This document shows, piece after piece, positions 1-64,000 of a stretch of DNA of 64,000 bases. Every line of letters starts with the position of its first letter. The stretch's first letter is position 1. The stretch lies in NCBI RefSeq assembly GCF_008642335.1, contig NZ_CP029191.1, forward strand, positions 744,001 through 808,000. The letters run 5' to 3'. This DNA is from Streptomyces venezuelae. Lineage in GTDB: Bacteria; Actinomycetota; Actinomycetes; Streptomycetales; Streptomycetaceae. The translations under genes were made by a program, and so were the position numbers. Below the pieces are notes generated by a model, which was not told the origin of the DNA, did no database searches, and saw only the letters and a program-made list of their open reading frames with translations.

Positions 1-1
1 C

Positions 2-493
2 GACGCGCACGCCCGCTGGACCATGACGGCGGCGGCCGAGGCGCACCACGCCACGGGCGCGCCCATCACCGTCCACCTGGAGCTGGGCACGGGCGCGCTC
101 GACGTGCTCGACCTGCTCTGCGGCGAGTGCGGCGTACCGCCGCACCGCGTCGTCCTCGGCCACCTCAACCGCTCCCCCGACCTCACCGCCCACCTCCAGG
201 CCGCCGAGTCGGGCGCGTATCTGGCCCTGGACGGCCCCTCCCGCGCCCACCACGCCACGGACTGGCGCATGCCGGACGCGGTGCGGGCGCTGGCCGACGC
301 GGGGTTCGGCGACCGCCTGCTCCTGGGCGGCGACACGACGACGTCGGGGGCGCGGTCGGTGCACGGCGGCCCCGGCATGCCGTATCTGCTGCGGCGGGTG
401 CGCCCGCGGCTCGCGACCGCCGTGGGCGATGAGCTGGTGGAGCAGATCCTGACGGTGAACCCGGGGCGGGCTTTCGGGGTGGACTGGGCTTAG
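2..493 (+). CDS. Phosphotriesterase-family metal-dependent hydrolase, C-terminal part
   Basis: The frame is open from the left edge, so the start and the N-terminal metal ligands lie outside the window. The visible part carries C-terminal features of the phosphotriesterase (aryldialkylphosphatase-like) branch of the amidohydrolase superfamily. These are a GHLNRSPDL strand with a histidine followed by Asp, an LLLGGDTTT segment carrying the late catalytic/metal aspartate, and a closing PYLLRRVRPRL...NPGRAF helix typical of these TIM-barrel hydrolases. Members act on lactones or phosphoesters; the substrate cannot be told from this fragment. It is followed by the promoter of a separately transcribed TetR gene. 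Family assignment is good, specificity unknown. Confidence 0.8.
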   Translation, partial: DAHARWTMTAAAEAHHATGAPITVHLELGTGALDVLDLLCGECGVPPHRVVLGHLNRSPDLTAHLQAAESGAYLALDGPSRAHHATDWRMPDAVRALADAGFGDRLLLGGDTTTSGARSVHGGPGMPYLLRRVRPRLATAVGDELVEQILTVNPGRAFGVDWA

Positions 494-542
494 GGACGTC
501 GGCTTCAGCAAGGACGCCAGGGACGCCCGGGGACATCGCGTA

Positions 543-572
543 TTGCACTGGGCGTTCCAAAACCTGTACCGT
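543..572 (+). promoter_or_regulatory. Candidate promoter of the TetR gene, leaderless
   Basis: TTGCAC (543-548) and TACCGT (567-572) are separated by 18 bp and lie 7 bp upstream of the ATG at 580. There is no ribosome binding site. Transcription would start at or next to the ATG, as in leaderless Streptomyces messages. The TCCAAAACCTGT box at 556-567 recurs upstream of the MFS gene, so this promoter is probably autoregulated. Confidence 0.5.
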
Positions 573-579
573 CCTGCAC

Positions 580-1179
580 ATGGCCCGACCGAGGAGTTTC
601 GACGAGGAGCGGGCCCTGGACGCGGCGATGCATGCCTTCTGGGCGAACGGCTACGAAGCCACCTCGACCCAGGACCTGTGCGAAGCCACCGGCCTGGGCC
701 GCAGCAGCATCTACAACACGTTCACCAGCAAGCACGACCTGTTCCGGCGCGCCCTGACCCGGTACATGGACGGCATGAACGCCGGCCAGCTCCAGATCCT
801 CGAAGACGTCGAGCGACCGGCGGCGGAGCGCGTGCGCGCACTGTTCGACCGGGTCATCGAAGGCGAGTTCCAGCAGCGCAGGGACGGCCACAGCATCGGC
901 TGCCTCACGGTCAACACCACGGTCGAGCTCGCCGGGCGCGACCCGGAGGCCGCCGCACTGCTGGAGCGGGACCTCGCCGCGCGGCTCGCCGCTCTCGGCA
1001 CCACGATCCGCGCCGGCCAGCAGGACGGCGACATCACGTCCGGACGCGACGCGGACACGCTCGCCCGTTACGTCAACGCCGTCATCGGCGGCATGCGGGT
1101 CTCCGCGCAGGGCGGCGCCGACCGGGCGACGCTCCAGGCGATCGCCGACACGGCGATGGACGCGCTCACGGGTCTCTAG
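580..1179 (+). CDS. TetR/AcrR-family transcriptional regulator
   Basis: A 199-residue TetR-type repressor. Residues about 10-55 form the helix-turn-helix: the FDEERALDAAMHAFWANGYE helix is followed by TSTQDLCEATGLGRSSIYN and the FTSKHDLFRRAL helix. The C-terminal two thirds are an all-helical ligand-binding/dimer domain of the kind found in regulators of efflux or redox genes. It stands 114 bp upstream of, and in the same orientation as, an MFS drug-efflux-type gene. A 12-bp box is shared by the two upstream regions, so it very likely represses both itself and the transporter. The ligand is not predictable. The ATG at 580 fits a leaderless transcript; no earlier start is compelling. Confidence 0.9.
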   Translation: MARPRSFDEERALDAAMHAFWANGYEATSTQDLCEATGLGRSSIYNTFTSKHDLFRRALTRYMDGMNAGQLQILEDVERPAAERVRALFDRVIEGEFQQRRDGHSIGCLTVNTTVELAGRDPEAAALLERDLAARLAALGTTIRAGQQDGDITSGRDADTLARYVNAVIGGMRVSAQGGADRATLQAIADTAMDALTGL

Positions 1180-1262
1180 CGGCACCGCACTTCCCCGCTT
1201 CTTGCACCTCGGCTCATCGCACCCTCTCGCACCCCGTCATGCCCTATTTCTGTACTGATCTA

Positions 1263-1282
1263 TCCAAAACCTGTCCGACAGG
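1263..1282. promoter_or_regulatory. Candidate TetR operator before the MFS gene
   Basis: TCCAAAACCTGT at 1263-1274 is identical to 556-567 before the TetR gene. It runs into the perfect inverted repeat CCTGTC-C-GACAGG (1270-1282), which touches the AGGAG ribosome binding site of the MFS gene. A repressor bound here would block expression; the neighbouring TetR is the obvious candidate. Confidence 0.55.
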
Positions 1283-1293
1283 AGTACTCCGTC

Positions 1294-2478
1294 ATGCCTC
1301 GCGCCGTATACGTACTAGCACTCGGCATCTTCGCCATGGTGACCAGCGAATTCGTGGTCGCGGGACTGATGCAGCAGATGGCGGACGGTCTGGACGCCAC
1401 GATCCCCGAGATCGGCTATCTCATCACCGCCTTCGCCGCGGCGATGGCACTCGGCGGGCCGCTCCTCACCGTCGCCGTGCTGAGGATGCGTCAGAAGTCG
1501 GCTCTGATGCTGCTGTTCGGCGTCTTCCTCGCGGGCAACGTGCTCGCCGCCCTCGCCCCCGACTACCGCACCATGCTGGTGGCCCGCGTCCTCACCGGTA
1601 TCGCGTCGCAGGCGTTCTTCGGCGCCTCCATCTCGCTGGCCTCCCGGATCACCCGGCCCGAAGTGCGCGGCCGCGCCGTGGCGGTGGCCCTGAACGGGCT
1701 GATGCTGGGCACACTCCTCGGGCTGCCGTTCGCCACGGTCGTCGGTGAACACCTGGGCTGGCGCGCCGCGTTCTGGGCGATCACCGCGCTCACCGTACTC
1801 GCCGCGGCGGCCACGCTCGTCGGCGTACCGAGCGCGGACGGCGAGAGCGAGGAGCACAGCGGCCTCCGCAAGGAGCTGGGTGCCTTCCGCAGCCCCCGGC
1901 TGTGGCTCACCCTCACCACCAGCACGTTCGTGATCGGCGCGACCTTCTCCGCGTTCAGCTACCTCAACCCGATCCTCACCGAGCTCACGGGCTTCTCCAC
2001 CGGGACGGTCCCGCTGCTGCTCATCGCGTACGGCGCCGCCACCGTCATCGGCAACACCGTCGTCGGCCGGCTCGCCGACCGGCGCGCCCTGCCCGTGCTC
2101 GTCGTCGGCCTGGCGCTCAACCTGGCCTTCCTCGTCGGGTTCGCGCTCTTCGCCGGACTGACCGTCCCCGCCGTCGTGTTCATGCTGGGCATCGGTCTCG
2201 TGGGCGTCACCATGAACCCGGCGCTGGTGACCCGCGTCCAGCGCGTCGGCAACGCGCGGTCCCTGGTGAACACCGTCCACTCGTCGTTCATCACGCTCGG
2301 CATCATCATCGCCACCTCCGTCGGCGGCCCCGCCATCGACACGTTCGGGCTGCGCGCGCCGCTGTGGATCGGCGCCGGGCTGGCCGTGCTCGGCCTGTTC
2401 TCCCTCGTACCCGACCTGCGGCGCCGGGCCGCCACGGCCCGCCTGGAGCCGGCCGCGCCGTCAGGGCCTGTGTCATGA
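1294..2478 (+). CDS. MFS transporter, DHA1 drug-efflux type
   Basis: A 394-residue major-facilitator protein with about 12 hydrophobic segments. It starts directly in TM1 (VYVLALGIFAMVTSEFVVAGLMQQMADGL), the signature opening of the DHA1 group that includes Cmx/CmlR-like chloramphenicol exporters and AraJ/YdhP-like sugar or drug exporters. A motif-C-like glycine/proline-rich TM5 (GLMLGTLLGLPFATVVGEHLGWR) is visible, as expected of an antiporter. It is probably controlled by the TetR gene just upstream, through the operator overlapping its AGGAG ribosome binding site. It ends 9 bp from the convergent metallopeptidase gene. Function as a small-molecule exporter is likely; the substrate is unknown. 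Confidence 0.88.
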   Translation: MPRAVYVLALGIFAMVTSEFVVAGLMQQMADGLDATIPEIGYLITAFAAAMALGGPLLTVAVLRMRQKSALMLLFGVFLAGNVLAALAPDYRTMLVARVLTGIASQAFFGASISLASRITRPEVRGRAVAVALNGLMLGTLLGLPFATVVGEHLGWRAAFWAITALTVLAAAATLVGVPSADGESEEHSGLRKELGAFRSPRLWLTLTTSTFVIGATFSAFSYLNPILTELTGFSTGTVPLLLIAYGAATVIGNTVVGRLADRRALPVLVVGLALNLAFLVGFALFAGLTVPAVVFMLGIGLVGVTMNPALVTRVQRVGNARSLVNTVHSSFITLGIIIATSVGGPAIDTFGLRAPLWIGAGLAVLGLFSLVPDLRRRAATARLEPAAPSGPVS

Positions 2479-2487
2479 CCTCGGCTC

Positions 2488-3912
2488 TCAGACGTCTGAC
2501 GGCTTCTTCGCACCGAAGAGCCAGGTGTCGAACAGCTCGGACAGGTCCTTGCCCGACTTCTCCTCGCACAGGTCGATGAACTGCCGGGTGTCGGCGTTCC
2601 CATGGCGGTAGCGCTTCGTCCAGGTGTGGAGGATGTCGTAGAAGGTGTCGTCGCCGACGGCCTTACGCACCTGGTGCACGACCATGGCGCCCCGGCCGTA
2701 GACGGGCGAGTCCGACATGCGTCCCCCGCTGGGCGGCGCGGCGGGCGGGAAGTCCCAGATCCCCTCGCTCTCCGGGTGCGTGCCGTCGTAGAACTCCTCG
2801 AAGGTCTTCTGCGCGGGCTTGCCGTCCTGGTCCTCCTGCCAGAGCCACTCCGCGTACGTGGCGAGACCCTCGCTGAGCCACAGGTCCTTCCACGCGCGCG
2901 GGGTGACCGAGTTGCCGAACCACTGGTGCGCCATCTCGTGCACCATCAGCGTCTCGTCGGGTGCCTCTTCGAAGTACGGCTTGGTCTGGGTCTCCAGGGC
3001 GTAGTCGAGCCCGGGGAGGTGGTCGACGACGGCGCCCGCGGAGGAGAAGGGGTAGGGCCCGAAGTTCTCGGTGGCCCAGTCGAGGATGTCGGGGACCAAC
3101 TCCTCGACGTCCTCGGCGTCTTCGCTCTCGTCCGGGTCGACGGCGATGTAGAGGGGCACGCCGTCGGAGGTCTTGCCCTTGTGCACCTCGAAGTAGCCGA
3201 CGGTGACGTTGGCGACGTACGTCGCCATGGGCTCCTTCGTCCGCCAGCGCCGGGTGACGCGGTCGCCCTTGTCCTGCTCCTTCGTCAACTCCCCGTTGCT
3301 CACGACGTCGTAGGGGTCGCCGTCCTCGTCCTTGGGGACGGTGACGGCGATGTCGTACGTCGCCTTGTCCGAGGGGTGGTGGTTGCCGGGGAACCACGTC
3401 ATGGAGCCGGACGGCTGGCCGAGGGCGGTCGAGCCGTCGTCCGTCTCGATCCAGCCCTCCAGGCCGCCGTCCGCGCCCTCGATCGTCTTCGGGGTGCCGT
3501 CGTAGGTGACGGTGGTCTTGAAGGTGTCCCCGTCGCCGAGCGCCTCGGCGGGCGTCACCGTCAGTTCGTTCCCCGAGCGGCTGAAGCGGGCCTTGGTCCC
3601 GTTCACCGTGGCGGCGCGCACCTTCAGACCTGCCAGGTCGAGGTTGAAGCGGCTGAGACCCTGGGTGGCGCGGGCGGTGATGACCGCGGTGCCCTTGAGA
3701 CGGTTGGTGTCGGGGACGTAGTCGAGGTCGAGGGCGTAGTGGGAGACGTCGTAACCCCCGTTGCCGAGAGCGGGAGTCAGGGCGTCCTTGACGCCGCTCG
3801 CTCCAGGACGGGCCGCCGGGGCGCCGTCGCCGCCGGTGCAGGCGGTGGCCGCGAGGAGCAGCAGCGCCGCGAGGAGCGCGGTCCGTTCCCTCGGCGTGCG
3901 TCGCGTCGTCAC
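2488..3912 (-). CDS. Secreted M1-family metallopeptidase, lipoprotein
   Basis: A zinc aminopeptidase-type protein of 474 residues. The N-terminus has a lipoprotein signal (LLLAATACTGG) that would anchor it on the outer face of the membrane. An all-beta N-terminal domain is followed by the catalytic domain, with the HEMAHQW zinc motif (HExxH, about residues 324-328) and the third ligand in WLSEGLATYAEW about 18 residues later. The usual GxMEN exopeptidase motif is not conserved; the equivalent stretch reads YALETQTKPYF, as in many bacterial M1 relatives. I chose the GTG at 3912. Its first bases overlap the stop of the upstream membrane-protein gene (GTGA), so the two are translationally coupled. 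The larger upstream frame is a shadow. Confidence 0.88.
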   Translation of the reverse strand: MTTRRTPRERTALLAALLLLAATACTGGDGAPAARPGASGVKDALTPALGNGGYDVSHYALDLDYVPDTNRLKGTAVITARATQGLSRFNLDLAGLKVRAATVNGTKARFSRSGNELTVTPAEALGDGDTFKTTVTYDGTPKTIEGADGGLEGWIETDDGSTALGQPSGSMTWFPGNHHPSDKATYDIAVTVPKDEDGDPYDVVSNGELTKEQDKGDRVTRRWRTKEPMATYVANVTVGYFEVHKGKTSDGVPLYIAVDPDESEDAEDVEELVPDILDWATENFGPYPFSSAGAVVDHLPGLDYALETQTKPYFEEAPDETLMVHEMAHQWFGNSVTPRAWKDLWLSEGLATYAEWLWQEDQDGKPAQKTFEEFYDGTHPESEGIWDFPPAAPPSGGRMSDSPVYGRGAMVVHQVRKAVGDDTFYDILHTWTKRYRHGNADTRQFIDLCEEKSGKDLSELFDTWLFGAKKPSDV

Positions 3913-4481
3913 GAGGTTCCGCTCCCCGCCCGGCGCTTGCGGCGCGCCGTCACCGCTCCCGCGCCGATCGCCGCCACGACGGCGGTCGCACCGGCTCCGG
4001 CCGCGATGCCCGCGCCGAAGCCGGGCCCGCTCTCCGCGGCCTCCCCGGACTCGGCCGCCACCTTCACCTTCCCCTTGAGCACGATCGGGGGGTAGTCGCA
4101 CACGTACTCCTGCTCCCCTTCGCCGACGCAGTCCGCGTCCTTGTGGCGCAGGGTGACCTTCACGTCGTACGTACCCGGCCGGACGTTCTCCTTGATGCGG
4201 CCCGCGCCCACCCACGCGCGGCCCGAGTCCCCCAGGACCGTGTCATCGGTCAGCGCGGGGCTGGAGACGTCCACCGCTGTCGGGTGGGGGTTGCCGGGAC
4301 GTTCCTTCACCGTGATGTCCACGACATCGCCCGCTCCCGCGGGGCCTCCCACGGACACGTAGCCCCGTCCCGGGAACGGCAGGGTGTCGCCGTGGGCCGC
4401 ACCCGCGGCCCCAAGAAGCAGCAGGGGTACGGCAATTACGACATATCCGCTACGTGCGGACAGAGAAGTGAAGTTGTCCAT
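3909..4481 (-). CDS. Secreted membrane-anchored protein of unknown function
   Basis: A 190-residue protein with an N-terminal signal sequence (YVVIAVPLLLLGAAGAAHGD). It has an extracellular beta-rich domain containing two cysteines (DADCVGEGEQEYVCDYPP) that could form a disulfide. Near the C-terminus is a Gly/Ala-rich hydrophobic segment followed by a positive tail (RRKRRAGSGTS), i.e. a single membrane anchor facing out. The ATG at 4481 is preceded by a strong GGAGGACAT ribosome binding site, so I prefer it to the start 11 codons upstream. Its stop overlaps the GTG start of the M1 peptidase, suggesting a co-produced surface partner. I do not recognise the family. Confidence 0.72.
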   Translation of the reverse strand: MDNFTSLSARSGYVVIAVPLLLLGAAGAAHGDTLPFPGRGYVSVGGPAGAGDVVDITVKERPGNPHPTAVDVSSPALTDDTVLGDSGRAWVGAGRIKENVRPGTYDVKVTLRHKDADCVGEGEQEYVCDYPPIVLKGKVKVAAESGEAAESGPGFGAGIAAGAGATAVVAAIGAGAVTARRKRRAGSGTS

Positions 4482-4582
4482 ATGTCCTCCAGTCCGCCAT
4501 AGTTCTACGATCATGACTCATATTGGCGCGGTCACGCCACAAAGGGTGACCCGCCTCTCGTCTTATGTGGGGGAAAACGACC

Positions 4583-6436
4583 ATGCATGTGCGCAGAGCG
4601 CTGGGCGTCGCGGCGGGGGCCGCGGCACTGATCCTGCTGCCGGGCCTGCCGGCGTACGCGGAACCCGGCGATCCGACGCCCCCGGGGGAGACCACAGCGG
4701 CGCAGCGGCCCGCCGCCCCTCCGGCCACCGTCCCGCCGACTTCCGTCCCGCCGACTCCCGTCCCGGCCCACGGTGACGAGGACGCGCGCGGGTTCACACC
4801 GGCCGACGCCGACGACTACTGGACCCCGGAGCGTATGCGGGAGGCCCGGCCCGTGCAGGAGCAGGAGGACAAGCGGTTCTCCGTCCCGACCCGGATGCCG
4901 CGCTCCGCCAGCCGGCCCTTCGAGGGGCTGCCGATCGTCGGCACCTTCTTCTGGAACGACGGCACCAACACCGGCCGCTTCTGCGGCGGCACCGTCGTGA
5001 AGAGTCCCGGCAAGAACCTCGTGATGAGCGCCGGGCACTGCTTCGACGACCAGGACGCGCGCAAGAACCTGACGTTCGTCCCGCAGTACGACGACGGCAA
5101 GAAGCCGCACGGCGCCTTCACCGTCAAGCCCGGACGCATCTACGTCGACAAGCGGTACCTGGCCAAGGGCCCCGACGCCGCGGCCGACCTCGACTTCAAC
5201 TTCCTGCAGCTCGAACCGCGCGGCGGCAAGAACGTCGAGGACGTGGTCGGCGGCGCCGAGCTGAAGATCAACGCGGGGTACGACCACTCCCCGGTCCGTC
5301 TGATCGGCTACCCGGCCAACCAGAAGCGCCCGCTGGACTGCACGGACAAGACCGTCCGCTACAACAGCACCGACCCGAAGATCCCCGGCAGCTTCCTGCG
5401 CATCCAGTGCGACAAGTACTCCGGTGGCGCCTCGGGCGGCCCGTTCCTCATCAAGCAGGGCAACGGCTGGGGGCTCATCGGCGTCATCGGGGGCTGGAAG
5501 ACCGGTGGCGACAAGGACGACATCTCGTACAGCTCGTACCTCGACGGCGACGCCAAGGCGCTGTACGACGACGCGGTCAACAACCGGCCGCCGGCCGGCC
5601 GCGGTGTCCTGGGCAAGGCCGAGACCTGGAAGCACGCCGAGGCCATGGCCGGTGGCTACTTCACCGACGGCAACCCCGGCACGTGGGACTACTCCGACCT
5701 CATAGTGCGCTGGTCCGACGGCGAGGTCACCCTGTTCCGCGGCGCGGGCGAGGACGCCGACAACTTCGACAAGGAGATCCGCCTCACCGGCCCCAACGGC
5801 ACCTGGAAGCACGCGGCCACCATGGCGTCCGGCGACTTCACCGGCGCCGACCGCGACGACCTCATCGTCCGCTGGTCCGACGGCGAACTGACGCTCTACC
5901 CGGACGTCGACGAGAAGGGCTTCCACGGCGAGGTCCAGCTCCAGAAGCCCAACGGGCTCTGGAAGAACGCCACTTCCATCACGGGCGGCCGCTACACGAG
6001 CGACAACAAGTGGTCCGACGACCTCCTGGTCCGCTGGAGCGACGGCGAAGTCACCCTCTACACCAACGTCAACCGCGACGGCTTCCACGGCGAGAAGAAG
6101 CTCGCCGCGCCCAACGGCACCTGGAAGCACGCCTCGACGCTCACCTCGGGCGACTTCACCGGCAACGACCAGCACGACCTGATGGTCCGCTGGACCGACG
6201 GCGAGCTGACGCTCTACAAGGACATCGACCAGAACGGTTTCCACGGCGAGACGCAGCTCAAGAAGCCCAACCGCCTCTGGGAGCACGCCACGGTCCTGGC
6301 CGCGGGCGACTACACGGAGAACCGCCACCCGGACGACTTCCTGGTGCGCTGGTCCGACGGCGAGGTGTCCATGTACCCGGACGCCGACGAGACGGGCCTG
6401 AACCGCGAGATCACCCTGGTGTATCCGCCGGCCTGA
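4583..6436 (+). CDS. Secreted trypsin-like serine protease with C-terminal propeller-like repeats
   Basis: 617 residues with a signal peptide (ALGVAAGAAALILLPGLPAYAE) and a Pro/Thr-rich linker. The chymotrypsin-fold domain shows the triad: His about 152 in SAGHCF, Asp about 202-204 in AADLDFNF, and Ser about 284 in GGASGGP. From about residue 340 to the end, five repeats of about 50 residues each carry (D)LIVRWSDGEVTLY and WKHA-x5-GDFTG. These resemble FG-GAP/VCBS-type or tachylectin-like propeller blades that often mediate binding in secreted Streptomyces hydrolases. The ATG at 4583 has GGGGA at a good distance; an ATG 18 bp earlier is possible. Tail-to-tail with an HTH gene, overlapping by 26 bp. 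Confidence 0.88.
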   Translation: MHVRRALGVAAGAAALILLPGLPAYAEPGDPTPPGETTAAQRPAAPPATVPPTSVPPTPVPAHGDEDARGFTPADADDYWTPERMREARPVQEQEDKRFSVPTRMPRSASRPFEGLPIVGTFFWNDGTNTGRFCGGTVVKSPGKNLVMSAGHCFDDQDARKNLTFVPQYDDGKKPHGAFTVKPGRIYVDKRYLAKGPDAAADLDFNFLQLEPRGGKNVEDVVGGAELKINAGYDHSPVRLIGYPANQKRPLDCTDKTVRYNSTDPKIPGSFLRIQCDKYSGGASGGPFLIKQGNGWGLIGVIGGWKTGGDKDDISYSSYLDGDAKALYDDAVNNRPPAGRGVLGKAETWKHAEAMAGGYFTDGNPGTWDYSDLIVRWSDGEVTLFRGAGEDADNFDKEIRLTGPNGTWKHAATMASGDFTGADRDDLIVRWSDGELTLYPDVDEKGFHGEVQLQKPNGLWKNATSITGGRYTSDNKWSDDLLVRWSDGEVTLYTNVNRDGFHGEKKLAAPNGTWKHASTLTSGDFTGNDQHDLMVRWTDGELTLYKDIDQNGFHGETQLKKPNRLWEHATVLAAGDYTENRHPDDFLVRWSDGEVSMYPDADETGLNREITLVYPPA

Positions 6437-6968
6437 TGAGCGCGGGGGCCGGCAGGCGTGAGGGCAGCCCAGCGGTCCCCACCGTCTGCTGCTCCTCCTG
6501 GACCGTCGTCGCGCCGGTCGCCACCACGCTCCCGCCGACGAGGAGCGCCACGGCCGCCGCGAGGCCGACGACCGCGAGGCGCGGTCGCTTCCACTGCCGC
6601 TGCCGCTGCCGTCCGTCTCGTACGGGCGGCAGCGGTCGTTCCGCGGCGGGTGCGGGCGGTCGCGGGGCCGCCACGAGTTCTCGGCGGGCGGCCACCCACC
6701 GGCGGGTGTCGTCGACACCGAGCCCGCACGCGGCGAGGTAGGCGACGAGGACGGCCTCGCGGGGCAAGCGGTCCCGGCGGAGCATGGTCGCCGCCGTCGA
6801 GTACGGCAGCACCTCGCCCGCCGCGGCGGCCGCCCGCTCCAGCTCCCGGTAGCTGAGGCCCGACCAGGCCTTGAGGCGGCGCAGCTCGGCCATGAAGGCG
6901 GCTTCTCCGTCGGGGCTCGCCGGGTGCGGCTGGTGCGGCGGCGCGGGCGGTGACATCGGGGACGTCAT
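6411..6968 (-). CDS. Helix-turn-helix membrane protein
   Basis: 185 residues. The N-terminal half has an Xre/Cro-like domain: FMAELRRLKAWSGLSYRELERAAAAAGEVLPYSTAATMLRRDRLPREAVLVAYLAACG. This form is common in actinobacterial proteins where a degenerate HTH precedes a membrane anchor. After a Pro/Arg-rich linker comes one hydrophobic segment (LAVVGLAAAVALLVGGSVVATGA) and a short outer tail. It is divergent from the beta-lactamase-fold lipoprotein gene. Its role (membrane-tethered regulator or scaffold) is inferred from layout only. The stop lies inside the 3' end of the convergent protease gene. Confidence 0.75.
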   Translation of the reverse strand: MTSPMSPPAPPHQPHPASPDGEAAFMAELRRLKAWSGLSYRELERAAAAAGEVLPYSTAATMLRRDRLPREAVLVAYLAACGLGVDDTRRWVAARRELVAAPRPPAPAAERPLPPVRDGRQRQRQWKRPRLAVVGLAAAVALLVGGSVVATGATTVQEEQQTVGTAGLPSRLPAPALIRPADTPG

Positions 6969-7111
6969 GTGGGGTTCCTCCGGTTCGGCGTACTCCGCTG
7001 ACCTGCACGTACAGAAACTCGCACACTGTCGAACAGCTCATCCGTTGAGCGAGTGGCGCGGCGGCGGTCAGCCTCGGCCTCGTATCTGTCGTCGCTGTGT
7101 TGGAGTCCCGC

Positions 7112-8275
7112 GTGAATCGCTTCGGTTCCCTCGTGCTGTTGCTCGTGCTCACGCCCGCCTTCGCCGGGTGCTCAAATGTCCGTACCGGGGCCGGGGACGG
7201 GGACGGGGACAGTGCCGGGAAGGCGGCGAGAGGGGTGTCGGCCTCGTCGGAGCGGGTCGACCCCGCTGTGGACCGCTTCCTCGACCGCGCCCTGCCCAAG
7301 GGGCCCGGCATCACCGTGGCCGCCGCCCGCGGCGACGAGCTCGGGCACTGTGCGGGGCGCGGTCTCGCCGACCGCGCGGCGAAGACCCCCGCCACGTGCG
7401 ACACCGTGTACGACGTCATGTCGATCACGAAGCAGTTCACCGCCGCCGCCGTCCTGAAGCTGGAGATGGCGGGCGAGCTGCGGGTCACCGACCGGATCGA
7501 CCGGTACCTCGGCCCCGTCCCTGAGGACAAGCGGAACATCACCCTCCACCAGCTCCTCACGCACACGGCCGGCCTGCCCGAGGGCCTCGGCGACGACTAC
7601 GAGCCGGTGTCGCGCGCGGAGATGCTCGCCGGAGCGATGCAGGCACGGCTGCGCTCGGCGCCCGGCAAGGAGTTCCACTACTCGAACGTCGGCTACAGCC
7701 TGCTGGCCGCGGTCGTCGAGAAGGTCTCCGGGCGGAGCTACGAGCGTTTCCTCGCGGAGCACCTGTTCCGGCCCGCCGGAATGACCCGCACCGGCTATGT
7801 GCTGCCCGACTGGGACCGCGCGCAGGTCGCCGTCGAGTACGACCGGCACGGGCGGGCGCAGGGGCGGCCGATGGATCACCCGTGGGCGCCCGACGGCCCG
7901 AACTGGAATCTGCGCGGCAACGGCGGAATGCTCTCCACCGCCCGGGACATGTTCCGCTGGCACCGCGCCCTCACCGGCGACACCGTCCTCTCCGCGGCCG
8001 CGAAGCGGAAGCTGTTCGCCCCGCGGGTGCGGGTGCCGGAGCTGGACGGTTCGTACGGCTACGGATGGGTCGTCGTCGACTCCGACGACGGCCGGGTGGC
8101 CTGGCACGACGGGGGCGACGACTGGTCGCTGGCGACGGTCGCGGAGTACCGACGTGAGCGGATCATGGTGTTCTGGGTGAGCAATCACGCGTACCAGAAG
8201 GGGAAGTGGAATCTGGAGGACGGCCAGCTGGAACTGTCCCGCGGGGTGGCCGAGCGCGTGCGGCGGTCCGGTTGA
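7112..8275 (+). CDS. Serine hydrolase, beta-lactamase/DD-peptidase fold, lipoprotein
   Basis: 387 residues with a lipoprotein signal peptide (LVLLLVLTPAFAGCS). The class C beta-lactamase-like (PF00144) domain has the nucleophile motif S-x-x-K in MSITKQF (Ser about 104, Lys about 107) and the Y-x-N motif in FHYSNVGYS (Tyr about 190). The third motif is HDGG near residue 332 in place of KTG, as usual in this family of esterases and D-aminopeptidases. It acts outside the membrane, on a cell-wall peptide or ester. I chose GTG at 7112, with GGAG 7 bp upstream and a signal peptide starting at once, over GTG at 7097. The stop codon lies inside a 21-bp tandem repeat. Confidence 0.87.
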   Translation: MNRFGSLVLLLVLTPAFAGCSNVRTGAGDGDGDSAGKAARGVSASSERVDPAVDRFLDRALPKGPGITVAAARGDELGHCAGRGLADRAAKTPATCDTVYDVMSITKQFTAAAVLKLEMAGELRVTDRIDRYLGPVPEDKRNITLHQLLTHTAGLPEGLGDDYEPVSRAEMLAGAMQARLRSAPGKEFHYSNVGYSLLAAVVEKVSGRSYERFLAEHLFRPAGMTRTGYVLPDWDRAQVAVEYDRHGRAQGRPMDHPWAPDGPNWNLRGNGGMLSTARDMFRWHRALTGDTVLSAAAKRKLFAPRVRVPELDGSYGYGWVVVDSDDGRVAWHDGGDDWSLATVAEYRRERIMVFWVSNHAYQKGKWNLEDGQLELSRGVAERVRRSG

Positions 8276-8343
8276 GAGTGGCGGCTGTCCGGTTGAGGGT
8301 GGCAGCGGCCCGGTTGAGGGTCGCGGCTGTCCGGTCGAGGGTC
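8261..8343 (+). repeat. 21-bp tandem repeat across a stop codon
   Basis: Four imperfect copies of a unit like GCGGCTGTCCGGTTGAGGGTG lie at 8261-8280, 8281-8301, 8302-8322 and 8323-8343. The first copy contains the TGA stop of the serine hydrolase; the rest continue downstream. Since 21 is a multiple of three, copy-number change would leave the reading frame and the stop intact. Each unit from the second on repeats a TGA or CGA at the same place. Confidence 0.8.
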
Positions 8344-8371
8344 GCGGCGTCGGGATCGCGAGGGCGCCGCC

Positions 8372-9604
8372 CTACCCCAACGCCCCCAGCGGATCGTCGA
8401 GCACCGGCTGCCAGGCCAACTCAGCCGCGCCCACCAGGCTGTTGTGGTCCAGCGTGCACGCCAGGATCGGTACGCCGCCGCTCCGGCCCCACAGGCTCCG
8501 GTCCGCGACGACCGCGCGCAGACGTTCCGGGTCCGCCTCCAGGAGGGCGCGGTGCAGGCCGCCCAGGATGATGCGGTCGGGGTTGAGGATGTTGACGAGG
8601 CCCGCGAGTCCGAGGCCGAGCCGGTCGATGAGGGCCTCGGCGGCGGAGCGCACGGAGGGGTCGTCGTAGGCGCCGCGGAGCAGTTCGCGGGCCTGCACGA
8701 GCAGCCCCTCGGGGCCCGGCTCGCGGCCCGCCGCCGTCAGGAAGGCCAAGGGGTCCGTCTCGACGTCAAGGCAGCCCCGGCTGCCGCAGTAGCAGGGGCG
8801 TCCCTCGGAGTTCACGGTGAGGTGCCCCACCTCCAGGGCGAGGCCCGAACTCCCGGTGTGCAGGCGGCCGTCGAGGACGAGGGCACCGCCCACGCCCCGG
8901 TGCCCGGTCGCCACGCACAGCAGGTCCCGCGCGCCGCGGCCCGCGCCGTGGCGGTGCTCGGCGATCGCGGCGAGGTTCACGTCGTTGCCCGCGAAGGCGG
9001 GACCTTCGATGCCCGCGTCCCGTACGCACTCCGCGAAGATCTCGCTGACCGGCGCGCCCGCGGGCCACGCCAGGTGCAGCGGGTTGAGGGCGGTGCCCTC
9101 CGGCTCGGCGACCGCGGACGGCACGGCGAGACCCGCGCCCACGCACCGCCGCCCGGTCTCGCGCAGCAGCCGCGCGCCCGCGTCGACGACCGCACCGAGG
9201 ACCTGCGCGGGGTCGGCGTCGACGGTCTCGCAGCCCGGCGCCGTGGCCACGATGCCCCCGCCGAGCCCGACCAGCGCGGCCCTGAACCCGTCGGCGTGCA
9301 CCTGCGCGGCGAGCGCGACAGGGCCTTCCTCCGCGACGGCGAGCCGGTGCGAGGGCCTGCCCTGCGAGCCAGCGGCCGCGCTCGGCTTCGCGTCGATCCG
9401 GATCAGTCCGAGCGCCTCCAGCTCGGCCGCGACCGCGCCCGCCGTGGCGCGGGTGACGCCCAGCTCCGCGGTGAGCACGGCACGGGTGGGGGCGCGCCCG
9501 GTGTGGACCAGTTCGAGCGCGGGGCCCAGCGCGCCGCGCCCTCGCTCCAGGCGGGTACGCGTGGTCACTTCCCCCTCGGCACGGGGGTCAGCCTTGCCGT
9601 TCAT
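8372..9604 (-). CDS. ROK-family transcriptional regulator
   Basis: 410 residues: an N-terminal winged helix (APTRAVLTAELGVTRATAGAVAAELEALGLI) then a ROK actin-like ATPase/sugar-binding domain. The domain has the family's Cys-rich zinc site, CYCGSRGCLDVE, after GHLTVN. ROK regulators such as NagC, Mlc and XylR sense sugars or sugar phosphates. I chose ATG at 9604, which has GGGAG 9 bp upstream; a longer frame to 9685 has no support. The divergent MFS gene starts about 120 bp away, so the pair probably forms a sugar-responsive regulator/transporter unit, although the sugar is unknown. Confidence 0.86.
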   Translation of the reverse strand: MNGKADPRAEGEVTTRTRLERGRGALGPALELVHTGRAPTRAVLTAELGVTRATAGAVAAELEALGLIRIDAKPSAAAGSQGRPSHRLAVAEEGPVALAAQVHADGFRAALVGLGGGIVATAPGCETVDADPAQVLGAVVDAGARLLRETGRRCVGAGLAVPSAVAEPEGTALNPLHLAWPAGAPVSEIFAECVRDAGIEGPAFAGNDVNLAAIAEHRHGAGRGARDLLCVATGHRGVGGALVLDGRLHTGSSGLALEVGHLTVNSEGRPCYCGSRGCLDVETDPLAFLTAAGREPGPEGLLVQARELLRGAYDDPSVRSAAEALIDRLGLGLAGLVNILNPDRIILGGLHRALLEADPERLRAVVADRSLWGRSGGVPILACTLDHNSLVGAAELAWQPVLDDPLGALG

Positions 9605-9690
9605 GAGGGCGAGTCTCCCATGATCCGTACACGGGCCCGCCGTTCCCTCGTCATCCGCTCGTTCCTCCCCCGCACCGTCGCGCACTCGTC

Positions 9691-9720
9691 TTGTCCGCGC
9701 CCCTCGCGCACCCCTACCCT
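9691..9720 (+). promoter_or_regulatory. Candidate promoter of the MFS gene, leaderless
   Basis: TTGTCC (9691-9696) and TACCCT (9715-9720) are spaced by 18 bp. The GTG at 9727 follows 6 bp later without any ribosome binding site, giving a leaderless message. This also decides the start of the MFS gene against the upstream TTG. Confidence 0.45.
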
Positions 9721-9726
9721 GACTTT

Positions 9727-10950
9727 GTGCCGCTCAGAAACAAAATCGGGACCGCGGCATCGCGGCCCTCCCCCACACCTCCCGACCTCCGCCGCCTCCG
9801 CGTCATCCTCACGATCTTCTTCGCCCTGGACGGATTCATCTTCGCCGGATGGGTCGTCCGCATCCCGGCCATCAAGGACCAGACGGGCGCGTCGGCCAGC
9901 GATCTGGGGCTCGCGCTGCTCGGGGTCTCCGTCGGCGCGGTGATCACGATGACGCTGACCGGGCGGCTCTGCCGCCGCTTCGGCACCCACCCCGTCACCG
10001 TCGCGTGCGGCGTGCTGCTCTCCCTCAGCGTCGCCCTGCCTCCCCTGACGCACTCGGCACCGGCCCTCGGCGCGGTGCTGCTGATCTTCGGAGCGGCGTA
10101 CGGAGGGATCAACGTCGCCTTCAACAGCGCCGCCGTCGACCTCGTGGCCGCGCTGCGGCGCCCGATCATGCCCAGCTTCCACGCGGCGTTCAGCCTCGGC
10201 GGCATGGCCGGCGCGGGGCTCGGCGGAGTGATCGCCGGCTCCCTCTCCCCCACGCGCCACCTGCTCGGCCTCACCGTGATCGGCCTGCTCGTCACGGCCG
10301 TGGCCGGACGCGCCCTCCTGCGCATCGAGCCTCCGGCACCCGCGGAGAGCCGGAGCAGCCCGGACGCGAACCGCGACGCCGCCCCGGACAGCGGCCCCCG
10401 CCGCCTCGACACCCGCACCCGCCGTCTCGTCCTCGTCTTCGGTCTCATCGCGCTCTGCACCGCCTTCGGCGAGGGCGCGCTCGCCGACTGGGGCGCCCTC
10501 CACCTCGAACAGGGCCTGGCCGCCCACCCGGGCCTCGCGGCCGCCGGCTACTCCTGCTTCGCCCTGGCCATGACCCTCGGCCGGCTCAGCGGGACCACCC
10601 TGCTCGAACGCCTCGGACAGACCCCGATACTCGTCGCCGGCGGCGCCACGGCCGCCGCCGGCATGCTGCTCGGCGCGCTCGCCCCGACGGTCTGGCTCGC
10701 GCTCATCGGCTTCGCCGTCACCGGTCTCGGGCTAGCCAACATCTTCCCCGTCGCCATCGAGCGCGCGGGCGCGCTCGCGGGACCCAACGGTGTCGCCACC
10801 GCATCCACCCTCGGCTATGGCGGCATGCTCCTCGGCCCGCCCGCCATCGGCTTCATGGCCGACTGGTTCACCCTGCCGACCGCTCTCACCAGCGTGGCCG
10901 TGCTCGCGGGCCTCGCCGCCGTGATCGGCTACACGACGCGCCACCGATGA
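9727..10950 (+). CDS. MFS transporter, sugar/drug type
   Basis: 407 residues if started at the GTG at 9727, with about 12 transmembrane segments. TM1 is LRVILTIFFALDGFIFAGWVVRIPAIKDQTGASASDLGLALLG; this WVVRIPAIKD pattern is typical of the YbjJ/FucP-like MFS branch in Streptomyces. A motif-A-like turn (GRLCRRFGTHPV) follows TM2. The central loop is Pro/Ser/Arg-rich. It is divergent to a ROK regulator, which suggests a sugar-linked role. The reading frame continues upstream to a TTG at 9691, but that codon coincides with the putative -35 box, so GTG is preferred. Substrate unknown. Confidence 0.82.
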   Translation: MPLRNKIGTAASRPSPTPPDLRRLRVILTIFFALDGFIFAGWVVRIPAIKDQTGASASDLGLALLGVSVGAVITMTLTGRLCRRFGTHPVTVACGVLLSLSVALPPLTHSAPALGAVLLIFGAAYGGINVAFNSAAVDLVAALRRPIMPSFHAAFSLGGMAGAGLGGVIAGSLSPTRHLLGLTVIGLLVTAVAGRALLRIEPPAPAESRSSPDANRDAAPDSGPRRLDTRTRRLVLVFGLIALCTAFGEGALADWGALHLEQGLAAHPGLAAAGYSCFALAMTLGRLSGTTLLERLGQTPILVAGGATAAAGMLLGALAPTVWLALIGFAVTGLGLANIFPVAIERAGALAGPNGVATASTLGYGGMLLGPPAIGFMADWFTLPTALTSVAVLAGLAAVIGYTTRHR

Positions 10951-11299
10951 AGGGCCGTACGCCTGCGCGTCCTGCCACGTACTGCGGAGTCCTGAGAAGG
11001 AAGTGACCCGAGCACATCACGCCGGGCGCCACGTCAACCCCTATATCCGGCCATCCGGCCGACCCTTGCCGGAACGCGGCTTCTGTACAGCGGACGCCCG
11101 TTTCGCCAGCACGCGCGCGCCCGCCCGCCGTCACCCGACGCAAGCGGATGCCGATCGAGCTTCCAGAACTCATGAGGACCGGCCAATCTCTGAGTAATGC
11201 ATCGAAAATAATGTTTTACAAGCGGTGTTCCCAGGAATTAAGGTGAGCGCTCAACTAGAGACGGCTTGCTGGTATCTGGGAATTCAAGGTCGGACCCTT

Positions 11300-11324
11300 T
11301 GATTGATCCGTCTGATTGATCCGT
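11300..11324 (+). repeat. 12-bp direct repeat, candidate regulator site
   Basis: TGATTGATCCGT occurs at 11300-11311 and again at 11313-11324, separated by one base (period 13). It sits in the A+T-rich stretch about 370 bp before the NRPS start and about 50 bp before the short ORF. It could be a site for a tandem-binding activator or repressor. No regulator gene is present in the cluster itself. Confidence 0.5.
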
Positions 11325-11372
11325 ACCGTCCGATCGCAAGCCGGTCAGTCAAAACGGGGAGAGTGTAAAGGC

Positions 11373-11423
11373 ATGTACGTGAAATTCCGTGAAGCCGCTC
11401 GGCACACCGGATCACGCTGCTGA
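11373..11423 (+). CDS. Possible 16-residue leader peptide
   Basis: ATG followed by 15 codons and TGA encodes MYVKFREAARHTGSRC. A GGGGAGAG tract lies about 9 bp upstream, with AAAGG nearer the ATG. The peptide ends in a cysteine codon next to the stop. The genes downstream consume serine, O-acetylserine and glutamine, and stem-loops follow, so a ribosome-sensing attenuator is conceivable. It lacks the HVDL motif of the known Streptomyces cysteine-type leader peptides. Coding status is not proven. Confidence 0.35.
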   Translation: MYVKFREAARHTGSRC

Positions 11424-11460
11424 GCCCTTCTGGGCCTTCACCGCAAGCGACCGCTCGTCC

Positions 11461-11590
11461 GCATGTCACACCCCGTATGCCTGACATGCTCGACACGCAC
11501 TTCACGCGCGCCTCAGCGCGTCTCGGTCGCGACGAAAACCACCTGGGTCAGTACCTATGACCGCGTTTCGTCGCGCCCTTTCCATTTTTT
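11461..11590 (+). promoter_or_regulatory. Structured leader with three stem-loops and a T-run
   Basis: Stem 1 pairs GCATGTCA (11461-11468) with TGACATGC (11482-11489). Stem 2 pairs ACGCGC (11504-11509) with GCGCGT (11516-11521). Stem 3 pairs CGCGACGAAA (11528-11537) with TTTCGTCGCG (11566-11575) and encloses an inner GGTCA/TGACC hairpin. A TTTTTT run follows at 11585-11590. The arms are perfect. The arrangement resembles a transcription attenuator or other cis-acting RNA between promoter and NRPS, but the T-run starts 9 bases after the last stem, so terminator strength is uncertain. Confidence 0.5.
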
Positions 11591-11697
11591 AGCCTGTTTC
11601 GGCTGTTCTCGCGCCGTGCCGGTCTCCGACCGCCGGCCCATCTCTGCAATGACGCATCCCAAAATTCTGCAAAATTCTACGGATTCCAGGTCAGAGA

Positions 11698-14600
11698 ATG
11701 ATGACGAACCCCACGGGGCATCAAGAATTATCCCTGCCATACATGCTGCGCGCGGCCGTTTTCGCCCAGCCCGACCGGACCGCCGTCTCCTGCGGCGCGG
11801 ACAGACTGACTTTCCGGCAGCTCGGCGAGCGGAGCGGCGAGCTGGCGGCACGCCTGCGACATCTCGGTGTCACGGCGGATGAACCAGTCGGCATCTTCCT
11901 GCCGCCCTCCGTCGACCTCATGGTGAGCGTCTGGGGAGTGCTGTGCGCGGGCGCCGCCTATGTGCCGCTGTCGCCCGAGTATCCGGACGAACGCGTGCGC
12001 TACATGGTCGCGGACTCGCGGACCAGGGTCGTCCTGACGGACGCGCCCCTGTCCGACCGGATGGCGGCCCTGACCCCACCGGATACCCGCATCCTCACCG
12101 TCACGGGGGACGACGGCGCCACAGGCGTACTTGATCCGGAGCTCGTCGTACGGGGTGATGACCTCGCGTATGTCATCTACACCTCCGGAAGTACCGGCCG
12201 CCCGAAGGGCATCGGGATCGAGCACCGCGGCATCGTCCATCAGATGCGCTGGCTCGCCGATGAGCAGGGGCTCGACCGGACGAGGACGGTGCTGCAGAAG
12301 ACGCCGCTGAGTTTCGACGCGGCGCAGTGGGAGATCCTCGCCCCGGCCTGCGGCGCGACCGTGGTGATGAGCGAACCGGGGGTCTACGCCGACCCCGGCG
12401 GACTCGTCGACCTGATCCTGGCCAACGGCGTGACCACACTCCAAGGCGTGCCGACCCTGCTGCAGGCGCTCGCCGACACGGGCCGACTGGCCGACTGCAC
12501 GTCGCTCACGCAGGTCTTCAGCGGTGGCGAGGCGCTCACCAGGAGTCTGGCGACCGAACTTCTCGACGCGCTGCCCGGCTGCGAACTGGTCAATCTGTAC
12601 GGCCCGAGCGAGTGCACCATCAATGCCTCGTCCCACCGTGTGGACCGGCACGCCCTCCGGCAGAGCCCCGAGCACGTGTCCATCGGACGGCCCGTGCGCG
12701 GCATGCGCTTCCACATCCTCGACGCCGAACGGCGGCCGGTCCCGTCGGGCGAGTCCGGTGAACTCTACATAGCGGGGCCCCAGTTGGCCCGAGGGTACCT
12801 GAACAACCCCGAACTGACCGCGGACCGGTTCGTCCCCGGCAGCGGTGCGGCCGACGCCACCCGCCTCTACCGCACCGGAGACCTGGCCCGCTGGAACGCC
12901 GACGGCACGGTGCAGTTCCTCGGCCGCACCGACAGCCAGGTCAAACTGCGCGGCTTCCGGGTCGAGCTGGACGAGATCAAGGTGTCCGTCGAGAGGCACG
13001 ACTGGGTGAAGTCCGCCACCGTGCTGGTCCGCGACGACGCGCGGACCGGAGCCAACCTCGTCGCCTTCGTCGAACTCGACCCCGACCGGGCCGCGTTGAT
13101 GGACCAGGGCAACCACGGCGCCCACCACCAGTCCAAGCAGAGCAAACTGCAACTCAAGGCGCAGCTCGGCAACTTGGGCGTACGCGAGGACGAAGGGCTG
13201 CCCGTCGTCGGCTTACCGGGGCGGGCCGCCACGGCCGGGCAGCGCCGCACCGTGTTCGCCCGCAAGACGTACCGCTTCTACGAAGGCGGCCCGGTCACCC
13301 GCGACGACCTCCTGACCCTGCTCGCCCGCCCGGCCCAACGGGCCGCCGCACCCCGCGACCCGGCCACCCTCACCCGGGACGAACTCGGCTCCCTGCTCCG
13401 CTACTTCGGCCAGTTCCCCAGCGGCGAGCGCCTTCTGCCCAAGTACGGCTACGCCTCTCCCGGCTCCCTCTACGCCACCCAGCTGTACCTGGAGCTGTCA
13501 GGCATCGCCGGACTGGAGGCGGGTCACTACTACTACCACCCGGTCGACCACCACCTCACACTGATCGCACCGGCTCCCACGCCCGCTGCCACCCGGGCCG
13601 CGCCCAGGATGCGGGTCCACTTCGTCGGGCGCCGGTCCGCCATCGAGCCGGTCTACCGGAACAACATCCGAGAGGTCCTCGGGTTCGAAGCGGGCCACAT
13701 GATCGGCCTGTTCGACCACGTGCTCCCCGAGTACGGGCTGCGCGTCACCGCCCGCGCGGACGAACCCGGCATCAAGGACGTGCTGCGCTGCCCGGACGAG
13801 GACCTCTACCTGGCCACGTACGAGATCGAGACGGCCGCGGCGCCCGCCGGGCCCCACCCGGTCGACCTGTACGTGCAGGCGCACCCCGGCCGGATCACCG
13901 ACCTCGCCGAGGGCCACTACAAGTACCGGGACGGGGATCTGGAGCGGGTCTCCGACGGGCTCATCCGCAAGCAGGACGTCATCGCCATCAACCAGGAGGT
14001 CTACGCACGCTCCAGTTTCGGGGTCACGATGATCGGGCGGGCCGCGGCGCCCTGGCAGCGCTACGCCGACCTCGGCCGGGAGCTCCAGCGCCTCCAGCTG
14101 AACGGCATCGGCCTCGGTCTCATGTCGTCCGGCTACAGCTCGGAGACCGGGCATCCGCTGGCGTCGGCGCGGCGCATGACAGCGCTCCTCGGCGTGGGCA
14201 CGGGCGACACGGCGTCCTATTTCGCCGTGGGCGGCCGCATCAGTGAGGAGCAGCGCCTCAGCGAGGGCATGAAGGAGGACTCCGTCCACATGCGGGGTCC
14301 CGCCGAGATCCTCAAGGAGAACCTCGCCGAGACCCTGCCGCCGTACATGGTGCCCAACCGGGTCACCGTCCTCGACTCGTTCCCGCTCACCCCCAACGGC
14401 AAGATCGACCACCAGGCCCTGCGCGAGCTGGACCGGGCCGCCGTCGACGACGCCGACGCACCGGTCGTACCACCGCGCACGCCCACCGAGGAGGCGGTCG
14501 CCGCGCTGTGGCGCGAGGTGCTGCGACAGGAGCGGGTCTCGATCCGGGACGACTTCTTCGCCGTCGGCGGCCATTCGCTGACCGCGGTCAACCTGGTCGG

Positions 14601-15762
14601 CCGCATCAACCGGGAGCTGGGCAGTTCCCTGCCGCTCCAGGTGCTGTTCGACGCGCCGACCGTCGCCGGTCTCGCCCGGCTCGTCGACCGTACGCCCACC
14701 ACCGCGCTGTCCCGTCTGGTGCGGCTCGGCGGCGCGGACGACGGACGGCCGGTCTTCTGCTGGCCGGGACTCGGCGGCTATCCCATGAGCCTGCGGCTGC
14801 TGGCAGGACGGCTCGGCCTCGCCCGGCCGTTCCTCGGTGTCCAGGCGTACGGCATCAACCCGGGCGAGCGCGCGTACCCGACGTTCGAGGAGATGGTCGC
14901 CAAGGACATCGAGCTCATCCGGCAGGCGCAGCCGAAGGGCCCGTACACGCTGTGGGGGTACTCCTTCGGGGCCCGGGTCGCCTTCGCGGTGGCCCGGCAG
15001 CTGGAACAGGCCGGGGAGCGCGTCGACGAGGTGATCCTCATGGCGCCCGGCAAGCCACCCGTGGAGGTGCGCGACGGTGCGCCCGCCGAGGCGACGGTCG
15101 ACTTCACCGACCCCGCGTTCGTGGCGATCCTCTACTCCGTCTTCGCGGGGACCATCCAGCGGTCCGCGATCGCCGAATGTCTGGCGTCGACCCACGACGA
15201 GGAGTCCTTCATCGCGTGCCTCTGCGACCGGTTCGAGCAGCTGGACCGCGAGCTGGTGCGCCGGATCGTCGGCGTGGTGCGGCTGACGTTCCTGTTCGAG
15301 TACGGCCCCGAGGACATGGCCGGGCACCGGGTCACGGCGCCGGTCACGGTGTTCCGCGCCGCCGGCGACCAGGACTCGTTCATCGACCACGGCCACGGTC
15401 ACGGCCACCCGCTGACGGCCACGCCTCCCCGGATCCACCGGCTGCGGGCCGACCACTACGCACTGCTGCGCGCGCACGGAGTGGACGAACTCGTCACCGC
15501 CCTGCGCGACGCGCGCCTCACCCGAAAGGTCATCCCGGTGCCCCACGTGAACATCAAGCACTTCCCGAACAACCTCGAAGAGGCCCAGATATCGGCGCTC
15601 GTGGACGCGATCACGAGCGCGGTCAGGACCGCCTTCTCCGTCGACGAAGGGGTGGTGTCCATCGCCCTGGAGCCCGTGGCCCAGGACGTGTGGAACGAGC
15701 GGGTCTACATCCCGGAGATCGTCGAGGATCCCGGCCACCTCATCAAGAGCCCGGACTACTGA
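11698..15762 (+). CDS. Indigoidine-synthetase-like NRPS (A-Ox-T-TE) with C-terminal tautomerase
   Basis: 1354 residues. The adenylation domain has A3 (YTSGSTGRPKG, about 159), A4 (FDAAQWE), A5 (NLYGPSECT), A7 (YRTGDLAR) and A8 (GRTDSQVKLRGFRVELDEI, about 409-427). I read its pocket as D-A-W-Q-F-G-L-I-N plus the A10 Lys, a glutamine-type code as in indigoidine synthetases. A SagB/nitroreductase-type FMN oxidase (about 500-835, with PGSLYATQLYLEL and GHYYYHPVDHHL) interrupts it before A10 (PLTPNGKID, about 896). Carrier Ser is about 960 (VGGHSLT); thioesterase Ser about 1089 (GYSFGA). Residues 1282-1354 are a PptA-like 4-oxalocrotonate tautomerase. Start is ATG 11698 or 11701. Rare TTA codons lie at codons 11 and 506. 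The next gene begins 13 bp after the stop. Product inferred to be a glutamine-derived aminopyridinedione. Confidence 0.9.
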   Translation: MMTNPTGHQELSLPYMLRAAVFAQPDRTAVSCGADRLTFRQLGERSGELAARLRHLGVTADEPVGIFLPPSVDLMVSVWGVLCAGAAYVPLSPEYPDERVRYMVADSRTRVVLTDAPLSDRMAALTPPDTRILTVTGDDGATGVLDPELVVRGDDLAYVIYTSGSTGRPKGIGIEHRGIVHQMRWLADEQGLDRTRTVLQKTPLSFDAAQWEILAPACGATVVMSEPGVYADPGGLVDLILANGVTTLQGVPTLLQALADTGRLADCTSLTQVFSGGEALTRSLATELLDALPGCELVNLYGPSECTINASSHRVDRHALRQSPEHVSIGRPVRGMRFHILDAERRPVPSGESGELYIAGPQLARGYLNNPELTADRFVPGSGAADATRLYRTGDLARWNADGTVQFLGRTDSQVKLRGFRVELDEIKVSVERHDWVKSATVLVRDDARTGANLVAFVELDPDRAALMDQGNHGAHHQSKQSKLQLKAQLGNLGVREDEGLPVVGLPGRAATAGQRRTVFARKTYRFYEGGPVTRDDLLTLLARPAQRAAAPRDPATLTRDELGSLLRYFGQFPSGERLLPKYGYASPGSLYATQLYLELSGIAGLEAGHYYYHPVDHHLTLIAPAPTPAATRAAPRMRVHFVGRRSAIEPVYRNNIREVLGFEAGHMIGLFDHVLPEYGLRVTARADEPGIKDVLRCPDEDLYLATYEIETAAAPAGPHPVDLYVQAHPGRITDLAEGHYKYRDGDLERVSDGLIRKQDVIAINQEVYARSSFGVTMIGRAAAPWQRYADLGRELQRLQLNGIGLGLMSSGYSSETGHPLASARRMTALLGVGTGDTASYFAVGGRISEEQRLSEGMKEDSVHMRGPAEILKENLAETLPPYMVPNRVTVLDSFPLTPNGKIDHQALRELDRAAVDDADAPVVPPRTPTEEAVAALWREVLRQERVSIRDDFFAVGGHSLTAVNLVGRINRELGSSLPLQVLFDAPTVAGLARLVDRTPTTALSRLVRLGGADDGRPVFCWPGLGGYPMSLRLLAGRLGLARPFLGVQAYGINPGERAYPTFEEMVAKDIELIRQAQPKGPYTLWGYSFGARVAFAVARQLEQAGERVDEVILMAPGKPPVEVRDGAPAEATVDFTDPAFVAILYSVFAGTIQRSAIAECLASTHDEESFIACLCDRFEQLDRELVRRIVGVVRLTFLFEYGPEDMAGHRVTAPVTVFRAAGDQDSFIDHGHGHGHPLTATPPRIHRLRADHYALLRAHGVDELVTALRDARLTRKVIPVPHVNIKHFPNNLEEAQISALVDAITSAVRTAFSVDEGVVSIALEPVAQDVWNERVYIPEIVEDPGHLIKSPDY
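15538..15762 (+). CDS. Possible internally initiated PptA-like tautomerase
   Basis: Inside and in frame with the NRPS, GTG at 15538 is followed at once by a proline codon, giving (fM)PHVNIKHFP. This matches the N-terminus of 4-oxalocrotonate-tautomerase relatives such as E. coli PptA, whose catalytic base is the free N-terminal proline. GAAAGG (15524-15529), a six-base match to the anti-Shine-Dalgarno sequence, lies 8 bp upstream. The product would be 74 residues, close to PptA. If translated only as the NRPS tail, the proline would be blocked. Separate translation is an inference. Confidence 0.45.
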   Translation: MPHVNIKHFPNNLEEAQISALVDAITSAVRTAFSVDEGVVSIALEPVAQDVWNERVYIPEIVEDPGHLIKSPDY

Positions 15763-15775
15763 GGGGGCTGATCCC

Positions 15776-16384
15776 ATGCGGAAGACCGTCATCAGGGCGC
15801 GGGAGGACCTCTCCATGATCGTGGAGCGGGACCCCTCGATCCACACACGCACACAGGCGCTGCTGCACCCCGCGCTGCCGGCCCTGTGGGCACACCGGGC
15901 GGCACACGTCCTCTACACCCGTCGACGACGTCAACTCGCCCGTCTCATCGCCTACTTCGCACGAGCGGCGACCGGCGGCGTCGAGATCCATCCGGGTGCG
16001 CGGCTCGGCCGCCGCGTGTTCATCGACCACGGCGCCGCCGTCGTCATCGGGGAGACCGCCGAGATCGGCGACGACGTCACGATCTTCCACCAGGTCACGC
16101 TGGGCGCGGTGGGCTGGTGGCGGGACGGGCGGCGCGCGCCGGGCGCCCGCCGCCACCCCGTCGTCGGCGACCGGGTGGTGCTCGGCACCAACGCCATCGT
16201 CCTCGGCCCCGTCACCGTCGGCGACGACGCCCTGATCGGCGCGGGAGCACTGGTCCTGGGCGATGTGCCGTCCCGGGCCCGCGTGACGGCCCCCGTGGCC
16301 GCGGTCGCCGTACCGCTGTCGGCCGCGGAGCGCGCCGAGTCGGAGCAGCTGCTCCGGACCCTGGCCACCGCCGGGTGCTGGTGA
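15776..16384 (+). CDS. Serine O-acetyltransferase (CysE type)
   Basis: 202 residues. Makes O-acetyl-L-serine from serine and acetyl-CoA. The N-terminal helical part is short, followed by a left-handed beta-helix of hexapeptide repeats (VEIHPGARLGRRVFIDHG, VVIGETAEIGDDVTIFHQVTLG, VVLGTNAIVLGPVTVGDDALIGAGALVLG). The catalytic His is in the FIDHG motif (about residue 85), equivalent to the Asp-His pair of CysE. It begins 13 bp after the NRPS and is followed by a cysteine-synthase-type domain, so here it probably feeds O-acetylserine to the pathway rather than general cysteine synthesis. The C-terminal CysK-binding Ile tail is absent; the protein ends AGCW. Confidence 0.88.
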   Translation: MRKTVIRAREDLSMIVERDPSIHTRTQALLHPALPALWAHRAAHVLYTRRRRQLARLIAYFARAATGGVEIHPGARLGRRVFIDHGAAVVIGETAEIGDDVTIFHQVTLGAVGWWRDGRRAPGARRHPVVGDRVVLGTNAIVLGPVTVGDDALIGAGALVLGDVPSRARVTAPVAAVAVPLSAAERAESEQLLRTLATAGCW

Positions 16385-16464
16385 CGGCCCGCGCACCTCG
16401 TACTCATCCACACAGCAACGGACTTCACCCCGGCGACGAGCCGGTACGCCAACGGAGGCACAGA

Positions 16465-18681
16465 ATGATCCACGTCGGAGTCCTGGAGAGCAATCTCTCC
16501 GGTTCCGGCTTCGAGGGCCTGCAGATCATCAAGGAACTCGACTGCCGCGTCACCTTCTTCACCCGCGACCTGGAGCGCTACCTCGCGGTCCCGGGCGGAC
16601 CCGCCTACTTCGACCGCTACGTGGACACCATCGTCCGGTGCGAGACGAACGTCTACGAAGAGCTCCTGCCGCACGTGCACGCCGCCGGGGCCGAGCAGCC
16701 CTTCGACGCGTTCCTGACCCTGGCCGAGTACGACGTGGTCGTGGCCGCCGAGGTCGCGGTCCACCTCGGGCTCCCCACCGTCAGCGTCGACGGTGTCGCC
16801 ACCGCACGCAACAAGGCGCTGATGCGCCGCCGCTGCGCCGACCTCGGCGTGCCCATCCCGGAGTTCCGCACCGTGCGGACGCCCGACGAGGCAGCCGTGG
16901 CCGCCGCGGAGGTCGGCCTGCCCTGTGTGGTGAAGCCGGCCGACGAGACGAGCAGTGCGGACGTGCGTCTCGTCGACACGCCGGAGCAGGCCGCCGAACA
17001 CGTCGCCCTGATCCGCTCCCGCGCACAGAACACCCGCGGCCAGGCCCGCCACGACGAGCTGATGGTCGAGGAGTACATGAGCGGCCCCGAGGTCAGCGTG
17101 GAGGTGCTCGCCGACGGCGACCGGTACGAGGTGTTCGGGGTGACCGACAAGTCGGTCGTCGGGCTCGGCCACTTCGTCGAGCTGGCCCACACCTTCCCCT
17201 CCCGGCTGCCCGATCCGCTCGTACGCGCCTGCGGCGATCTGGCCGTGGAGGCGTTGCGGGCGGTCGGCTTCGACCTGGGCATGGCCCACGTCGAGGTGAA
17301 GCTGACGGCGTCCGGGCCCAAGCTCGTCGAGATCAACCCGCGGCCCGCCGGCGGGAAGATCACCTACCTCGTCGACCGGGCCCTCGGCATCAAGTCCCTG
17401 GAGCTGGTGGCGCGGCAGTATCTGGGTCAGCCGCTGCCCGACCCCGTGCTGCCGCCGCGACCGGTCGGAGGTGCCGCGATCCGCTATCTGACCGCGCAGC
17501 CCGGCCGGGTGGTGTCGGTCGCCGGGCGGGAGCGCGCCGCCGCGCTGCCCGGTGTCGAGGAAGTCGTCGTCAAGCCGGAACCGGGTTCTGTCGTACGGGA
17601 GTTGAGGCGCAACGGCGACCGGTCCGGTCATGTGCTCGCGGTGGCGGAGACCGCCGAGCTGGCGGCGCGCACCGCGGAGGCGGCCGTCCAGGAGATCGGG
17701 ATCCGCACCGTGCCGGTCTTCCGGCGTCCGGTCGCGGACTCCCTCGTCGACCTCATCGGCGGCACGCCGCTCCTGCGGCTGCCGGTGGACCGGATCGTGG
17801 ACGGTGCCCCGGCGGACGCCGACGTGCTCGCGAAGCTGGAGCTGTTCAACCCCTGGTCGAGCAGCAAGGACCGGGCCGCCCTCGCGATGCTGCGGGGCGC
17901 CGAGAGGCAGGGGCTGCTCGTGCCGGGCTCCGGCACCGTGATCGAGGCGACCTCCGGCAACACCGGTATCTCGCTGGCCGCTCTGGCGGCGGACCGCGGC
18001 TACCGCTGCGTCATCGTGCTGCCGGACAACGCGACCCGGGAGCGGCTGGCCATGCTGCGGTCGCTCGGCGCCGAGGTGGTGCGGACCCCGCACTCCGGCG
18101 GCTACCGGGCCGCGGTCGAGAAGGCCGAGGAGCTCCACCGGCGGACGCCCGGCTCGTGGTTCTGCCGCCAGCACGACAACCCGGACAACACACGGGCGCA
18201 CTACGAGACCACGGGCCCCGAGATCTGGAGTGACGTCGGCGGACGCATCGACGTGTTCGTCTGCGGGGTGGGAACCGGCGGTACGCTCAGTGGCGCGGGG
18301 CGATATCTCCGCGAGAGTCACCCCGCTGTGCGGATCGTGGCGGTGGAGCCTGCGGGCTCGCCGCTGCTGTCCGGCGGTGAGCCCGGTGCGCACGGCATCC
18401 CGGGCTTCAACGGCGGCTTCATCGCGCCGACCACGCAGCAGAGCCTCATCGACGAGGTGATCACGGTGTCCGACGCGGACGCCCTGGACACCACCCGGCG
18501 GCTCGCACGCCACGCCGGTCTGCTGGCCGGTGTCTCGGGCGGCGCGGTCGTCCACGCGTCCGGGGTGCTCGCAGCCCGGCCCGAGTACGGGGGCCGGCGC
18601 ATCGTGACGCTGCTGCCCGACACCGGCGAGCGGTACCTCAGCGTGCTCGCCCATGAGAACACCCCGGGCGGTGCCCGATGA
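16465..18681 (+). CDS. ATP-grasp ligase fused to cysteine-synthase-type PLP enzyme
   Basis: 738 residues from the ATG at 16465, which has a clear GGAGG. Residues about 1-400 are an ATP-grasp amino-acid ligase: ATP-binding Lys in VVKPADETSSADVRLV, then VEEYMSGPEVSVEVL and the metal-binding EINPRPAGGKI. Residues about 420-738 are a fold-II PLP enzyme of the cysteine-synthase family: NPWSSSKDRAA (PLP Lys about 468), EATSGNTGISLA, GTGGTLSGAG and SGGAVV. It would form aminoacrylate from O-acetylserine and add a nucleophile to make a beta-substituted alanine, then ligate it. In CysK the lysine motif is NPxxSVKDR; here SSSKDR. An ATGA overlap couples it to the next gene. Confidence 0.87.
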   Translation: MIHVGVLESNLSGSGFEGLQIIKELDCRVTFFTRDLERYLAVPGGPAYFDRYVDTIVRCETNVYEELLPHVHAAGAEQPFDAFLTLAEYDVVVAAEVAVHLGLPTVSVDGVATARNKALMRRRCADLGVPIPEFRTVRTPDEAAVAAAEVGLPCVVKPADETSSADVRLVDTPEQAAEHVALIRSRAQNTRGQARHDELMVEEYMSGPEVSVEVLADGDRYEVFGVTDKSVVGLGHFVELAHTFPSRLPDPLVRACGDLAVEALRAVGFDLGMAHVEVKLTASGPKLVEINPRPAGGKITYLVDRALGIKSLELVARQYLGQPLPDPVLPPRPVGGAAIRYLTAQPGRVVSVAGRERAAALPGVEEVVVKPEPGSVVRELRRNGDRSGHVLAVAETAELAARTAEAAVQEIGIRTVPVFRRPVADSLVDLIGGTPLLRLPVDRIVDGAPADADVLAKLELFNPWSSSKDRAALAMLRGAERQGLLVPGSGTVIEATSGNTGISLAALAADRGYRCVIVLPDNATRERLAMLRSLGAEVVRTPHSGGYRAAVEKAEELHRRTPGSWFCRQHDNPDNTRAHYETTGPEIWSDVGGRIDVFVCGVGTGGTLSGAGRYLRESHPAVRIVAVEPAGSPLLSGGEPGAHGIPGFNGGFIAPTTQQSLIDEVITVSDADALDTTRRLARHAGLLAGVSGGAVVHASGVLAARPEYGGRRIVTLLPDTGERYLSVLAHENTPGGAR

Positions 18682-21203
18682 CTGCTCCCTTACCCCTGAC
18701 GAGCTGGCACACCGGCGAGCGGCCGCGCCTGCTGATGGTGATGCCCTACCGGCAGTTCGTGCGCAAGGCGCGGGCCGAAGGATTCTGGGTCGGCGCGATC
18801 TGGGACCCGCGGCTCGAGACGCCCGGCTATCTCGACGACGTGCGCGCCGCCGCGGACCTGTTCGTGACGGTGGACTTCACGGACCGCGAGCTGCTGCGGC
18901 GCACCCTGCGCGACGTGGCGACGGAACACCGTGCGTCGGTGATCCTCCACCTCGGCAGGGAGGAGACGATGGTGACGGCCCACGAGGTCGCCGAGGAGCT
19001 GCGCGCCGAGGTCAATCCGGCGTCGGCGATCCGCTTCCTCTCCGACAAGCACGCGATGCGTGAGCTGCTCGCGCGGCGTGAACTGTCCCCGGTGGTCCAC
19101 GCGTCGGCGCCCACCAGGAGCGAGGTTCCGGCCGCGGTGGAACGCGTCGGTCTTCCCGCGGTCGTCAAGCCGGTCGCGTCCGCGGGCAGCAGGGGCGTGT
19201 TCCTGTGGCGGGAGCCGCGTGACCTGGCGGCCTGGACGGCGCTCGTGGACACGTACGGCTATGCCGGTCCCTTCCTCGTCGAGGAGTATCTGCGCGGTCC
19301 CGAGTACAGCGTGGAGACGCTGAGCCAGGACGGCGTGCACCGGGTCGTCGGCATCACGGAGAAGGTGCTCGGGCCGCCGCCGCTGTTCGTGGAGGTCGGG
19401 CACGTCCATCCGGCGCCGCTGCCCCCGGAGCGCGCGCAAGCCGTCGCGGAGCTGGCGGTCCGCTTCCTGACCGTGTGCGGGTACCGGTTCGGGCCCGCGC
19501 ACACCGAGGTGATCTGGACGGAGCGGGGGCCGCGCATCGTCGAGTCGCAGGCCCGGCTCGGCGGCGACCGCATTCCGCGGCTCGTCGAACTGGCCGGCGG
19601 ACTCGACGTCGAGCGGGCGATCTTCGCGGGTCTTGCGGGCGCACCGCCCGAGGTGCCGGAGCCGACGGCGACGGCGGCCGTGCGGTTCTTCACCTTCCCG
19701 CCGGGACGCGTCGACGCGATCCGCGGCCTGGAAGAGCTCCAACGCCGCTCGTACGTCGATGAGTTGACGCTGCGGCTGCGTCCCGGCGACACCATCGACG
19801 CGGTACGTGACTCCAAGGCACGCCAAGGGCACGTCATCGTCTCGGGCGCCACGCCCGAGCAGGCCGAGAGCCGCCTCGCGGAGGCCCTCGCCACCCTTGA
19901 GGTCGTCGTCGACGGGACGCCGGTCCGCGCGGACGGCCGGACCGCGGAGGCACCGGCCGGAGCCGACGCCCAGGTCGTGTTCGTCGGCTACAACGCGGCG
20001 TACCTGCGCGCCATCGACGGGAGTGTTCCCGACGGGTCCGTCGTGGTCCTCGAAGAGCCCGACATCATCCGCAAGCGGGACCTGCGGGACGCGGCGGCGC
20101 GCTTCGGCTGCCTCGACCGGATCGTGCCCGCGCACTACCAGCAGTCGGCCGGGGCCCTGGATCTGGCGGCCGACCTGGAGGCACGACGCCCGGTGGCGGC
20201 CGTCGTGCCGGGCCTGGAGTACGCGGTGCCCGCGGCGGCCGCGCTTGCCGAGAAGCTCGGGCTGCCGGGCGCGACCGAGCCCGCCGCGCAGGCGCTGCGG
20301 GACAAGGTGCGGCTGCGCGAGGTGTGCGACGCGGGCGGCGTCCGCGGTCCGCGCTGGCGCGAGGTGCACGGGCCCGAGGACATCCTCGCCTTCGCGGGCG
20401 GAGGGCCCGTCGTCGTCAAGCCGGCCAACCGGCAGGCCAGCGTCGGCGTGCAGCTCCTCGACTCCGTCGACGCGGCCACGGCCGCGGCGGCGTGGGAGCG
20501 CACGTCGTCCGCCGCCGAGTACGAGCAGGTGCCCGACCGGCACATGAAGTGGCGCTTCCTGGCCGAAGAGCGCCTGCGCGGGCCCGAGTACAGCGTCGAG
20601 GCCCTGGTACGGCAGGGCGAGATCATCTTCCACAACGTCACCGCCAAGACGGTGGTCCCGGGCCCGTACCCGGTGGAGCTCGGCCATCTGCTGCCCGCCC
20701 CGCTCGACCGGGACACCCGGGCCGCGTTCGAGGAGGCCATGCGGGCGCTCGTCGCCGCGACCGGCTACCGCACCGGGATCCTGCACGCCGAGTGGATCCT
20801 GACCGCGTCCGGTCCGGCGCTGGTGGAGTGCGCGGGGCGCTGCCCCGGCGACTACCTGATCGACCTCAACGACCTGGCGTACGGCACGCGGATCCGGCTG
20901 GCCCTCATCGACCTGCTGGCCGGCCGCCCGGTCGCCCTCCCCCGCACCGCGCAACGCGCCTCGGCCATCCGGTTCCTGGCCGCCGGACCCGGCACCGTCA
21001 CGGCGGTCGAGGGGACGGACGCGGCACGGGCGCTGCCCGGCGTACGGACGGTGGAGATCGACGTCGAGGCCGGGCAGGAGGTCCGGACCTGGGCGTCCTC
21101 GTGGGACCGCGCCGGACACGTGATCGCGACAGGGCCCGACGCGGACAGCGCGCGCCGACGCGTCCTCGACGCGGCCGCGGCCATCCACATCACCACGGAG
21201 TGA
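18678..21203 (+). CDS. Tandem double ATP-grasp ligase
   Basis: 841 residues made of two ATP-grasp modules. In the first (about 1-415) I see PAVVKPVASAGSRGVFL, VEEYLRGPEYSVETL and RIVESQARLGGDR. In the second (about 425-841) I see VVVKPANRQASVGVQLL, EERLRGPEYSVEAL and ALVECAGRCPGDYLIDL. ATP-grasp ligases join a carboxylate to an amine through an acylphosphate. The metal-binding position that is Asn in most (E-x-N) reads E-S-Q in the first half and E-C-A in the second, so one half may be specialised or weak. It overlaps the previous gene (ATGA) and carries a rare TTA codon at codon 5, predicting bldA-dependent translation. Both substrates are unknown. Confidence 0.85.
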   Translation: MTAPLPLTSWHTGERPRLLMVMPYRQFVRKARAEGFWVGAIWDPRLETPGYLDDVRAAADLFVTVDFTDRELLRRTLRDVATEHRASVILHLGREETMVTAHEVAEELRAEVNPASAIRFLSDKHAMRELLARRELSPVVHASAPTRSEVPAAVERVGLPAVVKPVASAGSRGVFLWREPRDLAAWTALVDTYGYAGPFLVEEYLRGPEYSVETLSQDGVHRVVGITEKVLGPPPLFVEVGHVHPAPLPPERAQAVAELAVRFLTVCGYRFGPAHTEVIWTERGPRIVESQARLGGDRIPRLVELAGGLDVERAIFAGLAGAPPEVPEPTATAAVRFFTFPPGRVDAIRGLEELQRRSYVDELTLRLRPGDTIDAVRDSKARQGHVIVSGATPEQAESRLAEALATLEVVVDGTPVRADGRTAEAPAGADAQVVFVGYNAAYLRAIDGSVPDGSVVVLEEPDIIRKRDLRDAAARFGCLDRIVPAHYQQSAGALDLAADLEARRPVAAVVPGLEYAVPAAAALAEKLGLPGATEPAAQALRDKVRLREVCDAGGVRGPRWREVHGPEDILAFAGGGPVVVKPANRQASVGVQLLDSVDAATAAAAWERTSSAAEYEQVPDRHMKWRFLAEERLRGPEYSVEALVRQGEIIFHNVTAKTVVPGPYPVELGHLLPAPLDRDTRAAFEEAMRALVAATGYRTGILHAEWILTASGPALVECAGRCPGDYLIDLNDLAYGTRIRLALIDLLAGRPVALPRTAQRASAIRFLAAGPGTVTAVEGTDAARALPGVRTVEIDVEAGQEVRTWASSWDRAGHVIATGPDADSARRRVLDAAAAIHITTE

Positions 21204-21211
21204 GGAAGCAG

Positions 21212-22471
21212 ATGTCTGTTCTCCGGCAGCGCGTCCGGGGGTGGCCGCGATCCATCCCCGGCGGACGGGTCGGCCTGCGGCTGTCCGTGATGGCGATGAT
21301 CGACGCCCTCGGCACGGGCGCCTTCCTGGCCGTCTCCGTACCGTTCATCACGCGGTCCGTCGGGCTCTCCGTGGGCGAGCTGAGCCTCGGCCTGACCCTG
21401 TCCGCCGCGATCGCCCTGGCCACGGCCGTCCCCATCGGCATCCTCGCCGACCGGATCGGCCCGAAGAAGGTCCTGGTCGGCGTCAGCCTGTGGCGCTGCG
21501 GCTGCTTCGTCCTCTACCCATTCGTCCAGAACCTGTGGCAGTTCCTGACGGTGGTGTGTCTGCTCGGTCTGGTCGACAAGGCGGCGGCGCCGATGGAACA
21601 GGCCCTGGTGGGGCAGGTGACGGCGACCGACGACCGGGTCAGGGTGGTCGCGGTGCTGCGGTCGCTGCGCAACGTCGGCTTCACCGTCGGCGCTCTCCTC
21701 GGCGGGGTCGGGCTGCTGATCGACACCCGGCCCGGCTACGCCGCGATCCTCCTGCTCAACGCCGCCTCGTTCGCCGTACTCGCACTCCTCGCCCACCGGC
21801 TTCCGGTGCTCGGCACCCCGGCGAAGAGCCTGCGGCGCCGCTTCTCCGTCGACGCGCTGCGCGACGCACCGTTCCTGTCGTTCACCGGGATCAACGCGGT
21901 GCTCACGATGCACATGACGCTGCTGAGCATCGGCATCCCGCTGTGGATCGTCGAGCACACGGAGGCCCCGGCCGCGGTGATCTCACCCCTGGTGGCGGTC
22001 AACACCGTGCTCGCTGTGGCGCTGCAGGTGCGCGCGAGCCGCGGCACCGAGACCATCGCCGGTTCCGCGCGGGCGCTGGTGCGGGCGGGCATCGCCCTCG
22101 CCGTCTGCTGCCTGCTCCTGATCGCCGCGCCGAAGCCGCCCGTCCTCGTGGCGGTCGGCGTGCTGGTCCTCGCCATGGTCGCGCTGACCGCGGGCGAGCT
22201 GTTCCAGTCCGCCGGCGGCTGGGGCGGTTCGTACCTGCTCGCGGCGCCCGGCCAGGAGGGCGTCTATCTGTCGGTCTTCTGGCTCGGCGTGGCCGTCCAG
22301 CAGATCGCGGCACCGGTCGTGGTCGGCCTGGTCATCACGGCGGGCAGCGCCGGATGGGCCGTGCTGGCCGCGCTGTTCGCCGTCTGCGGCCTCGCCGCGC
22401 CGCTCATCGGCCGGTGGGCGCAGGCCCGCGCCGCCATGAACCCGCAACTCGGTCAACCCGTCAGCACGTGA
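21212..22471 (+). CDS. MFS exporter of the NRPS cluster
   Basis: 419 residues, about 12 transmembrane segments. Start ATG 21212 lies 9 bp after the ATP-grasp stop, with GAGGA between; the longer upstream frame is a shadow of the ATP-grasp gene. TM2-3 loop motif A reads GILADRIGPKKVLVG. Position at the end of the operon, directly after the ligases, suggests export of the finished product or self-resistance. The central portion (FQSAGGWGGSYLLAAPGQEGVYLSVFWLGVAVQQIAAP) is typical of Streptomyces MFS proteins in biosynthetic clusters. Substrate inferred from context only. Confidence 0.85.
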   Translation: MSVLRQRVRGWPRSIPGGRVGLRLSVMAMIDALGTGAFLAVSVPFITRSVGLSVGELSLGLTLSAAIALATAVPIGILADRIGPKKVLVGVSLWRCGCFVLYPFVQNLWQFLTVVCLLGLVDKAAAPMEQALVGQVTATDDRVRVVAVLRSLRNVGFTVGALLGGVGLLIDTRPGYAAILLLNAASFAVLALLAHRLPVLGTPAKSLRRRFSVDALRDAPFLSFTGINAVLTMHMTLLSIGIPLWIVEHTEAPAAVISPLVAVNTVLAVALQVRASRGTETIAGSARALVRAGIALAVCCLLLIAAPKPPVLVAVGVLVLAMVALTAGELFQSAGGWGGSYLLAAPGQEGVYLSVFWLGVAVQQIAAPVVVGLVITAGSAGWAVLAALFAVCGLAAPLIGRWAQARAAMNPQLGQPVST

Positions 22472-22486
22472 TTCCAGGAGGGATCC

Positions 22487-22939
22487 ATGTCCGTTCCGCT
22501 GTACGTCCCCGCAGGTGAAGGCGAATACGTCGACATCCGGGACACGAAGAGGACGTATCTGAAACTCACCACGCCCGACTCCAACGGGGAGTTCGGCTTC
22601 TTCGAGCACCACATGGCCCCGGAGGCGAAGGGCGCGGCCCCGCACATCCACAAGCAGTCCACCGAGATGTTCTACGTGGTCAAGGGCGAGATCGAGTTCA
22701 CCATCGGCGACCGCAAGGTCGTCGGCGAGCCGGGCGCGTTCGCGTACGTCCCCAAGGGCGAGCCGCACGGCTTCACCAACCGGGGCACCGAGGACGCCAC
22801 CCTGCTGATCATGTTCTACCCGATCTACAACCGTGAGGACTACTTCCGCGGCCTCGGCCGGCTGACGGCCAACGGGCGCAATCCCAGCATGGAGGAGCTG
22901 CGGGAACACATGGCGAAGTACGACCAGTTCATGGTCTGA
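22487..22939 (+). CDS. Single-domain cupin
   Basis: 150 residues, 15 bp after the MFS gene with a GGAGGG site, so probably the last gene of the operon. Cupin motif 1 is APHIHKQSTEMFYVVKG (His 53, His 55, Glu 60) and motif 2 is PKGEPHGF (His 94), the full set of metal ligands expected for a metal-dependent beta-barrel. Such small cupins act as isomerases, dioxygenases, cyclases or metabolite sensors. In this cluster a role in tailoring the glutamine-derived heterocycle is plausible but unproven. A strong terminator hairpin follows immediately. Confidence 0.86.
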   Translation: MSVPLYVPAGEGEYVDIRDTKRTYLKLTTPDSNGEFGFFEHHMAPEAKGAAPHIHKQSTEMFYVVKGEIEFTIGDRKVVGEPGAFAYVPKGEPHGFTNRGTEDATLLIMFYPIYNREDYFRGLGRLTANGRNPSMEELREHMAKYDQFMV

Positions 22940-22950
22940 GCGGGAGGAGG

Positions 22951-22982
22951 GGGCCGGGGCCGGCATCAGTCGGCCCCGGCCC
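22951..22982 (+). terminator. Terminator hairpin after the cluster
   Basis: GGGCCGGGGCCG (22951-22962) pairs perfectly with CGGCCCCGGCCC (22971-22982) around an 8-base loop. CTCCC and a short T-run follow. It ends the cupin transcript; the stop codon of the convergent deaminase lies in the loop, so it can serve both directions. Confidence 0.8.
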
Positions 22983-23466
22983 TCCCTTTGCGGAAGCGCC
23001 ACTGCAACTCGCGTACCTCGTCGGCCAGTTCGGGGAACGGCCCGTCGACCTCTACGCCGGGTACGACGTCCTGGATGGTCAGCGGGCTCAAGGGCGAGGT
23101 GACGGGCACGCCCCACTCCGCCTTCCACTCCCGGGCCTGCCGGGACGAACTCGCGTACACGATGCGGCCGAGCCCGACCCAGCCGTGCGCCGCCGCGCAC
23201 ATGGGGCAGTGCTCGCCCGAGGTGTACACGGTCGCCGCGGCGCGTTCCTCCGGGGTGAGGTGGGTCGCCGCCCAGCGGGCGAGGGCGAACTCCGGGTGGG
23301 CGGTCGGGTCTCCGGTGGTGGACTCGCGGTTGCGGTCCTCGGCCCTGACCGTGCCGTCCGCGTCGACGATCACGGACCCGAACGGCCAGTCACCGGCCTC
23401 CAGCGCCTCGGCCGCCAGCTCGATGCAGCGGCGCAGGTGGGGCAGGTCGCGGTCGTGAGGTGCCAC
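22966..23466 (-). CDS. Nucleoside/guanine deaminase-like protein
   Basis: 166 residues of the cytidine-deaminase superfamily. The zinc site is complete: THPTAHPE-type histidine and catalytic Glu (His 57, Glu 59 in TAHPEFA), and GEHCPMC (Cys 87 and Cys 90). The PFGSVIVD strand upstream and lack of tRNA-binding features point to the small-molecule (guanine or cytosine type) branch rather than TadA. It would hydrolytically deaminate a purine or pyrimidine base in the cytoplasm. It is convergent to the biosynthetic operon, so a link to it is uncertain. The LLM oxidoreductase gene lies upstream on the same strand, 32 bp away. Confidence 0.85.
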   Translation of the reverse strand: MAPHDRDLPHLRRCIELAAEALEAGDWPFGSVIVDADGTVRAEDRNRESTTGDPTAHPEFALARWAATHLTPEERAAATVYTSGEHCPMCAAAHGWVGLGRIVYASSSRQAREWKAEWGVPVTSPLSPLTIQDVVPGVEVDGPFPELADEVRELQWRFRKGRAGAD

Positions 23467-23498
23467 GGGTGCTTCCTCTCTCGGTGGGCGGTCGGGGG

Positions 23499-24335
23499 CT
23501 ATGTCCGGTGGGCGGCCACGACCGCCAGCGCCTGCCAGGCCTTCTCCGGCTGGAGAGTCTCGTGCGGATCACCGTGGTACGGGTCCAGCAGCACCGTGTC
23601 GGCTCCGGCGAGGCGCAGTTCCTCCATGTCCTCCAGGAGCTGTTCGAGGGAGCCTTCGCCGGCGCGCCGGTCCGGGTCGTCGACCGGTTTTCCGGTGAGC
23701 CGCAGCCGGATCCGCGGCGCGAGACCCGGCATGGGCCGGCCGAGCTCGGCGGACATGCCCTTCAGTCGCACCAGCGCATCCCTGAACCAGGGCATCGTGA
23801 ACCTCAGCGGATGCCAGGGGGCACCGAACCGCAGGGCCCGGCGCATGGCCGCGTCGCTGTTCCCGCCGATCCAGATCGGTAACTGCCCCGAGCGGTAGTC
23901 GGCTTCGTTCTCCCAGGCCTCCCGCAGTGTCCGCAGGTGTTCGTCGGTCAGCGCGCCGCGCCGCTCGAAGGGGACGCCGAGCGCCTCGAACTCCTCCCGG
24001 GCCCAGCCGACCCCGACGCCCAGGATGAGCCGCCCGCCGCTGAGCTGATGGAGGTTGGCGGCCATGCGGGCGACCAGGAGAGGGTGCCGGTAGGGGGTGA
24101 TGAGCACGGTCGTGCCCAGGTCTATCCCGGTGGTGATGCCCGCCATCCAGGCGAGGGTGGTGAAGGGTTCGTAGAACGGCGCGGGATACTGCTCGGCCAC
24201 GTCCGGCGTGACCACCACGTGGTCGGACATCATCAGCAGTTCGAAGCCGAGTCCTTCCACGGTCTCGGCCCAACGGGCGAGGTGTTCCGGGTGCGTCCCC
24301 GGCCCGAAGTTGGGGACGTTCACACCTATCCGCAT
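23499..24335 (-). CDS. LLM-class F420-dependent oxidoreductase
   Basis: About 278 residues, luciferase-like TIM barrel. MRIGVNVPNFGPG at the start and GGRLILGVGVGWAREEFEALGVPFERRG are hallmarks of the actinobacterial F420-dependent branch. The segment IWIGGNSDAAMRRALRFG is the second glycine-rich cofactor site. It transfers hydride between reduced deazaflavin F420 and an unknown substrate. ATG 24335 is preferred because it begins the first beta strand directly; a GTG three codons earlier is also possible. It probably shares a transcript with the deaminase downstream and is divergent from a mycothiol-dependent-type enzyme. Confidence 0.86.
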   Translation of the reverse strand: MRIGVNVPNFGPGTHPEHLARWAETVEGLGFELLMMSDHVVVTPDVAEQYPAPFYEPFTTLAWMAGITTGIDLGTTVLITPYRHPLLVARMAANLHQLSGGRLILGVGVGWAREEFEALGVPFERRGALTDEHLRTLREAWENEADYRSGQLPIWIGGNSDAAMRRALRFGAPWHPLRFTMPWFRDALVRLKGMSAELGRPMPGLAPRIRLRLTGKPVDDPDRRAGEGSLEQLLEDMEELRLAGADTVLLDPYHGDPHETLQPEKAWQALAVVAAHRT

Positions 24336-24446
24336 GGGCGTCACCCTAGGAGTCCGCGGTCCCGGTGGCTACGGAGCGTACGCAATCGGTCCCAGATCGC
24401 CCGGAGGTTCCGGTTCCAGCGCACCGCATCCGACACAATCGCCCGC

Positions 24447-25181
24447 ATGGAGATTTCCGAGCACATTCACATAGTCGCCGAAGAAGGCCAGTTGCTGGCC
24501 CGGGCCGCCGCGGAGGCGGGGACCGACGCCAAGGTGCCGACCTGTCCCGACTGGCAGGTGCGGGATCTGTTGCGGCACGTCGGGATGGTGCACCGCTGGG
24601 CCGCCGCGTTCCTCGCCGAGGGGCGCACCTCGTACCGGCTCGGCGGCGAACTCCCCGACCTGGACGGCGACCCCCTCGTGGCGTGGTTCCGCGAGGGCCA
24701 CGCCGCTCTTGTCGCGACGCTCGAATCGGCCCCGCCCGACGTCGAGTGCTGGACCTTCCTGCCCGCGCCCTCGCCGCTGGCCTTCTGGGCCCGGCGGCAG
24801 GCGAACGAGACGACCGTCCACCGGGTGGACGCCGAGTCCGCGCGCGGGGGCACGCCGTCGCCGCTGGACGTCGCCTTCGCCGTGGACGGCATCGAGGAGC
24901 TGCTGTTCGGGTTCCACGCCCGCGGGAAGAGCCGGGTGCGCACTGATGTCCCGCGGGTGCTGCGGGTGCGGGCGACGGACGGGCGGACCTGGACCGTACG
25001 TCTGTCCGACGGGCCTCCGGTCGCCGAACACGGTGCGACGGCACCCGCCGACTGCGAGGTCTCGGGACCGGCGACGCGGCTCTACCTGGCGCTCTGGAAC
25101 CGGCTGCCGTTCCCTGAGGTGACGGGCGACACCGCACTGGCGGAGCTGTGGCGGGAGAAGTCCGCGATCGTCATGGGGTGA
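24447..25181 (+). CDS. Maleylpyruvate isomerase family mycothiol-dependent enzyme
   Basis: 244 residues. The N-terminal DinB/MDMPI four-helix domain shows the metal-ligand pattern: VPTCPDWQVRDLLRHVGMVHRW with the first His, then FWARRQANETTVHRVDAE with the HxxxD pair. A C-terminal small domain follows (LRVRATDGRTWTVRL...ATRLYLALWNRL). Family members use mycothiol as cofactor for isomerisation or S-transfer. ATG 24447 gives the usual N-terminus (MEISEHIHIVAEEGQLL) and I see no strong ribosome binding site, so the message may be leaderless. Substrate unknown. Confidence 0.84.
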   Translation: MEISEHIHIVAEEGQLLARAAAEAGTDAKVPTCPDWQVRDLLRHVGMVHRWAAAFLAEGRTSYRLGGELPDLDGDPLVAWFREGHAALVATLESAPPDVECWTFLPAPSPLAFWARRQANETTVHRVDAESARGGTPSPLDVAFAVDGIEELLFGFHARGKSRVRTDVPRVLRVRATDGRTWTVRLSDGPPVAEHGATAPADCEVSGPATRLYLALWNRLPFPEVTGDTALAELWREKSAIVMG

Positions 25182-25217
25182 CGCGAGCAGCGGGCGGGGG
25201 CCGTCGGCTCGGGGGTG

Positions 25218-25640
25218 TCAGCTCGTGGAGGTGTCGAGCATCCGCCCGAGGACGGCCCGCTGCAGCGGCCGCACCTCCCGGTGCAGTGCGCGCCCCTTGT
25301 CGGTGAGGGATACGCGTACGCCCCGACGGTCCTCGCTGCACATGCCGCGCTCCACGAGACCGTCCTTCTCGAGGCGTCCGATGAGACGGGAGAGCGCGCT
25401 CTGGCTCAGGTGGACCTGCGCGGAGATCTCCTGCACACGGAACGTGCACCCGCCGTCGTCCGACGATCCCTCGGCCAGCACGTCGAGGACCTCGAAGTCG
25501 CTGGCGCCCAGACCGTGCGGGTGCAGCTCCCGGTCGAGCTCGCAGAGGGTGCGCGCATGCACCGCGAGGATGCCGCGCCACTGATCCACGAGCCCCTGCT
25601 CGCGCGCCTCGAGCCCCTGCTCGGCCGTTTTCGCCGCCAT
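25218..25640 (-). CDS. MarR-family transcriptional regulator
   Basis: 140 residues, winged-helix MarR fold. GLGASDFEVLDVLAE, FRVQEISAQVHLSQSALSRLIGRLEKDGLVERGMCSEDRRGVRVSLTDKGRAL covers the recognition helix and the beta-wing with the conserved D-R-R-G turn. It binds DNA as a dimer and is typically relieved by small phenolic or oxidising ligands. No obvious target gene is adjacent; the upstream region (25650-25705) contains ATGC-ATAC-GCAT, a short inverted repeat that may be its own operator. A cysteine (CSEDRR) sits in the wing, so redox sensing is possible. Confidence 0.88.
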   Translation of the reverse strand: MAAKTAEQGLEAREQGLVDQWRGILAVHARTLCELDRELHPHGLGASDFEVLDVLAEGSSDDGGCTFRVQEISAQVHLSQSALSRLIGRLEKDGLVERGMCSEDRRGVRVSLTDKGRALHREVRPLQRAVLGRMLDTSTS

Positions 25641-25709
25641 GGAACCGCACGTTAGCAGAGTTCCGACCGTTCATTGCACCAGCATTAAATGCATACGCAT
25701 CCAACGTGG

Positions 25710-26948
25710 TCAGGTGCGGTCCCGGCCGGCCGAGGCCCTGAGGGCGGCGATCGTGAGCGCCACGACCAGCAGCGAGGCGAGGGCCGCGATCGCCGCGGAC
25801 AGGGTCGGCAGCGGCGCCGTCACCCGCTCCGGCCGCAGGACGAAGGCGAGCGTCCGCGAGTCGAACCGGTCGTCCACCAGATGGGCGACGGTCAGCGCTC
25901 CGGCCACCAAGGTGCCCGCCACGGCCACGAGCGGCGAGCCGCTCAGGCACAGCGCCAGGCCCGCCACGGCGCAGACGACGGAGACGCCCAGCGCCCCGGC
26001 GAGGCCGACGGCGGGCGCGCCCGACCAGGTCAGCGGGAAGTGGGCCGCCGCGCAGAGCAGGAGCAGTACGCCCGCCACGCGCCGCAGCCACACCAGCGAG
26101 GTCCGGGTGCGCACCTGCGCGGCCGGAGCTTCGGGAGCGGTCGGCGCGGAAGCGGTGCGGGCCGGGGCAGTGGTGGTGTTCCTGGCGTCGGAACCGGCAC
26201 CGCCCTGAGCGGAGTTGCTGCCCGGAGCGGCGTCCGTGCCGGTGGCCGCGGCACTGTCGACGGACGGCACGCCCGGGGCGCCACCGCTCTGCTCCCGCAG
26301 GCTGCCGATCAGCTGCATCAGGTCCTCGACCGACCGGGACGTACCCGCGGCGTGCACCACCTCGGCGCCGCTGTGCGGGTCGTGCGGAGGACGGGACAGG
26401 AGGTGGACGAGCCGGCTCACCTCGGGGATGGGGCGTTCCTCGGCGGCGTGCCGGATGGCCTCGTCCATGTGGTCGGCGGGGTGCTCCGGCGGGCCGAGGA
26501 GCTCCACCAGCCGGGTGACGTCGTCGACGGAACGGGCCACGGCCGCCAGACGGAGGACGGAGGCGGCGGTCGGCATGCCGTCGGGTGACTGCTCCAGGAG
26601 GGTGACCAGGTCGACCACGTCGTCCAGCGGCCTCGACACCACGGCGACGCGTATGAGCTCGTCCACCGCGTCGTCCTCGGCATCGGGCGCCGCGGGTTCC
26701 CGGGGCCCGCCCTCGGCGGCCTCGACGGGCCGGTCCCGCTCGGGCGGAGCGCCGTCGGCGACGTCCGCGACCGGTTCCCTCTCCGGGACGGCCTGGTCGG
26801 TGGTGTGGCCTGCCGGGTGCTGCCAGGGGGCGGGTTCCACGCGGGTCGGGACGCCGAGCTGCGCGGTGCCCCAATGGACCGACGTGGACACCAGCGGTTC
26901 GCCGGTCCCGGACGTTTCCCCTGCGGCGGAGAATGACTCAGCGGCCAT
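25710..26948 (-). CDS. Membrane protein with helical repeats
   Basis: 412 residues from the ATG at 26948 (GGAGAG 6 bp upstream). A disordered Pro/Glu-rich N-terminus is followed by four degenerate repeats of about 33 residues. Each has a pattern like hxxAhxxRSVDDVxxLVxLLxxxP: DELIRVAVVSRPLDDVVDLV, LRLAAVARSVDDVTRLVELL, EAIRHAAEERPIPEVSRLVHLL, EVVHAAGTSRSVEDLMQLI. After a low-complexity Ala/Pro/Thr linker come four transmembrane segments. The repeats look like alpha-solenoid units on the cytoplasmic side. I do not know a function; similar repeat-plus-membrane proteins exist in Streptomyces as uncharacterised genes. Confidence 0.7.
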   Translation of the reverse strand: MAAESFSAAGETSGTGEPLVSTSVHWGTAQLGVPTRVEPAPWQHPAGHTTDQAVPEREPVADVADGAPPERDRPVEAAEGGPREPAAPDAEDDAVDELIRVAVVSRPLDDVVDLVTLLEQSPDGMPTAASVLRLAAVARSVDDVTRLVELLGPPEHPADHMDEAIRHAAEERPIPEVSRLVHLLSRPPHDPHSGAEVVHAAGTSRSVEDLMQLIGSLREQSGGAPGVPSVDSAAATGTDAAPGSNSAQGGAGSDARNTTTAPARTASAPTAPEAPAAQVRTRTSLVWLRRVAGVLLLLCAAAHFPLTWSGAPAVGLAGALGVSVVCAVAGLALCLSGSPLVAVAGTLVAGALTVAHLVDDRFDSRTLAFVLRPERVTAPLPTLSAAIAALASLLVVALTIAALRASAGRDRT

Positions 26949-27129
26949 GTCGTCTCTCCATTTCAGCGGGACACTTTCGCCCCGCACATGAGCGTGTATC
27001 CCGTTGTATGCACGCTTCATGCGGGCCGCCACTGGAGGGGGCCTGTCGGCGGCACGCACGGCATCCGCGCGTGTCCCCGTACGCGACCGGGCCATTGCCC
27101 GCGGGGAACGCGCACCGCACACTCGGAGG

Positions 27130-27441
27130 ATGGGGCGAAGGACGCAGGCACAGCGCGACGCGGACACGGTCGAGATCGCCTACGCGCTGTTCGTGGCGGC
27201 GTCCCTCGCCGGAGGCACGGTGCTCGCGGTGGCGTCACCCGCGTTCTTCTTCGGTGTGCGGTCGCCCGGCGAGGGCACGCTGGTCCGGGCCGGCGCGATC
27301 GCCGGGGCCGTCGTCTTCTTCACGGTCCTGGCGGCCATCCTCCTGCGCCACGGTCGGGCCGCACGGCTGGACGACGAGCCGGATCAGCCCGGCCGACCGG
27401 ATCAGCCCAGCCAGCCGGGGCGGACGAGGCCCGACTCGTAG
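27130..27441 (+). CDS. Small two-TM membrane protein (DUF6332-like)
   Basis: 103 residues. MGRRTQAQRDADTVEIAYALFVAASLAGGTVLA followed by a second hydrophobic segment (AGAIAGAVVFFTVLAAILL) and a Pro/Asp/Gln-rich tail matches what I recall of the DUF6332 family of small Streptomyces membrane proteins. Function unknown. The ATG at 27130 abuts GGAGG rather than having normal spacing, so the start or message form is uncertain; an upstream extension to 27004 looks non-coding. Its 3' end overlaps the convergent response-regulator gene by 40 bp. Confidence 0.6.
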   Translation: MGRRTQAQRDADTVEIAYALFVAASLAGGTVLAVASPAFFFGVRSPGEGTLVRAGAIAGAVVFFTVLAAILLRHGRAARLDDEPDQPGRPDQPSQPGRTRPDS

Positions 27442-28067
27442 GCCAACACGACGAGTTGGGCGCGGTCCCGGGCGTTCAGCTTCACCATGGTCCTGCTGAC
27501 ATGAGTCTTGGCCGTGAGCGGGCTGACGACCAGACGGCGCGCGATCTCCCCGTTGGACAGGCCGATGCCGACCAGGGCCATCACTTCCCGCTCCCGTTCG
27601 GTCAGGCCCCCGAGGGTGTCGGCGGCCGCGGGCTCCTTGGAACGCGCGGCGAACTCCGCGATCAGACGGCGCGTCACACCAGGTGACAGCAGAGCGTCCC
27701 CTTCGACCACCGCCCTTACGGCTCGCAGCAGTTCGTCCGGCTCCGTGTCCTTGACGAGGAAGCCCGACGCTCCGGAGCGGATCGCCTCGAAAACGTACTC
27801 GTCGAGTTCGAACGTGGTCAGCATGACCACCTTCACGTCGCCGAGACCGGGTTCGCCGGTGATCTGGCGGGTGGCGGCGAGCCCGTCGAGGACCGGCATG
27901 CGAATGTCCATCAGGACGACGTCGGGGCGCAGTTCCCGCACCATCCGCACCGCCTCGCCGCCGTCCGCGGCCTCCCCGACGACACCGATGTCCTCCTGCG
28001 CGTCGAGCAGCGCCTTGAAGCCCGCTCTGACCAACGACTGGTCGTCGGCGAGCAGTACGCGGATCAC
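27402..28067 (-). CDS. NarL/LuxR-family response regulator
   Basis: 221 residues. The receiver domain has the acidic pair DD near residue 8-9, the phosphoacceptor Asp 54 (VVLMDIRMP), a Thr in MLTTF and a Lys in FLVKD. The C-terminal LuxR-type helix-turn-helix (LTEREREVMALVGIGLSNGEIARRLVVSPLTAKTHVSRTM) binds DNA. It overlaps the upstream sensor kinase gene by 4 bp, so the two are co-translated. A TACTCCC/GGGAGTA inverted repeat upstream of the kinase may be its autoregulatory site. Target functions cannot be deduced. Confidence 0.93.
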   Translation of the reverse strand: MIRVLLADDQSLVRAGFKALLDAQEDIGVVGEAADGGEAVRMVRELRPDVVLMDIRMPVLDGLAATRQITGEPGLGDVKVVMLTTFELDEYVFEAIRSGASGFLVKDTEPDELLRAVRAVVEGDALLSPGVTRRLIAEFAARSKEPAAADTLGGLTEREREVMALVGIGLSNGEIARRLVVSPLTAKTHVSRTMVKLNARDRAQLVVLAYESGLVRPGWLG

Positions 28068-29344
28068 TGGTCCTCCCGAGGTGTGGTGCGGGCCCGGGCA
28101 TCCTCACCCGCCGCCCGTGGCAGTACGGCGGTCACGCGGAAGCCGCCGTCCGGGCGCGGGCCCGCCTCGATCGTGCCACCGAGGGCGGCGGCGCGCTCCC
28201 GCATTCCGGCGAGTCCGTTGCCGCTGCCGCCCGCGTCGGTGCCGGTGGCGGGCCCGTCGTCGTCGATCCGCAGGGTGAGGGACGACGCTTCGTGGCGCAC
28301 CAGCACGCGCGCGTGACGCGAACCGGAGTGCCGTACGACGTTGGTCAGCGCTTCCTGGATGATCCGGAACGCGGCGAGGTCCGTGCCGGGCGCGAGCCTC
28401 AACGGACCGCCCTCCGTGGCGACTTCGACGGCCAGGCCCGCGCTGCCTGCCTGCTCGACGAGTTCGGGCAGCCGGTCGAGTCCGGGCGCCGGGGCGCGCG
28501 GCGCGTCACCGGGGGCACGCAGGGTACCGAGGACCTGCCGGACCTCGCCCAGCGCCTCCTTGCTGGCGGCCTTGATGGTGGTCAGGGCGGTGCGGGCCTG
28601 TTCCGGGTCGGAGTCGAGCAGTGCGAGGCCCACGCCCGCCTGCACGTTGATGACGGAGATGCTGTGCGCGAGGACGTCGTGCAGCTCGCGTGCCATCCGC
28701 AGCCGCTCCTCGTCCGCCCGGCGCTTCGCGGCCTGCGCGCGCTCAGCCCGTTCCTTCGCCCACTGCTCACGGCGTACGCGCACGAGCTCGGAGACGGCGA
28801 CGATCGCCACGACCCAGACGGCGGCGGCCAGTTCCTCGCTCCAGGGGCGGGCGCCGTCGTCGCCGGGCGGCAGCCACCGGTACAGCCAGTGGGCGATCAA
28901 CAGATGTCCCGCCCACAGCCCGCCGACCGCTCCCCAGGCCGCCCGGCGGTGCCCCGCGACGATCGCGGCGAAGCAGCCCACGGCGACGGCGAGGAAGACC
29001 GGGCCGTAGGGGAACCCGGCGGCGACGTAGGCGAGGGTGATCGCCGAGGTGGCGTACACGACCGGCACGGGATGCCGGTGCCGGAACAGGAGCACCGCCG
29101 TGGCCAGGAACAGCAGAACCCGCGCGAAGGTGCCGAGGTCCTGCCGGTCGGGCTGGCCGTGCTCGGCGAACCGGGAGCCGACCTGCACGAAGACGGTGAG
29201 CGCGGCGGTGGTCAGCCAGGGCAGACGACGTGCCGTCCGGGCCCCGGATCCCGTCGGTCCGTCGGCGGTCCCGGAATTCCACCAGGGCGGTCCGTGCCGC
29301 CACAGGGGCGGCCCGCCCGGGTTGTTCTCGCGCTGCTCGTCCAT
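28064..29344 (-). CDS. Two-component sensor histidine kinase
   Basis: 426 residues. The N-terminal half has about five to six transmembrane segments with short loops and no large extracellular sensor. A coiled-coil linker (RVRREQWAKERAERAQAAKRR) leads to the HisKA_3 domain with the phosphorylated His in MARELHDVLAHSISVINVQAG. The ATPase domain follows (EALTNVVRHSGSRHARVLV, RIDDDGPA, GNGLAGMRERAAALGG). This is the NarL-partner kinase type common in Streptomyces, which senses membrane or intramembrane signals. ATG 29344 is chosen; a GTG three codons earlier is possible. It overlaps the regulator gene by 4 bp. Confidence 0.92.
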   Translation of the reverse strand: MDEQRENNPGGPPLWRHGPPWWNSGTADGPTGSGARTARRLPWLTTAALTVFVQVGSRFAEHGQPDRQDLGTFARVLLFLATAVLLFRHRHPVPVVYATSAITLAYVAAGFPYGPVFLAVAVGCFAAIVAGHRRAAWGAVGGLWAGHLLIAHWLYRWLPPGDDGARPWSEELAAAVWVVAIVAVSELVRVRREQWAKERAERAQAAKRRADEERLRMARELHDVLAHSISVINVQAGVGLALLDSDPEQARTALTTIKAASKEALGEVRQVLGTLRAPGDAPRAPAPGLDRLPELVEQAGSAGLAVEVATEGGPLRLAPGTDLAAFRIIQEALTNVVRHSGSRHARVLVRHEASSLTLRIDDDGPATGTDAGGSGNGLAGMRERAAALGGTIEAGPRPDGGFRVTAVLPRAAGEDARARTTPREDQ

Positions 29345-29404
29345 GACCGTCACGCTAGACCGGGGCGGGTGGCGCGGGCGTCCGACGGGCGAGGTGATCA
29401 CGCG

Positions 29405-29420
29405 TACTCCCCCGGGAGTA
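29405..29420. promoter_or_regulatory. Inverted repeat, candidate response-regulator site
   Basis: TACTCCC and GGGAGTA form perfect 7-bp arms with a 2-bp centre, about 60 bp upstream of the sensor-kinase start. The place fits autoregulation by the NarL-type regulator of this operon. Confidence 0.5.
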
Positions 29421-29451
29421 GGCGGGGCGCGCCCCGAGGCGCCGGGACCCC

Positions 29452-30055
29452 TCAGCCCAGGGTGAGCAGGACGATGGCCACGACGGCGCCCACCAGGCCG
29501 GTCGTCTGCGCGCGCGTGACTCGCTCGCTCTACCCCGCGACGCCGAGCACGGTCGGCACCGCGGGGTAGAGGGAGGCCAGCACGACGGCGATGGCCAGCA
29601 TCTGCTGCTGGGCCGCCCACAGATAGAGGATGAGACCGAGGGCCGCTCCCGCGCCGATCAGTACCGCGAGGCCCGACAGCCTGGCGGGCTGACGGAACGC
29701 GGCCGGGCCACGCCGGCACTGGCGATGAGCCCGTCCACGGGGACGCGCGAACCGGGTGCCGGTTCGGCCGCCTGAGCGTCTGTCCGTCCGCTGCCTGCCC
29801 GTCCGCCGCGGGCTCCTCCCGCGGAGACGAGCCAGAGCGCGGGTACGGTCACGCCGATGCCGAGCCAGGCCAGAGCCGTGGGCCGGTCGCCCAGGAACAG
29901 CACGCCGCACAGCACCGACAGCGCCACGCCGGTGACGGCGCTCCCGACACCGGACGCCGCTCCCCAGGCGAAGTCCACGGCCCGGACGGAACCCACGGGC
30001 ACGGTCGCCGCGAAGGCGCCCCTTCCCCCGGAGTGCCCCGCAGGCCACTCCTGAC
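29452..30055 (-). pseudogene. Disrupted EamA/DMT-superfamily transporter
   Basis: Reading leftwards, one frame gives VRAVDFAWGAASGVGSAVTGVALSVLCGVLFLGDRPTALAWLGIGVTVPALWLVSAGG. Then a frame change near 29705 leads to LSGLAVLIGAGAALGLILYLWAAQQQMLAIAVVLASLYPAVPTVLGVAG and a TAG at about 29532. Past the stop, in the same frame, the sequence continues as SERVTRAQTTGLVGAVVAIVLLTLG. Together these are recognisable pieces of a drug/metabolite exporter of about 10 TM segments. They have lost the N-terminus, part of the centre (after GVGSA) and the segment around the stop. At least one frameshift, one stop and two deletions make it non-functional. It sits between the kinase operon and the DUF4232 lipoprotein. 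Confidence 0.75.
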
Positions 30056-30063
30056 CCGCGCGA

Positions 30064-30723
30064 CTACTTGGTGGTGTGCGTGGGGTAGACCTGTACGTCG
30101 GCGGCGATGCCCTTGATCGCTCCGGCACCCGCGGGCCACTTCAGGGTGACGGTGTGGGTCTCGTTCGGGGGCGTCACCAGGAGATGGGTCGGGGACGCCA
30201 TGCTCTCGCCGCTGTCGTCGATGTCGTAGGCCAGGTTGAAGACGGCGGCGTCGCCGGGCTTCAGGGTGGTGACGCGGGGCTGGGCCTGCCCGCGCCCGGT
30301 GGAGCTGGACGTGCCGTCGGCGTCCTTGATGTCGACGCCGGGGAAGCCGGTCGCGGAGCAGGTCGTGGAGCCCCGGTTGACCATGGTGATGTCGATGCGG
30401 CCGGTCTTCTCGTCGGGCGCGGCGTCCTGCGCGTCGATGGCCAGGTCCTTCGTCTTGCAGGACGTGACCTTGGTGCCACCCGACGTGCCTCCGCCGTTCG
30501 TGGCGTCGGCGCCGCCCTTGGAGTCCTGCCCGGAGCCCGACGGCCCCTGACCGGCCTCCGAACCGCCGCCCGAGGACGAGGAGGACGAGGACGAGGACGA
30601 GTTGGAGGTCGCGGCGCCCTGGGAGGAGGCGTCCGCCCCGGAGTCGTCACCGTTGCAGGCGGTGAGCGAGAGGGCGGCGGCGAGGCCGAGGGCGGCGAAG
30701 GCGGCGATGCGGGTGTGCTTCAT
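30064..30723 (-). CDS. DUF4232 lipoprotein
   Basis: 219 residues from ATG 30723 (GGGGGA 7 bp upstream). The signal peptide ends in the lipobox LTAC with Cys 23 as lipid anchor. A long low-complexity linker including a run of ten serines and Gly/Ser/Asp-rich stretches keeps the domain off the membrane. The C-terminal domain (TSCKTKDLAIDAQDAAPDEKTGRIDITMVNRGSTTCSATGFPGVDIKD) has the pattern of DUF4232, an actinobacterial extracytoplasmic Ig-like domain with a probable disulfide. Function unknown. Upstream there is a pentanucleotide repeat and a perfect 21-bp inverted repeat. Confidence 0.82.
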   Translation of the reverse strand: MKHTRIAAFAALGLAAALSLTACNGDDSGADASSQGAATSNSSSSSSSSSSGGGSEAGQGPSGSGQDSKGGADATNGGGTSGGTKVTSCKTKDLAIDAQDAAPDEKTGRIDITMVNRGSTTCSATGFPGVDIKDADGTSSSTGRGQAQPRVTTLKPGDAAVFNLAYDIDDSGESMASPTHLLVTPPNETHTVTLKWPAGAGAIKGIAADVQVYPTHTTK

Positions 30724-30753
30724 GCTGTTCCCCCAGAGAGGCATGGCGCAGAG

Positions 30754-30800
30754 CTGCGATGCGATGCGATGCATTGCGCTGCGCTGCGCTGTGCTGCGTG
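30754..30800 (-). repeat. Pentanucleotide microsatellite in the lipoprotein 5' region
   Basis: Runs of GATGC and then GCTGC-like units (CTGCGATGCGATGCGATGC, then TTGCGCTGCGCTGCGCTG) make a G/C-T/A-G-C tract about 30-80 bp before the DUF4232 lipoprotein start. Such short-unit repeats are prone to slippage and could change promoter or leader spacing. Confidence 0.6.
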
Positions 30801-30819
30801 GCTTGCGGTCGGAACTATT

Positions 30820-30840
30820 TGTAACTCGCACCGAGTTACA
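30820..30840. promoter_or_regulatory. Perfect 21-bp inverted repeat, candidate operator
   Basis: TGTAACTCG and CGAGTTACA form perfect 9-bp arms around CAC, about 97 bp upstream of the lipoprotein start and about 100 bp after the end of a TetR gene. It looks like the site of a TetR- or MarR-type regulator controlling the lipoprotein. Confidence 0.6.
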
Positions 30841-30942
30841 GCCGGTCCCCCACGAAGTCTTCGTTCCGTCACAGGCGCTGCCCGCATCGACGTCCCGCTG
30901 CCCGGATGGACCACCGGCCCCTCACCTTCGGGCAGCTCCGCC

Positions 30943-31668
30943 TCATCCCTGCCGCAGCAGCCCCACCCCGTGCGCCAGCTGCGTCACCGCGTGCGAGAAG
31001 AAGGCGGGGCGGTCCTCGACGATGCGGTTGAACTGGCCGAACACCTCGAACCCCACGAGCCCGAAGAGCTGCGCCCACGCGGCGACCATCGCCGTGATCG
31101 TCGCGGGCGGCAGGTCGGGCGCGATGTCCGCCGCGAGCCGTTCGCCTTCCGTGCGCAGCCCGGCGGGCAGCGGTTCGTAGGCGACACCCCTGCCCTGGTG
31201 GGCGTCGCGCACGATGCCGATGAGCACCAGCCCTACGCGCGACGCGGCCCGCACGGTCGAGTCCGGCGCGCTGTACCCCGGTACGGGCGAGCCGTAGATG
31301 AGCGCGTACTCGTGCGGATGCTCCAGCGCCCAGGCGCGTACCGCCTCGCACACCTTCGTCCACCGCCGCACCGGTTCCTGACCGGCCGCCGCCGCGTGCG
31401 CGTCCTCGGCGGCGGCGCCGACCGCGTCGTACGCGTCGATGATCAGCGCGGTCAGGAGGTCGTCGCGGCTGGGGAAGTAGCGGTAGAGGGCCGAGGAGAC
31501 CATGCCGAGCTCGCGGGCGACCGCGCGCAGGGAGAGCTTGGCGGCGCCGTCGGCCGCGAGCTGCTTGCGTGCCTCGTCCTTGATCGCCGCGGTCACTTCT
31601 TCGCGGGCGCGGGCGCGGGCTCCTCGGGTGGCATTGGCGTTGGCGTTCGTGCTGCTGCTGCTGCTCAT
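30943..31668 (-). CDS. TetR-family regulator
   Basis: 241 residues from the ATG at 31668 (MSSSSSTNANANATRG). The serine- and asparagine-rich start is followed by the HTH: KDEARKQLAADGAAKLSLRAVARELGMVSSALYRYFPSRDDLLTALI. The C-terminal domain (WTKVCEAVRAWALEHPHEYALIYGSPVPGY...AWAQLFGLVGFEVFGQF) is the WHG/TetR_C type. Immediately upstream, shared with the divergent Ddn-like reductase gene, is an array of at least six related 13-bp operator-like sites, which makes this protein its likely reader. A longer frame starting at 31788 runs through that array and is rejected. Confidence 0.87.
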   Translation of the reverse strand: MSSSSSTNANANATRGARARAREEVTAAIKDEARKQLAADGAAKLSLRAVARELGMVSSALYRYFPSRDDLLTALIIDAYDAVGAAAEDAHAAAAGQEPVRRWTKVCEAVRAWALEHPHEYALIYGSPVPGYSAPDSTVRAASRVGLVLIGIVRDAHQGRGVAYEPLPAGLRTEGERLAADIAPDLPPATITAMVAAWAQLFGLVGFEVFGQFNRIVEDRPAFFSHAVTQLAHGVGLLRQG

Positions 31669-31692
31669 AAGGGCCCAGTGTGCCACGCCTCC

Positions 31693-31817
31693 AGAGCAGT
31701 GCACACAAACGAGAGCAGCGCACGCTAGAAAGAGCAGTGCGCACGAGCGTGAGCACTGCTCTTGCTTCGGGGCACCGATGTCGTGCACACTGCTCTCAAG
31801 CGAGAGCAGTGCTCTCG
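31693..31817. promoter_or_regulatory. Array of six palindromic operator-like sites
   Basis: The consensus AGAGCA-S-TGCTCT (half-site AGAGCA) begins at 31693 (AGAGCAGTGCACA), 31712 (AGAGCAGCGCACG), 31731 (AGAGCAGTGCGCA), 31750 (TGAGCACTGCTCT), 31784 (TGCACACTGCTCT) and 31803 (AGAGCAGTGCTCT). The last one extends to a perfect 17-bp palindrome, CGAGAGCAGTGCTCTCG, at 31801-31817. Spacing is exactly 19 bp between the first four and again between the last two. The array fills the divergent promoter region between the TetR and Ddn-like genes. Confidence 0.75.
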
Positions 31818-31841
31818 AATTCGGCTCCCCAGGAGGGCACC

Positions 31842-32312
31842 ATGTCCACGACCCCCACGCCGTACTACCTTGAGGGCAGCCGGCTCAACGTCCGCTTCAA
31901 CAGCGTGATCGGCTGGCTCGCGCGGCACGGGGTCAGCCTGATGGGCAGCGCCGAGCTCTCCGTCCGGGGGCGCAAGAGCGGCAAGATGCAGCGGATCCCC
32001 GTCAACCCGTACACGTACGACGGAGACCGGTGCCAGTACCTCGTCTCGGCGCGCGGGCACTCGCAGTGGGTGCGCAACATGCGTGTCGCCGGCGGCGGTG
32101 AGCTGCGGGTGGGGCGCAAGGTGCGGGAGTTCACCGCCGTGGAGGTGCCCGACGCCGAGAAGCTGCCGCTGCTGCGCGGCTACCTGGAGAAGTGGGGCTG
32201 GGAGGTCAACCAGTACTTCCAGGGTGTGACCGCGAGCTCCTCCGACGAGGAGCTCCTGGCGGCCGCACCGGATCACCCCGTCTTCCGGATCACCGTGCGG
32301 AACAAGCGGTAG
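31842..32312 (+). CDS. Nitroreductase-family deazaflavin-dependent oxidoreductase (Ddn-like)
   Basis: 156 residues from ATG 31842, which has AGGAGGG 5 bp upstream. The split-barrel fold of the F420-binding Ddn/FDOR-A group is seen in LMGSAELSVRGRKSGKMQRIPVNPYTYDGDRCQYLVSARGHSQWVRNMRVAGGGELRVGRK. The RGRKSGKxRxxP and G-x-S-x-W-V-x-N-x segments are the cofactor-binding hallmarks. It would use reduced F420 on an unknown quinone or xenobiotic. Its promoter lies within the six-site operator array, so it is probably tightly repressed by the divergent TetR. A longer frame from 31680 is an artefact of the array. Confidence 0.88.
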   Translation: MSTTPTPYYLEGSRLNVRFNSVIGWLARHGVSLMGSAELSVRGRKSGKMQRIPVNPYTYDGDRCQYLVSARGHSQWVRNMRVAGGGELRVGRKVREFTAVEVPDAEKLPLLRGYLEKWGWEVNQYFQGVTASSSDEELLAAAPDHPVFRITVRNKR

Positions 32313-32346
32313 GTGGACGGGGTGGAAGGAAGAGGGACGACGGCCG

Positions 32347-33561
32347 CTAGCGGTCGTCCTTCTCGCCCCGCGCCTGCAGCACCCGCCCCACCATCGGATG
32401 CGTACGCACCAGCTCGCCCAGCGTCGTCGAGCCGCGCGTGATCCTCGCGAACGCGTTCCACGCGGGCCGGAACCCCGTGATCGCCGTGTGCAGCATGCCG
32501 GGGCGGCGCTCGAAGGCCTTGAGCATGCGGCGGCCGACGCTCATCTCCACGCCGAGGCCGGCCTTGATGGCGAAGGCGTAGTTCAGGGCCTGGCGGCGCG
32601 CGTCCACCGCGTCGTGCGCCTCGGCGATCCGCACCGCCCACTCCCCCGCGAGCCGCCCCGAGCGCAGCGCGAAGGAGATGCCCTCGCGGGTCCACGGCTC
32701 CAGGAGGCCCGCCGCGTCACCGCAGACGAGGACGCGGCCGCGGGAGAGCGGCGAGTCGTCGGCACGGCACCGCGTCAGGTGCCCGGACGAGATGCTTGGC
32801 TCGAAGCCCGCGAGGCCGAGCCGGGCGATGAAGTCCTCCAAATACCGCTTGGTGGCCGCTCCTTCGCCACGCGCGGAGATCACACCGACGGTGAGGGTGT
32901 CGCCCTTGGGAAACACCCATCCGTAACTGCCCGGCATGGGTCCCCAGTCGATGAGGACCCGGCCTGCCCAGTCCTCTGCGACGGTCTCGGGCACCGGGAT
33001 CTCGGCCTCCAGACCGAGGTCGACCTGGTCCAGCTTCACGCCGACGTGCGCGCCTATGCGGCTCGCGCTGCCGTCGGCACCGACCACCGCCCGTGCCAGG
33101 ACCGTCTCGCCGCCCTGCAGCACCACGGCGACGGTGCGCCGGTCGGGCACCTCGGTGCCGTGCTGCTCCACGCGCGCGACGGTGACGCCGGTGCGCAGCT
33201 CGGCACCGGCCTTCTGCGCGTGCTCCACGAGCTGCTGGTCGAACTCGGGACGGTTGATCAGCCCGAACAGCATCTGCCGTGAGCGGCGGGTGCGGCTGAA
33301 CTTGCCGTCGAGGGTGAACGTCACCGCGTGCACCCGGTCGCGCAGCGGCAACTCGAAGCCGGGCGGCAGGGAGTCGCGCGAGGGGCCGATGATGCCGCCG
33401 CCACACGTCTTGTACCGAGGGATGTCGGCTTTCTCCAGGAGGAGGACCGTACGTCCCGCGACCGCCGCCGCATAGGCCGCCGAGGCCCCCGCAGGGCCGG
33501 CTCCGACCACGACGACGTCCCACACGTGCCGGGTGTCGTCCGCTGAGTTCTCGCTGCTCAC
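32347..33561 (-). CDS. Geranylgeranyl-reductase-family FAD-dependent oxidoreductase
   Basis: 404 residues. FAD-binding Rossmann motif VVVVGAGPAGASAAYAAAVAGRTVLLLEK at the N-terminus, then PRYKTCGGGIIGPS, the PxxKxCGGG motif typical of geranylgeranyl reductases and related flavoproteins. AVVGADGSASRIG and a second FAD site GRVLVCGDAAGLLEPWTREGISFALRSG are also clear. In Streptomyces such enzymes saturate isoprenoid chains (menaquinone or lipid) or act as monooxygenase-like proteins. Stands alone between a convergent Ddn-like gene and a divergent dipeptidase. Substrate uncertain. Confidence 0.88.
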   Translation of the reverse strand: MSSENSADDTRHVWDVVVVGAGPAGASAAYAAAVAGRTVLLLEKADIPRYKTCGGGIIGPSRDSLPPGFELPLRDRVHAVTFTLDGKFSRTRRSRQMLFGLINRPEFDQQLVEHAQKAGAELRTGVTVARVEQHGTEVPDRRTVAVVLQGGETVLARAVVGADGSASRIGAHVGVKLDQVDLGLEAEIPVPETVAEDWAGRVLIDWGPMPGSYGWVFPKGDTLTVGVISARGEGAATKRYLEDFIARLGLAGFEPSISSGHLTRCRADDSPLSRGRVLVCGDAAGLLEPWTREGISFALRSGRLAGEWAVRIAEAHDAVDARRQALNYAFAIKAGLGVEMSVGRRMLKAFERRPGMLHTAITGFRPAWNAFARITRGSTTLGELVRTHPMVGRVLQARGEKDDR

Positions 33562-33696
33562 GTTGGTCTACCGCTCCTGATCCCGCTGTTGGCCGCGCTT
33601 TCCCCCGGCATCCTACGGCGGACCCTCCCCGGTCCCTCCTGTGGGAGGATCACATGTACTCACCCGTACAACGTCGCACCCACGAGGAGCGTGCCC

Positions 33697-35052
33697 ATGT
33701 CGCCGAATCCGATCGCCGAGACCGTCGCCTCACTGATGCCGAGGGCGAAGGCGGAGCTCACCGAACTGGTGGCCTTCAAGTCGGTGGCGGACTTCGACCA
33801 GTTCCCGAGGAGCGAGAGCGAGGCCGCCGCGAGCTGGGTGGCGGACGCGCTGCGCGCCGAGGGCTTCCAGGACGTGGCGCTGCTCGACACCCCGGACGGC
33901 ACGCAGTCGGTGTACGGCTTCCTGCCGGGCCCCGAGGGCGCGCCGACGGTCCTGCTGTACGCGCACTACGACGTCCAGCCGCCGCTCGACGAGACCGCGT
34001 GGGCGACCCCGCCGTTCGAGCTGACGGAGCGCGACGGCCGGTGGTACGGCCGGGGCAGCGCCGACTGCAAGGGCGGCGTCATCATGCACCTGCTCGCGCT
34101 GCGCGCCCTGAAGGCGAACGGCGGCGTGCCGGTGAACGTGAAGGTGATCGCGGAGGGCTCCGAGGAGCAGGGCACGGGCGGCCTGGAGCGGTACGCGGAG
34201 GAGCACCCCGACCTGCTGGCGGCCGACACCATCGTCATCGGCGACGCGGGCAACTTCCGCGTCGGTCTGCCGACGGTGACGTCGACGCTGCGCGGCATGA
34301 CGCTCGTACGTGTCAGTGTCGACACCCTCGAAGGGAACCTGCACTCCGGGCAGTTCGGCGGCGCCGCCCCGGACGCGCTGGCCGCGCTGGTGCGCACGCT
34401 CGACTCGCTGCGCGCCGAGGACGGTTCGACGACGGTCGACGGTCTGACGAGCGACGCCGTCTGGGACGGGCTGCAGTACGCGGAGAGCGACTTCCGCAGG
34501 GACGCGAAGGTCCTCGACGGTGTGGGGCTCATCGGTGAGGGCACGGTCGCCGACCGCATCTGGGCGCGCCCCGCCGTCACGGTCCTCGGCATCGACTGCC
34601 CGCCGGTGGTCGGCGCGACGCCGTCGGTGCAGGCGGCCGCGCGGGCGCTGATCAGCCTGCGGGTGCCGCCGGGCGTGGACGCGGCCGAGGCGACGAAGCT
34701 GCTCCAGGCGCACCTGGAGTCGCACACTCCGTGGGGTGCGCGGGTACGGACGGAGCAGATCGGGCAGGGCCAGCCGTTCCGCGCGGACACGACGAGCCCG
34801 GCGTACGCGGCGATGGCCGAGGCGATGGGCGAGGCCTACCCCGGCGAGGAGATGCAGTACGCGGGCCAGGGCGGCTCGATCCCGCTCTGCAACACCCTCT
34901 CGACGCTCTACCCGCGCGCGGAGATCCTGCTGATCGGCCTGAGCGAGCCGGAGGCGCAGATCCACGCGGTCAACGAGAGCGTGTCGCCGGAGGAGTTGGA
35001 GCGGCTCTCGGTGGCCGAGGCGCTGTTCCTCCAGAAGTACGCGGCCAACTGA
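33697..35052 (+). CDS. M20-family dipeptidase/metallopeptidase
   Basis: 451 residues from ATG 33697 (MSPNPIAETVASLMP) with AGGAG upstream. Di-zinc site: YAHYDVQPP with the first His and Asp, GRGSADCKGG with the bridging Asp, AEGSEEQGTGGLE with the catalytic Glu pair, and the DAGNF segment. The dimerisation lid domain (RVSVDTLEGNLHSGQFGG, with a His) lies in the middle. It hydrolyses dipeptides in the cytoplasm. The final bases including the stop are tandemly duplicated, and a terminator follows at 35116-35145. The longer frame starting at 33589 lacks family resemblance. Confidence 0.9.
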   Translation: MSPNPIAETVASLMPRAKAELTELVAFKSVADFDQFPRSESEAAASWVADALRAEGFQDVALLDTPDGTQSVYGFLPGPEGAPTVLLYAHYDVQPPLDETAWATPPFELTERDGRWYGRGSADCKGGVIMHLLALRALKANGGVPVNVKVIAEGSEEQGTGGLERYAEEHPDLLAADTIVIGDAGNFRVGLPTVTSTLRGMTLVRVSVDTLEGNLHSGQFGGAAPDALAALVRTLDSLRAEDGSTTVDGLTSDAVWDGLQYAESDFRRDAKVLDGVGLIGEGTVADRIWARPAVTVLGIDCPPVVGATPSVQAAARALISLRVPPGVDAAEATKLLQAHLESHTPWGARVRTEQIGQGQPFRADTTSPAYAAMAEAMGEAYPGEEMQYAGQGGSIPLCNTLSTLYPRAEILLIGLSEPEAQIHAVNESVSPEELERLSVAEALFLQKYAAN

Positions 35053-35074
35053 GCGCGGCGGCCAACTGAGCGCG
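35041..35074 (+). repeat. 17-bp tandem duplication over a stop codon
   Basis: GCGGCCAACTGAGCGCG occurs at 35041-35057 and again at 35058-35074. It includes the last codons and TGA of the dipeptidase gene, so the stop is present twice. A recent slippage duplication is likely. Confidence 0.85.
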
Positions 35075-35115
35075 TCTGAGCGCACCCCGCCGAGCCGGCC
35101 TCTGCCGGCGCGGCC

Positions 35116-35145
35116 AAGGAGCCCCGTCTACGGACGGGGCTCCTT
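35116..35145. terminator. Bidirectional terminator hairpin
   Basis: AAGGAGCCCCGTC (35116-35128) pairs perfectly with GACGGGGCTCCTT (35133-35145) around a 4-base loop. It lies between the convergent dipeptidase and Nudix genes; the arms supply A-rich and T-rich ends in either direction. Confidence 0.85.
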
Positions 35146-35183
35146 CTCGTGGTCGACGCAGTGCCGCGCGCCCGTGCGGGTGG

Positions 35184-36221
35184 CTAGCCGGGGAGCGGGA
35201 TGCCCGCCTCCAGGTAGAGCGTGGCGCCGCGTTCCCGCGCACGGAGCGCCCAGCGCAGTCGTTCGTAGCGCACGGCGGGCAGCAGGTCGGCCGCTTCCTG
35301 TTCGGTGACGAAGCGCCAGTCGCGGAGTTCGGGCCCCGGCAGGAGCATGCTGACCGCGCCGCTGTCGAGCCGCCCGCCGTCGAAGAGGAAGCGCATCCCT
35401 CCGTAGCCGGGCGGATTCGGCGGTTCCCAGTCGGCGACCAGCAGGGGCGGGGTGCCGGTGAGTTCGATGCCGGTCTCCTCCGCGACTTCGCGCACGCCCG
35501 CGCGCGCGGGCGCCTCGCCGGGCTCGACGACACCTCCGGGGAACTCCCAGCCGGCCTTGTACGTGGGGTCGACCAGGAGTACCCGGTCCTGCTCGTCGAA
35601 GAGCAGCACCCCGGCGGCGAGGGTCTCGGCGGTGGGCTCCGGTGTCTGCACGATGTCGCAGACGGGCGCGGCGCCGTTGCGGACGGCCTCGGCGATACGT
35701 TCGGCGGTCTCGAAGGGCGTGAGGACGCTGGTGTCGACGACGTGGGCGTCGCCGTCGAGCCAGGCGGCGCGGGCCGCGCGGAACGGCTCTACGTGGTCGA
35801 AGGCCCACTGCCGCACCCGCAGATCGCCGTCGGGCTCCTGCGGCACGGGACGGCCGGATATCCGCTCGCGCAGGATCGTTTCGTCGGGTGCGAGCAGAAC
35901 GTGGTGCACGCTGATCCTGCGCGCCGCGAGACCACCGAAGATCTCGTCGCGGTACTCCTGCCGCAGCAGTGTCATCGGCACCACGAGGACGCCGCCGACC
36001 TCGGCGTGCATCGCGGCCGCGGTGTCGATGACCAGACGGCGCCAGATCGGCAGGTCCTGATAGTCGTTCACCTCGTCGAGGCGCTTGGGCGGCAGGAGGT
36101 GGGGCAGGGTGCCGCCGATGACCTCGGGGTCGAAGAGCGTGCTGTTCGGGATCAGCTCGATCAGTTCCCGTGCGGCGCTCGTCTTCCCCGCGCCGAACGC
36201 ACCATTGATCCAGACGATCAC
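35184..36221 (-). CDS. P-loop kinase-like domain fused to Nudix hydrolase
   Basis: 345 residues. Residues about 1-185 form a P-loop ATPase/kinase-like domain with Walker A GAFGAGKTS (residues 7-15) and a lid segment (ERISGRPVPQEPDGDLRVRQWAF). Residues about 195-345 are a Nudix domain with the box GGVVEPGEAPARAGVREVAEETGIEL matching GX5EX7REUXEEXGU. The kinase part resembles small tunicamycin-resistance/gluconate-kinase-like proteins. The two activities together suggest a nucleotide or antibiotic-like substrate that is phosphorylated or sanitised, but no substrate can be named. Convergent to the dipeptidase; stands alone. Confidence 0.84.
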   Translation of the reverse strand: MIVWINGAFGAGKTSAARELIELIPNSTLFDPEVIGGTLPHLLPPKRLDEVNDYQDLPIWRRLVIDTAAAMHAEVGGVLVVPMTLLRQEYRDEIFGGLAARRISVHHVLLAPDETILRERISGRPVPQEPDGDLRVRQWAFDHVEPFRAARAAWLDGDAHVVDTSVLTPFETAERIAEAVRNGAAPVCDIVQTPEPTAETLAAGVLLFDEQDRVLLVDPTYKAGWEFPGGVVEPGEAPARAGVREVAEETGIELTGTPPLLVADWEPPNPPGYGGMRFLFDGGRLDSGAVSMLLPGPELRDWRFVTEQEAADLLPAVRYERLRWALRARERGATLYLEAGIPLPG

Positions 36222-36506
36222 GGTTCCCCCTCTTCTGTTGGCCCCCTGTGGCTTGCCCGCAACACCCTGCCATGGAAACCCGGCCCTGATGGGAGCGGAG
36301 GCCGCCCACGGCCCCAGGTGTCGCTCCCCGCCTCGCCGTCAAGGGGATCGGCGCAACTTCACCCCAAGGTGTGGTGCTGCCCTTCCGTGAATCGTTCCCG
36401 CACTGCGGGGCGCATCCACCCCCGCTAGCGTTTTCCCCGGCAGGCCCCCCAGTCCCCGGGCGCCTCTCATAACTGGCACTCCCGTTGCGCCACGCTCCCC
36501 CGGAGC

Positions 36507-36929
36507 ATGTCGGCGCCGGCGCTGGGGGGATGGATGCGGCAGCACGAACTGAAGACATTCACGCGCGAGGTCTCCGATCAGCCTCCGCGGGTGTACGGAC
36601 TCGACCACGCGATAGTGATCGAACTCCACGGGGAGATCGACCTGGTGGCCTACCAGCGCACGGTGGCCCTGATGGACGCCGTGACCGCGGGCCCCGAGCC
36701 CGTCGTGGTCATCGACCTGAGCCGGATCACGTTCATCGACTGTTCCGGGCTCTCCCTGCTCATGCGGGCCCACCGGAGGGTGACGGCGCGAGGCGGGCGC
36801 CTGTGCATCGTCTGCTCGCACCGGCTGACCCTGCGCATGCTGCGGGTCACGAAGCTCAGCGCGGCCCTGTCACCGGCGCCGACGCTCAGCGCGGCGCTCC
36901 TCGACCCGCCCGACCACGAGGCGTCCTGA
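36507..36929 (+). CDS. STAS-domain anti-sigma-factor antagonist
   Basis: 140 residues (131 if started at the ATG at 36534, which follows a G-run at closer to normal spacing). The STAS fold shows VIELHGEIDLVAYQRTVALMDAV then VVVIDLSRITFIDCSGLSLLMRAHRRV. The Ser in IDCSG is the site phosphorylated by anti-sigma kinases in the SpoIIAA/RsbV family. It probably takes part in a partner-switching control of an SigF/SigB-like sigma factor; no kinase or sigma gene is adjacent. The 3' end overlaps the convergent TetR gene by 44 bp. Confidence 0.87.
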   Translation: MSAPALGGWMRQHELKTFTREVSDQPPRVYGLDHAIVIELHGEIDLVAYQRTVALMDAVTAGPEPVVVIDLSRITFIDCSGLSLLMRAHRRVTARGGRLCIVCSHRLTLRMLRVTKLSAALSPAPTLSAALLDPPDHEAS

Positions 36930-37572
36930 GGCTCCGCGCCGCCTCGTGGTGGAGCTGGTAGTGCTCGCGCCAACTCGGTGTCGCCGCCCCGCCCATGACG
37001 GTCATCACGACGTCATGGGCGAGGGTGTCCGTCACGGGCAGGTGACCGAAGAGGACCCGGTGGTAGGTCGGGGCGCCGAGCATGTCCAGGAGCAGGTCGA
37101 TGTCGGCGTCGGGCCGGATGTCGCCGCGCTCGACGCCCCGCCGTAGGGCCGCCTCCGTGGTGGCCCTCCTGGGGTGGAAGATCGTCTCGGTGAAGACGCG
37201 GTCCAGGGCGGGGTCGTCGGCGAGTTCGGCCATGAGCGCCGGCAGCGTACGCCGCCCGAGGCTCCCTCCGAAGGCACGGCTGAGGCTGTCGATGCCCTGG
37301 ATCAGGTCGCAGTGCGTGCACCCCGTGTCCGGTGTGGGCGCGGTCCCCATCGTGTCGGCCAGCGCGGCGATGACGAGATGCTGCCTGGACGGCCAGCGGC
37401 GCCGGATGGCGGGCTTGGTCGTACCGGCACGCCGGGCCACCGCCTCCATCGTCAGGCTGGGATAGCCCGCCTCCTCCAGCAGCTCCTGAGTCGCCGTCAG
37501 GATCGCCTCGTCGAGCCGGGCGTCACGAGGGCGTCCGGCGGGGCGGGACCGCGCGGGGTCGGGGGTTGCCAT
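36886..37572 (-). CDS. TetR-family regulator of the adjacent MFS gene
   Basis: 228 residues from ATG 37572. HTH at about residues 20-65: RLDEAILTATQELLEEAGYPSLTMEAVARRAGTTKPAIRRRWPSRQHLVIAALAD. The C-terminal domain includes GCTHCDLIQGIDSLSRAFGG and is of the TetR_C type found near MFS efflux genes. It is divergent from the 523-residue MFS transporter, and a 29-bp near-perfect palindrome lies between them, so it is very likely its repressor. A much longer frame to 38199 is antisense to the transporter and is discarded. The two Cys of CTHC could bind metal or sense oxidation. Confidence 0.88.
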   Translation of the reverse strand: MATPDPARSRPAGRPRDARLDEAILTATQELLEEAGYPSLTMEAVARRAGTTKPAIRRRWPSRQHLVIAALADTMGTAPTPDTGCTHCDLIQGIDSLSRAFGGSLGRRTLPALMAELADDPALDRVFTETIFHPRRATTEAALRRGVERGDIRPDADIDLLLDMLGAPTYHRVLFGHLPVTDTLAHDVVMTVMGGAATPSWREHYQLHHEAARSLRTPRGRAGRGAPR

Positions 37573-37594
37573 GGGGGCGAGTATAGGTAGCATG

Positions 37595-37623
37595 ACGTTT
37601 CGTTCCGGTCCGGATCGAAACGT
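37595..37623. promoter_or_regulatory. 29-bp palindromic operator
   Basis: ACGTTTCG (37595-37602) and CGAAACGT (37616-37623) are perfect arms. Between them TCCGG-T-CCGGA continues the symmetry, leaving a single mismatched pair (37603/37615) around the centre at 37609. It lies 23 bp before the TetR ATG and 16 bp before the TTG of the MFS gene, adjoining that gene's ribosome binding site. Confidence 0.7.
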
Positions 37624-37639
37624 AAAGGAGGGGGTTGCC

Positions 37640-39211
37640 TTGCACGAGCGGGAGCCGAAGACGGCGGGGGCCACGACGGCCGCAAACACCGCGTCTGCCA
37701 TGGACGCGACGACCGCTGGGGATGCCACGTCTGACGGAGGCGCCATGTCTGTGGGGAGCGCCGCATCCGCTGGGAGCGCCACGTCCGCAGGGGGCGCCGC
37801 GTCCGCCGGGGGCGTCATGGACGCCGCGGAGGTCGCCCGCGAAAGTGTCTTTCGCGCTCCCCACGCCGCCTTGACCTGGGGCATCGTGCTCTCGGTCGGC
37901 CTGGTCGCCTTCGAGTCGATGGGCGTGGCCACCGTTCTGCCCGAGATCGCGGGCAGGCTCGGCGGCCTCGGCGCGTACGGCTGGGGCCTGTCCGCGCTGA
38001 TGCTCACCAACCTCATCGGCACCGTCGCCGCGGGCCGCGCCGCCGACCGGCGCGGCCCGGCCCGCCCGCTGGCCCTCGGCCTCGCCGTCTTCGCCGTCGG
38101 CTGCGCGCTGGCCGGGTCGGCGCCGAACTGGCCGCTGTTCCTCACCGGACGCTTCCTGCAAGGGCTGGGGGTCGGCGCCGTCATGGCCCTCGCGTACACC
38201 GCGATCGCCCTGGCCTATCCGCAGCGGCTGCGTGCCCGGATGTTCGCGCTCGTGTCGGGCGGTTGGACCGTTCCCTCGCTGATCGGTCCGACGATCGCCG
38301 CGCTCATCTCCGACCACGTGTCGTGGCGGGGCGTGTTCGTGCTCCTCCTGCCGCTGGTGGCCCTGGCGGCCGCGCTCGCGCTGCCCCCGCTGCGTCGTCT
38401 CGGCGGGCCCGGACAGCCGCCCGCGGCGGACGACGGACCGTGGTGGTCCACGCCGGTGGCGCGCAGCGTGCTGCTCGCCGGGGGCACGGGGATCCTGCTG
38501 GCCGGCCTGGAACTGCGCCGACCCGTTCTGCTGGCCGTGCTGGTACTGGCCGGTGGCGGCGCGGCCGTCGTGGCGCTGCGCTCGGTCACTCCGGCCGGCA
38601 CGCTCAGCGCGCGGCGGGGTGTGCCGACGGGGGTCGTCCTGCGTTTCCTGCTCTGCGGCGCGTACTTCGGGAGCGAGGCGTTCCTGCCGCTCGGCCTCGT
38701 CGAGCTACGGGGGCTGAGCGCGACGGAGGCGGGGCTCGGCCTTTCGGCGGGCGCGATCACGTGGGTGCTGGGCGCGGCCTGGCAGGGCAGGGCCGACGGC
38801 CGCTGGAGCGGGCGATCGCGGGCGGTGCCGATCGGGGCGGGGTTCGCGGTGCTGCTCGTCGGCATCGTGGTGATGGCGCTGGGCGTCCTGGTCGACGCGA
38901 CACCTTCGTTGACGGCTGTGGCGGGGTGGGCGATCGGCGGCGCGGGAATGGGCGTCGCCTTCAACGCGGCGACCACCGACACCATGGAACAGGCTCCGGC
39001 CGACCGGCAGGGCGAGGCGAGCGGGGCGATGCAGCTCGCGCAGACGCTGGCGGTCGCGGTGCTCAGCGGTCTCGGGGGCGCGGCGGTGGCGCTGTCGGAC
39101 GCGCACGGGGCGTCGGTGTCGGTGGCGCTGACGGCGACGTTCACGCTCACGGCGGTGCTGGCGGCGGCGGGGGGTCTGATGGCGCGGAGGATCAGGGCGG
39201 GGAGGGCGTGA
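37640..39211 (+). CDS. MFS multidrug transporter (DHA2/14-TM-like) with repeat N-terminus
   Basis: 523 residues if started at the TTG at 37640, which has a textbook AAAGGAGG 8 bp upstream. The first ~60 residues are low-complexity with six hexapeptide repeats. About 13-14 transmembrane segments follow, starting AALTWGIVLSVGLVAFESMGVATVLPEIAGRLGGL, with motif A-like GRAADRRGPARPLALG. The TM arrangement and LISDHVSWRGVFVLLLPL resemble DHA2 drug exporters. Probably regulated by the divergent TetR through the 29-bp palindrome. If the repeat region is untranslated, the ATG at 37817 would be the start. Confidence 0.82.
   Translation: MHEREPKTAGATTAANTASAMDATTAGDATSDGGAMSVGSAASAGSATSAGGAASAGGVMDAAEVARESVFRAPHAALTWGIVLSVGLVAFESMGVATVLPEIAGRLGGLGAYGWGLSALMLTNLIGTVAAGRAADRRGPARPLALGLAVFAVGCALAGSAPNWPLFLTGRFLQGLGVGAVMALAYTAIALAYPQRLRARMFALVSGGWTVPSLIGPTIAALISDHVSWRGVFVLLLPLVALAAALALPPLRRLGGPGQPPAADDGPWWSTPVARSVLLAGGTGILLAGLELRRPVLLAVLVLAGGGAAVVALRSVTPAGTLSARRGVPTGVVLRFLLCGAYFGSEAFLPLGLVELRGLSATEAGLGLSAGAITWVLGAAWQGRADGRWSGRSRAVPIGAGFAVLLVGIVVMALGVLVDATPSLTAVAGWAIGGAGMGVAFNAATTDTMEQAPADRQGEASGAMQLAQTLAVAVLSGLGGAAVALSDAHGASVSVALTATFTLTAVLAAAGGLMARRIRAGRA
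37703..37810 (+). repeat. 18-bp/hexapeptide tandem repeat in MFS N-terminus
   Basis: Six units encode DATTAG, DATSDG, GAMSVG, SAASAG, SATSAG and GAASAG, with an 18-bp period such as GCGCCACGTCCGCAGGGG. It precedes the first transmembrane segment and is expected to be disordered on the cytoplasmic side. Likely length-variable between strains. Confidence 0.7.
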
Positions 39212-39220
39212 CTCGCGGCT

Positions 39221-39901
39221 CTACGACGCCGCCTTCCGCTTCCGTTCGTCGGGCGTGAAACCGCGAAGTGTCCACAGTCCGTACAGGGCCAGCAGCGGTT
39301 TGGCAGGCATCCACTCGCCGGGGCGGTAGTCCTCCGCGCGGACCAGCTTCTCCGCGAGGTCGGGGCGCTGCCGCCGCAGGTACGCACGGGCCTTGAGGGC
39401 GTGGGCCGGCTGCGAGGCGATCTTGATGCGGTCCACGCCTTCGAGGAGTGGGATGACGTTGGTGATGTTCTCCCAGGTGGTCGTGGACCGGTCTTCGAGG
39501 AGCACCGTGCCGTCGAATCCGAGGACCGACTTGGCGTAGTCGGTCATTAGTTGGGCCTCCGTCGCGCCCGTACCGGTCGCACCGCCGCTGAAGATGACGC
39601 GGGTGGTCTGCGTGGTGCCGGGGCCGGGGCCGGTGGTGGAGCGGGCGGTGGAGCCGGTGGCGGTGGTCGTGGAACCAGTGGCGGTGATGGAGCGGATCCC
39701 GGCACGGACGCGCCAGCGGTTGATCAGGTTCGCCGCCGCCTGCGGGTTCCGGTACCCCAGCACCACCACGGCCTCCGAAGAACCCCCGCCGCCGCTGCCC
39801 ACGCAACTGCGGGACCAGCGCCAGTTCAGCCACTCACCCCAGCCCACCACAACCCCGGCTCCCACCGCTGCCCCCACCAGTCCTGACCTACGCCGCCGCA
39901 T
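39221..39901 (-). CDS. YdcF/SanA-like (DUF218) membrane-anchored protein
   Basis: 226 residues, one N-terminal transmembrane segment (SGLVGAAVGAGVVVGWGEWLNW) and a DUF218 domain. Family motifs seen are EAVVVLGYRN, TRVIFSGGATG, EAQLMTDYAKSVLGF, LEDRSTTTWENITNVIPLLE and ASQPAHALKARAYLRRQRPDLAEKL. A Thr/Gly/Ser-rich insertion of about 28 residues (STTTATGSTARSTTGPGPG region) interrupts the domain between its first and second strands. It is encoded by an imperfect GGTGGTGGAGCCGGTGGC-like tract. Family members are linked to envelope integrity; the mechanism is unclear. Confidence 0.82.
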   Translation of the reverse strand: MRRRRSGLVGAAVGAGVVVGWGEWLNWRWSRSCVGSGGGGSSEAVVVLGYRNPQAAANLINRWRVRAGIRSITATGSTTTATGSTARSTTGPGPGTTQTTRVIFSGGATGTGATEAQLMTDYAKSVLGFDGTVLLEDRSTTTWENITNVIPLLEGVDRIKIASQPAHALKARAYLRRQRPDLAEKLVRAEDYRPGEWMPAKPLLALYGLWTLRGFTPDERKRKAAS

Positions 39902-39985
39902 GCGGCGACCCTAAAACACTTAAGTACCGCGGCATTCGCGGCACTGCACTGACGCGCAGATTGCCACGGCGCAGGTCGCCTCAGC

Positions 39986-41902
39986 TCAGCGGGGAGTGAT
40001 CGTTACCGTCGCATGCTGCTCGCCCGGCCCCGTGGGTCTGGTCCGGAGTCGGGTCGGCTGGGTCGGCAGTCTGCCCTCGGTGAGGGCGAAGCGCGGCAGT
40101 GACACCTCGTACGTGTCCGCTATCGCACGCAGGGCACGGCTCTCGTCCGCGCGGTCGGCGGCCGGTCCGGCGGGGTCCGGGAACAGGTGGTCGGGGGCCA
40201 GCTCCGCGGGGAGCTCGCCCCATTGGAGGCGGTTGGCCCCGTGGACGGTGAAGCCATGGCGCTCCTCGCCGTCCTCGACGCAGGCGAAGTGGAACAGGCC
40301 GTCATGCCGCCAGACGGTGAGCGCGCGGGTGCCGCGCGACAGTTCGGCGCCCGGGTGGGCCGGACGGTCCGGGTCGGAGCCGAGCATGCGGTGCGACTCG
40401 AAGGCGAAACTCCAGCTGCCTGCGGCGCCAGGCCGTCCCACGGCACCTATGCGGGCCATGGGCCCACGCCGCTCCCCCTGCCACGCGTACTCGAGCCCGA
40501 GGAGTTCCGCCCCGCTCGCCACCGGCTCCAACGGCCCCGTCCCGAACCGCTCCGCCAACTCCTCGGGCCGCACGCCCTCGACCAGGACGAACCGGTACGC
40601 GCCGCGGCGGAGCCCGCCCATGCTCTCCTCGTCCGCCAGCCAGGCGAGCCCGTCGCGCACGCTCTCGACCGTGGCGGCGGCAGGCACAGGAACGGGAATC
40701 GCCTCCCCCTGCCCGGCCCGAGGGGTGCGCAGCAGCTCCCGGCCCCGCTCCGGTGTGATCACCGGACCGAGCACCGGATCGCCGAGCAGCCCGAACGGAG
40801 CGATGTGATCGTCCGAGTACGGTTCCCACCGCGGAACCGCTCCCGCGAGCACCCGCCAGGCGCCGTCCGTGTCGCCCCACCGCGCCAGCTCCCTGGCCTC
40901 CTTGACGGCACGTCCGAAGACACCGGGCGACTCGTACTCGTACGTACGCCGCCTGATCCGCTCCAGGACCACCTCGGCCCGCTCCCTGTCCGACGCATAG
41001 TCATCGCTCGCAGGACCGAGCACGAAACGGTCGTCCGCCCGCCCCTCGCGCAGATGGCCCCGGACCTTCAGTGGCAGTACCTCACCCGCGTACAACGGGT
41101 CGTCCATACGCGGATCGACCGGCACCCAGCCGTGCCCGTCGAGCAGCGCCCGCAGCTGGGAGGCCAGGAGCTGCGCCCGCGGTCTGCCGAGGTCCGCAGC
41201 CTCACCGAAGACGGCGAGCGCCTCGTCCAACTCGCCCGCCAGACACCGCAGTCTGGCCTCCTCCACCCGGTCGTCGAGCTCACGCGTCACCCCGTTCTCG
41301 AACCCGGGATCGCTGCCGCCCGATCGGTAGAGGTCCTTGTACATCTCCTCCATGAACGCGCGGAACGACTCGTACCGTTCGGGTCCCTCACCGCTCCACC
41401 CATGGTGTACGTAGACCGCCCACTCCCCGTCCGCGTCCACCTCTCCCGGGTCGAGCAGCACGTCGGTCATGTCGGAGTCGAGCGACAGCTGCAAGGCACG
41501 CCCCCACATGCCGGCGTGCAGCACTTCCTGCGCGGTGGGGTTCTCCCCCACCTTCTCCTCGTACGACTTCTGCAGCCGGAACGGATCCCCGTACGGCACG
41601 ATGTCATCCGCTCCCGCCAGCAGATAGACGGAACCCCCCGCGTGCCGCCAACCATCCGTCACCTCGAGGAAGGAGCGCAGCGAGGGCGGCAGCGGCACCG
41701 CGATCCCCAGCCCGCGCAAGCGCTCCTCCAACGCGGCCATCCGCTCGGAACCGGCCGGACCGAACCCCAGCCAACGGCTCCGCACGACGTCCTCGTCCAG
41801 CTCCTCGAACTCCTCCGGCTCACTCGCGGCCAGCGCGTCCAGCCACTCCCCGCTCCACCGCTCGAGCCAGGGCCCCCACTCGAAGATCTCCATGCGTGCC
41901 AT
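39986..41902 (-). CDS. SMI1/KNR4-family protein, large
   Basis: 638 residues. The N-terminal region (ERLRGLGIAVPLPPSLRSFLEVTDGWRHAGGSVYLLAGADDIVPYG, and ESFRAFMEEMYKDLY) is a SMI1/KNR4 (SUKH) domain. SUKH proteins often act as immunity proteins against nuclease or deaminase toxins. The C-terminal half has no family I recognise. No toxin gene is adjacent, so an immunity role is not demonstrated. Start placed at ATG 41902 (MARMEIFEW) or 41893; upstream residues to 42082 are Arg/Pro-rich and look non-coding. Confidence 0.72.
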   Translation of the reverse strand: MARMEIFEWGPWLERWSGEWLDALAASEPEEFEELDEDVVRSRWLGFGPAGSERMAALEERLRGLGIAVPLPPSLRSFLEVTDGWRHAGGSVYLLAGADDIVPYGDPFRLQKSYEEKVGENPTAQEVLHAGMWGRALQLSLDSDMTDVLLDPGEVDADGEWAVYVHHGWSGEGPERYESFRAFMEEMYKDLYRSGGSDPGFENGVTRELDDRVEEARLRCLAGELDEALAVFGEAADLGRPRAQLLASQLRALLDGHGWVPVDPRMDDPLYAGEVLPLKVRGHLREGRADDRFVLGPASDDYASDRERAEVVLERIRRRTYEYESPGVFGRAVKEARELARWGDTDGAWRVLAGAVPRWEPYSDDHIAPFGLLGDPVLGPVITPERGRELLRTPRAGQGEAIPVPVPAAATVESVRDGLAWLADEESMGGLRRGAYRFVLVEGVRPEELAERFGTGPLEPVASGAELLGLEYAWQGERRGPMARIGAVGRPGAAGSWSFAFESHRMLGSDPDRPAHPGAELSRGTRALTVWRHDGLFHFACVEDGEERHGFTVHGANRLQWGELPAELAPDHLFPDPAGPAADRADESRALRAIADTYEVSLPRFALTEGRLPTQPTRLRTRPTGPGEQHATVTITPR

Positions 41903-42112
41903 CGTGACAGCCACCACTGACAATTGCCGCTGGCGTCGGGGTCGATGGCCGCCCGACGCCAGCGGCCGCACCGGGTGCAGGGCCGTGCCCGGTCGGGGGT
42001 CCGGGTACGTCCCTGCGTGAAGTACTTCGTGGGCAGGGGCGGTTTTGGATGCGGCGTCAGAGGGGTTTCGCCGCCGAGGCATGGGAGCCTCCTGCGAGCC
42101 GGTCGTGGCGCC

Positions 42113-42478
42113 TCACCCCTTCCCCGCCCTCTTCTTGGCCGGCGCGATGAACTCGCCCCGAGTCTTGGCCTGTTCGTACCCCTGCTTGTCGAAGACGCTC
42201 TTGCGGTGGAAGACGGCCCACGGATAGTAGTAGTACGGAACGAAGTACTGCTTGCCCTCGTGCGTGGACTGGTCCTTCGGCGTCTGCGAGAAACCACTGA
42301 AGTCCTGCCACACGTCGCTGATGTCGACCCGCAGGCCCTTCTCCGCGAAAACCTCGACCGTCTTCCCGGTCTTTTTCTCGTACGCGTCGAAAGCGTCCTG
42401 GAACGCCTTCTTCGGTACCGTGTCGGAGAAGTTGGAACCGACGGTGACCTCGTTCTCGTTGCCGCCGGGAGAGCCGGG
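42113..42478 (-). pseudogene. Remnant of an ABC sugar-binding lipoprotein
   Basis: Reading leftwards, a frame gives NENEVTVGSNFSDTVPKKAFQDAFDAYEKKTGKTVEV, then jumps straight to FAEKGLRVDISDVWQDFSGFSQTPKDQSTHEGKQYFVPYYYYPWAVFHRKSVFDKQGYEQAKTRGEFIAPAKK before TGA at 42113. This is the start of a family-1 solute-binding protein with an internal deletion and loss of everything after about residue 120. No ATPase or permease genes remain next to it. It lies directly before an alpha-galactosidase on the opposite strand, so it was probably an alpha-galactoside importer. Confidence 0.7.
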
Positions 42479-42589
42479 GCAGAGGCGGCCGGGACATCCG
42501 ATGTCCTGTCATGTCGGGCTCACCTGACGGCCCGGCAGACCCACTGAACGATGACTGCCATGAGTATGCGAGTACGGAGGAACGTAACG

Positions 42590-44674
42590 ATGCGTCATCT
42601 CCCAGCCCGCACCACCCGTACGAGAGTGGTCGGATCACTGACCGCCGCCCTGCTCTGCGCCGCCGGGCTCGCCACGCCCGCCGCGGGCGCCACCACCCGT
42701 GACGCCGCCACCCCACCCGCCGACGCCCCACCCGCTGCCATGCCGAACCCCGCCGCCCCCTCGGTGAAGCTCCCCGACGGTCTCGCCCGCACTCCGCCCA
42801 TGGGCTTCAACAACTGGAACTCCACCCATTGCCGCGCGGAGTTCGACGAGGCGATGGTCAAGGGAATCGCGGACATCTTCGTCGAGAAGGGGCTGAAGGA
42901 CGCCGGATACCAGTACGTCAATCTCGACGACTGCTGGGCGCTTCCGCAGCGTGACGCGAACGGCAAACTGGTGCCCGATCCCGTCCGTTTTCCCAACGGG
43001 ATCAAAGCGGTCGCCGACTACGTCCACTCCAAAGGCCTCAAACTCGGCATCTATACGAGCGCGGGCACCAAGACCTGCAATGTCGCGGGCTTCCCCGGTG
43101 CCCTCGGGCATGAGCGCAGCGACGCCCAGCAGTTCGCGGACTGGGGCGTCGACTATCTCAAGTACGACAACTGCAACAACCAGGGTGTCGACGCCAAGCA
43201 GCGGTACATCGCCATGCGCGACGCGCTGAAGGCCGCCTCCGAAAGCACCGGAAGGCCCATCGTCTACAGCATCTGCGAATGGGGCGAGAACAAGCCCTGG
43301 GAATGGGCGGCGGACGTCGGCCACCTCTGGCGCACCACCGGTGACATCAGCGACAACTGGGGCTCCATGTTGTCGATCATGAAGAGGAACCTGCCGCTCG
43401 CGAAGTACGCCGGTCCCGGCCACTGGAACGACCCCGACATGCTCGAGGTCGGCAACGGCGGCATGACCGGCACCGAGTACCGCACCCACTTCTCGATGTG
43501 GTCGATCATGGCCGCGCCCCTGCTCATCGGCTCCGACCTGCGCAAGGCCACCCCCGAGACCTTCGAGATCCTCGGCAACAAGGAAGTCATCGCCGTCGAC
43601 CAGGACCCGCTGGGCAAGCAGGGCGAGGTCGTCTCGTCGCAGGGCGGACGCTGGGTCGTCGCCAAGGAGATGAAGGACGGCAGCCGCGCCGTCGCCCTCT
43701 TCAACGAGACCGGCAGCCCGCAGTCCGTCGCCACGACGGCGAAGGCGGTCGGACTTCCCGACGCCGACGCGTACACCCTGCGCGACCTGTGGCAGCACAA
43801 GAGCTACAACACGGCCGGCCGGATCGCGGCGACCGTCCCCGCGCACGGCACCGTACTGCTGCGCGTCTCCGCCGACGGCAAGTGGGCGCACCACCCGCCG
43901 GCCATCGAACTTGGCCTGAAGGGCGGCCTGTTCGTTGAGGCCGGCAAGCCCGCCGACGTGACGTCCGAGGTCACGAACCTGGGCCGTACGCCCGCCCAGC
44001 GGGTCGCCGTGACGCTCGGCGCGCCCTCGGGGTGGACCGTGAAGGCCACATCGCCCAGCACGGCGCGCTCGCTGCGGACCGGCACGTCGCTCGCCACGTC
44101 CTGGACCGTCACCGCGCCGACGGGCACGAAGCCGGGATCGTACGACGTGCGTCTGAAGGCCACGTACCGCTCACCGCAGGGCGTCCGCGCGGAGACGGTG
44201 CTGCCGCTCTCCGCCCAGGTGGTCGTGGCGCCCCCGGCCGGCGACTCGCTCCTCGGCGACCTGCCGTGGCTGTCGGCGACCAATGGCTGGGGACCCGTGG
44301 AGCGCAACACCAGCAATGGGGAGAGCGGCCTCGGCGACGGCAGGCCGATCACGATCGGCGGCAAGGTGTACGCGAAGGGGCTCGGCGCGCACGCGGAGAG
44401 CGCCGTCGAGTACTACACCGGGGCGGCCTGCGAGAAGGTCACCGCGCGGGTCGGCGTCGACGACGAGACGATCGTGAAGGGCACGGTCGCCTTCGAGATC
44501 TGGGCGGACGGCAGGAAGGCCGCCTCGACCGGTGTCCTCACCAACGCGATGCCCGCGCAGGAAATCTCCGCGGACGTGAGCGGAGCCCAGGTCGTACGCC
44601 TCGTCGTCACGGACGGCGGCGACGGCATCGACTCCGACCACGGCGACTGGGCGGAGGCCACGTTGAGCTGTTAG
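42590..44674 (+). CDS. Secreted GH27 alpha-galactosidase with NEW3 and NPCBM domains
   Basis: 694 residues from ATG 42590 (GGAGG 9 bp upstream). The signal peptide (RVVGSLTAALLCAAGLATPAAGA) exports it. The GH27 barrel starts TPPMGFNNWNSTHC; the nucleophile is Asp in DYLKYDNCNN (about residue 193) and the acid/base Asp in GDISDNW (about 255). A C-terminal anti-parallel domain follows, then an NEW3-type Ig-like domain and an NPCBM carbohydrate-binding module (LPWLSATNGWGPVERNTSNGESGLGD...KGLGAHAESAVEY). It releases galactose from melibiose-type or galactomannan-type sugars outside the cell. ROK kinase and LacI regulator genes follow. Confidence 0.9.
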   Translation: MRHLPARTTRTRVVGSLTAALLCAAGLATPAAGATTRDAATPPADAPPAAMPNPAAPSVKLPDGLARTPPMGFNNWNSTHCRAEFDEAMVKGIADIFVEKGLKDAGYQYVNLDDCWALPQRDANGKLVPDPVRFPNGIKAVADYVHSKGLKLGIYTSAGTKTCNVAGFPGALGHERSDAQQFADWGVDYLKYDNCNNQGVDAKQRYIAMRDALKAASESTGRPIVYSICEWGENKPWEWAADVGHLWRTTGDISDNWGSMLSIMKRNLPLAKYAGPGHWNDPDMLEVGNGGMTGTEYRTHFSMWSIMAAPLLIGSDLRKATPETFEILGNKEVIAVDQDPLGKQGEVVSSQGGRWVVAKEMKDGSRAVALFNETGSPQSVATTAKAVGLPDADAYTLRDLWQHKSYNTAGRIAATVPAHGTVLLRVSADGKWAHHPPAIELGLKGGLFVEAGKPADVTSEVTNLGRTPAQRVAVTLGAPSGWTVKATSPSTARSLRTGTSLATSWTVTAPTGTKPGSYDVRLKATYRSPQGVRAETVLPLSAQVVVAPPAGDSLLGDLPWLSATNGWGPVERNTSNGESGLGDGRPITIGGKVYAKGLGAHAESAVEYYTGAACEKVTARVGVDDETIVKGTVAFEIWADGRKAASTGVLTNAMPAQEISADVSGAQVVRLVVTDGGDGIDSDHGDWAEATLSC

Positions 44675-44718
44675 GGCCTGCGTCGGAAGCCCGCCTGCCC
44701 CGCGCCCCCGAACAGGGC

Positions 44719-45690
44719 CTAGCGTCCGGCAGCGGGAGCGGCCAGGCGCGCCGTCGCGCTCGGCTCCAGGTCGAGCGCGGCCGCGGCCGCGCCCACCAGC
44801 CCCGCGTCCGTGCCCATCAACGCGGGCGCCACGGTCAGTTGGCGTACGAAGGACAGCGTGGCGTAGTCCCGCAGGGCGCGGCGCAGCGGGGTGAAGAGCA
44901 CGTCGCCCGCCTTCCCCACTCCCCCGCCGATCACCGCGATGTCGATCTCGACGAGGGTGGCCGTGGCGGCGATCCCGGCGGCCAGCGCCTGGGCCGCCCG
45001 TTCGAAGGAGGCGAGCGCCACGGGGTCACCGGCACGGGCGGCGGTCGCCACCGCGGCCGCCGACGTGTCGCCGTCGGCGCCGGGGAGCCAGCCGCCTTCG
45101 ATGGCGCGGCGCGCGATGTTCGGGCCGCTCGCCATCCGTTCGACACAGCCCCGCGCACCGCACGGGCAGGCGTCGCCGTCGAGGTCCACACTGATGTGGC
45201 CGATGTGCCCCGCGTTGCCCGTGGGGCCCGCGTGCAGCTTGCCGCCGAGGACGAGGCCGCCGCCGACGCCCGTGGACACGACCATGCACAGCGCGTTGTC
45301 GTGGCCGCGCGCCGCGCCCTGCCAGTGTTCGGCGGCCGTCATCGCCACGCCGTCGCCGACCAGGACGACGGGAAGCCCGCCTGTCGCCGCGCGGACGCGG
45401 TCGACCAGCGGGTAGCCGCGCCAGCCAGGGACGTTGACCGGGCTGACCGTGCCCGCGGAGGCGTCCACGGGGCCCGCGCTGCCGATGCCCACGGCTGTCG
45501 CGCGGCCCCACAGGTCGCCGGCGGTCAGCTCGCCGAGGACCTCCTCGACCGCCCGCATCACCGTGTCGCCGTCCTCACGCGCGGGCGTCGGACGCTGCGC
45601 CCGCAGGAGGATACGGCCGCGCCCGTCCACCAGGGCTCCGGCGATCTTGGTGCCGCCGATGTCGAGTGCGGCGACGAGGTCCATGTGCAT
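44719..45690 (-). CDS. ROK-family sugar kinase
   Basis: 323 residues. LVAALDIGGTKIAGALVD is the phosphate-1 motif of ROK/glucokinase enzymes. GTVSPVNVPGW, DGVAMTAAEHW, MVVSTGVGGGLVL and the zinc-binding CPCGARGCVE motif follow. There is no DNA-binding N-terminus, so this is a kinase (glucokinase-like), not a regulator. It phosphorylates a hexose in the cytoplasm, plausibly the sugars released by the neighbouring alpha-galactosidase. Divergent from a LacI repressor, with a 12-bp palindromic operator between them. ATG 45690 or 45684. Confidence 0.87.
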   Translation of the reverse strand: MHMDLVAALDIGGTKIAGALVDGRGRILLRAQRPTPAREDGDTVMRAVEEVLGELTAGDLWGRATAVGIGSAGPVDASAGTVSPVNVPGWRGYPLVDRVRAATGGLPVVLVGDGVAMTAAEHWQGAARGHDNALCMVVSTGVGGGLVLGGKLHAGPTGNAGHIGHISVDLDGDACPCGARGCVERMASGPNIARRAIEGGWLPGADGDTSAAAVATAARAGDPVALASFERAAQALAAGIAATATLVEIDIAVIGGGVGKAGDVLFTPLRRALRDYATLSFVRQLTVAPALMGTDAGLVGAAAAALDLEPSATARLAAPAAGR

Positions 45691-45756
45691 CTGTGTCGGG
45701 TCTCCTGGTGTATCGGCAGGCCGGAGAGAGTGCGAAGGTCAGTCTCCCTTGCATCT

Positions 45757-45768
45757 GACAACGTTGTC
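45757..45768. promoter_or_regulatory. LacI-type operator palindrome
   Basis: GACAACGTTGTC is a perfect 12-bp palindrome with the central CG step and TG...CA flanks expected of LacI-family sites. It lies between the ROK kinase and LacI starts, about 22 bp before the LacI ATG. Confidence 0.75.
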
Positions 45769-45790
45769 CAGGCCCTATGCTCGACGCCAC

Positions 45791-46891
45791 ATGCTCATGG
45801 ACCACATCATGGACCACCTCGTGGACGACAGGACAGGACAGCGCACCGTGGCCGAGACCGCCGCCCGACGACCCGAGAACCGGTACGGCAACCGGCCGAC
45901 CATGAAGGACGTCGCCGCGCGCGCGGGGGTCGGCCTCAAGACCGTGTCCCGCGTCGTGAACGGCGAGCCGGGCGTCACCCCCGACACCGAGCGCCGCGTG
46001 CAGGAGGCCATCGACGCGCTGGGCTTCCGCCGCAACGACAGTGCGCGCGTCCTGCGCAAGGGGCGCACCGCCAGCATCGGCCTCGTACTGGAGGATCTGG
46101 CCGACCCCTTCTACGGCCCGCTGAGCCGTGCCGTCGAGGAGGTCGCGCGGGCGCACGGCGCGCTGCTGATCAACGGGTCGAGCGCGGAGGACCCGGACCG
46201 CGAGCAGGAGTTGGTGCTCGCGCTGTGCGCGCGGCGTGTCGACGGGCTCGTGGTGATTCCGGCCGGGGACGACCACCGTTACCTGGAGCCGGAGATCGCC
46301 GCCGGTGTCGCCACCGTCTTCGTCGACCGGCCCGCCGGGAAGATCGACGCCGACGTGGTGCTCTCCGACAGCTTCGGCGGCGCGCGGAACGGCGTCGCGC
46401 ACCTCATCGCCCACGGGCACCGCCGCATCGGCTTCATCGGCGACCAGCCGCGCATCCACACCGCGATAGAGCGCCTGCGCGGGTACCGCGCGGCGATGGA
46501 GGACGCGGACATTCCCGTCGACGAGGCGTGGGTGTCGCTCGGCGTCACCGATCCGGAGCGGGTGCGCGTGGCGGCCGAGACGATGCTGAGCGGCCCGGAG
46601 CCGGTCACGGCGGTGTTCGCGGGCAACAACCGGGTGACGGTGACGGTCGTACGCGTCCTGGCCTCGCTCGACCGCCCCGTGGCCCTCGTCGGCTTCGACG
46701 ACATCGAGCTGGCGGACCTGCTGAACCCCGGCGTGACCGTCGTCGCGCAGGACGCGGCACAGCTGGGCAGGACGGCGGCGGAACGGCTGTTCCGTCAGCT
46801 CGACGGCGCGTCGGAGGCCCCGGAACGGATCGAGCTGCCGACGCGGCTCATCACGCGCGGGTCGGGGGAACTGCCGCCCGCGGACCGGTAG
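45791..46891 (+). CDS. LacI-family transcriptional repressor
   Basis: 366 residues. Unlike typical LacI proteins it has about 36 residues (MLMDHIMDHLVDDRTG and Arg/Asn-rich segment) before the HTH TMKDVAARAGVGLKTVSRVVNG. The periplasmic-binding-like effector domain follows (ASIGLVLEDLADPFYGPLSRAVEEVARAHG, VDGLVVIP, GHRRIGFIGD, VTAVFAGNN, VALVGFDDIELADLLNPGVTVV). It should repress itself and the divergent ROK kinase, and perhaps the alpha-galactosidase, in response to a galactoside or hexose. The start may instead be a later ATG (ATG at 45806 or 45809 region, or the TMKD methionine). Confidence 0.87.
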   Translation: MLMDHIMDHLVDDRTGQRTVAETAARRPENRYGNRPTMKDVAARAGVGLKTVSRVVNGEPGVTPDTERRVQEAIDALGFRRNDSARVLRKGRTASIGLVLEDLADPFYGPLSRAVEEVARAHGALLINGSSAEDPDREQELVLALCARRVDGLVVIPAGDDHRYLEPEIAAGVATVFVDRPAGKIDADVVLSDSFGGARNGVAHLIAHGHRRIGFIGDQPRIHTAIERLRGYRAAMEDADIPVDEAWVSLGVTDPERVRVAAETMLSGPEPVTAVFAGNNRVTVTVVRVLASLDRPVALVGFDDIELADLLNPGVTVVAQDAAQLGRTAAERLFRQLDGASEAPERIELPTRLITRGSGELPPADR

Positions 46892-46936
46892 TCCAGACAT
46901 CTGCCGCCGTCACCTTGTTCAGAACTTTCGGGGCAT

Positions 46937-47386
46937 TCAGGGCCAGAAGACCACCGCGAGGGCGATGAGCATGCCGAGGGCCAGCAGGCCGCCGATGGCA
47001 CCGAAGACCAGAGCCACCTTCGCCGTAGGGGGCCGGAGCTCCTGCCAGCCCAGTTCCTGTGCGGCCGCGCGGATCAGCCTGTGGCCGTCGGCGGAGGAGA
47101 ACGACGTCCGCTCGCTGCCGTCCAGGGAGCGGCTCCAGGTCCGGTATCGGGCGCGGCCGCGCTCCACCGTGCGGCCGCCGGACTCGCCCCGCGTGCGGAC
47201 GATGTCCGTCATGGTGAAGGTTTTTTCGCGCGGCTGCAGTTCTACGCGGTAGGTGTGCACCTGTGTGGTGTGCCGGCCCACCTGCGGAACGTTGACCGTC
47301 ATGTCGAAGCCGCGGCCAGTCCGCCGCAGGCGGTACGACGTGCCCTCCGTGGCGGCCTGGACGCGGGCGTACAGCGTTTCGCTCAT
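46937..47386 (-). CDS. Membrane protein downstream of a Ser/Thr kinase
   Basis: 149 residues from ATG 47386, overlapping the kinase stop by one base (TGATG). The N-terminal soluble part is beta-rich (YRLRRTGRGFDMTVNVPQVGRHTTQVHTYRVELQPREKTFTMTDIVRT) and the C-terminus is one hydrophobic segment (VALVFGAIGGLLALGMLIALAVVFW). The tight coupling suggests it works with the kinase, as a substrate or localisation partner. I do not recognise the family. The long upstream frame on this strand is a kinase shadow. Confidence 0.7.
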   Translation of the reverse strand: MSETLYARVQAATEGTSYRLRRTGRGFDMTVNVPQVGRHTTQVHTYRVELQPREKTFTMTDIVRTRGESGGRTVERGRARYRTWSRSLDGSERTSFSSADGHRLIRAAAQELGWQELRPPTAKVALVFGAIGGLLALGMLIALAVVFWP

Positions 47387-49116
47387 CAGCAGACCGGCAG
47401 TCCGGGCAGCGGCTTGTCGTTGTCGCCGCCCTTCAAGTAGACGTCGCTGACGAAGACGTTCGTGTTGCCGCTGTCGTCGTCCGTCTTGGCCCACCAGACG
47501 TTCGTCCACTGGCCGGACGTCTCGCGGCGGCCCAGGTTCTGCTGGCAGTAGAAATAGTTGGTGCCCGCGTTCAGCGTGCCGACCCGGGCACCGCCCGCGG
47601 TGTACGAGTTCGCCGTGCGCCACACGTCGCAGTTGTACTTGCCGCCGCCCGCCGGGTGACAGACCGGATCCGGCGCGGAGCCGCCCTCGGTGGGCTTGGT
47701 GGCGTCGGGGCGGGACGGGGTCTTGCCGTCGTCCTTGCTCTTGTCGGTGTCCCGGTCGGACGCGTCCTTGTCGTCCTTGTCGTCCTTGCCGGTGGCGTCC
47801 CTCTTGTCGCCGTCCTTCGCGTCGTCGGACGGCTTCGTGCGCGGCTCGCGGGGCTTCTCGTCGCCCTGCCCCGACGGCTTGGGCCGCTCCGACTCGCCGC
47901 CGAGGGGGCCGCGGCTGCCGTCGTCGTCGTTGGACGCCGCGCCTGCGGGTGACGTGCCTTCCCGGGCCTGGTCGCTCTTGTCCTCCTTGCCGTTGAGGAC
48001 GGCCACCGTGGCTCCGGTCGCCGCCAGGACGACGGCGACGGCAGCGGCGGCGAGGAGTGCGCGTCCGCGGCGCGGGCGGCGCTGCGTCGACCGCATCTCG
48101 GCACGGGTCTCCGCGCGGTTCGGCGACGCGGGGCCGGGCGCCATGGGGGGCGCCTGCGTCACCGCCGGTGGCGGGCCGAAGCCCGGGGGCGGTGCGGCCG
48201 GGATGCTGCGCTCCGTCGGCCCGTAGGGCGCCTGCCGGGCCGGGACCGCGCTGTCGGGCGCGGCGGCCGCCACGCCCGCGAGCAGCAGCCGTGCCGCGTC
48301 CGCGTCGGGGCGTGCCTGCGGGTCCTTGTCCATGAGCTGGCGCAGTACGGGGGTCAGTGGTCCCGAACGCCGCGGCTCGGGCAGCGGGTCGACGACGATC
48401 GCGGTGAGCGTCGACCACGTCGACGTACGGCGGAAGGGCGACGAGCCCTCCACGGCGGCGTACAGCGTGGCGCCGAGGGCCCAGACGTCGGAGGCGGGGC
48501 CCGGGTCGTGTCCCTGGGCGCGCTCGGGCGCCAGGTAGTCGAGCGAGCCGACCAGTTCGCCGCTGCGGGTGAGGTGGGTGGCCGAGCCGTCGTTCGGGTC
48601 CTCCATCGTGGCGATGCCGAAGTCGGTGAGGACGACGCGTCCGCCGGTCTCCAGGAGGATGTTGCCGGGCTTCACGTCGCGGTGCAGGACACCGACGCGG
48701 TGGGCGGCGGCGAGCGCGTCCATGACCTTGGCGCCGATGTCGGCGGCTTCGCGGGGGTCGAGGGCGCCGCGGTCGCGCAACACGTCGTCCAGGGAGGGGC
48801 CGTCGACGAGCTCCATGACGATGAGGGGCCGTCCGTCGACCTCCGTCACGTCGTGCACGGCGACGACTCCGGGGTGGCGCACGCGGGCGGCGGCGCGTGC
48901 CTCGCGCTGCATGCGCAGGCGCAGGTCGGCCAGTTCGGGGCCTGCCGCGTCCGTATACGTACGGAGTTCCTTGACGGCGACCTCGCGATGCAGCACCTCG
49001 TCGACGGCGCGCCACACGACGCCCATGCCGCCCCTGCCGAGCTGTGCCACGACGCGGTAGCGCCCGGCGAGGAGTCTGCCCGCCTCGCCCGTCTGTTCCT
49101 GATCCCCCGAAAACAC
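47386..49116 (-). CDS. PknB-type Ser/Thr protein kinase with extracellular SH3-like domain
   Basis: 576 residues. The kinase domain (about 20-275) has the Gly-rich loop LGRGGMGVVW, Lys in VAVKEL, the HRD-type HRDVKPGNILL and the DFG loop LTDFGIA, all intact. A Pro-rich juxtamembrane region leads to one transmembrane helix (ALLAAAAVAVVLAATGATVAVL). After a very acidic Lys/Asp-rich linker comes an extracellular domain with three Cys (KYNCDVWRTANSYTAGGARVGTLNAGTNYFYCQQ...LPGLPVC) that looks like a bacterial SH3-type sensor instead of PASTA repeats. It probably senses a cell-wall or extracytoplasmic cue. Followed by a translationally coupled membrane-protein gene. Confidence 0.9.
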   Translation of the reverse strand: MFSGDQEQTGEAGRLLAGRYRVVAQLGRGGMGVVWRAVDEVLHREVAVKELRTYTDAAGPELADLRLRMQREARAAARVRHPGVVAVHDVTEVDGRPLIVMELVDGPSLDDVLRDRGALDPREAADIGAKVMDALAAAHRVGVLHRDVKPGNILLETGGRVVLTDFGIATMEDPNDGSATHLTRSGELVGSLDYLAPERAQGHDPGPASDVWALGATLYAAVEGSSPFRRTSTWSTLTAIVVDPLPEPRRSGPLTPVLRQLMDKDPQARPDADAARLLLAGVAAAAPDSAVPARQAPYGPTERSIPAAPPPGFGPPPAVTQAPPMAPGPASPNRAETRAEMRSTQRRPRRGRALLAAAAVAVVLAATGATVAVLNGKEDKSDQAREGTSPAGAASNDDDGSRGPLGGESERPKPSGQGDEKPREPRTKPSDDAKDGDKRDATGKDDKDDKDASDRDTDKSKDDGKTPSRPDATKPTEGGSAPDPVCHPAGGGKYNCDVWRTANSYTAGGARVGTLNAGTNYFYCQQNLGRRETSGQWTNVWWAKTDDDSGNTNVFVSDVYLKGGDNDKPLPGLPVC

Positions 49117-49210
49117 CGCTGCCCCGTTCCTGTCAAGCCACTTTCCGTGGCGTACAGACTACGGGGCAGCAGTGACCGTCAGTGGCTGCTGTTACCGACC
49201 TGGCACGCTG

Positions 49211-50503
49211 CTACTTGCCGGACTTCGTGAGGTCGCCGCGGCGCGGGCCCGCGAAGCCCTGGAGGCGGGCCAGGGTGAGGCCGGTGAGGCGGGTGACCTC
49301 GCCGGCGTCGAGGGCGCCGCAGTCCAGGCCGCGCAGCAGGTATCCGGCGAGGGCCTTGGCGGTGGCGGGCTCGTCGGCGACGTCGCCGCCCTCGTGGTGG
49401 CCCGCGTAGGCGGCGAGGCGGGCGGCGGCGGCCTCGAAGCCCTCGCGGTAGAACGCGAACACGGCGGCGTAGCGCGTCGGGATGTGGCCGGGGTGCATGT
49501 CCCAGCCCTGGTAGTAGGCGCGGGCCAGGGCGCGCCGGGTGAGGCCGTAGTGGAGCCGCCAGGCGTCGTGGACCTTCGCGGTGGAGCCGACGGGCAGGAC
49601 GTTGGTGGAGCCGTCGGACACGCGTACTCCGGTGCCGGCGGCGGCGACCTGCATGACGGCCTTGGCGTGGTCGGCGGCCGGGTGGTCGCTGGCCTGGTAG
49701 GCGGCGCTCACGTGGAGGCAGGCGCTGTAGTCGAAGGTGCCGTAGTGCAGGCCGGTGGCGCGGCCCTCGGCGGCCTGGATCATGCGGGCCACGGCGGCGG
49801 TGCCGTCGGTGGCGAGGATGGACTGGCTGGTCTCGATCTGGATCTCGAAGCCGATGCGGCCGCGCTCGATGCCGCGGGCCTTCTCGAACTCCTCCAGGAG
49901 CCGCACCATCGCGGTGACCTGCTCGGGGTACGTCACCTTGGGCAGGGTCAGGACGAGTCCGTCGGGGAGGCCGCCCGCCTCCATGAGGCCGGACAGGAAG
50001 ATGTCGAGGGTGCGGATGCCGCGGGCGCGCACCGCCTCTTCCATGCACTTCATGCGGATGCCCATGTAGGGGGCCGCGGTGCCGTTCTTGTAGGCCTCGG
50101 CGACGAGGCGGGCCGCGCGGGCGGCGTCCTGGTCCTCGTCGGCTCCCTTGTAGCCGTCCTCGAAGTCGATGCGCAGGTCTTCAATGGGCTCGCGCTCCAG
50201 TTTGGTGCGCACGCGCGTGTAGACGGCTTCGGCGAGGTCGTCGCTCAGGCCGAGGACGGCGGCGAAGGAGGCGGCGTCCGGTGCGTGCTCGTCGAGCATC
50301 GCCAGGGCCTTGTCGCCCCAGGTGCGGATCGAGTCGGCGTCGAACTGCTCCCCGGGGACGTACACGGTGTGGACGGGCTGGCGGGTGCCTGGGTCTCCGG
50401 GATAGCGGCGCTCGAGCTCCGCGTCCACCGGGGCGAGGGAAGCGCTGATGCCGTCGCTGACCGCGCCGGCGAGGCTCGTCGCCACCTTCTCTTGCTGACC
50501 CAT
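49211..50503 (-). CDS. DUF6986 / HpcH-HpaI aldolase-like protein
   Basis: 430 residues from ATG 50503 (GGAGG 7 bp upstream). TIM-barrel signatures of the citrate-lyase-beta/HpcH superfamily: EDLRIDFEDGYKG with acidic metal ligands, LTLPKVTYPEQV, and GFEIQIETSQSILA. The closest recollection is the actinobacterial DUF6986 family, seen near purine (allantoin/urate) degradation genes. It would be a metal-dependent C-C lyase or malate-synthase-like enzyme. An inverted repeat TTCCG-N5-CGGAA about 40 bp upstream may be its operator. No partner genes are adjacent here. Confidence 0.75.
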   Translation of the reverse strand: MGQQEKVATSLAGAVSDGISASLAPVDAELERRYPGDPGTRQPVHTVYVPGEQFDADSIRTWGDKALAMLDEHAPDAASFAAVLGLSDDLAEAVYTRVRTKLEREPIEDLRIDFEDGYKGADEDQDAARAARLVAEAYKNGTAAPYMGIRMKCMEEAVRARGIRTLDIFLSGLMEAGGLPDGLVLTLPKVTYPEQVTAMVRLLEEFEKARGIERGRIGFEIQIETSQSILATDGTAAVARMIQAAEGRATGLHYGTFDYSACLHVSAAYQASDHPAADHAKAVMQVAAAGTGVRVSDGSTNVLPVGSTAKVHDAWRLHYGLTRRALARAYYQGWDMHPGHIPTRYAAVFAFYREGFEAAAARLAAYAGHHEGGDVADEPATAKALAGYLLRGLDCGALDAGEVTRLTGLTLARLQGFAGPRRGDLTKSGK

Positions 50504-50541
50504 TCCTGCATCCTCCACACGCTCGGTGCCGCGCCCGACAT

Positions 50542-50556
50542 TTCCGCTTCACGGAA
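50542..50556. promoter_or_regulatory. Inverted repeat before the DUF6986 gene
   Basis: TTCCG-CTTCA-CGGAA has perfect 5-bp arms, about 39 bp upstream of the DUF6986 start and 160 bp before the divergent nuclease/phosphatase gene. An IclR- or GntR-type regulator is possible; none is adjacent. Confidence 0.4.
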
Positions 50557-50716
50557 TCAACAATCCGTATAGCGAAGTTATCTGTGACCTTCGTGCTGGT
50601 CAACACCCTCCCGTGTCGTGGACCCGCCGCCGACGCGCCGCTGTCTCAGATCCTGCTTCCGCACCCGCAGGCGCGCACCCCATCCTGGCCGCGCGCCCCG
50701 AACCGAAGGAGACCGT

Positions 50717-51520
50717 GTGCCGACCGATCCCGTGCAGCGCCCGGGTCGCCGCCTGGAGGTCATGTCGTTCAACCTCCGCTACGCGAGCACCACGCCGCCG
50801 AACACCTGGGCCGACCGCCGCCCGGTCACCCGTGAGCTCCTGCGCCGCGCCAGGCCGCACATCATCGGCACCCAGGAAGGCCTCTACCAGCAGGTGCGGG
50901 ACATCGCGGCGGATCTCGGGCCGCACTACGCCTGGATCGGCACCGGCCGCGCGGGCGGCAGCCGCAACGAGTTCATGACCGTCTTCCACGACACCCGCAG
51001 GCTCGCCCCGGTCGAGTACGACCACTACTGGCTGTCGGACACCCCGGAGGTGATCGGCTCCAACACCTGGGGCGGCGGCTCCATCCGGATGGTCACCTGG
51101 GTCCGCTTCCACGACCTGCGCACCGACGACGAGCTGTACGTGCTCAACACGCACCTCGACAACGCGTCGCAGTACGCACGCGCGCGTGCCGCGCAGCTGA
51201 TCGTCGACCGCCTCTCCCGCCTGGACCGGTCCCTGCCGCTGCTCGTGACGGGCGACTTCAATGTGGCCGCGCACAAGAACCCGGTGTACGACACGCTGCT
51301 CGGCGCCGGTCTCGTCGACAGCTGGGACGCGGCCGACCGGCGGAGCAAGGCGTACGCCACGTTCCACGGGTACAAGCCCCTCACCCCCGACGGCGACCGC
51401 ATCGACTGGATCCTCGCGACACCGGGGGTGCGGGTCCATGAGGCGGCGATCAACACGTTCTCGCCGGGCGGGCAGTTCCCGAGCGACCATCTGCCGGTGC
51501 AGGCGAGCCTGACGCTGTGA
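50717..51520 (+). CDS. Endonuclease/exonuclease/phosphatase-family hydrolase
   Basis: 267 residues from GTG 50717 (GAAGGAG upstream). EEP-fold signatures in order are MSFNLRYA, IIGTQEGLYQQ (metal-binding Glu), LNTHLDN, VTGDFNV (Asp/Asn), DRIDWIL and FPSDHLPV (catalytic Asp-His). There is no signal peptide. The family includes sphingomyelinase-like and inositol-phosphatase-like enzymes as well as nucleases; the substrate is undetermined. It is divergent from the DUF6986 gene and convergent with the ETF-alpha gene. Confidence 0.87.
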   Translation: MPTDPVQRPGRRLEVMSFNLRYASTTPPNTWADRRPVTRELLRRARPHIIGTQEGLYQQVRDIAADLGPHYAWIGTGRAGGSRNEFMTVFHDTRRLAPVEYDHYWLSDTPEVIGSNTWGGGSIRMVTWVRFHDLRTDDELYVLNTHLDNASQYARARAAQLIVDRLSRLDRSLPLLVTGDFNVAAHKNPVYDTLLGAGLVDSWDAADRRSKAYATFHGYKPLTPDGDRIDWILATPGVRVHEAAINTFSPGGQFPSDHLPVQASLTL

Positions 51521-51577
51521 CGCGCGAGGCCCCCGCGCCGCGTGGTGCGGTGCGAGGGCCTCGTCGGGTCGCTGAGC

Positions 51578-52540
51578 TCAGCCCTTGCGGGACTTGACCT
51601 CTTCGGTGAGCGCCGGGACGACGTCGAAGAGGTCGCCGACCACTCCGTAGTCGACCAGGTCGAAGATCGGGGCCTCGGCGTCCTTGTTGATGGCCACGAT
51701 GGTCTTCGAGGTCTGCATGCCGGCGCGGTGCTGGATCGCGCCGGAGATGCCGGACGCGATGTACAGCTGCGGGGAGACCGACTTGCCGGTCTGGCCGACC
51801 TGGTTGGAGTGCGGGTACCAGCCGGCGTCGACCGCGGCACGCGAGGCGCCCACGGCGGCGCCGAGCGAGTCGGCGAGGGCCTCGATGATCGAGAAGTTCT
51901 CGGCGCCGTTGACGCCGCGGCCGCCGGAGACCACGATCGCGGCCTCGGTCAGGTCGGGGCGGCCCGTCGACTCGCGCGGGGTGCGCGAGACGACCTTGGT
52001 GCCGGTGGCCTTCTCGGAGAAGGAGACGGTGAGGGCCTCGACGGTGCCCGCGGCCGGGGCGGCCTCCACGGCGGCCGAGTTCGGCTTGACCGTGATGACC
52101 GGGGTGCCGTTGGAGACACGGGACTTGGTGGTGTACGAGGCGGCGAACGCGGACTGCGTGGCCACCGGGCCCTCGTCGCCGGCCTCGAGGTCGACGGCGT
52201 CCGTGATGATGCCGGACTTGATGCGGACCGCGAGGCGGGCCGCGATCTCCTTGCCCTCGGCGGAGGACGGGACGAGCACGGCGGCCGGGGAGACGGCCTC
52301 GTACGCGGCCTGGAGCGCGTCCACCTTCGGTACGACGAGGTAGTCGGCGAACTCGGGGGCGTCGGCCGTGAGGACCTTCACCGCGCCGTGCTCGGCGAGT
52401 GTGGCGGCGGTGGCCTCGGCTCCGGCGCCGAGGGCGACGGCGACGGGCTCGCCGACGCGGCGGGCCAGGGTCAGCAGCTCGAGGGTGGGCTTGCGGACGG
52501 CGCCGTCCACGTGGTCGACGTAGACGAGAACTTCAGCCAT
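51578..52540 (-). CDS. etfA: Electron transfer flavoprotein alpha subunit
   Basis: 320 residues, the FAD-binding subunit. The C-terminal FAD domain has IVVSGGRGVNGAENFSIIEALADSLGAAVGASRAAVDAGWYPHSNQVGQTGKSVSPQLYIASGISGAIQHRAGM and the FDLVDYGVVGDLFDVVPAL tail, unmistakable for EtfA. With EtfB it shuttles electrons from acyl-CoA and other dehydrogenases to the respiratory chain. It lies 59 bp downstream of etfB on the same strand, in one operon. Length is normal for the family. Confidence 0.95.
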   Translation of the reverse strand: MAEVLVYVDHVDGAVRKPTLELLTLARRVGEPVAVALGAGAEATAATLAEHGAVKVLTADAPEFADYLVVPKVDALQAAYEAVSPAAVLVPSSAEGKEIAARLAVRIKSGIITDAVDLEAGDEGPVATQSAFAASYTTKSRVSNGTPVITVKPNSAAVEAAPAAGTVEALTVSFSEKATGTKVVSRTPRESTGRPDLTEAAIVVSGGRGVNGAENFSIIEALADSLGAAVGASRAAVDAGWYPHSNQVGQTGKSVSPQLYIASGISGAIQHRAGMQTSKTIVAINKDAEAPIFDLVDYGVVGDLFDVVPALTEEVKSRKG

Positions 52541-52599
52541 GGGACTTCAATCTCCTGCGATTACGAAGAAGTTGGGGCGGTTGAGGGGGCGACTGAAGC

Positions 52600-53385
52600 T
52601 CAGATGAACTTCTGGCCGGCGAGGAACTCAGCCAGCTGCTTGCCGCCCTCGCCCTCGTCCTTGACGATCGTGCCGGCCGTGCGGGCCGGACGCTCGGCGG
52701 CGGAGTCGACCTTGGTCCAGGCACCCTCGAGGCCGACCTCTTCGGCGTCGATGTCCAGGTCGTCCAGGTCGAGCGACTCCACCGGCTTCTTCTTGGCGGC
52801 CATGATGCCCTTGAAGGACGGGTAGCGGGCCTCGCCCGACTGGTCCGTCACGGACACGACGGCCGGCAGGGACGCCTCCAGCTGCTCGCTGGCGGTGTCG
52901 CCGTCACGGCGGCCCTTCACGACGCCGTCCGCGACGGAGACCTCGGAGAGCAGCGTGACCTGCGGGACGCCGAGGCGCTCCGCGAGGATCGCAGGCAGCA
53001 CGCCCATGGTGCCGTCGGTCGAGGCCATGCCGGCGATGACCAGGTCGTAACCGGTCTTCTCGATGGCCTTGGCGAGCACCAGCGAGGTGCCCATCACGTC
53101 GGTGCCGTGCAGGTCGTCGTCCTCGACGTGGACGGCCTTGTCGGCGCCCATGGAGAGCGCCTTGCGCAGCGCGTCCTTGGCGTCCTCGGGGCCGACGGTC
53201 AGCACGGTGATCTCCGCGTCGTCCGCCTCGTCGGCGATCTGCAGCGCCTGCTCGACCGCGTACTCGTCGAGCTCCGACAGCAGGCCGTCGACGTCGTCGC
53301 GGTCGACGGTCAGGTCATCGGCGAAGTGCCGGTCGCCGGTGGCGTCGGGCACGTACTTCACACAGACAACGATCCTCAAGCTCAC
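52600..53385 (-). CDS. etfB: Electron transfer flavoprotein beta subunit
   Basis: 261 residues. MSLRIVVCVKYVPDATGDRHF start, ELDEYAVEQALQIADE and AKAIEKTGYDLVIAGMASTDGTMGVLPAILAERLGVPQVTLLSEV are typical of the AMP-binding ETF beta subunit. It forms the heterodimer with the product of the next gene. Upstream, in the 230-bp region to 53617, there is a perfect 12-bp palindrome (53516-53527) and further small inverted repeats near 53440-53457, likely control elements. Confidence 0.95.
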   Translation of the reverse strand: MSLRIVVCVKYVPDATGDRHFADDLTVDRDDVDGLLSELDEYAVEQALQIADEADDAEITVLTVGPEDAKDALRKALSMGADKAVHVEDDDLHGTDVMGTSLVLAKAIEKTGYDLVIAGMASTDGTMGVLPAILAERLGVPQVTLLSEVSVADGVVKGRRDGDTASEQLEASLPAVVSVTDQSGEARYPSFKGIMAAKKKPVESLDLDDLDIDAEEVGLEGAWTKVDSAAERPARTAGTIVKDEGEGGKQLAEFLAGQKFI

Positions 53386-53515
53386 GCCGGCTCTCCTACT
53401 GCATCGTCTTTACTGGGCTGCTGCCTTGGCTTATGGCTACTGCCTTCTTGCAGGCAGCATAGGCGCCTGAAGCGGCGGATCCCGGTCGGGGCGGCCCGCG
53501 CTCCTCCCGAAATAT

Positions 53516-53527
53516 TACTCATGAGTA
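53516..53527. promoter_or_regulatory. Perfect 12-bp palindrome before the ETF operon
   Basis: TACTCATGAGTA is a perfect palindrome in an A+T-rich patch about 130 bp upstream of etfB. Its form resembles sites of TetR-type regulators of fatty-acid oxidation, which would suit ETF genes; that link is inference. Confidence 0.45.
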
Positions 53528-53617
53528 CACCCAGTTCATTCCCCCTGAGCAAGCGCTTTGAACTGTGACCTTCCCAACGCTCCGTAATCGGGCGGCGGGC
53601 CCTCCCGACGGGAACTT

Positions 53618-54127
53618 TCAGTCACGCAACGCGTTGAAGCGCCCGTGGTGGTACAGGAGCGGGCGGCCCTCTTCCGTGCCGTCGCCGACGACCGCCTGCG
53701 CGAGCACGATGCGGTGGTCGCCCGCGGGCACGCGGGCCACGATCCGGCAGACCAGCCAGGCGAGCGCGCCGTCGAGGACGGGAACGCCCTCGGGTCCCTC
53801 GCGCCAGCTCGTGGGCGGGCCGAAGCGGTCGGCTCCGCTGCGGGCGAACGTGGCGGCGAGGTCCCGCTGGTGCTCGCCGAGTATGTGGACGCCGACATGG
53901 TCGGCCTCGGAGACCGCGGGCCAGCAGGAGGAGCCGGTGCCGATGCCGAACGAGAGCATCGGGGGCTCGGCGGAGACCGAGGCGAGCGAGGTGGCGGTGA
54001 AGCCGACGGGCCGGGAGCCGTGCGCGGCGGTGATCACGGCGACCCCCGCGGCGTGCTGCCGGAAGACCGAGCGCAGCAGATCGGGGGTGGCGAGCCGGGG
54101 CGTGCTGAGGGCAGGCGATGCCGTCAT
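53618..54127 (-). CDS. Flavin reductase (FMN reductase family)
   Basis: 169 residues from ATG 54127 (AAGGA 7 bp upstream). Flavin-reductase split-barrel: LRSVFRQHAAGVAVITAAHGSRPVGFTATSLASVSAEPPMLSFGIG, then VHILGEHQRDLAATFA and CRIVARVPAGDHRIVLAQAV. It uses NAD(P)H to reduce FMN for a partner monooxygenase. A 26-codon leader-peptide ORF of the cysteine-type family sits 53 bp upstream, suggesting sulfur-linked control; a thioredoxin-like gene is further upstream on the same strand. The partner oxygenase is not in the window. Confidence 0.86.
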   Translation of the reverse strand: MTASPALSTPRLATPDLLRSVFRQHAAGVAVITAAHGSRPVGFTATSLASVSAEPPMLSFGIGTGSSCWPAVSEADHVGVHILGEHQRDLAATFARSGADRFGPPTSWREGPEGVPVLDGALAWLVCRIVARVPAGDHRIVLAQAVVGDGTEEGRPLLYHHGRFNALRD

Positions 54128-54180
54128 GGAGTTGTCCTTCTGCCGGGGATTGCCGGAGGTGCGAGCGGAGGCGTCGTTGC

Positions 54181-54261
54181 TCAGCACTGCGGACAGCGGG
54201 CGCTGGCGTGGCGGCCGAGGTCCACGTGGACGCGCTCGTACAGAAGGAGGTCCCGGGGCAT
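54181..54261 (-). CDS. Putative leader peptide (HVDL type)
   Basis: 26 residues: MPRDLLLYERVHVDLGR followed by HASARCPQC and a stop. The R-x-HVDL-x-R-x-x-S-x-x-C pattern is that of the short leader peptides found before sulfur and redox genes in Streptomyces, thought to act in cysteine-responsive attenuation. It ends in two Cys codons within the last four residues. It precedes the flavin reductase gene on the same strand. Too short for most gene finders. Confidence 0.65.
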   Translation of the reverse strand: MPRDLLLYERVHVDLGRHASARCPQC

Positions 54262-54371
54262 GCAAGCAGGCTCGCGATAGATGCCGGGTGCAGTCAAGCC
54301 TGTTTCGGAATATGAAAGATGGATCACTGCCGCGGGGGCGTCCCGCCCGCCGTGACCTGCGGGTCGGCGCG

Positions 54372-54710
54372 TCATACGGCCTCGCCGAGCGCGGCGATCA
54401 CGTCGGCCTTGCGGGGCTGCCCGACGGCCCGGCGGACCACGTGTCCGGCCGCGTCGAGGACCAGCACGGTGGGGGTCTTGAGGACGCCGAGTTCCCGTAC
54501 GAGACCGAGCCGCTCCTCGGCGTCGATCTCCACGTGCGTCACGCCGGGCACCATGGTGGCCACGTCCGCGAGCACTCTGCGCGTCGCGCGACAGGGCTGG
54601 CAGAAGGCGCTGGAGAACTGTACGAGCGTCGCCCGCTCCCCCAGCCGCTCCCCGATGTCCGCCGCGCCGAGCCGCCGCCCGGCCTCCTGTCCCCGCACGT
54701 GCGCCTCCAC
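54372..54710 (-). CDS. Thioredoxin-family protein
   Basis: 112 residues. Thioredoxin fold with active site FSSAFCQPCRATRR (Cys 37 and Cys 40, CQPC rather than CGPC), the VEIDAEERLGLVRELGVLKTPTVLVLDAAG segment with the cis-Pro (KTPT) and a C-terminal helix. It probably reduces disulfides in the cytoplasm; the altered dipeptide between the cysteines suggests a redox potential different from housekeeping TrxA. Located upstream of the leader peptide and flavin reductase on the same strand. Confidence 0.88.
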   Translation of the reverse strand: MEAHVRGQEAGRRLGAADIGERLGERATLVQFSSAFCQPCRATRRVLADVATMVPGVTHVEIDAEERLGLVRELGVLKTPTVLVLDAAGHVVRRAVGQPRKADVIAALGEAV

Positions 54711-54856
54711 CCTGTCATTCCTGCACCAATGCGCTCCGCAGTACAGCGTTCATGCGCCCCAAATGATTCCGACGTGACGAGAATCTCCCGTATGGGCGGC
54801 ACCAAGGCTGGTCAGCCGTCCGTTGATGGGGCACGATCTGCGCAACGCCGAAAAAC

Positions 54857-54868
54857 CTACGGCTGCGT
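54857..54868. promoter_or_regulatory. Inverted repeat before the acyltransferase gene
   Basis: TACG-GCTG-CGTA within AACCTACGGCTGCGTAACTT lies about 55 bp upstream of the acyltransferase ATG. The CCTACG/CGTA pattern resembles operators of TetR-type lipid regulators in actinobacteria; this is a weak match. Confidence 0.35.
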
Positions 54869-54923
54869 AACTTGATGCCGGGACCCCCCTCCCCAGGCAG
54901 AAAACGAAGGGCCCTCCCCACCC

Positions 54924-55652
54924 ATGGCAGAGCTTGTCTACCGTCCCGTCATCGGTGCCGCGAAAACACTGTTCAAGGCATGGGACCTCAAGATCGACTG
55001 CAAGGGGTCGGAGAACATCCCACGCTCCGGCGGCGCGGTCCTGGTGAGCAATCACATCAGCTATCTCGACTTCATCTTCGACGGTCTCGCCGCGCTGCCG
55101 CAGAAGCGCCTGGTGCGGTTCATGGCCAAGGAGTCGGTGTTCCGGCACAAGATCTCCGGGCCGCTGATGCGCGGAATGAAGCACATCCCCGTCGACCGCG
55201 AGCAGGGCGAGACCGCGTACGCGCACGCGCTGGACTCGCTGCGCTCCGGGGAAATCATCGGTGTCTTCCCCGAGGCGACGATCTCGCAGTCGTTCACCCT
55301 CAAGCAGTTCAAGTCGGGCGCCGCGCGACTGGCCCAGGAAGCCGGCGTGCCGCTGATCCCGATGGCGCTGTGGGGCACGCAGCGGCTCTGGACCAAGGGG
55401 CACCCGCGCAACTTCAAGCGCAGCCACATCCCGATCACGATCCGCGTCGGCGAGCCGGTGGAGGCGCCGAAGGACCAGTACGCGGGCGCGATCACCCGGC
55501 GGCTGCGCGAGGCCTGCCAGGAGCTCCTGGAGGCCGCGCAGCGCGCCTATCCCGTACGCCCCAAGGGGCCGGACGACACGTGGTGGATGCCCGCGCACCT
55601 CGGCGGCACGGCGCCGACCCCCGCGGAGGTCAAGGCGGCCGAGGCGGGCTGA
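54924..55652 (+). CDS. 1-acyl-glycerol-3-phosphate acyltransferase-like (PlsC family)
   Basis: 242 residues. Acyltransferase motif I is NHISYLDF (His 44, Asp 49; HX4D), followed by FMAKESVF, RGMKHIPVDRE, GVFPEATISQSF (motif III-like PEAT) and VPLIPMALWG. It transfers an acyl chain to a lysophospholipid or similar acceptor at the membrane. C-terminus (DDTWWMPAHLGGTAPTPAE) is the usual tail of Streptomyces PlsC paralogues. Single-gene unit, with a B3/4-domain gene convergent after it. Confidence 0.9.
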   Translation: MAELVYRPVIGAAKTLFKAWDLKIDCKGSENIPRSGGAVLVSNHISYLDFIFDGLAALPQKRLVRFMAKESVFRHKISGPLMRGMKHIPVDREQGETAYAHALDSLRSGEIIGVFPEATISQSFTLKQFKSGAARLAQEAGVPLIPMALWGTQRLWTKGHPRNFKRSHIPITIRVGEPVEAPKDQYAGAITRRLREACQELLEAAQRAYPVRPKGPDDTWWMPAHLGGTAPTPAEVKAAEAG

Positions 55653-55678
55653 CCGCCCCGTTTCTTCGCTCGCGCCCC

Positions 55679-56353
55679 TCAGCGGACGGTGATGTCCGCG
55701 CCCGGGCTGAACTTCTCCAGGAGCTCGGCCAGTTCCGCGCCCGCCGCGTCGAGGCCCGCGTCCGGGCCCATGCCCTCCAGCAGGAAGACCGCGTTCACCG
55801 ACTCCTCGGTGAGCCGGGTGCGCGGGCCCTGGCGCCAGTTCCAGCGGCGGCACGTGACGCCCTCGTCGTCGCACCAGACGACTTCACCCGCGTCGGGGTG
55901 CTCGACGACGCCGCCCCCGGCGGCGGTCACGAAGTCCTCGTCGCCGGTGGCCCGCACCAGCCGCATGCCGCCCTTGATCCGGTCCAGGTCCTCGCCGCCG
56001 ACCGGGATCAGGTGGGCCACGCTGATGGCGTTGTAGAGGTCGACGAGAAGGTTGATGCGCGGCAGGCCGCCGTCCGCGAGGGCGCGCCTGGCGAGCGCCT
56101 CGGCGGAGTTGCGGGTGCGCGAGGGCTTGGCGCCGAAGGCCGTGTACGCGGCGCGCCAGGCGGCCATGTGCGGGTCCTCGTGCGGGGCGCGCCCTTCGAG
56201 CCGCGCGGCGAGGCGACGGGCCGCGTCGTCGAGGAGGGCCTCCGTGGCGTCGGTGCCGGGTCCGTTGACCAGCCCGCGGGCCTCGATGACGACGTGGGTG
56301 AAGTCGGGCGCGAGGGCGCGGACCTCGTCGGAGACGGTCAGGTGGAGGGTCAT
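55679..56353 (-). CDS. B3/B4 tRNA-binding-domain protein
   Basis: 224 residues from ATG 56353. The B3/B4 fold of phenylalanyl-tRNA synthetase beta subunits appears in SRTRNSAEALARRALADGGLPRINLLVDLYNAISVAHLIPVGGEDLDRIKGGMRLVRATG and the GEVVWCDDEGVTCRRWNWRQGPRTRLTEESVNAVFLLEGMG segment. Stand-alone copies may edit mischarged tRNA; the substrate is unknown. It lies 13 bp after the transglutaminase-like gene and is probably co-transcribed. Confidence 0.84.
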   Translation of the reverse strand: MTLHLTVSDEVRALAPDFTHVVIEARGLVNGPGTDATEALLDDAARRLAARLEGRAPHEDPHMAAWRAAYTAFGAKPSRTRNSAEALARRALADGGLPRINLLVDLYNAISVAHLIPVGGEDLDRIKGGMRLVRATGDEDFVTAAGGGVVEHPDAGEVVWCDDEGVTCRRWNWRQGPRTRLTEESVNAVFLLEGMGPDAGLDAAGAELAELLEKFSPGADITVR

Positions 56354-56366
56354 GGTCCGTCGTGCC

Positions 56367-56963
56367 TCACAGTTCTGCGGGGTAGGTCTGCCAGAGGTGC
56401 AGTCGGTCCCTGGCCTCCTTGAGCGCACGGAGCGCCACGGGACTCGGTTCAGCATAGAGGACTGGATAGTCCACTTCGTTGCACTCCGGATCCACCGGCC
56501 AGGCCAGCCGCTCCTCGCCGATCGCGAACTGCGCGTCGACGCCGTCCGGAAGGTTGCCGCGCGGGTCCTGCCGGTGCCAGGCGCCGTCGAGGCGTACGGC
56601 GACCAGGCCGTGCAGGGAGTAGCCGCTGGTGTTGTCGTCCCGCAGGCGCTGATAGCAGAACCCCGTGGGGATGTCCTCGGCGCGCAGCAGGGCGGCGAGG
56701 GCGTGGGACTTGGCGGTGCAGATGCCGGTGCGTTCGCGCAGGACGTCGGAGGCGCGCCAGGGGACCTCCATGCGGCCCGTGTCCTGCGAGTGCGGGATGG
56801 CGTCGCGCACGTACTCGAAGGCGGCGCGTGCGTAGGCGTACGTATCCGCGGATGTTTTTGCGAGATCTGCCGCCACTTCCCGGACCAGGGGATGGTGGTG
56901 GTCGACGACCTCGTCCGCGGCCAAGTACGCGGACAGGTCGGGTTTTTCCTGGGTCAGCTGCAT
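56367..56963 (-). CDS. Transglutaminase-like cysteine protease/transferase
   Basis: 198 residues from ATG 56963. The catalytic triad is apparent: Cys 82 in GICTAKSHALAALLRA, His 118 in SLHGLVAVRL, and Asp 133 in HRQDPRGN. No signal peptide, so it is cytoplasmic. Members of this superfamily (transglutaminase-like, N-acetyltransferase-like) cleave or transfer amide bonds; its partner is unclear. It is followed 13 bp later by the B3/B4-domain gene. The longer frame to 57035 is unsupported. Confidence 0.85.
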   Translation of the reverse strand: MQLTQEKPDLSAYLAADEVVDHHHPLVREVAADLAKTSADTYAYARAAFEYVRDAIPHSQDTGRMEVPWRASDVLRERTGICTAKSHALAALLRAEDIPTGFCYQRLRDDNTSGYSLHGLVAVRLDGAWHRQDPRGNLPDGVDAQFAIGEERLAWPVDPECNEVDYPVLYAEPSPVALRALKEARDRLHLWQTYPAEL

Positions 56964-57050
56964 GCCACGGGAGCATAGGAATACGCCCGACCGTACGTCA
57001 ATTACTTTACGGTCGAGCGCATAACTATGCAGCACCCTCGCTGGGTGGGC

Positions 57051-58121
57051 TCAGCGAGCCATCTCCTCCTTGAGCGCCGCGAGGAACCCGTCGACGTCCT
57101 CCTCGCGCGTGTCGAACGCGCACATCCAGCGGACGTCGCCCGCCGCCTCGTCCCAGAAGTAGAAGCGGTACCGCTTCTGCAGACGCTCGCTCACGTCGTG
57201 CGGGAGGCGGGCGAAGACCGCGTTGGCCTGCACGGGGTAGAGGATCTCCACGCCGTGCACCGAGCGGACGCCCTCCGCGAGACGCTGTGCCATCTCGTTG
57301 GCGTGACGCGCGTTGCGCAGCCACAGGTCCTTGCTGAGCAGCGCCTCCAGCTGCACCGAGACGAAACGCATCTTCGACGCGAGCTGCATCGACATCTTGC
57401 GCAGGTGCTTCATGTGCCGGACGGCGTCCTGGTTGATGACCACGACGGCCTCGCCGAACAGCGCGCCGTTCTTCGTGCCGCCGAGCGACAGGATGTCGAC
57501 GCCGACGGCGTTCGTGAACGTCCGCATGGGCACGTCGAGGGCGGCCGCGGCGTTGGCTATCCGGGAGCCGTCGAGGTGCACCTTCATGCCGAGCTGGTGC
57601 GCGTGGTCGCAGATCGCGCGGATCTCGTCGGGCGTGTACAGCGTGCCCAGTTCGGTGTTCTGCGCGATCGAGACGACCTGCGGCATGGCCCGGTGCTCGT
57701 CGTCCCAGCCGAACGCCTGCTTGTCGATCAGCTCGGGGGTGAGCTTGCCGTCGGGCGTGGGCACGGTGAGCAGCTTGAGGCCCGCCATGCGCTCGGGCGC
57801 GCCGCCCTCGTCCACGTTGATGTGCGCGGACTCGGCGCAGATCACCGCGCCCCAGCGGTCGGCGACCGCCTGGAGCGCGACGACGTTGGCGCCCGTGCCG
57901 TTGAACACCGGGAACGCCTCGGCGGTGGGGCCGAAGTGGCCGCGGATCACCTGCTGGAGGTTGGCCGTGTAGTCGTCCTCGCCGTACGCGATCTGGTGGC
58001 CGCCGTTGGCGAGCGCGAGGGCCGCCATGACCTCGCGGTGGGCGCCCGCGTAGTTGTCGCTGGCGAAGCCGCGGACGTCCGGGTCGTGGTGGCGGCGGGC
58101 GTCGGTCTTCGGCGGGTTCAC
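57051..58121 (-). CDS. Threonine aldolase family (beta-eliminating lyase) PLP enzyme
   Basis: 356 residues from GTG 58121, or 369 from GTG 58160. Fold-I PLP signatures are ASDNYAGAHREVMAALA at the start, GTGANVVAL, the substrate loop HINVDEGGAPERM, VHLDGSRIANAAAAL (aspartate) and LSLGGTKNGALFGEAVV with the PLP lysine. It cleaves threonine or allo-threonine, or a related beta-hydroxy amino acid, to glycine and an aldehyde. The 5' end is complicated by a 17-bp direct repeat that duplicates the 3' end of the upstream SDR gene, so the start codon is uncertain. Third gene of the DUF6421-SDR-aldolase run. Confidence 0.87.
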   Translation of the reverse strand: MNPPKTDARRHHDPDVRGFASDNYAGAHREVMAALALANGGHQIAYGEDDYTANLQQVIRGHFGPTAEAFPVFNGTGANVVALQAVADRWGAVICAESAHINVDEGGAPERMAGLKLLTVPTPDGKLTPELIDKQAFGWDDEHRAMPQVVSIAQNTELGTLYTPDEIRAICDHAHQLGMKVHLDGSRIANAAAALDVPMRTFTNAVGVDILSLGGTKNGALFGEAVVVINQDAVRHMKHLRKMSMQLASKMRFVSVQLEALLSKDLWLRNARHANEMAQRLAEGVRSVHGVEILYPVQANAVFARLPHDVSERLQKRYRFYFWDEAAGDVRWMCAFDTREEDVDGFLAALKEEMAR

Positions 58122-58173
58122 GGCTTCTCGGTCACGACCGGTCGTGTCGCGTGCGGTCACGGCTTCTCGGTCA
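58118..58173. repeat. 17-bp direct repeat flanking a palindrome
   Basis: TCACGGCTTCTCGGTCA occurs at 58118-58134 and 58157-58173. The copy at 58157-58173 is the true 3' end of the SDR gene. Between them is the perfect 14-bp palindrome CACGACCGGTCGTG (58133-58146). It looks like duplication of the end of the SDR gene into the spacer. Confidence 0.75.
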
Positions 58174-58897
58174 GCCACAGACGGTTTCCGTTCACTTCTC
58201 CTGCGGGCTTCTCCCAGACGCCGGCGACGGCCTCGGCCAGCTCCTTGACGTCCGTGAAACCCGCGAACTTCGCGTCGGGTCGAGCCTTGCGCATCTCGTC
58301 GTGCACCAACGCCTTGACCACCAGGATCGCAGCCGCCGCACGCGGCCCGTCCTCGCCCCCCGCCTTGCGGAAGGCGTCGGCGAGGGCCAGCGTCCAGGCC
58401 TCGGCGGCCGCCTTCGACGCGGAGTACGCGGCGTTGCCCGCGGTCGGCTTGGAGGCGCCCGCGGCGCTGATGAGCAGGTAGCGCCCGCGGTCGCTGCGCC
58501 GCAGGCCGCCCTCGAAGGCGAGGGAGGTGTGCTGCACGGTGCGGATCAGGAGCTTCTCGAGGAGGTCCCAGTCGGCGAGGTCGGTCTCGGCGAAGTTCTT
58601 GCTGCCGCGCCAGCCGCCCACCAGGTGCACCAGGCCGTCGACCCGTCCGAACTCCTTCTCCGTGCGCGCCGCCCACTCCCGGGCGGCGTCCAGGTCGAGG
58701 AGGTCGACGGTGTCGCCGATGACGGTGGCCCCGCCGTGCGCGTACCGTGCGGCGTCCACCGCTTCGGCCAGGCGCGCGGCGTCGGCGTCCGACGCCACGA
58801 CGGTGGCTCCGGCCTCGGCCAGCCTGAGCAGGGTGGCGCGCCCCGCCGGCCCGGCCGCTCCGGCCACGGCGACCACGGCTCCATCGAGTGCGGACAT
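58157..58897 (-). CDS. SDR-family oxidoreductase
   Basis: 246 residues from ATG 58897 (GAGG 4 bp upstream). Short-chain dehydrogenase: DGAVVAVAGAAGPAGRATLLRLAE cofactor-binding glycines, Asp in VVASDADAA favouring NAD(H), LVHLVGGWRG (equivalent of NNAG), active-site Ser in YLLISAAGAS and YSASKAAAE with Tyr-x3-Lys. The catalytic residues are present. It sits between the DUF6421 and threonine-aldolase genes; I recall this three-gene order as common in Streptomyces, with unknown function. Substrate unknown. Confidence 0.86.
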   Translation of the reverse strand: MSALDGAVVAVAGAAGPAGRATLLRLAEAGATVVASDADAARLAEAVDAARYAHGGATVIGDTVDLLDLDAAREWAARTEKEFGRVDGLVHLVGGWRGSKNFAETDLADWDLLEKLLIRTVQHTSLAFEGGLRRSDRGRYLLISAAGASKPTAGNAAYSASKAAAEAWTLALADAFRKAGGEDGPRAAAAILVVKALVHDEMRKARPDAKFAGFTDVKELAEAVAGVWEKPAGEVNGNRLWLTEKP

Positions 58898-58923
58898 GGT
58901 CCTCGCCTCCTCCTGGCGGCCGC

Positions 58924-60327
58924 TCACGCGGCGACCTTCTCGGCGCCCGAAGTAGCGGTGATCCCCTTGGTGGAGGCGATCACGTGCTTCAGCTTCTTGG
59001 AGAGCGCCTCATAGAACATGCTGAGCGGAAACTCGTCGGGAAGCACCTCGTCGACCAGTTTGCGCGGCGGAAGCGAGGTGTCCAGGGCCTCGGGGCCCTT
59101 GGCCCAGCGCGATCCGGGGTGCGGGGCGAGGTAGCGGGACACCAGGTCGTACGCGGCGAACCAGTGGACCAGCTTCGGGCGGTCGATGCCCGCACGGTAC
59201 AGGTCCTCGATCTCGCCGCACAGCTGGTTGGTGATCTCCGGCGCGCGCTCCCAGTCGATCCGGAGCTGGTTGTCGGTCCAGCGGAGCACGTCGTGCTTGT
59301 GGAGGTACGCGAAGAGGAGCTGGCCGCCGAGCCCGTCGTAGTTCTTGACGCGGTCACCGGTGACCGGGAAGCGGAACATCCGGTCGAAGAGGACGGCGTA
59401 CTGCACGTCGCGGGCCTGCGGGACGCCCTCGGCCTCCAGCTTCACGGCCTCCTTGAAGGCGGTGAGGTCGCAGCGCAGCTCCTCCAGGCCGTACATCCAG
59501 AACGGCTGCCGCTGCTTGATCATGAAGGGGTCGAACGGCAGGTCGCCGTGGCTGTGGGTGCGGTCGTGGACCATGTCCCACAGGACGAACGCCTGCTGGC
59601 AGCGGTCCTGGTCGCCGACCATCTCGCGGATGTCGTCGGGCAGTTCGAGCCCGAGGAGGTCCACGGCGGCCTCGGTGACGCGACGGAAGCGTGCGGCCTC
59701 GCGGTCGCAGAAGATGCCGCCCCACGAGAAGCGCTCGGGGGCTTCGCGCACGGCGATGGTCTCGGGGAAGAGGACGGCCGAGTTCGTGTCGTACCCGGCG
59801 GTGAAGTCCTCGAAGGTGATGCCGCAGAAGAGCGGATTGTCGTACCGCGTGCGCTCCAGCTCGGCCAGCCAGTCGGGCCAGACCATGCGCAGCACGACCG
59901 CCTCGAAGTTGCGGTCGGGGTTGCCGTTCTGCGTGTACATCGGGAAGACGACCAGGTGCTGCAGGCCGTCCTCGCGGTGCGCGGCGGGCTGGAAGGCCAG
60001 CAGCGAGTCGAGGAAGTCGGGCACCTGGAAGCCCGTCTCGGCCCAGCGGCGCAGGTCGGCGACGAGCGCGCGGTGGTACGCGGCGTCGTGCGGGACGAGC
60101 GGGGAGAGCTCATCGACCGCGGATATCACGCGGTCGACGGTGAGTTCGGCGATGCCCTTGGCCGGGGCGCCGTCCGCCTCGAAGTCGATGGAGCCGTCCG
60201 CCGACTGCCAGGGCCGGATGGTCTCCACGGCGTCCTTGAGCACCGGCCACGCGGGGTGGTCCACCACCCGCCCAGCAGCGGAAGGAACCGCACCCTCGAT
60301 ACCCGACTGCACAAGAATTTCCGTCAT
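58924..60327 (-). CDS. DUF6421 family protein
   Basis: 467 residues from ATG 60327 with GGAGG upstream. It matches my memory of the DUF6421 family: long, cytoplasmic, Trp/Tyr/His-rich, without signal or membrane segments. Possible metal-binding clusters include DMVHDRTHSHGDLPFDPFMIKQRQPFWMYG and FPMYTQNGNPDRNFEAVVLRMVWPDW. The first, with HDRTHSHG, looks like a metal site. No biochemical function is known to me. A perfect 12-bp inverted repeat lies 16 bp upstream of the start. SDR and threonine aldolase genes follow on the same strand. Confidence 0.75.
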   Translation of the reverse strand: MTEILVQSGIEGAVPSAAGRVVDHPAWPVLKDAVETIRPWQSADGSIDFEADGAPAKGIAELTVDRVISAVDELSPLVPHDAAYHRALVADLRRWAETGFQVPDFLDSLLAFQPAAHREDGLQHLVVFPMYTQNGNPDRNFEAVVLRMVWPDWLAELERTRYDNPLFCGITFEDFTAGYDTNSAVLFPETIAVREAPERFSWGGIFCDREAARFRRVTEAAVDLLGLELPDDIREMVGDQDRCQQAFVLWDMVHDRTHSHGDLPFDPFMIKQRQPFWMYGLEELRCDLTAFKEAVKLEAEGVPQARDVQYAVLFDRMFRFPVTGDRVKNYDGLGGQLLFAYLHKHDVLRWTDNQLRIDWERAPEITNQLCGEIEDLYRAGIDRPKLVHWFAAYDLVSRYLAPHPGSRWAKGPEALDTSLPPRKLVDEVLPDEFPLSMFYEALSKKLKHVIASTKGITATSGAEKVAA

Positions 60328-60342
60328 GTCCCATCCTCCACG

Positions 60343-60385
60343 GGAGAACCTCGCGTCAGAACACCGTATGCGTGCGAGGTTCTCC
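60343..60385 (-). promoter_or_regulatory. Strong inverted repeat in the DUF6421 5' region
   Basis: GGAGAACCTCGC (60343-60354) pairs perfectly with GCGAGGTTCTCC (60374-60385) across 19 bp. It lies between the esterase stop and the DUF6421 ribosome binding site, so it could be a terminator, attenuator stem or operator. Confidence 0.65.
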
Positions 60386-60408
60386 GCGACAAGAGGGGCC
60401 TCGGGAAA

Positions 60409-61836
60409 TTATCCTGCGCCACCCCCACTTCCGCCGCTGTTTTTCCTGCGGTCTCCTGTCGACTCGATTGCTTCTGCCGCACCGGTCATCGCCCGCACCG
60501 CTTCGGGGAGCAGGTCGGGGAAGCCGAGGAATCCGTGGAACATGTGCGGGAAGTGGGCCGCGGTGACGTGCCCGCCGGCCGCCCGCAGACGGGCCGCGTA
60601 GGCCAGCCCTTCGTCGCGCAGCGGGTCGCAGCCGGCCGTGACGACGTACGCGGGCGGCAGGCCGTGGAGGTCGGGGGCGCGCAGCGGTGAGGCGTACGGG
60701 TGTGCGTCTTGGCCGTCGGCGCCCAAGTACTGCTGCCAGAACCAGCGCAGGTGCGCGGCGGTCAGGAAGTAGCCGTGCGCGTTCTCGCGGTACGAGTCCG
60801 TGTCCTGGGCGGCGTCCAGCAGCGGGTAGAACAGCACCTGCAGCGCGACGGCGGGGCCGCCCGCGTCCCTGGCGCGCAGCGCCACGGCGGCGGCGAGCCC
60901 GCCCCCGCTGCTGTCCCCCGCGACGACGACGGCGCCCGGATCGCCTCCGAGTGCGGCGCTCTCCCCCGCCGCCCAGCGGAGCGCCGCGTACGCGTCGTCG
61001 ACGGCCGCGGGGAACCGGTGCTCGGGCGCGAGCCGGTACGCGACGGAGACCACGACGGCTCCGGAACGCGCGGCGAGCGCGCGGGCGGTGGCGTCGTGGG
61101 AGTCGAGCCCGCAGAGGGCGTAGCCGCCGCCGTGGAAGAAGACGACGGTGGGGCGGGGCGCCATCGGGTGCCGGTCCGGGTCCGGCGCGTAGACGCGCAC
61201 GGGAATCTCAGGCGCGCCCGGCGGCCCCGGAACGGTCCGATCCACAACGGCACCGACGGCGGGCGGTGCCTTACGGGAGGCGGGCGCGGCGGCGAGGACA
61301 CGACGGGCCTCCACCGCGTCGGTGACGGCGCCGCCGAGGTCGGGAAAGGCACGGGCGAGGACGTCGACGAGGGGGCGGGCGAGGGGGTCGAGGCGGTCGG
61401 GGGTGGGCCGATGAGGGGTGGGCCGGTCGAGGGCGGGCCGGTGAGGGACGGGCCGGTCGAGGGCGGGCGGGTCAGGGGCGGGCCTATCAGGGGCAGGCCT
61501 GTCGGGTTCGGGCCGGTCACGGGCAGGCCGGTCAGGGACGGGCCTATCAGGGGCTGGCCTGTCGGGTTCGGGCCGGTCAGGGACAGGCCTATCAGGGGCA
61601 GGCCCGTCGGGTTCGGGCCGGTCACGGGCAGGCCGGTCAGGGACGGGCCTATCAGGGACAGGCCTGTCGTGGACGGGCCGGCCAGGGAAGGGCTTGTCAA
61701 GGGCGGGCCTGTCAGGGACGGGCCCGTCGGGGGCGGGCCTGTCAGGGACGGGCCGGTCGGGTTCGGGCCGGTCGGGTTCGGGCCGGTCGGGTTCGGGCCT
61801 GTCGCGGGTGGGCCTGTTGGGTTTGGCGTTGCGCAT
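60409..61836 (-). CDS. HSL-type alpha/beta-hydrolase with pentapeptide repeat N-terminus
   Basis: 475 residues from ATG 61836, overlapping the LLM stop by one base (TGATG). Residues about 12-148 are 27 tandem pentapeptides of the form D-R-P-x-P. The C-terminal hydrolase is of the hormone-sensitive-lipase type: oxyanion motif FFHGGGYALCG, nucleophile GDSSGGG, acid in DPLRDEG and His in HMFHGFLGF. It would cleave carboxylic esters, maybe a product of the coupled monooxygenase. The rigid, charged Pro-Asp-Arg stalk is unusual for this enzyme class. A larger frame upstream to 63042 is a shadow of the LLM gene. Confidence 0.87.
   Translation of the reverse strand: MRNAKPNRPTRDRPEPDRPEPDRPEPDRPVPDRPAPDGPVPDRPALDKPFPGRPVHDRPVPDRPVPDRPARDRPEPDGPAPDRPVPDRPEPDRPAPDRPVPDRPARDRPEPDRPAPDRPAPDPPALDRPVPHRPALDRPTPHRPTPDRLDPLARPLVDVLARAFPDLGGAVTDAVEARRVLAAAPASRKAPPAVGAVVDRTVPGPPGAPEIPVRVYAPDPDRHPMAPRPTVVFFHGGGYALCGLDSHDATARALAARSGAVVVSVAYRLAPEHRFPAAVDDAYAALRWAAGESAALGGDPGAVVVAGDSSGGGLAAAVALRARDAGGPAVALQVLFYPLLDAAQDTDSYRENAHGYFLTAAHLRWFWQQYLGADGQDAHPYASPLRAPDLHGLPPAYVVTAGCDPLRDEGLAYAARLRAAGGHVTAAHFPHMFHGFLGFPDLLPEAVRAMTGAAEAIESTGDRRKNSGGSGGGAG
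61393..61806 (-). repeat. 15-bp minisatellite encoding D-R-P-x-P repeats
   Basis: 27 units of 15 bp within the esterase gene encode DRPEP, DRPVP, DRPAP, DRPAR and variants. A higher-order duplication is visible: DRPVP-DRPAR-DRPEP recurs exactly seven units (105 bp) apart. Period is a multiple of three, so copy-number change preserves the frame. All frames through it are open, which explains the spurious frames here. Confidence 0.9.
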
Positions 61837-62972
61837 CAGTTCGGGGTCGGCTTCTGGGTGCGGAAGTGGGGGATGACCTTTTCGCCCCACTGGCGCAGCG
61901 TCTCCAGGCAGGCCTCCTGGGGGACCGTGCCCATCTGGATGAGGCACATGATCTCGTCGGCTCCCGCGTCGCGCAGGCGTTCCACGTAGGCGATGGCGTC
62001 GTCCGCGGTGCCGTAGGCGTGGTCGGCGTTGAACGTGGCGGTCGAGGTGGGGCGTACCGGGATGTTCTGTTCGTGCAGGCGCGCGACGACCTGTTCGGCG
62101 GCTCTGCGCATCTCCTCGGCCTCGTCGCCGCCCTCCACGACTGCCTCGTCGGGGAGTCCCGCCCCGCCGTACCAGTGGCCGATGGACTGCGCGAAGAACC
62201 GCTGGCCGCGGATGCCGACGCGCCGCGCGGTCTCCCGGTCGTCGAGCACGATCGTCGGGCAGAGCACGGAGAAGTGGTCGTTGACGACGCTCGACACGCA
62301 ACGGGCGCCGGTGCGGGCGGCGACGGCCGCGTCGTACGCCTGCCGCATTTCGGCGATCGACTCGGGTCCCGCGAACCCCATCACCAGGGCGCCGACACCG
62401 AGTTCGGCCGCCTGCGTGAGGGTCTCGGTCCTGCTGCAGGCGAGGAAGAGCGGCGGATGCGGCGTCTGTTTCGGCCGCGGCAGGATCGGGTGCGGGCCGA
62501 TGTCGAGGAGTTCGCCGTGGTGCTCGAGCTCCTCCTTCTCCCAGGCCTTCCCGATGATCCGGAGCGCTTCCTCGACCTCCTGGGTCGTACGTTCCCTGTC
62601 GACTCCGCAGAGCGACGTCTCCTGCTCCGTGCCGCCGCGCCCCGCGCCGAGGTCGAGCCGTCCTCCGGAGAGCAGGTCCAGCATGGCGGCGCGCTCGGCG
62701 ACCCGGGCCGGGTGGTTGAAGTTGAACGGCATGCAGACCACGCCGTGCCCGATCCTGATGGTGCGCGTGCGGGCGGCGACCCAGGTCAGGAAGATCTCCG
62801 GTGCGCTCATGTGCGCGTACCACTTCAAGGAGTGGTGCTCGACCGCCCAGACCCGGTCGAACCCCATCCCCTCGGCGAGCACGGCCTGTTCGACGCTGTC
62901 GTGGATGACCTGGTGCTCGCGTTCGACGGTCGGATCGGCGAGCTGTGCCTCGAATATGACGGAGAACTTCAC
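61836..62972 (-). CDS. LLM-class flavin-dependent monooxygenase-like oxidoreductase
   Basis: 378 residues, bacterial-luciferase fold. MKFSVIFEAQLADPTVEREHQVIHDSVEQAVLAEGMGFDRVWAVEHHSLKWYAHMSAPEIFL and GVVCMPFNFNHPARVAERAAMLDLLSGGRLDLGAGRGGTEQETSL carry the flavin and His/Trp features of FMN-dependent luciferase-like monooxygenases. It needs reduced FMN from a reductase. Coupled to the esterase gene by a one-base overlap, so together they may oxidise and hydrolyse a ketone or sulfur compound. A 28-bp perfect palindrome lies 27 bp upstream of the ATG and probably controls both. Confidence 0.88.
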   Translation of the reverse strand: MKFSVIFEAQLADPTVEREHQVIHDSVEQAVLAEGMGFDRVWAVEHHSLKWYAHMSAPEIFLTWVAARTRTIRIGHGVVCMPFNFNHPARVAERAAMLDLLSGGRLDLGAGRGGTEQETSLCGVDRERTTQEVEEALRIIGKAWEKEELEHHGELLDIGPHPILPRPKQTPHPPLFLACSRTETLTQAAELGVGALVMGFAGPESIAEMRQAYDAAVAARTGARCVSSVVNDHFSVLCPTIVLDDRETARRVGIRGQRFFAQSIGHWYGGAGLPDEAVVEGGDEAEEMRRAAEQVVARLHEQNIPVRPTSTATFNADHAYGTADDAIAYVERLRDAGADEIMCLIQMGTVPQEACLETLRQWGEKVIPHFRTQKPTPN

Positions 62973-62998
62973 GTGCCCTCCAGAGAGCGAGTCGCGTA

Positions 62999-63026
62999 TG
63001 ACGGTTAGTCATATGACTAACCGTCA
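62999..63026. promoter_or_regulatory. 28-bp perfect palindromic operator
   Basis: TGACGGTTAGTCAT followed directly by its reverse complement ATGACTAACCGTCA, 27 bp upstream of the LLM monooxygenase start. Core TAGTCATATGACTA is typical of MarR-, HxlR- or TetR-type operators. No such regulator is adjacent, so its gene is outside the window. Confidence 0.75.
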
Positions 63027-63056
63027 GTTCGCGAAGTCGCAAGGGTTACAGCCCAC

Positions 63057-64000
63057 TCAGCCGCCGAAAGCTCCGCCCGCCGTGAAGACCTTCGCCGCGA
63101 AACGCTCGCCCATCAGGCGGTGCGTCTCGGCGTCCGGGTGGAGGTCGTCGGGGAGGGGGTGTTCCGCGATGTCCGCGGGGCCGTAGAGGTCGCGGCCGTC
63201 GAGGTGGTGCAGGTTCGGGTCGTCGGCCGAGCGCTGCTTCACGATCCGGGCCAGTTCGTCGCGGATGATGTTCAGGGTGAGCTTGCCGCTCGCACGCTCA
63301 GCGGGGTCACCCATGGCCATGAACCTGAGGCGGCCCTCTCCGAAGTCGCTGAAGTCCGGTGCGCTGGGGCCGGGGGTGTCCTCGTGGATGGGGCACAGGA
63401 TGGGCGAGACGACCAAGAGCGGCGTCTCCGGGTGGCCCTCCCGGATGGTGTCGAGGAATCCGTGCACCGCGGGCGCGAAGGCGCGAAGCCGCATCAGGTC
63501 GGCATTGACCACATTGATGCCGAGCTTGACGCTGATCAAGTCCGCGGGGGTATCGCGCAGGGTGCGGGCGGTGAACGGGTCGAGCAGGGCGCTGCCCGCG
63601 AGGCCCAGGTTGATCAGCTCCACACCGCCGCGCGAGGCGGCGAGCGCGGGCCAGATCGTGGTGGGGCTCGCGGCGTCGGAGCCGTGGCTGATCGAGCTGC
63701 CGTGGTGCAGCCAGACCTTGCGGCCGGTGTCGCGCGCGGGTTCCACCGGGGCGTCGGTGCGCAGCGCGAGGAGTTCGGTGGTCTCGTTGTGCGGCAGCCA
63801 GATCTCGATGTCCTTCATGCCGTCGGGCAGTCCGGCGAACCGCGCGGTGCCGGGCTCGCCGGTGCTGCGCTCGGCGGTGCCCGCGGTCATGTCGATGGTC
63901 AGGACGTGGCCTGCCTCGACGGTCGTCGCGCCGGCCGGGCGGCCGTCGACGAGCAGGTCGTAGACACCGTCCGGGCGGGGCGGTGCGCCCACGTACGACC
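63057..64000 (-). CDS. SGNH/GDSL hydrolase, 5' end beyond window
   Basis: At least 314 residues; the frame is open through the right edge, so the N-terminus is missing. A beta-sandwich (jelly-roll) N-terminal part precedes the SGNH domain, as in carbohydrate esterases of the CE2-like or rhamnogalacturonan-acetylesterase type. Block I has HHGSSISHGSDA with the nucleophile Ser, block II the Gly in INLGLAGSALLDPF, block III the Asn in KLGINVVN, and block V LPDDLHPDAE with the catalytic Asp-His. Likely de-esterifies a small or sugar ester. Convergent arrangement is absent; it precedes the LLM gene on the same strand. Confidence 0.85.
   Translation of the reverse strand, partial: SYVGAPPRPDGVYDLLVDGRPAGATTVEAGHVLTIDMTAGTAERSTGEPGTARFAGLPDGMKDIEIWLPHNETTELLALRTDAPVEPARDTGRKVWLHHGSSISHGSDAASPTTIWPALAASRGGVELINLGLAGSALLDPFTARTLRDTPADLISVKLGINVVNADLMRLRAFAPAVHGFLDTIREGHPETPLLVVSPILCPIHEDTPGPSAPDFSDFGEGRLRFMAMGDPAERASGKLTLNIIRDELARIVKQRSADDPNLHHLDGRDLYGPADIAEHPLPDDLHPDAETHRLMGERFAAKVFTAGGAFGG

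Follow-up and report, generated by a model that had tools for sequence, protein, structure and literature searches.

The closest described systems to the locus analysed here are the indigoidine and minimycin (oxazinomycin) pathways. Both rely on a glutamine NRPS of the order A-Ox-T-TE, and in IdgS the A domain houses Ox as an insertion (PMC10989907). A tautomerase is already found on S. chromofuscus IndC and on minimycin MinA (PMC12766979, PMC3992020, PMC8724604), the Tau domain of MinA being described in PMC8724604, and an A-Ox-T-TE NRPS with a tautomerase is by itself not new. The ring-forming route and the minimycin tautomerase step are taken from PMC10989907 and PMC8724604. In indigoidine clusters the NRPS (BpsA/IndC) occurs with IndA/IndB, while the minimycin system (MinA/MinB/MinC) couples the ring to ribose phosphate by means of a C-glycosynthase (PF04227). 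L-amino acid ligases such as BL00235, BacD and the dapdiamide synthase DdaF combine an ATP-grasp domain with a LAL_C2 domain. The D-cycloserine (Dcs) gene set includes SAT (serine O-acetyltransferase), a CysK-like enzyme, ATP-grasp, arginase, a racemase and a heme enzyme. The locus lies in the window, a stretch of 64,000 nucleotides from Streptomyces venezuelae.

The six-gene block and its conservation

Positions 11698-22939 hold six genes, all on the + strand. The tight same-strand spacing, the A-Ox-T-TE plus tautomerase order and the A-domain code had been pointed out in the initial annotation, and Pfam and NCBIfam matches together with the sequence bear them out. The features, including two possible extensions on the opposite strand, are:

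11698..15762, +, Gln-specific single-module NRPS, 1354 aa (Pfam/NCBIfam, sequence, homologue alignment)
13024..14295 (limits approximate), +, Ox (FMN-type) domain within the A domain, between its two parts
15538..15762, +, PptA/4-OT-like tautomerase domain, about aa 1281-1354 (profile; L048 homologue with PF01361)
15776..16384, +, SAT, CysE/EpsC type (EpsC NF041874; alignment)
16465..18681, +, ATP-grasp/CysK fusion, 738 aa, ATG start (Pfam)
16465..17709, +, ATP-grasp ligase domain and LAL_C2, N-terminal part of the fusion (PF13535, PF18603)
17710..18681, +, CysK-like PLP domain, C-terminal part of the fusion (PF00291)
18678..21203, +, double ATP-grasp ligase, two (ATP-grasp + LAL_C2) units (domain matches)
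21212..22471, +, MFS exporter, 419 aa (PF07690, MFS_1, 85.9 bits)
22487..22939, +, Cupin_2 protein (PF07883)
22966..23466, -, cytidine-deaminase-fold protein, possible cluster extension (PF00383)
23499..24344, -, luciferase-like F420-type oxidoreductase, possible cluster extension (TIGR03619, 184.5 bits, cut-off 166.9)

For the fusion gene, the longer ORF that begins at 15886 extends too far upstream. The ORF at 21241-22518 lies in a different frame from the MFS gene and has no Pfam match, whereas the frame 21212-22471 carries the MFS_1 match.

The NRPS consists of a split A domain interrupted by Ox, followed by T, TE and a C-terminal tautomerase. This is the architecture of an indigoidine synthetase (IndC/BpsA), complete with the Gln code, and it carries the tautomerase domain of the minimycin NRPS. 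The code, read by eye, is D-A-W-Q-F-G-L-I-N-K, all ten letters of which recur in the IndC homologue of S. albus J1074, whose A domain takes L-Gln (PMC3992020). Pfam gives no match on the window's tautomerase domain; a profile built from eight such domains scores 153.7 bits, partly by construction since the window's copy is among its eight sources. PF01361 matches the homologous domain of the relative L048 (24.0 bits, cut-off 22).

The SAT scores 163.5 bits against the EpsC model NF041874 (cut-off 150) and 176.8 against the cysE model TIGR01172, under the cut-off of 210.65. In alignments, the CysK domain retains the PLP lysine and the TSGNTG loop, and its active-site signature is altered (GFNGGF / LPDNAT / QHDN). 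It falls under both curated cysteine-synthase cut-offs (TIGR01139, 335.4 vs 350.95; TIGR01136, 337.5 vs 344.15).

The nearest solved structure by sequence to the fusion's ATP-grasp part is the L-amino acid ligase BL00235. As in this ligase family, ATP-grasp is accompanied by LAL_C2 (PF18603), with one copy in the fusion and two in the double protein. Unlike BL00235, BacD and DdaF, however, one of the window's ligases shares a chain with CysK and the other is a tandem duplicate. All three ATP-grasp units preserve a Lys, a Glu pair, two further Glu and an Arg, of which we take the Lys to bind ATP, the pair to be the hinge and the two Glu to hold metal. Of the usual E-x-N-x-R motif, the fusion keeps the Asn, whereas neither unit of the double protein does.

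Linked conservation in other genomes had been set beforehand as a test of the cluster, and the block was found in 11 Streptomyces genomes, with the MFS gene in all 11 and the cupin in 10. Since gene order is kept while both flanks diverge, the block is more than a chance assembly. Ox and the fused tautomerase are present in all ten clusters with a whole NRPS frame. The cupin metal-site residues (H53, H55, E60, H94) are invariant in nine aligned cupins from different cluster types. No published description of such a cluster was found in the literature searched, and it is thus apparently an undescribed cluster conserved in Streptomyces.

It is possible that the deaminase and the oxidoreductase are cluster genes rather than co-travelling neighbours. 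The deaminase adjoins the block in 10 of the 11 clusters, and just two matches reach 77% among 100 genomes, both of them adjoining the cluster. The oxidoreductase is likewise present in 10 of 11, and its six matches at 75% or above among 246 Streptomyces are all in cluster carriers. In another genus (L173), deaminase and oxidoreductase lie side by side without the cupin, and because this oxidoreductase also reaches 75%, the two are rated possible rather than probable members. The one block cluster that lacks cupin, deaminase and oxidoreductase, that of WM6386, suggests that a ring-altering step by these enzymes may be dispensable.

Relation to described systems and reduced relatives

The initial annotation had stated that IndA is not at the cluster. 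Indeed, no PF04227 match (IndA or MinB-type C-glycosynthase) lies near the NRPS at 0.756 Mb; the sole match in the genome, at 1.844 Mb, is about 1.09 Mb away. The MinC-type DUF4243 oxidase (PF14027) is missing from the window; the one match elsewhere in the genome, at 3.39 Mb, is partial (40.5 bits). Compared with indigoidine clusters, the locus shares NRPS architecture and code, in S. chromofuscus IndC also the fused tautomerase (PMC12766979, PMC3992020), but has SAT/CysK and ligases in place of a linked IndA. In contrast to minimycin clusters, it lacks DUF4243 and carries ATP-grasp ligases and a cupin, perhaps together with the deaminase and oxidoreductase.

With the D-cycloserine cluster, the locus shares the combination of SAT, CysK-like enzyme and ATP-grasp, but differs in having an NRPS. 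As the initial annotation had claimed, the Dcs arginase, racemase and heme enzyme are missing, both among the nine flanking genes with a Pfam match (of ten reading frames scanned) and among the six cluster genes. The CysK domain, too, resembles cysteine synthase (308 bits) more than it does O-ureido-L-serine synthase (229 bits). As gene content and CysK relationship both differ, a D-cycloserine-like pathway was rejected.

Reduced relatives of the cluster exist. L048 comprises the NRPS with tautomerase, EamA, SAT, CysK and cupin; in L107 and in L205, on the megaplasmid of S. clavuligerus, the cupin's place in this list is taken by DUF4243. None of the three has an ATP-grasp match in the 20-25 kb stretches examined. 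L107 and L205 thus retain the oxidase of the minimycin pathway, with SAT and CysK in the place of the C-glycosynthase. In PMC4640377, indigoidine production by S. clavuligerus was suggested solely on the basis of homology.

An Ox match at E 1e-30 or better was found in 62 of 392 Streptomyces genomes. Full-length PF14027 occurs in six of these 62; five copies adjoin an NRPS and PF04227 (minimycin-type), and the sixth genome, that of L107, is without any PF04227 match. The Ox tree has 67 rows, leaving out second copies of included genomes (L057, L060, L062, L063) and two loci with a split Ox domain (L152, L153). It places 19 of 21 CysK-linked rows in one group with five IndA-linked rows (support 90/86), the five being the very rows that carry PF14027; the window's NRPS thus shares a group with minimycin-type clusters. 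L107 joins three of the five minimycin-type rows (support 85/86), and the CysK-linked L124 and L144 fall outside the group. Four CysK-linked NRPSs (L124, L134, L144, L149) showed no tautomerase in the stretches examined, and in several other CysK-linked loci it is a separate gene. A set of 13 Ox-NRPS genes forms a group with neither IndA nor CysK nearby.

The altered-signature CysK clade is present in 48 of 392 Streptomyces genomes, and in 44 of these a ring-making module is near: the Gln-NRPS in 20 and an asnB/PrpF/dihydroorotase module in 24. Four have neither, and the two modules never occur together in the stretches examined. The nearby CysK is of the altered type in 20 of 20 NRPS-linked genomes. 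The signature alone is no proof that a Gln-derived ring is the nucleophile, since it also occurs in clusters without the NRPS.

A proposed pathway and its alternatives

We consider it probable that the product is a peptide built around a beta-heterocyclyl-L-alanine, ligated by ATP-grasp enzymes and exported. The NRPS would activate, cyclise and oxidise L-Gln to the aminopyridinedione that otherwise dimerises to indigoidine, and the tautomerase domain may convert this into a nucleophilic tautomer, as proposed for MinA. SAT would supply O-acetylserine, from which the CysK domain would form an aminoacrylate whose beta carbon takes the ring instead of sulfide. Alteration of the ring could fall to the cupin, and perhaps also to the deaminase and the F420/luciferase-like enzyme; the ATP-grasp domains would make at least one amide bond, and the MFS protein would export the product. 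As in minimycin, the ring would leave the pigment route ahead of dimerisation and be linked to a partner, here O-acetylserine through SAT and CysK. The sequences themselves show which genes are present, their linkage, the CysK signature, and the relatives with SAT and CysK in the position of the minimycin-type C-glycosynthase; for this strain, we infer every chemical step, as well as the order of ring alteration and ligation and the type of bond (C or N).

The initial annotation had likewise diverted the ring from blue pigment and invoked O-acetylserine and CysK, and to this extent its interpretation is supported. However, it had the ring joined to a separate beta-substituted alanine by ATP-grasp domains, and this part is not supported. 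Since L048, L107 and L205 keep NRPS, SAT and CysK without an ATP-grasp match in the stretches examined, ring and alanine are most likely joined by CysK and not by an amide ligase. A version in which CysK uses another small nucleophile and ATP-grasp then amide-links the alanine to the ring is unlikely, even though the Gln-derived ring bears an amino group open to acylation and the three units keep most catalytic residues. No gene for another nucleophile is seen in the block, and in L107 and L205 it is SAT and CysK that occupy the place of the C-glycosynthase.

It is also conceivable, at somewhat longer odds, that the NRPS frees (S)-3-aminopiperidine-2,6-dione or dehydro-Gln as a mere peptide end group, the amino acid provided by CysK being a different one, for example diaminopropionate. 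The dione is an IdgS intermediate, and the TE of PadE performs a similar Gln cyclisation for padanamide B (PMC10989907); the ligases in the cluster would fit as well. Yet an end group would need neither Ox nor the fused tautomerase, which are kept in the ten whole-frame clusters, and the CysK domain scores 224.5 bits with the SbnA diaminopropionate model against 335.4 for cysteine synthase. That this is an ordinary indigoidine cluster, in which SAT and CysK merely raise cysteine or redox supply, is very improbable. It would agree with the architecture and code of the NRPS and with the homology-based suggestion for S. clavuligerus (PMC4640377), but leaves ligases and exporter unexplained, and a supply role was rejected in view of the altered signature, seen in every NRPS-linked genome and accompanied by scores under the cysteine-synthase cut-offs.

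If ring-alanine coupling by CysK is correct, the indigoidine/minimycin ring has another fate, and the cysteine-synthase fold a new role in attaching whole heterocycles to alanine, possibly through carbon. It is tempting to speculate, although we regard this as tentative, that a C-C bond forms at the ring carbon used by the minimycin C-glycosynthase, so that the C-linked ring-alanine would be the amino-acid equivalent of a C-nucleoside; that members of this CysK clade also attach alanine to a pyrimidine-like ring from the asnB/PrpF/acyl-CoA-dehydrogenase/dihydroorotase module; and that the clade is the hallmark of a general class of ring-alanine peptides with a swappable ring supply. With the diagnostic CysK signature as a query, a family of so far unexplored clusters can be searched for, and the locus of the industrial strain S. 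clavuligerus, earlier linked to indigoidine by homology (PMC4640377), would be re-read.

Structure and conservation of the six-gene block

The host genome is a single contig of 8.05 Mb, of which the window covers bases 744001–808000. All six genes that the initial annotation placed at 11698–22939 are present there, as judged by reading frames and Pfam/NCBIfam matches. In the NRPS, the adenylation (A) domain is split by an Ox domain inserted into it; T and TE domains come next, and a PptA/4-OT-like tautomerase forms the C-terminal part. Reading the sequence by eye gives the A-domain code DAWQFGLINK, which PMC3992020 reports for the L-Gln A domain in an IndC homologue from S. albus. The genes carrying the ligases and those that follow are:

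Start 16465, + strand: fusion of ATP-grasp/LAL_C2 with CysK
Directly after the fusion, + strand: double ATP-grasp gene, two ATP-grasp/LAL_C2 units
Downstream of the double ATP-grasp gene, + strand: MFS, then cupin

The fusion was found at full length, at 83% or higher, in five of 199 relatives searched, its own genome counted in. Eight carriers of the block occur in the 392-genome Streptomyces sample, and a scan of named genomes gave seven loci (S. longisporoflavus, S. sp. WM6386, S. canus, S. fulvorobeus, S. pyxinicus, S. aureus NRRL B-1941 and S. atriruber). Taking four of the seven as already counted, the block recurs in 11 distinct clusters, which bears out its proposed linked conservation in other genomes. 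The NRPS, serine acetyltransferase (SAT), fusion, double ATP-grasp and MFS genes are found in all 11 in identical order, and the cupin in 10. In a tree of Ox domains (67 rows), all 11 rows from the block group as a single clade with support of 100/100. The block is a real, conserved cluster, a variant of the indigoidine/minimycin kind. It is also apparently undescribed, as initially suggested: among the papers listed in the literature searches, a set with few subscription papers, none describes this gene combination in its title or abstract opening. At one locus, in S. fulvorobeus (L041/L060, one genome), the NRPS frame is broken near the TE/tautomerase junction.

The cluster may extend further. 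On the minus strand, 3' of the cupin, lie two genes, one for a protein of cytidine-deaminase fold and one for a TIGR03619-type oxidoreductase. Both occur in exactly the 10 clusters, out of 11, that have the cupin; in the exception, WM6386 (L058), the block stops after the MFS gene and all three are jointly absent. The remaining flanking genes tested are common only to the nearest relative (L039), except for one 44% match in L041. Deaminase matches occur in 20 of 100 genomes, those of at least 77% being only its own copy and that of G052, both beside the cluster. Oxidoreductase matches occur in 33 of 246 Streptomyces; six reach at least 75%, all in cluster carriers, and the rest are at most 71%. 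Since a locus of another genus (L173) has the pair without a cupin, its oxidoreductase at 75%, membership of the two genes is graded only as possible.

All three ATP-grasp units retain the Lys, hinge Glu pair, two metal Glu and Arg, while the motif Asn is kept in the fusion and not in the double ATP-grasp units. We take the Lys to bind ATP, the Glu pair to lie at the hinge and the two Glu to bind metal. Among solved structures, the closest by sequence are L-amino acid ligases. In the cupin, H53, H55, E60 and H94 are invariant in nine of nine cupins from differing cluster types.

SAT and CysK in place of the C-glycosynthase in reduced relatives

Reduced relatives of the block point to the role of CysK. 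L048 has genes for an NRPS-tautomerase, an EamA exporter, SAT, CysK and a cupin; L107 (genome G423) and L205, on the S. clavuligerus ATCC 27064 megaplasmid pCLA1 (about 6250–14200), have the first four plus a gene for a DUF4243 protein, which matches PF14027 with 141.2 bits in L107 and is 74% identical in L205. No ATP-grasp gene was matched in the 20–25 kb stretches of these three loci.

According to a review (PMC8724604), the tautomerase domain of MinA yields the tautomer that is glycosylated by MinB, and MinC combines HAD and DUF4243 domains. PF14027 is found at full length in six of the 62 Ox genomes (G363, G202, G336, G380, G364 and G423). In the first five it adjoins the NRPS and PF04227 (IndA), as in minimycin clusters; G423 has no PF04227 match genome-wide. 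Unlike minimycin, L107 and L205 have SAT and CysK where minimycin has the C-glycosynthase, and it is mainly on this account that ring–alanine coupling is assigned to CysK. That CysK would couple the ring to alanine is thus well supported by gene swaps, though not by chemistry.

In S. clavuligerus, indigoidine has been suggested from homology (PMC4640377), and SCLAV_p1477, a pSCL4 cysteine synthase that is probably the CysK of L205, was entered under cysteine formation (PMC5702194). In the parts of the literature covered, these two indirect mentions are the only ones of the locus.

An Ox domain occurs in 62 of 392 Streptomyces genomes. By coordinates, IndA is linked to the Ox-NRPS in 19 of them, and a CysK of the window's clade lies near it, at up to 13 kb, in 20: the eight block carriers and G056, G423, G367, G299, G080, G092, G023, G394, G236, G220, G437 and G457. 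G236 carries both linkages, at two separate NRPS genes. A group of 24 in the Ox tree (support 90/86) holds 19 of 21 CysK-linked rows, with L124 and L144 outside it, and five IndA-linked rows, which are exactly the five PF14027 and PF04227 genomes; L107 groups with three of these (85/86). Each label requires five changes on the tree (shuffled means 13.7 and 13.5 for the two labels), at least three of them forced by well-supported branches. CysK linkage is therefore not one inherited accident, though it is clustered. Nor is there a strict NRPS-tautomerase rule, because no tautomerase was seen in the examined stretches of CysK-linked L124, L134, L144 and L149, and it is a separate gene in several other CysK-linked clusters.

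A larger cluster type combines an Ox-NRPS, a same-clade CysK and several ATP-grasp genes (L043/L119 in G080, L044/L150 in G092, L131/L154, L134/L155, L145/L156, L152/L157 and L153/L158); L043 additionally has anthranilate-synthase-like, prephenate-dehydrogenase-like and AMP-binding genes. A further well-supported clade of 13 Ox-NRPS genes (L106, L115, L122, L129, L130, L132, L133, L135–L138, L140 and L141) has neither IndA nor CysK in the stretches examined; L133, L135 and L137 show a cupin match of about 35%.

The CysK clade and its presumed ring-making modules

Compared with solved cysteine synthases, the window CysK is unchanged at the PLP lysine and in the TSGNTG loop, but LPDNAT replaces MPETMS and similar motifs, QHDN replaces QFEN, and GFNGGF replaces GIGAGF. 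The enzyme scores under both curated cysteine-synthase cut-offs. Its relatives carry GLNGGF/QHEN/LPxxA, with GLNGGV in L051; the pattern used did not match the third motif in L206, L221 and L226, or the other two in L204 of Priestia. In L051, L206, L219, L222, L225 and L226 the asnB-type module is accompanied by another CysK-like gene, whose motifs are GIGAGY/GLGAGY and MPDNA.

Matches to the CysK at 1e-84 or better occur in 52 genomes. The clade, defined by at least 60% identity, comprises 49 genes in 48 of 392 genomes. A Gln-NRPS is nearby in 20 of the 48, and 24 have a whole or partial module of asnB, PrpF, acyl-CoA dehydrogenase and dihydroorotase, in the same stretch as CysK for 18 and in a neighbouring one for six (G012, G302, G412, G240, G424 and G287); the dihydroorotase is within about 29 kb of CysK in all 24. 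Four have neither (G440, G038, G256 and G387), the contigs of G256 and G387 ending close by. No asnB module was found at NRPS-linked loci, L048 giving only a weak acyl-CoA-dehydrogenase match.

As a control, a dihydroorotase match was found in 39 of 392 genomes. Besides the 24, G073, G077 and G244 have it at a distance of about 10 kb or less from another CysK, of GIGAGY type (signature read for G073 and G077). Twelve genomes have no CysK match near the dihydroorotase, including G256, where it is on another contig, and the NRPS-linked G080 and G433, where the distance to CysK exceeds 200 kb. The module therefore accompanies CysK often, and not always.

These associations suggest that the clade accepts ring nucleophiles. 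In plants, cysteine-synthase relatives use ring nucleophiles to make mimosine and willardiine.

Outside Streptomyces, the module occurs on Priestia aryabhattai plasmid pB2.1 (L204), where the same CysK logic is seen on a Bacillota plasmid. The genes follow the order asnB, PrpF, acyl-CoA dehydrogenase, dihydroorotase, cupin, pseudouridine-5'-phosphate glycosidase, oxidoreductase, ATP-grasp, cysK, MFS, SAT and dihydroorotate dehydrogenase.
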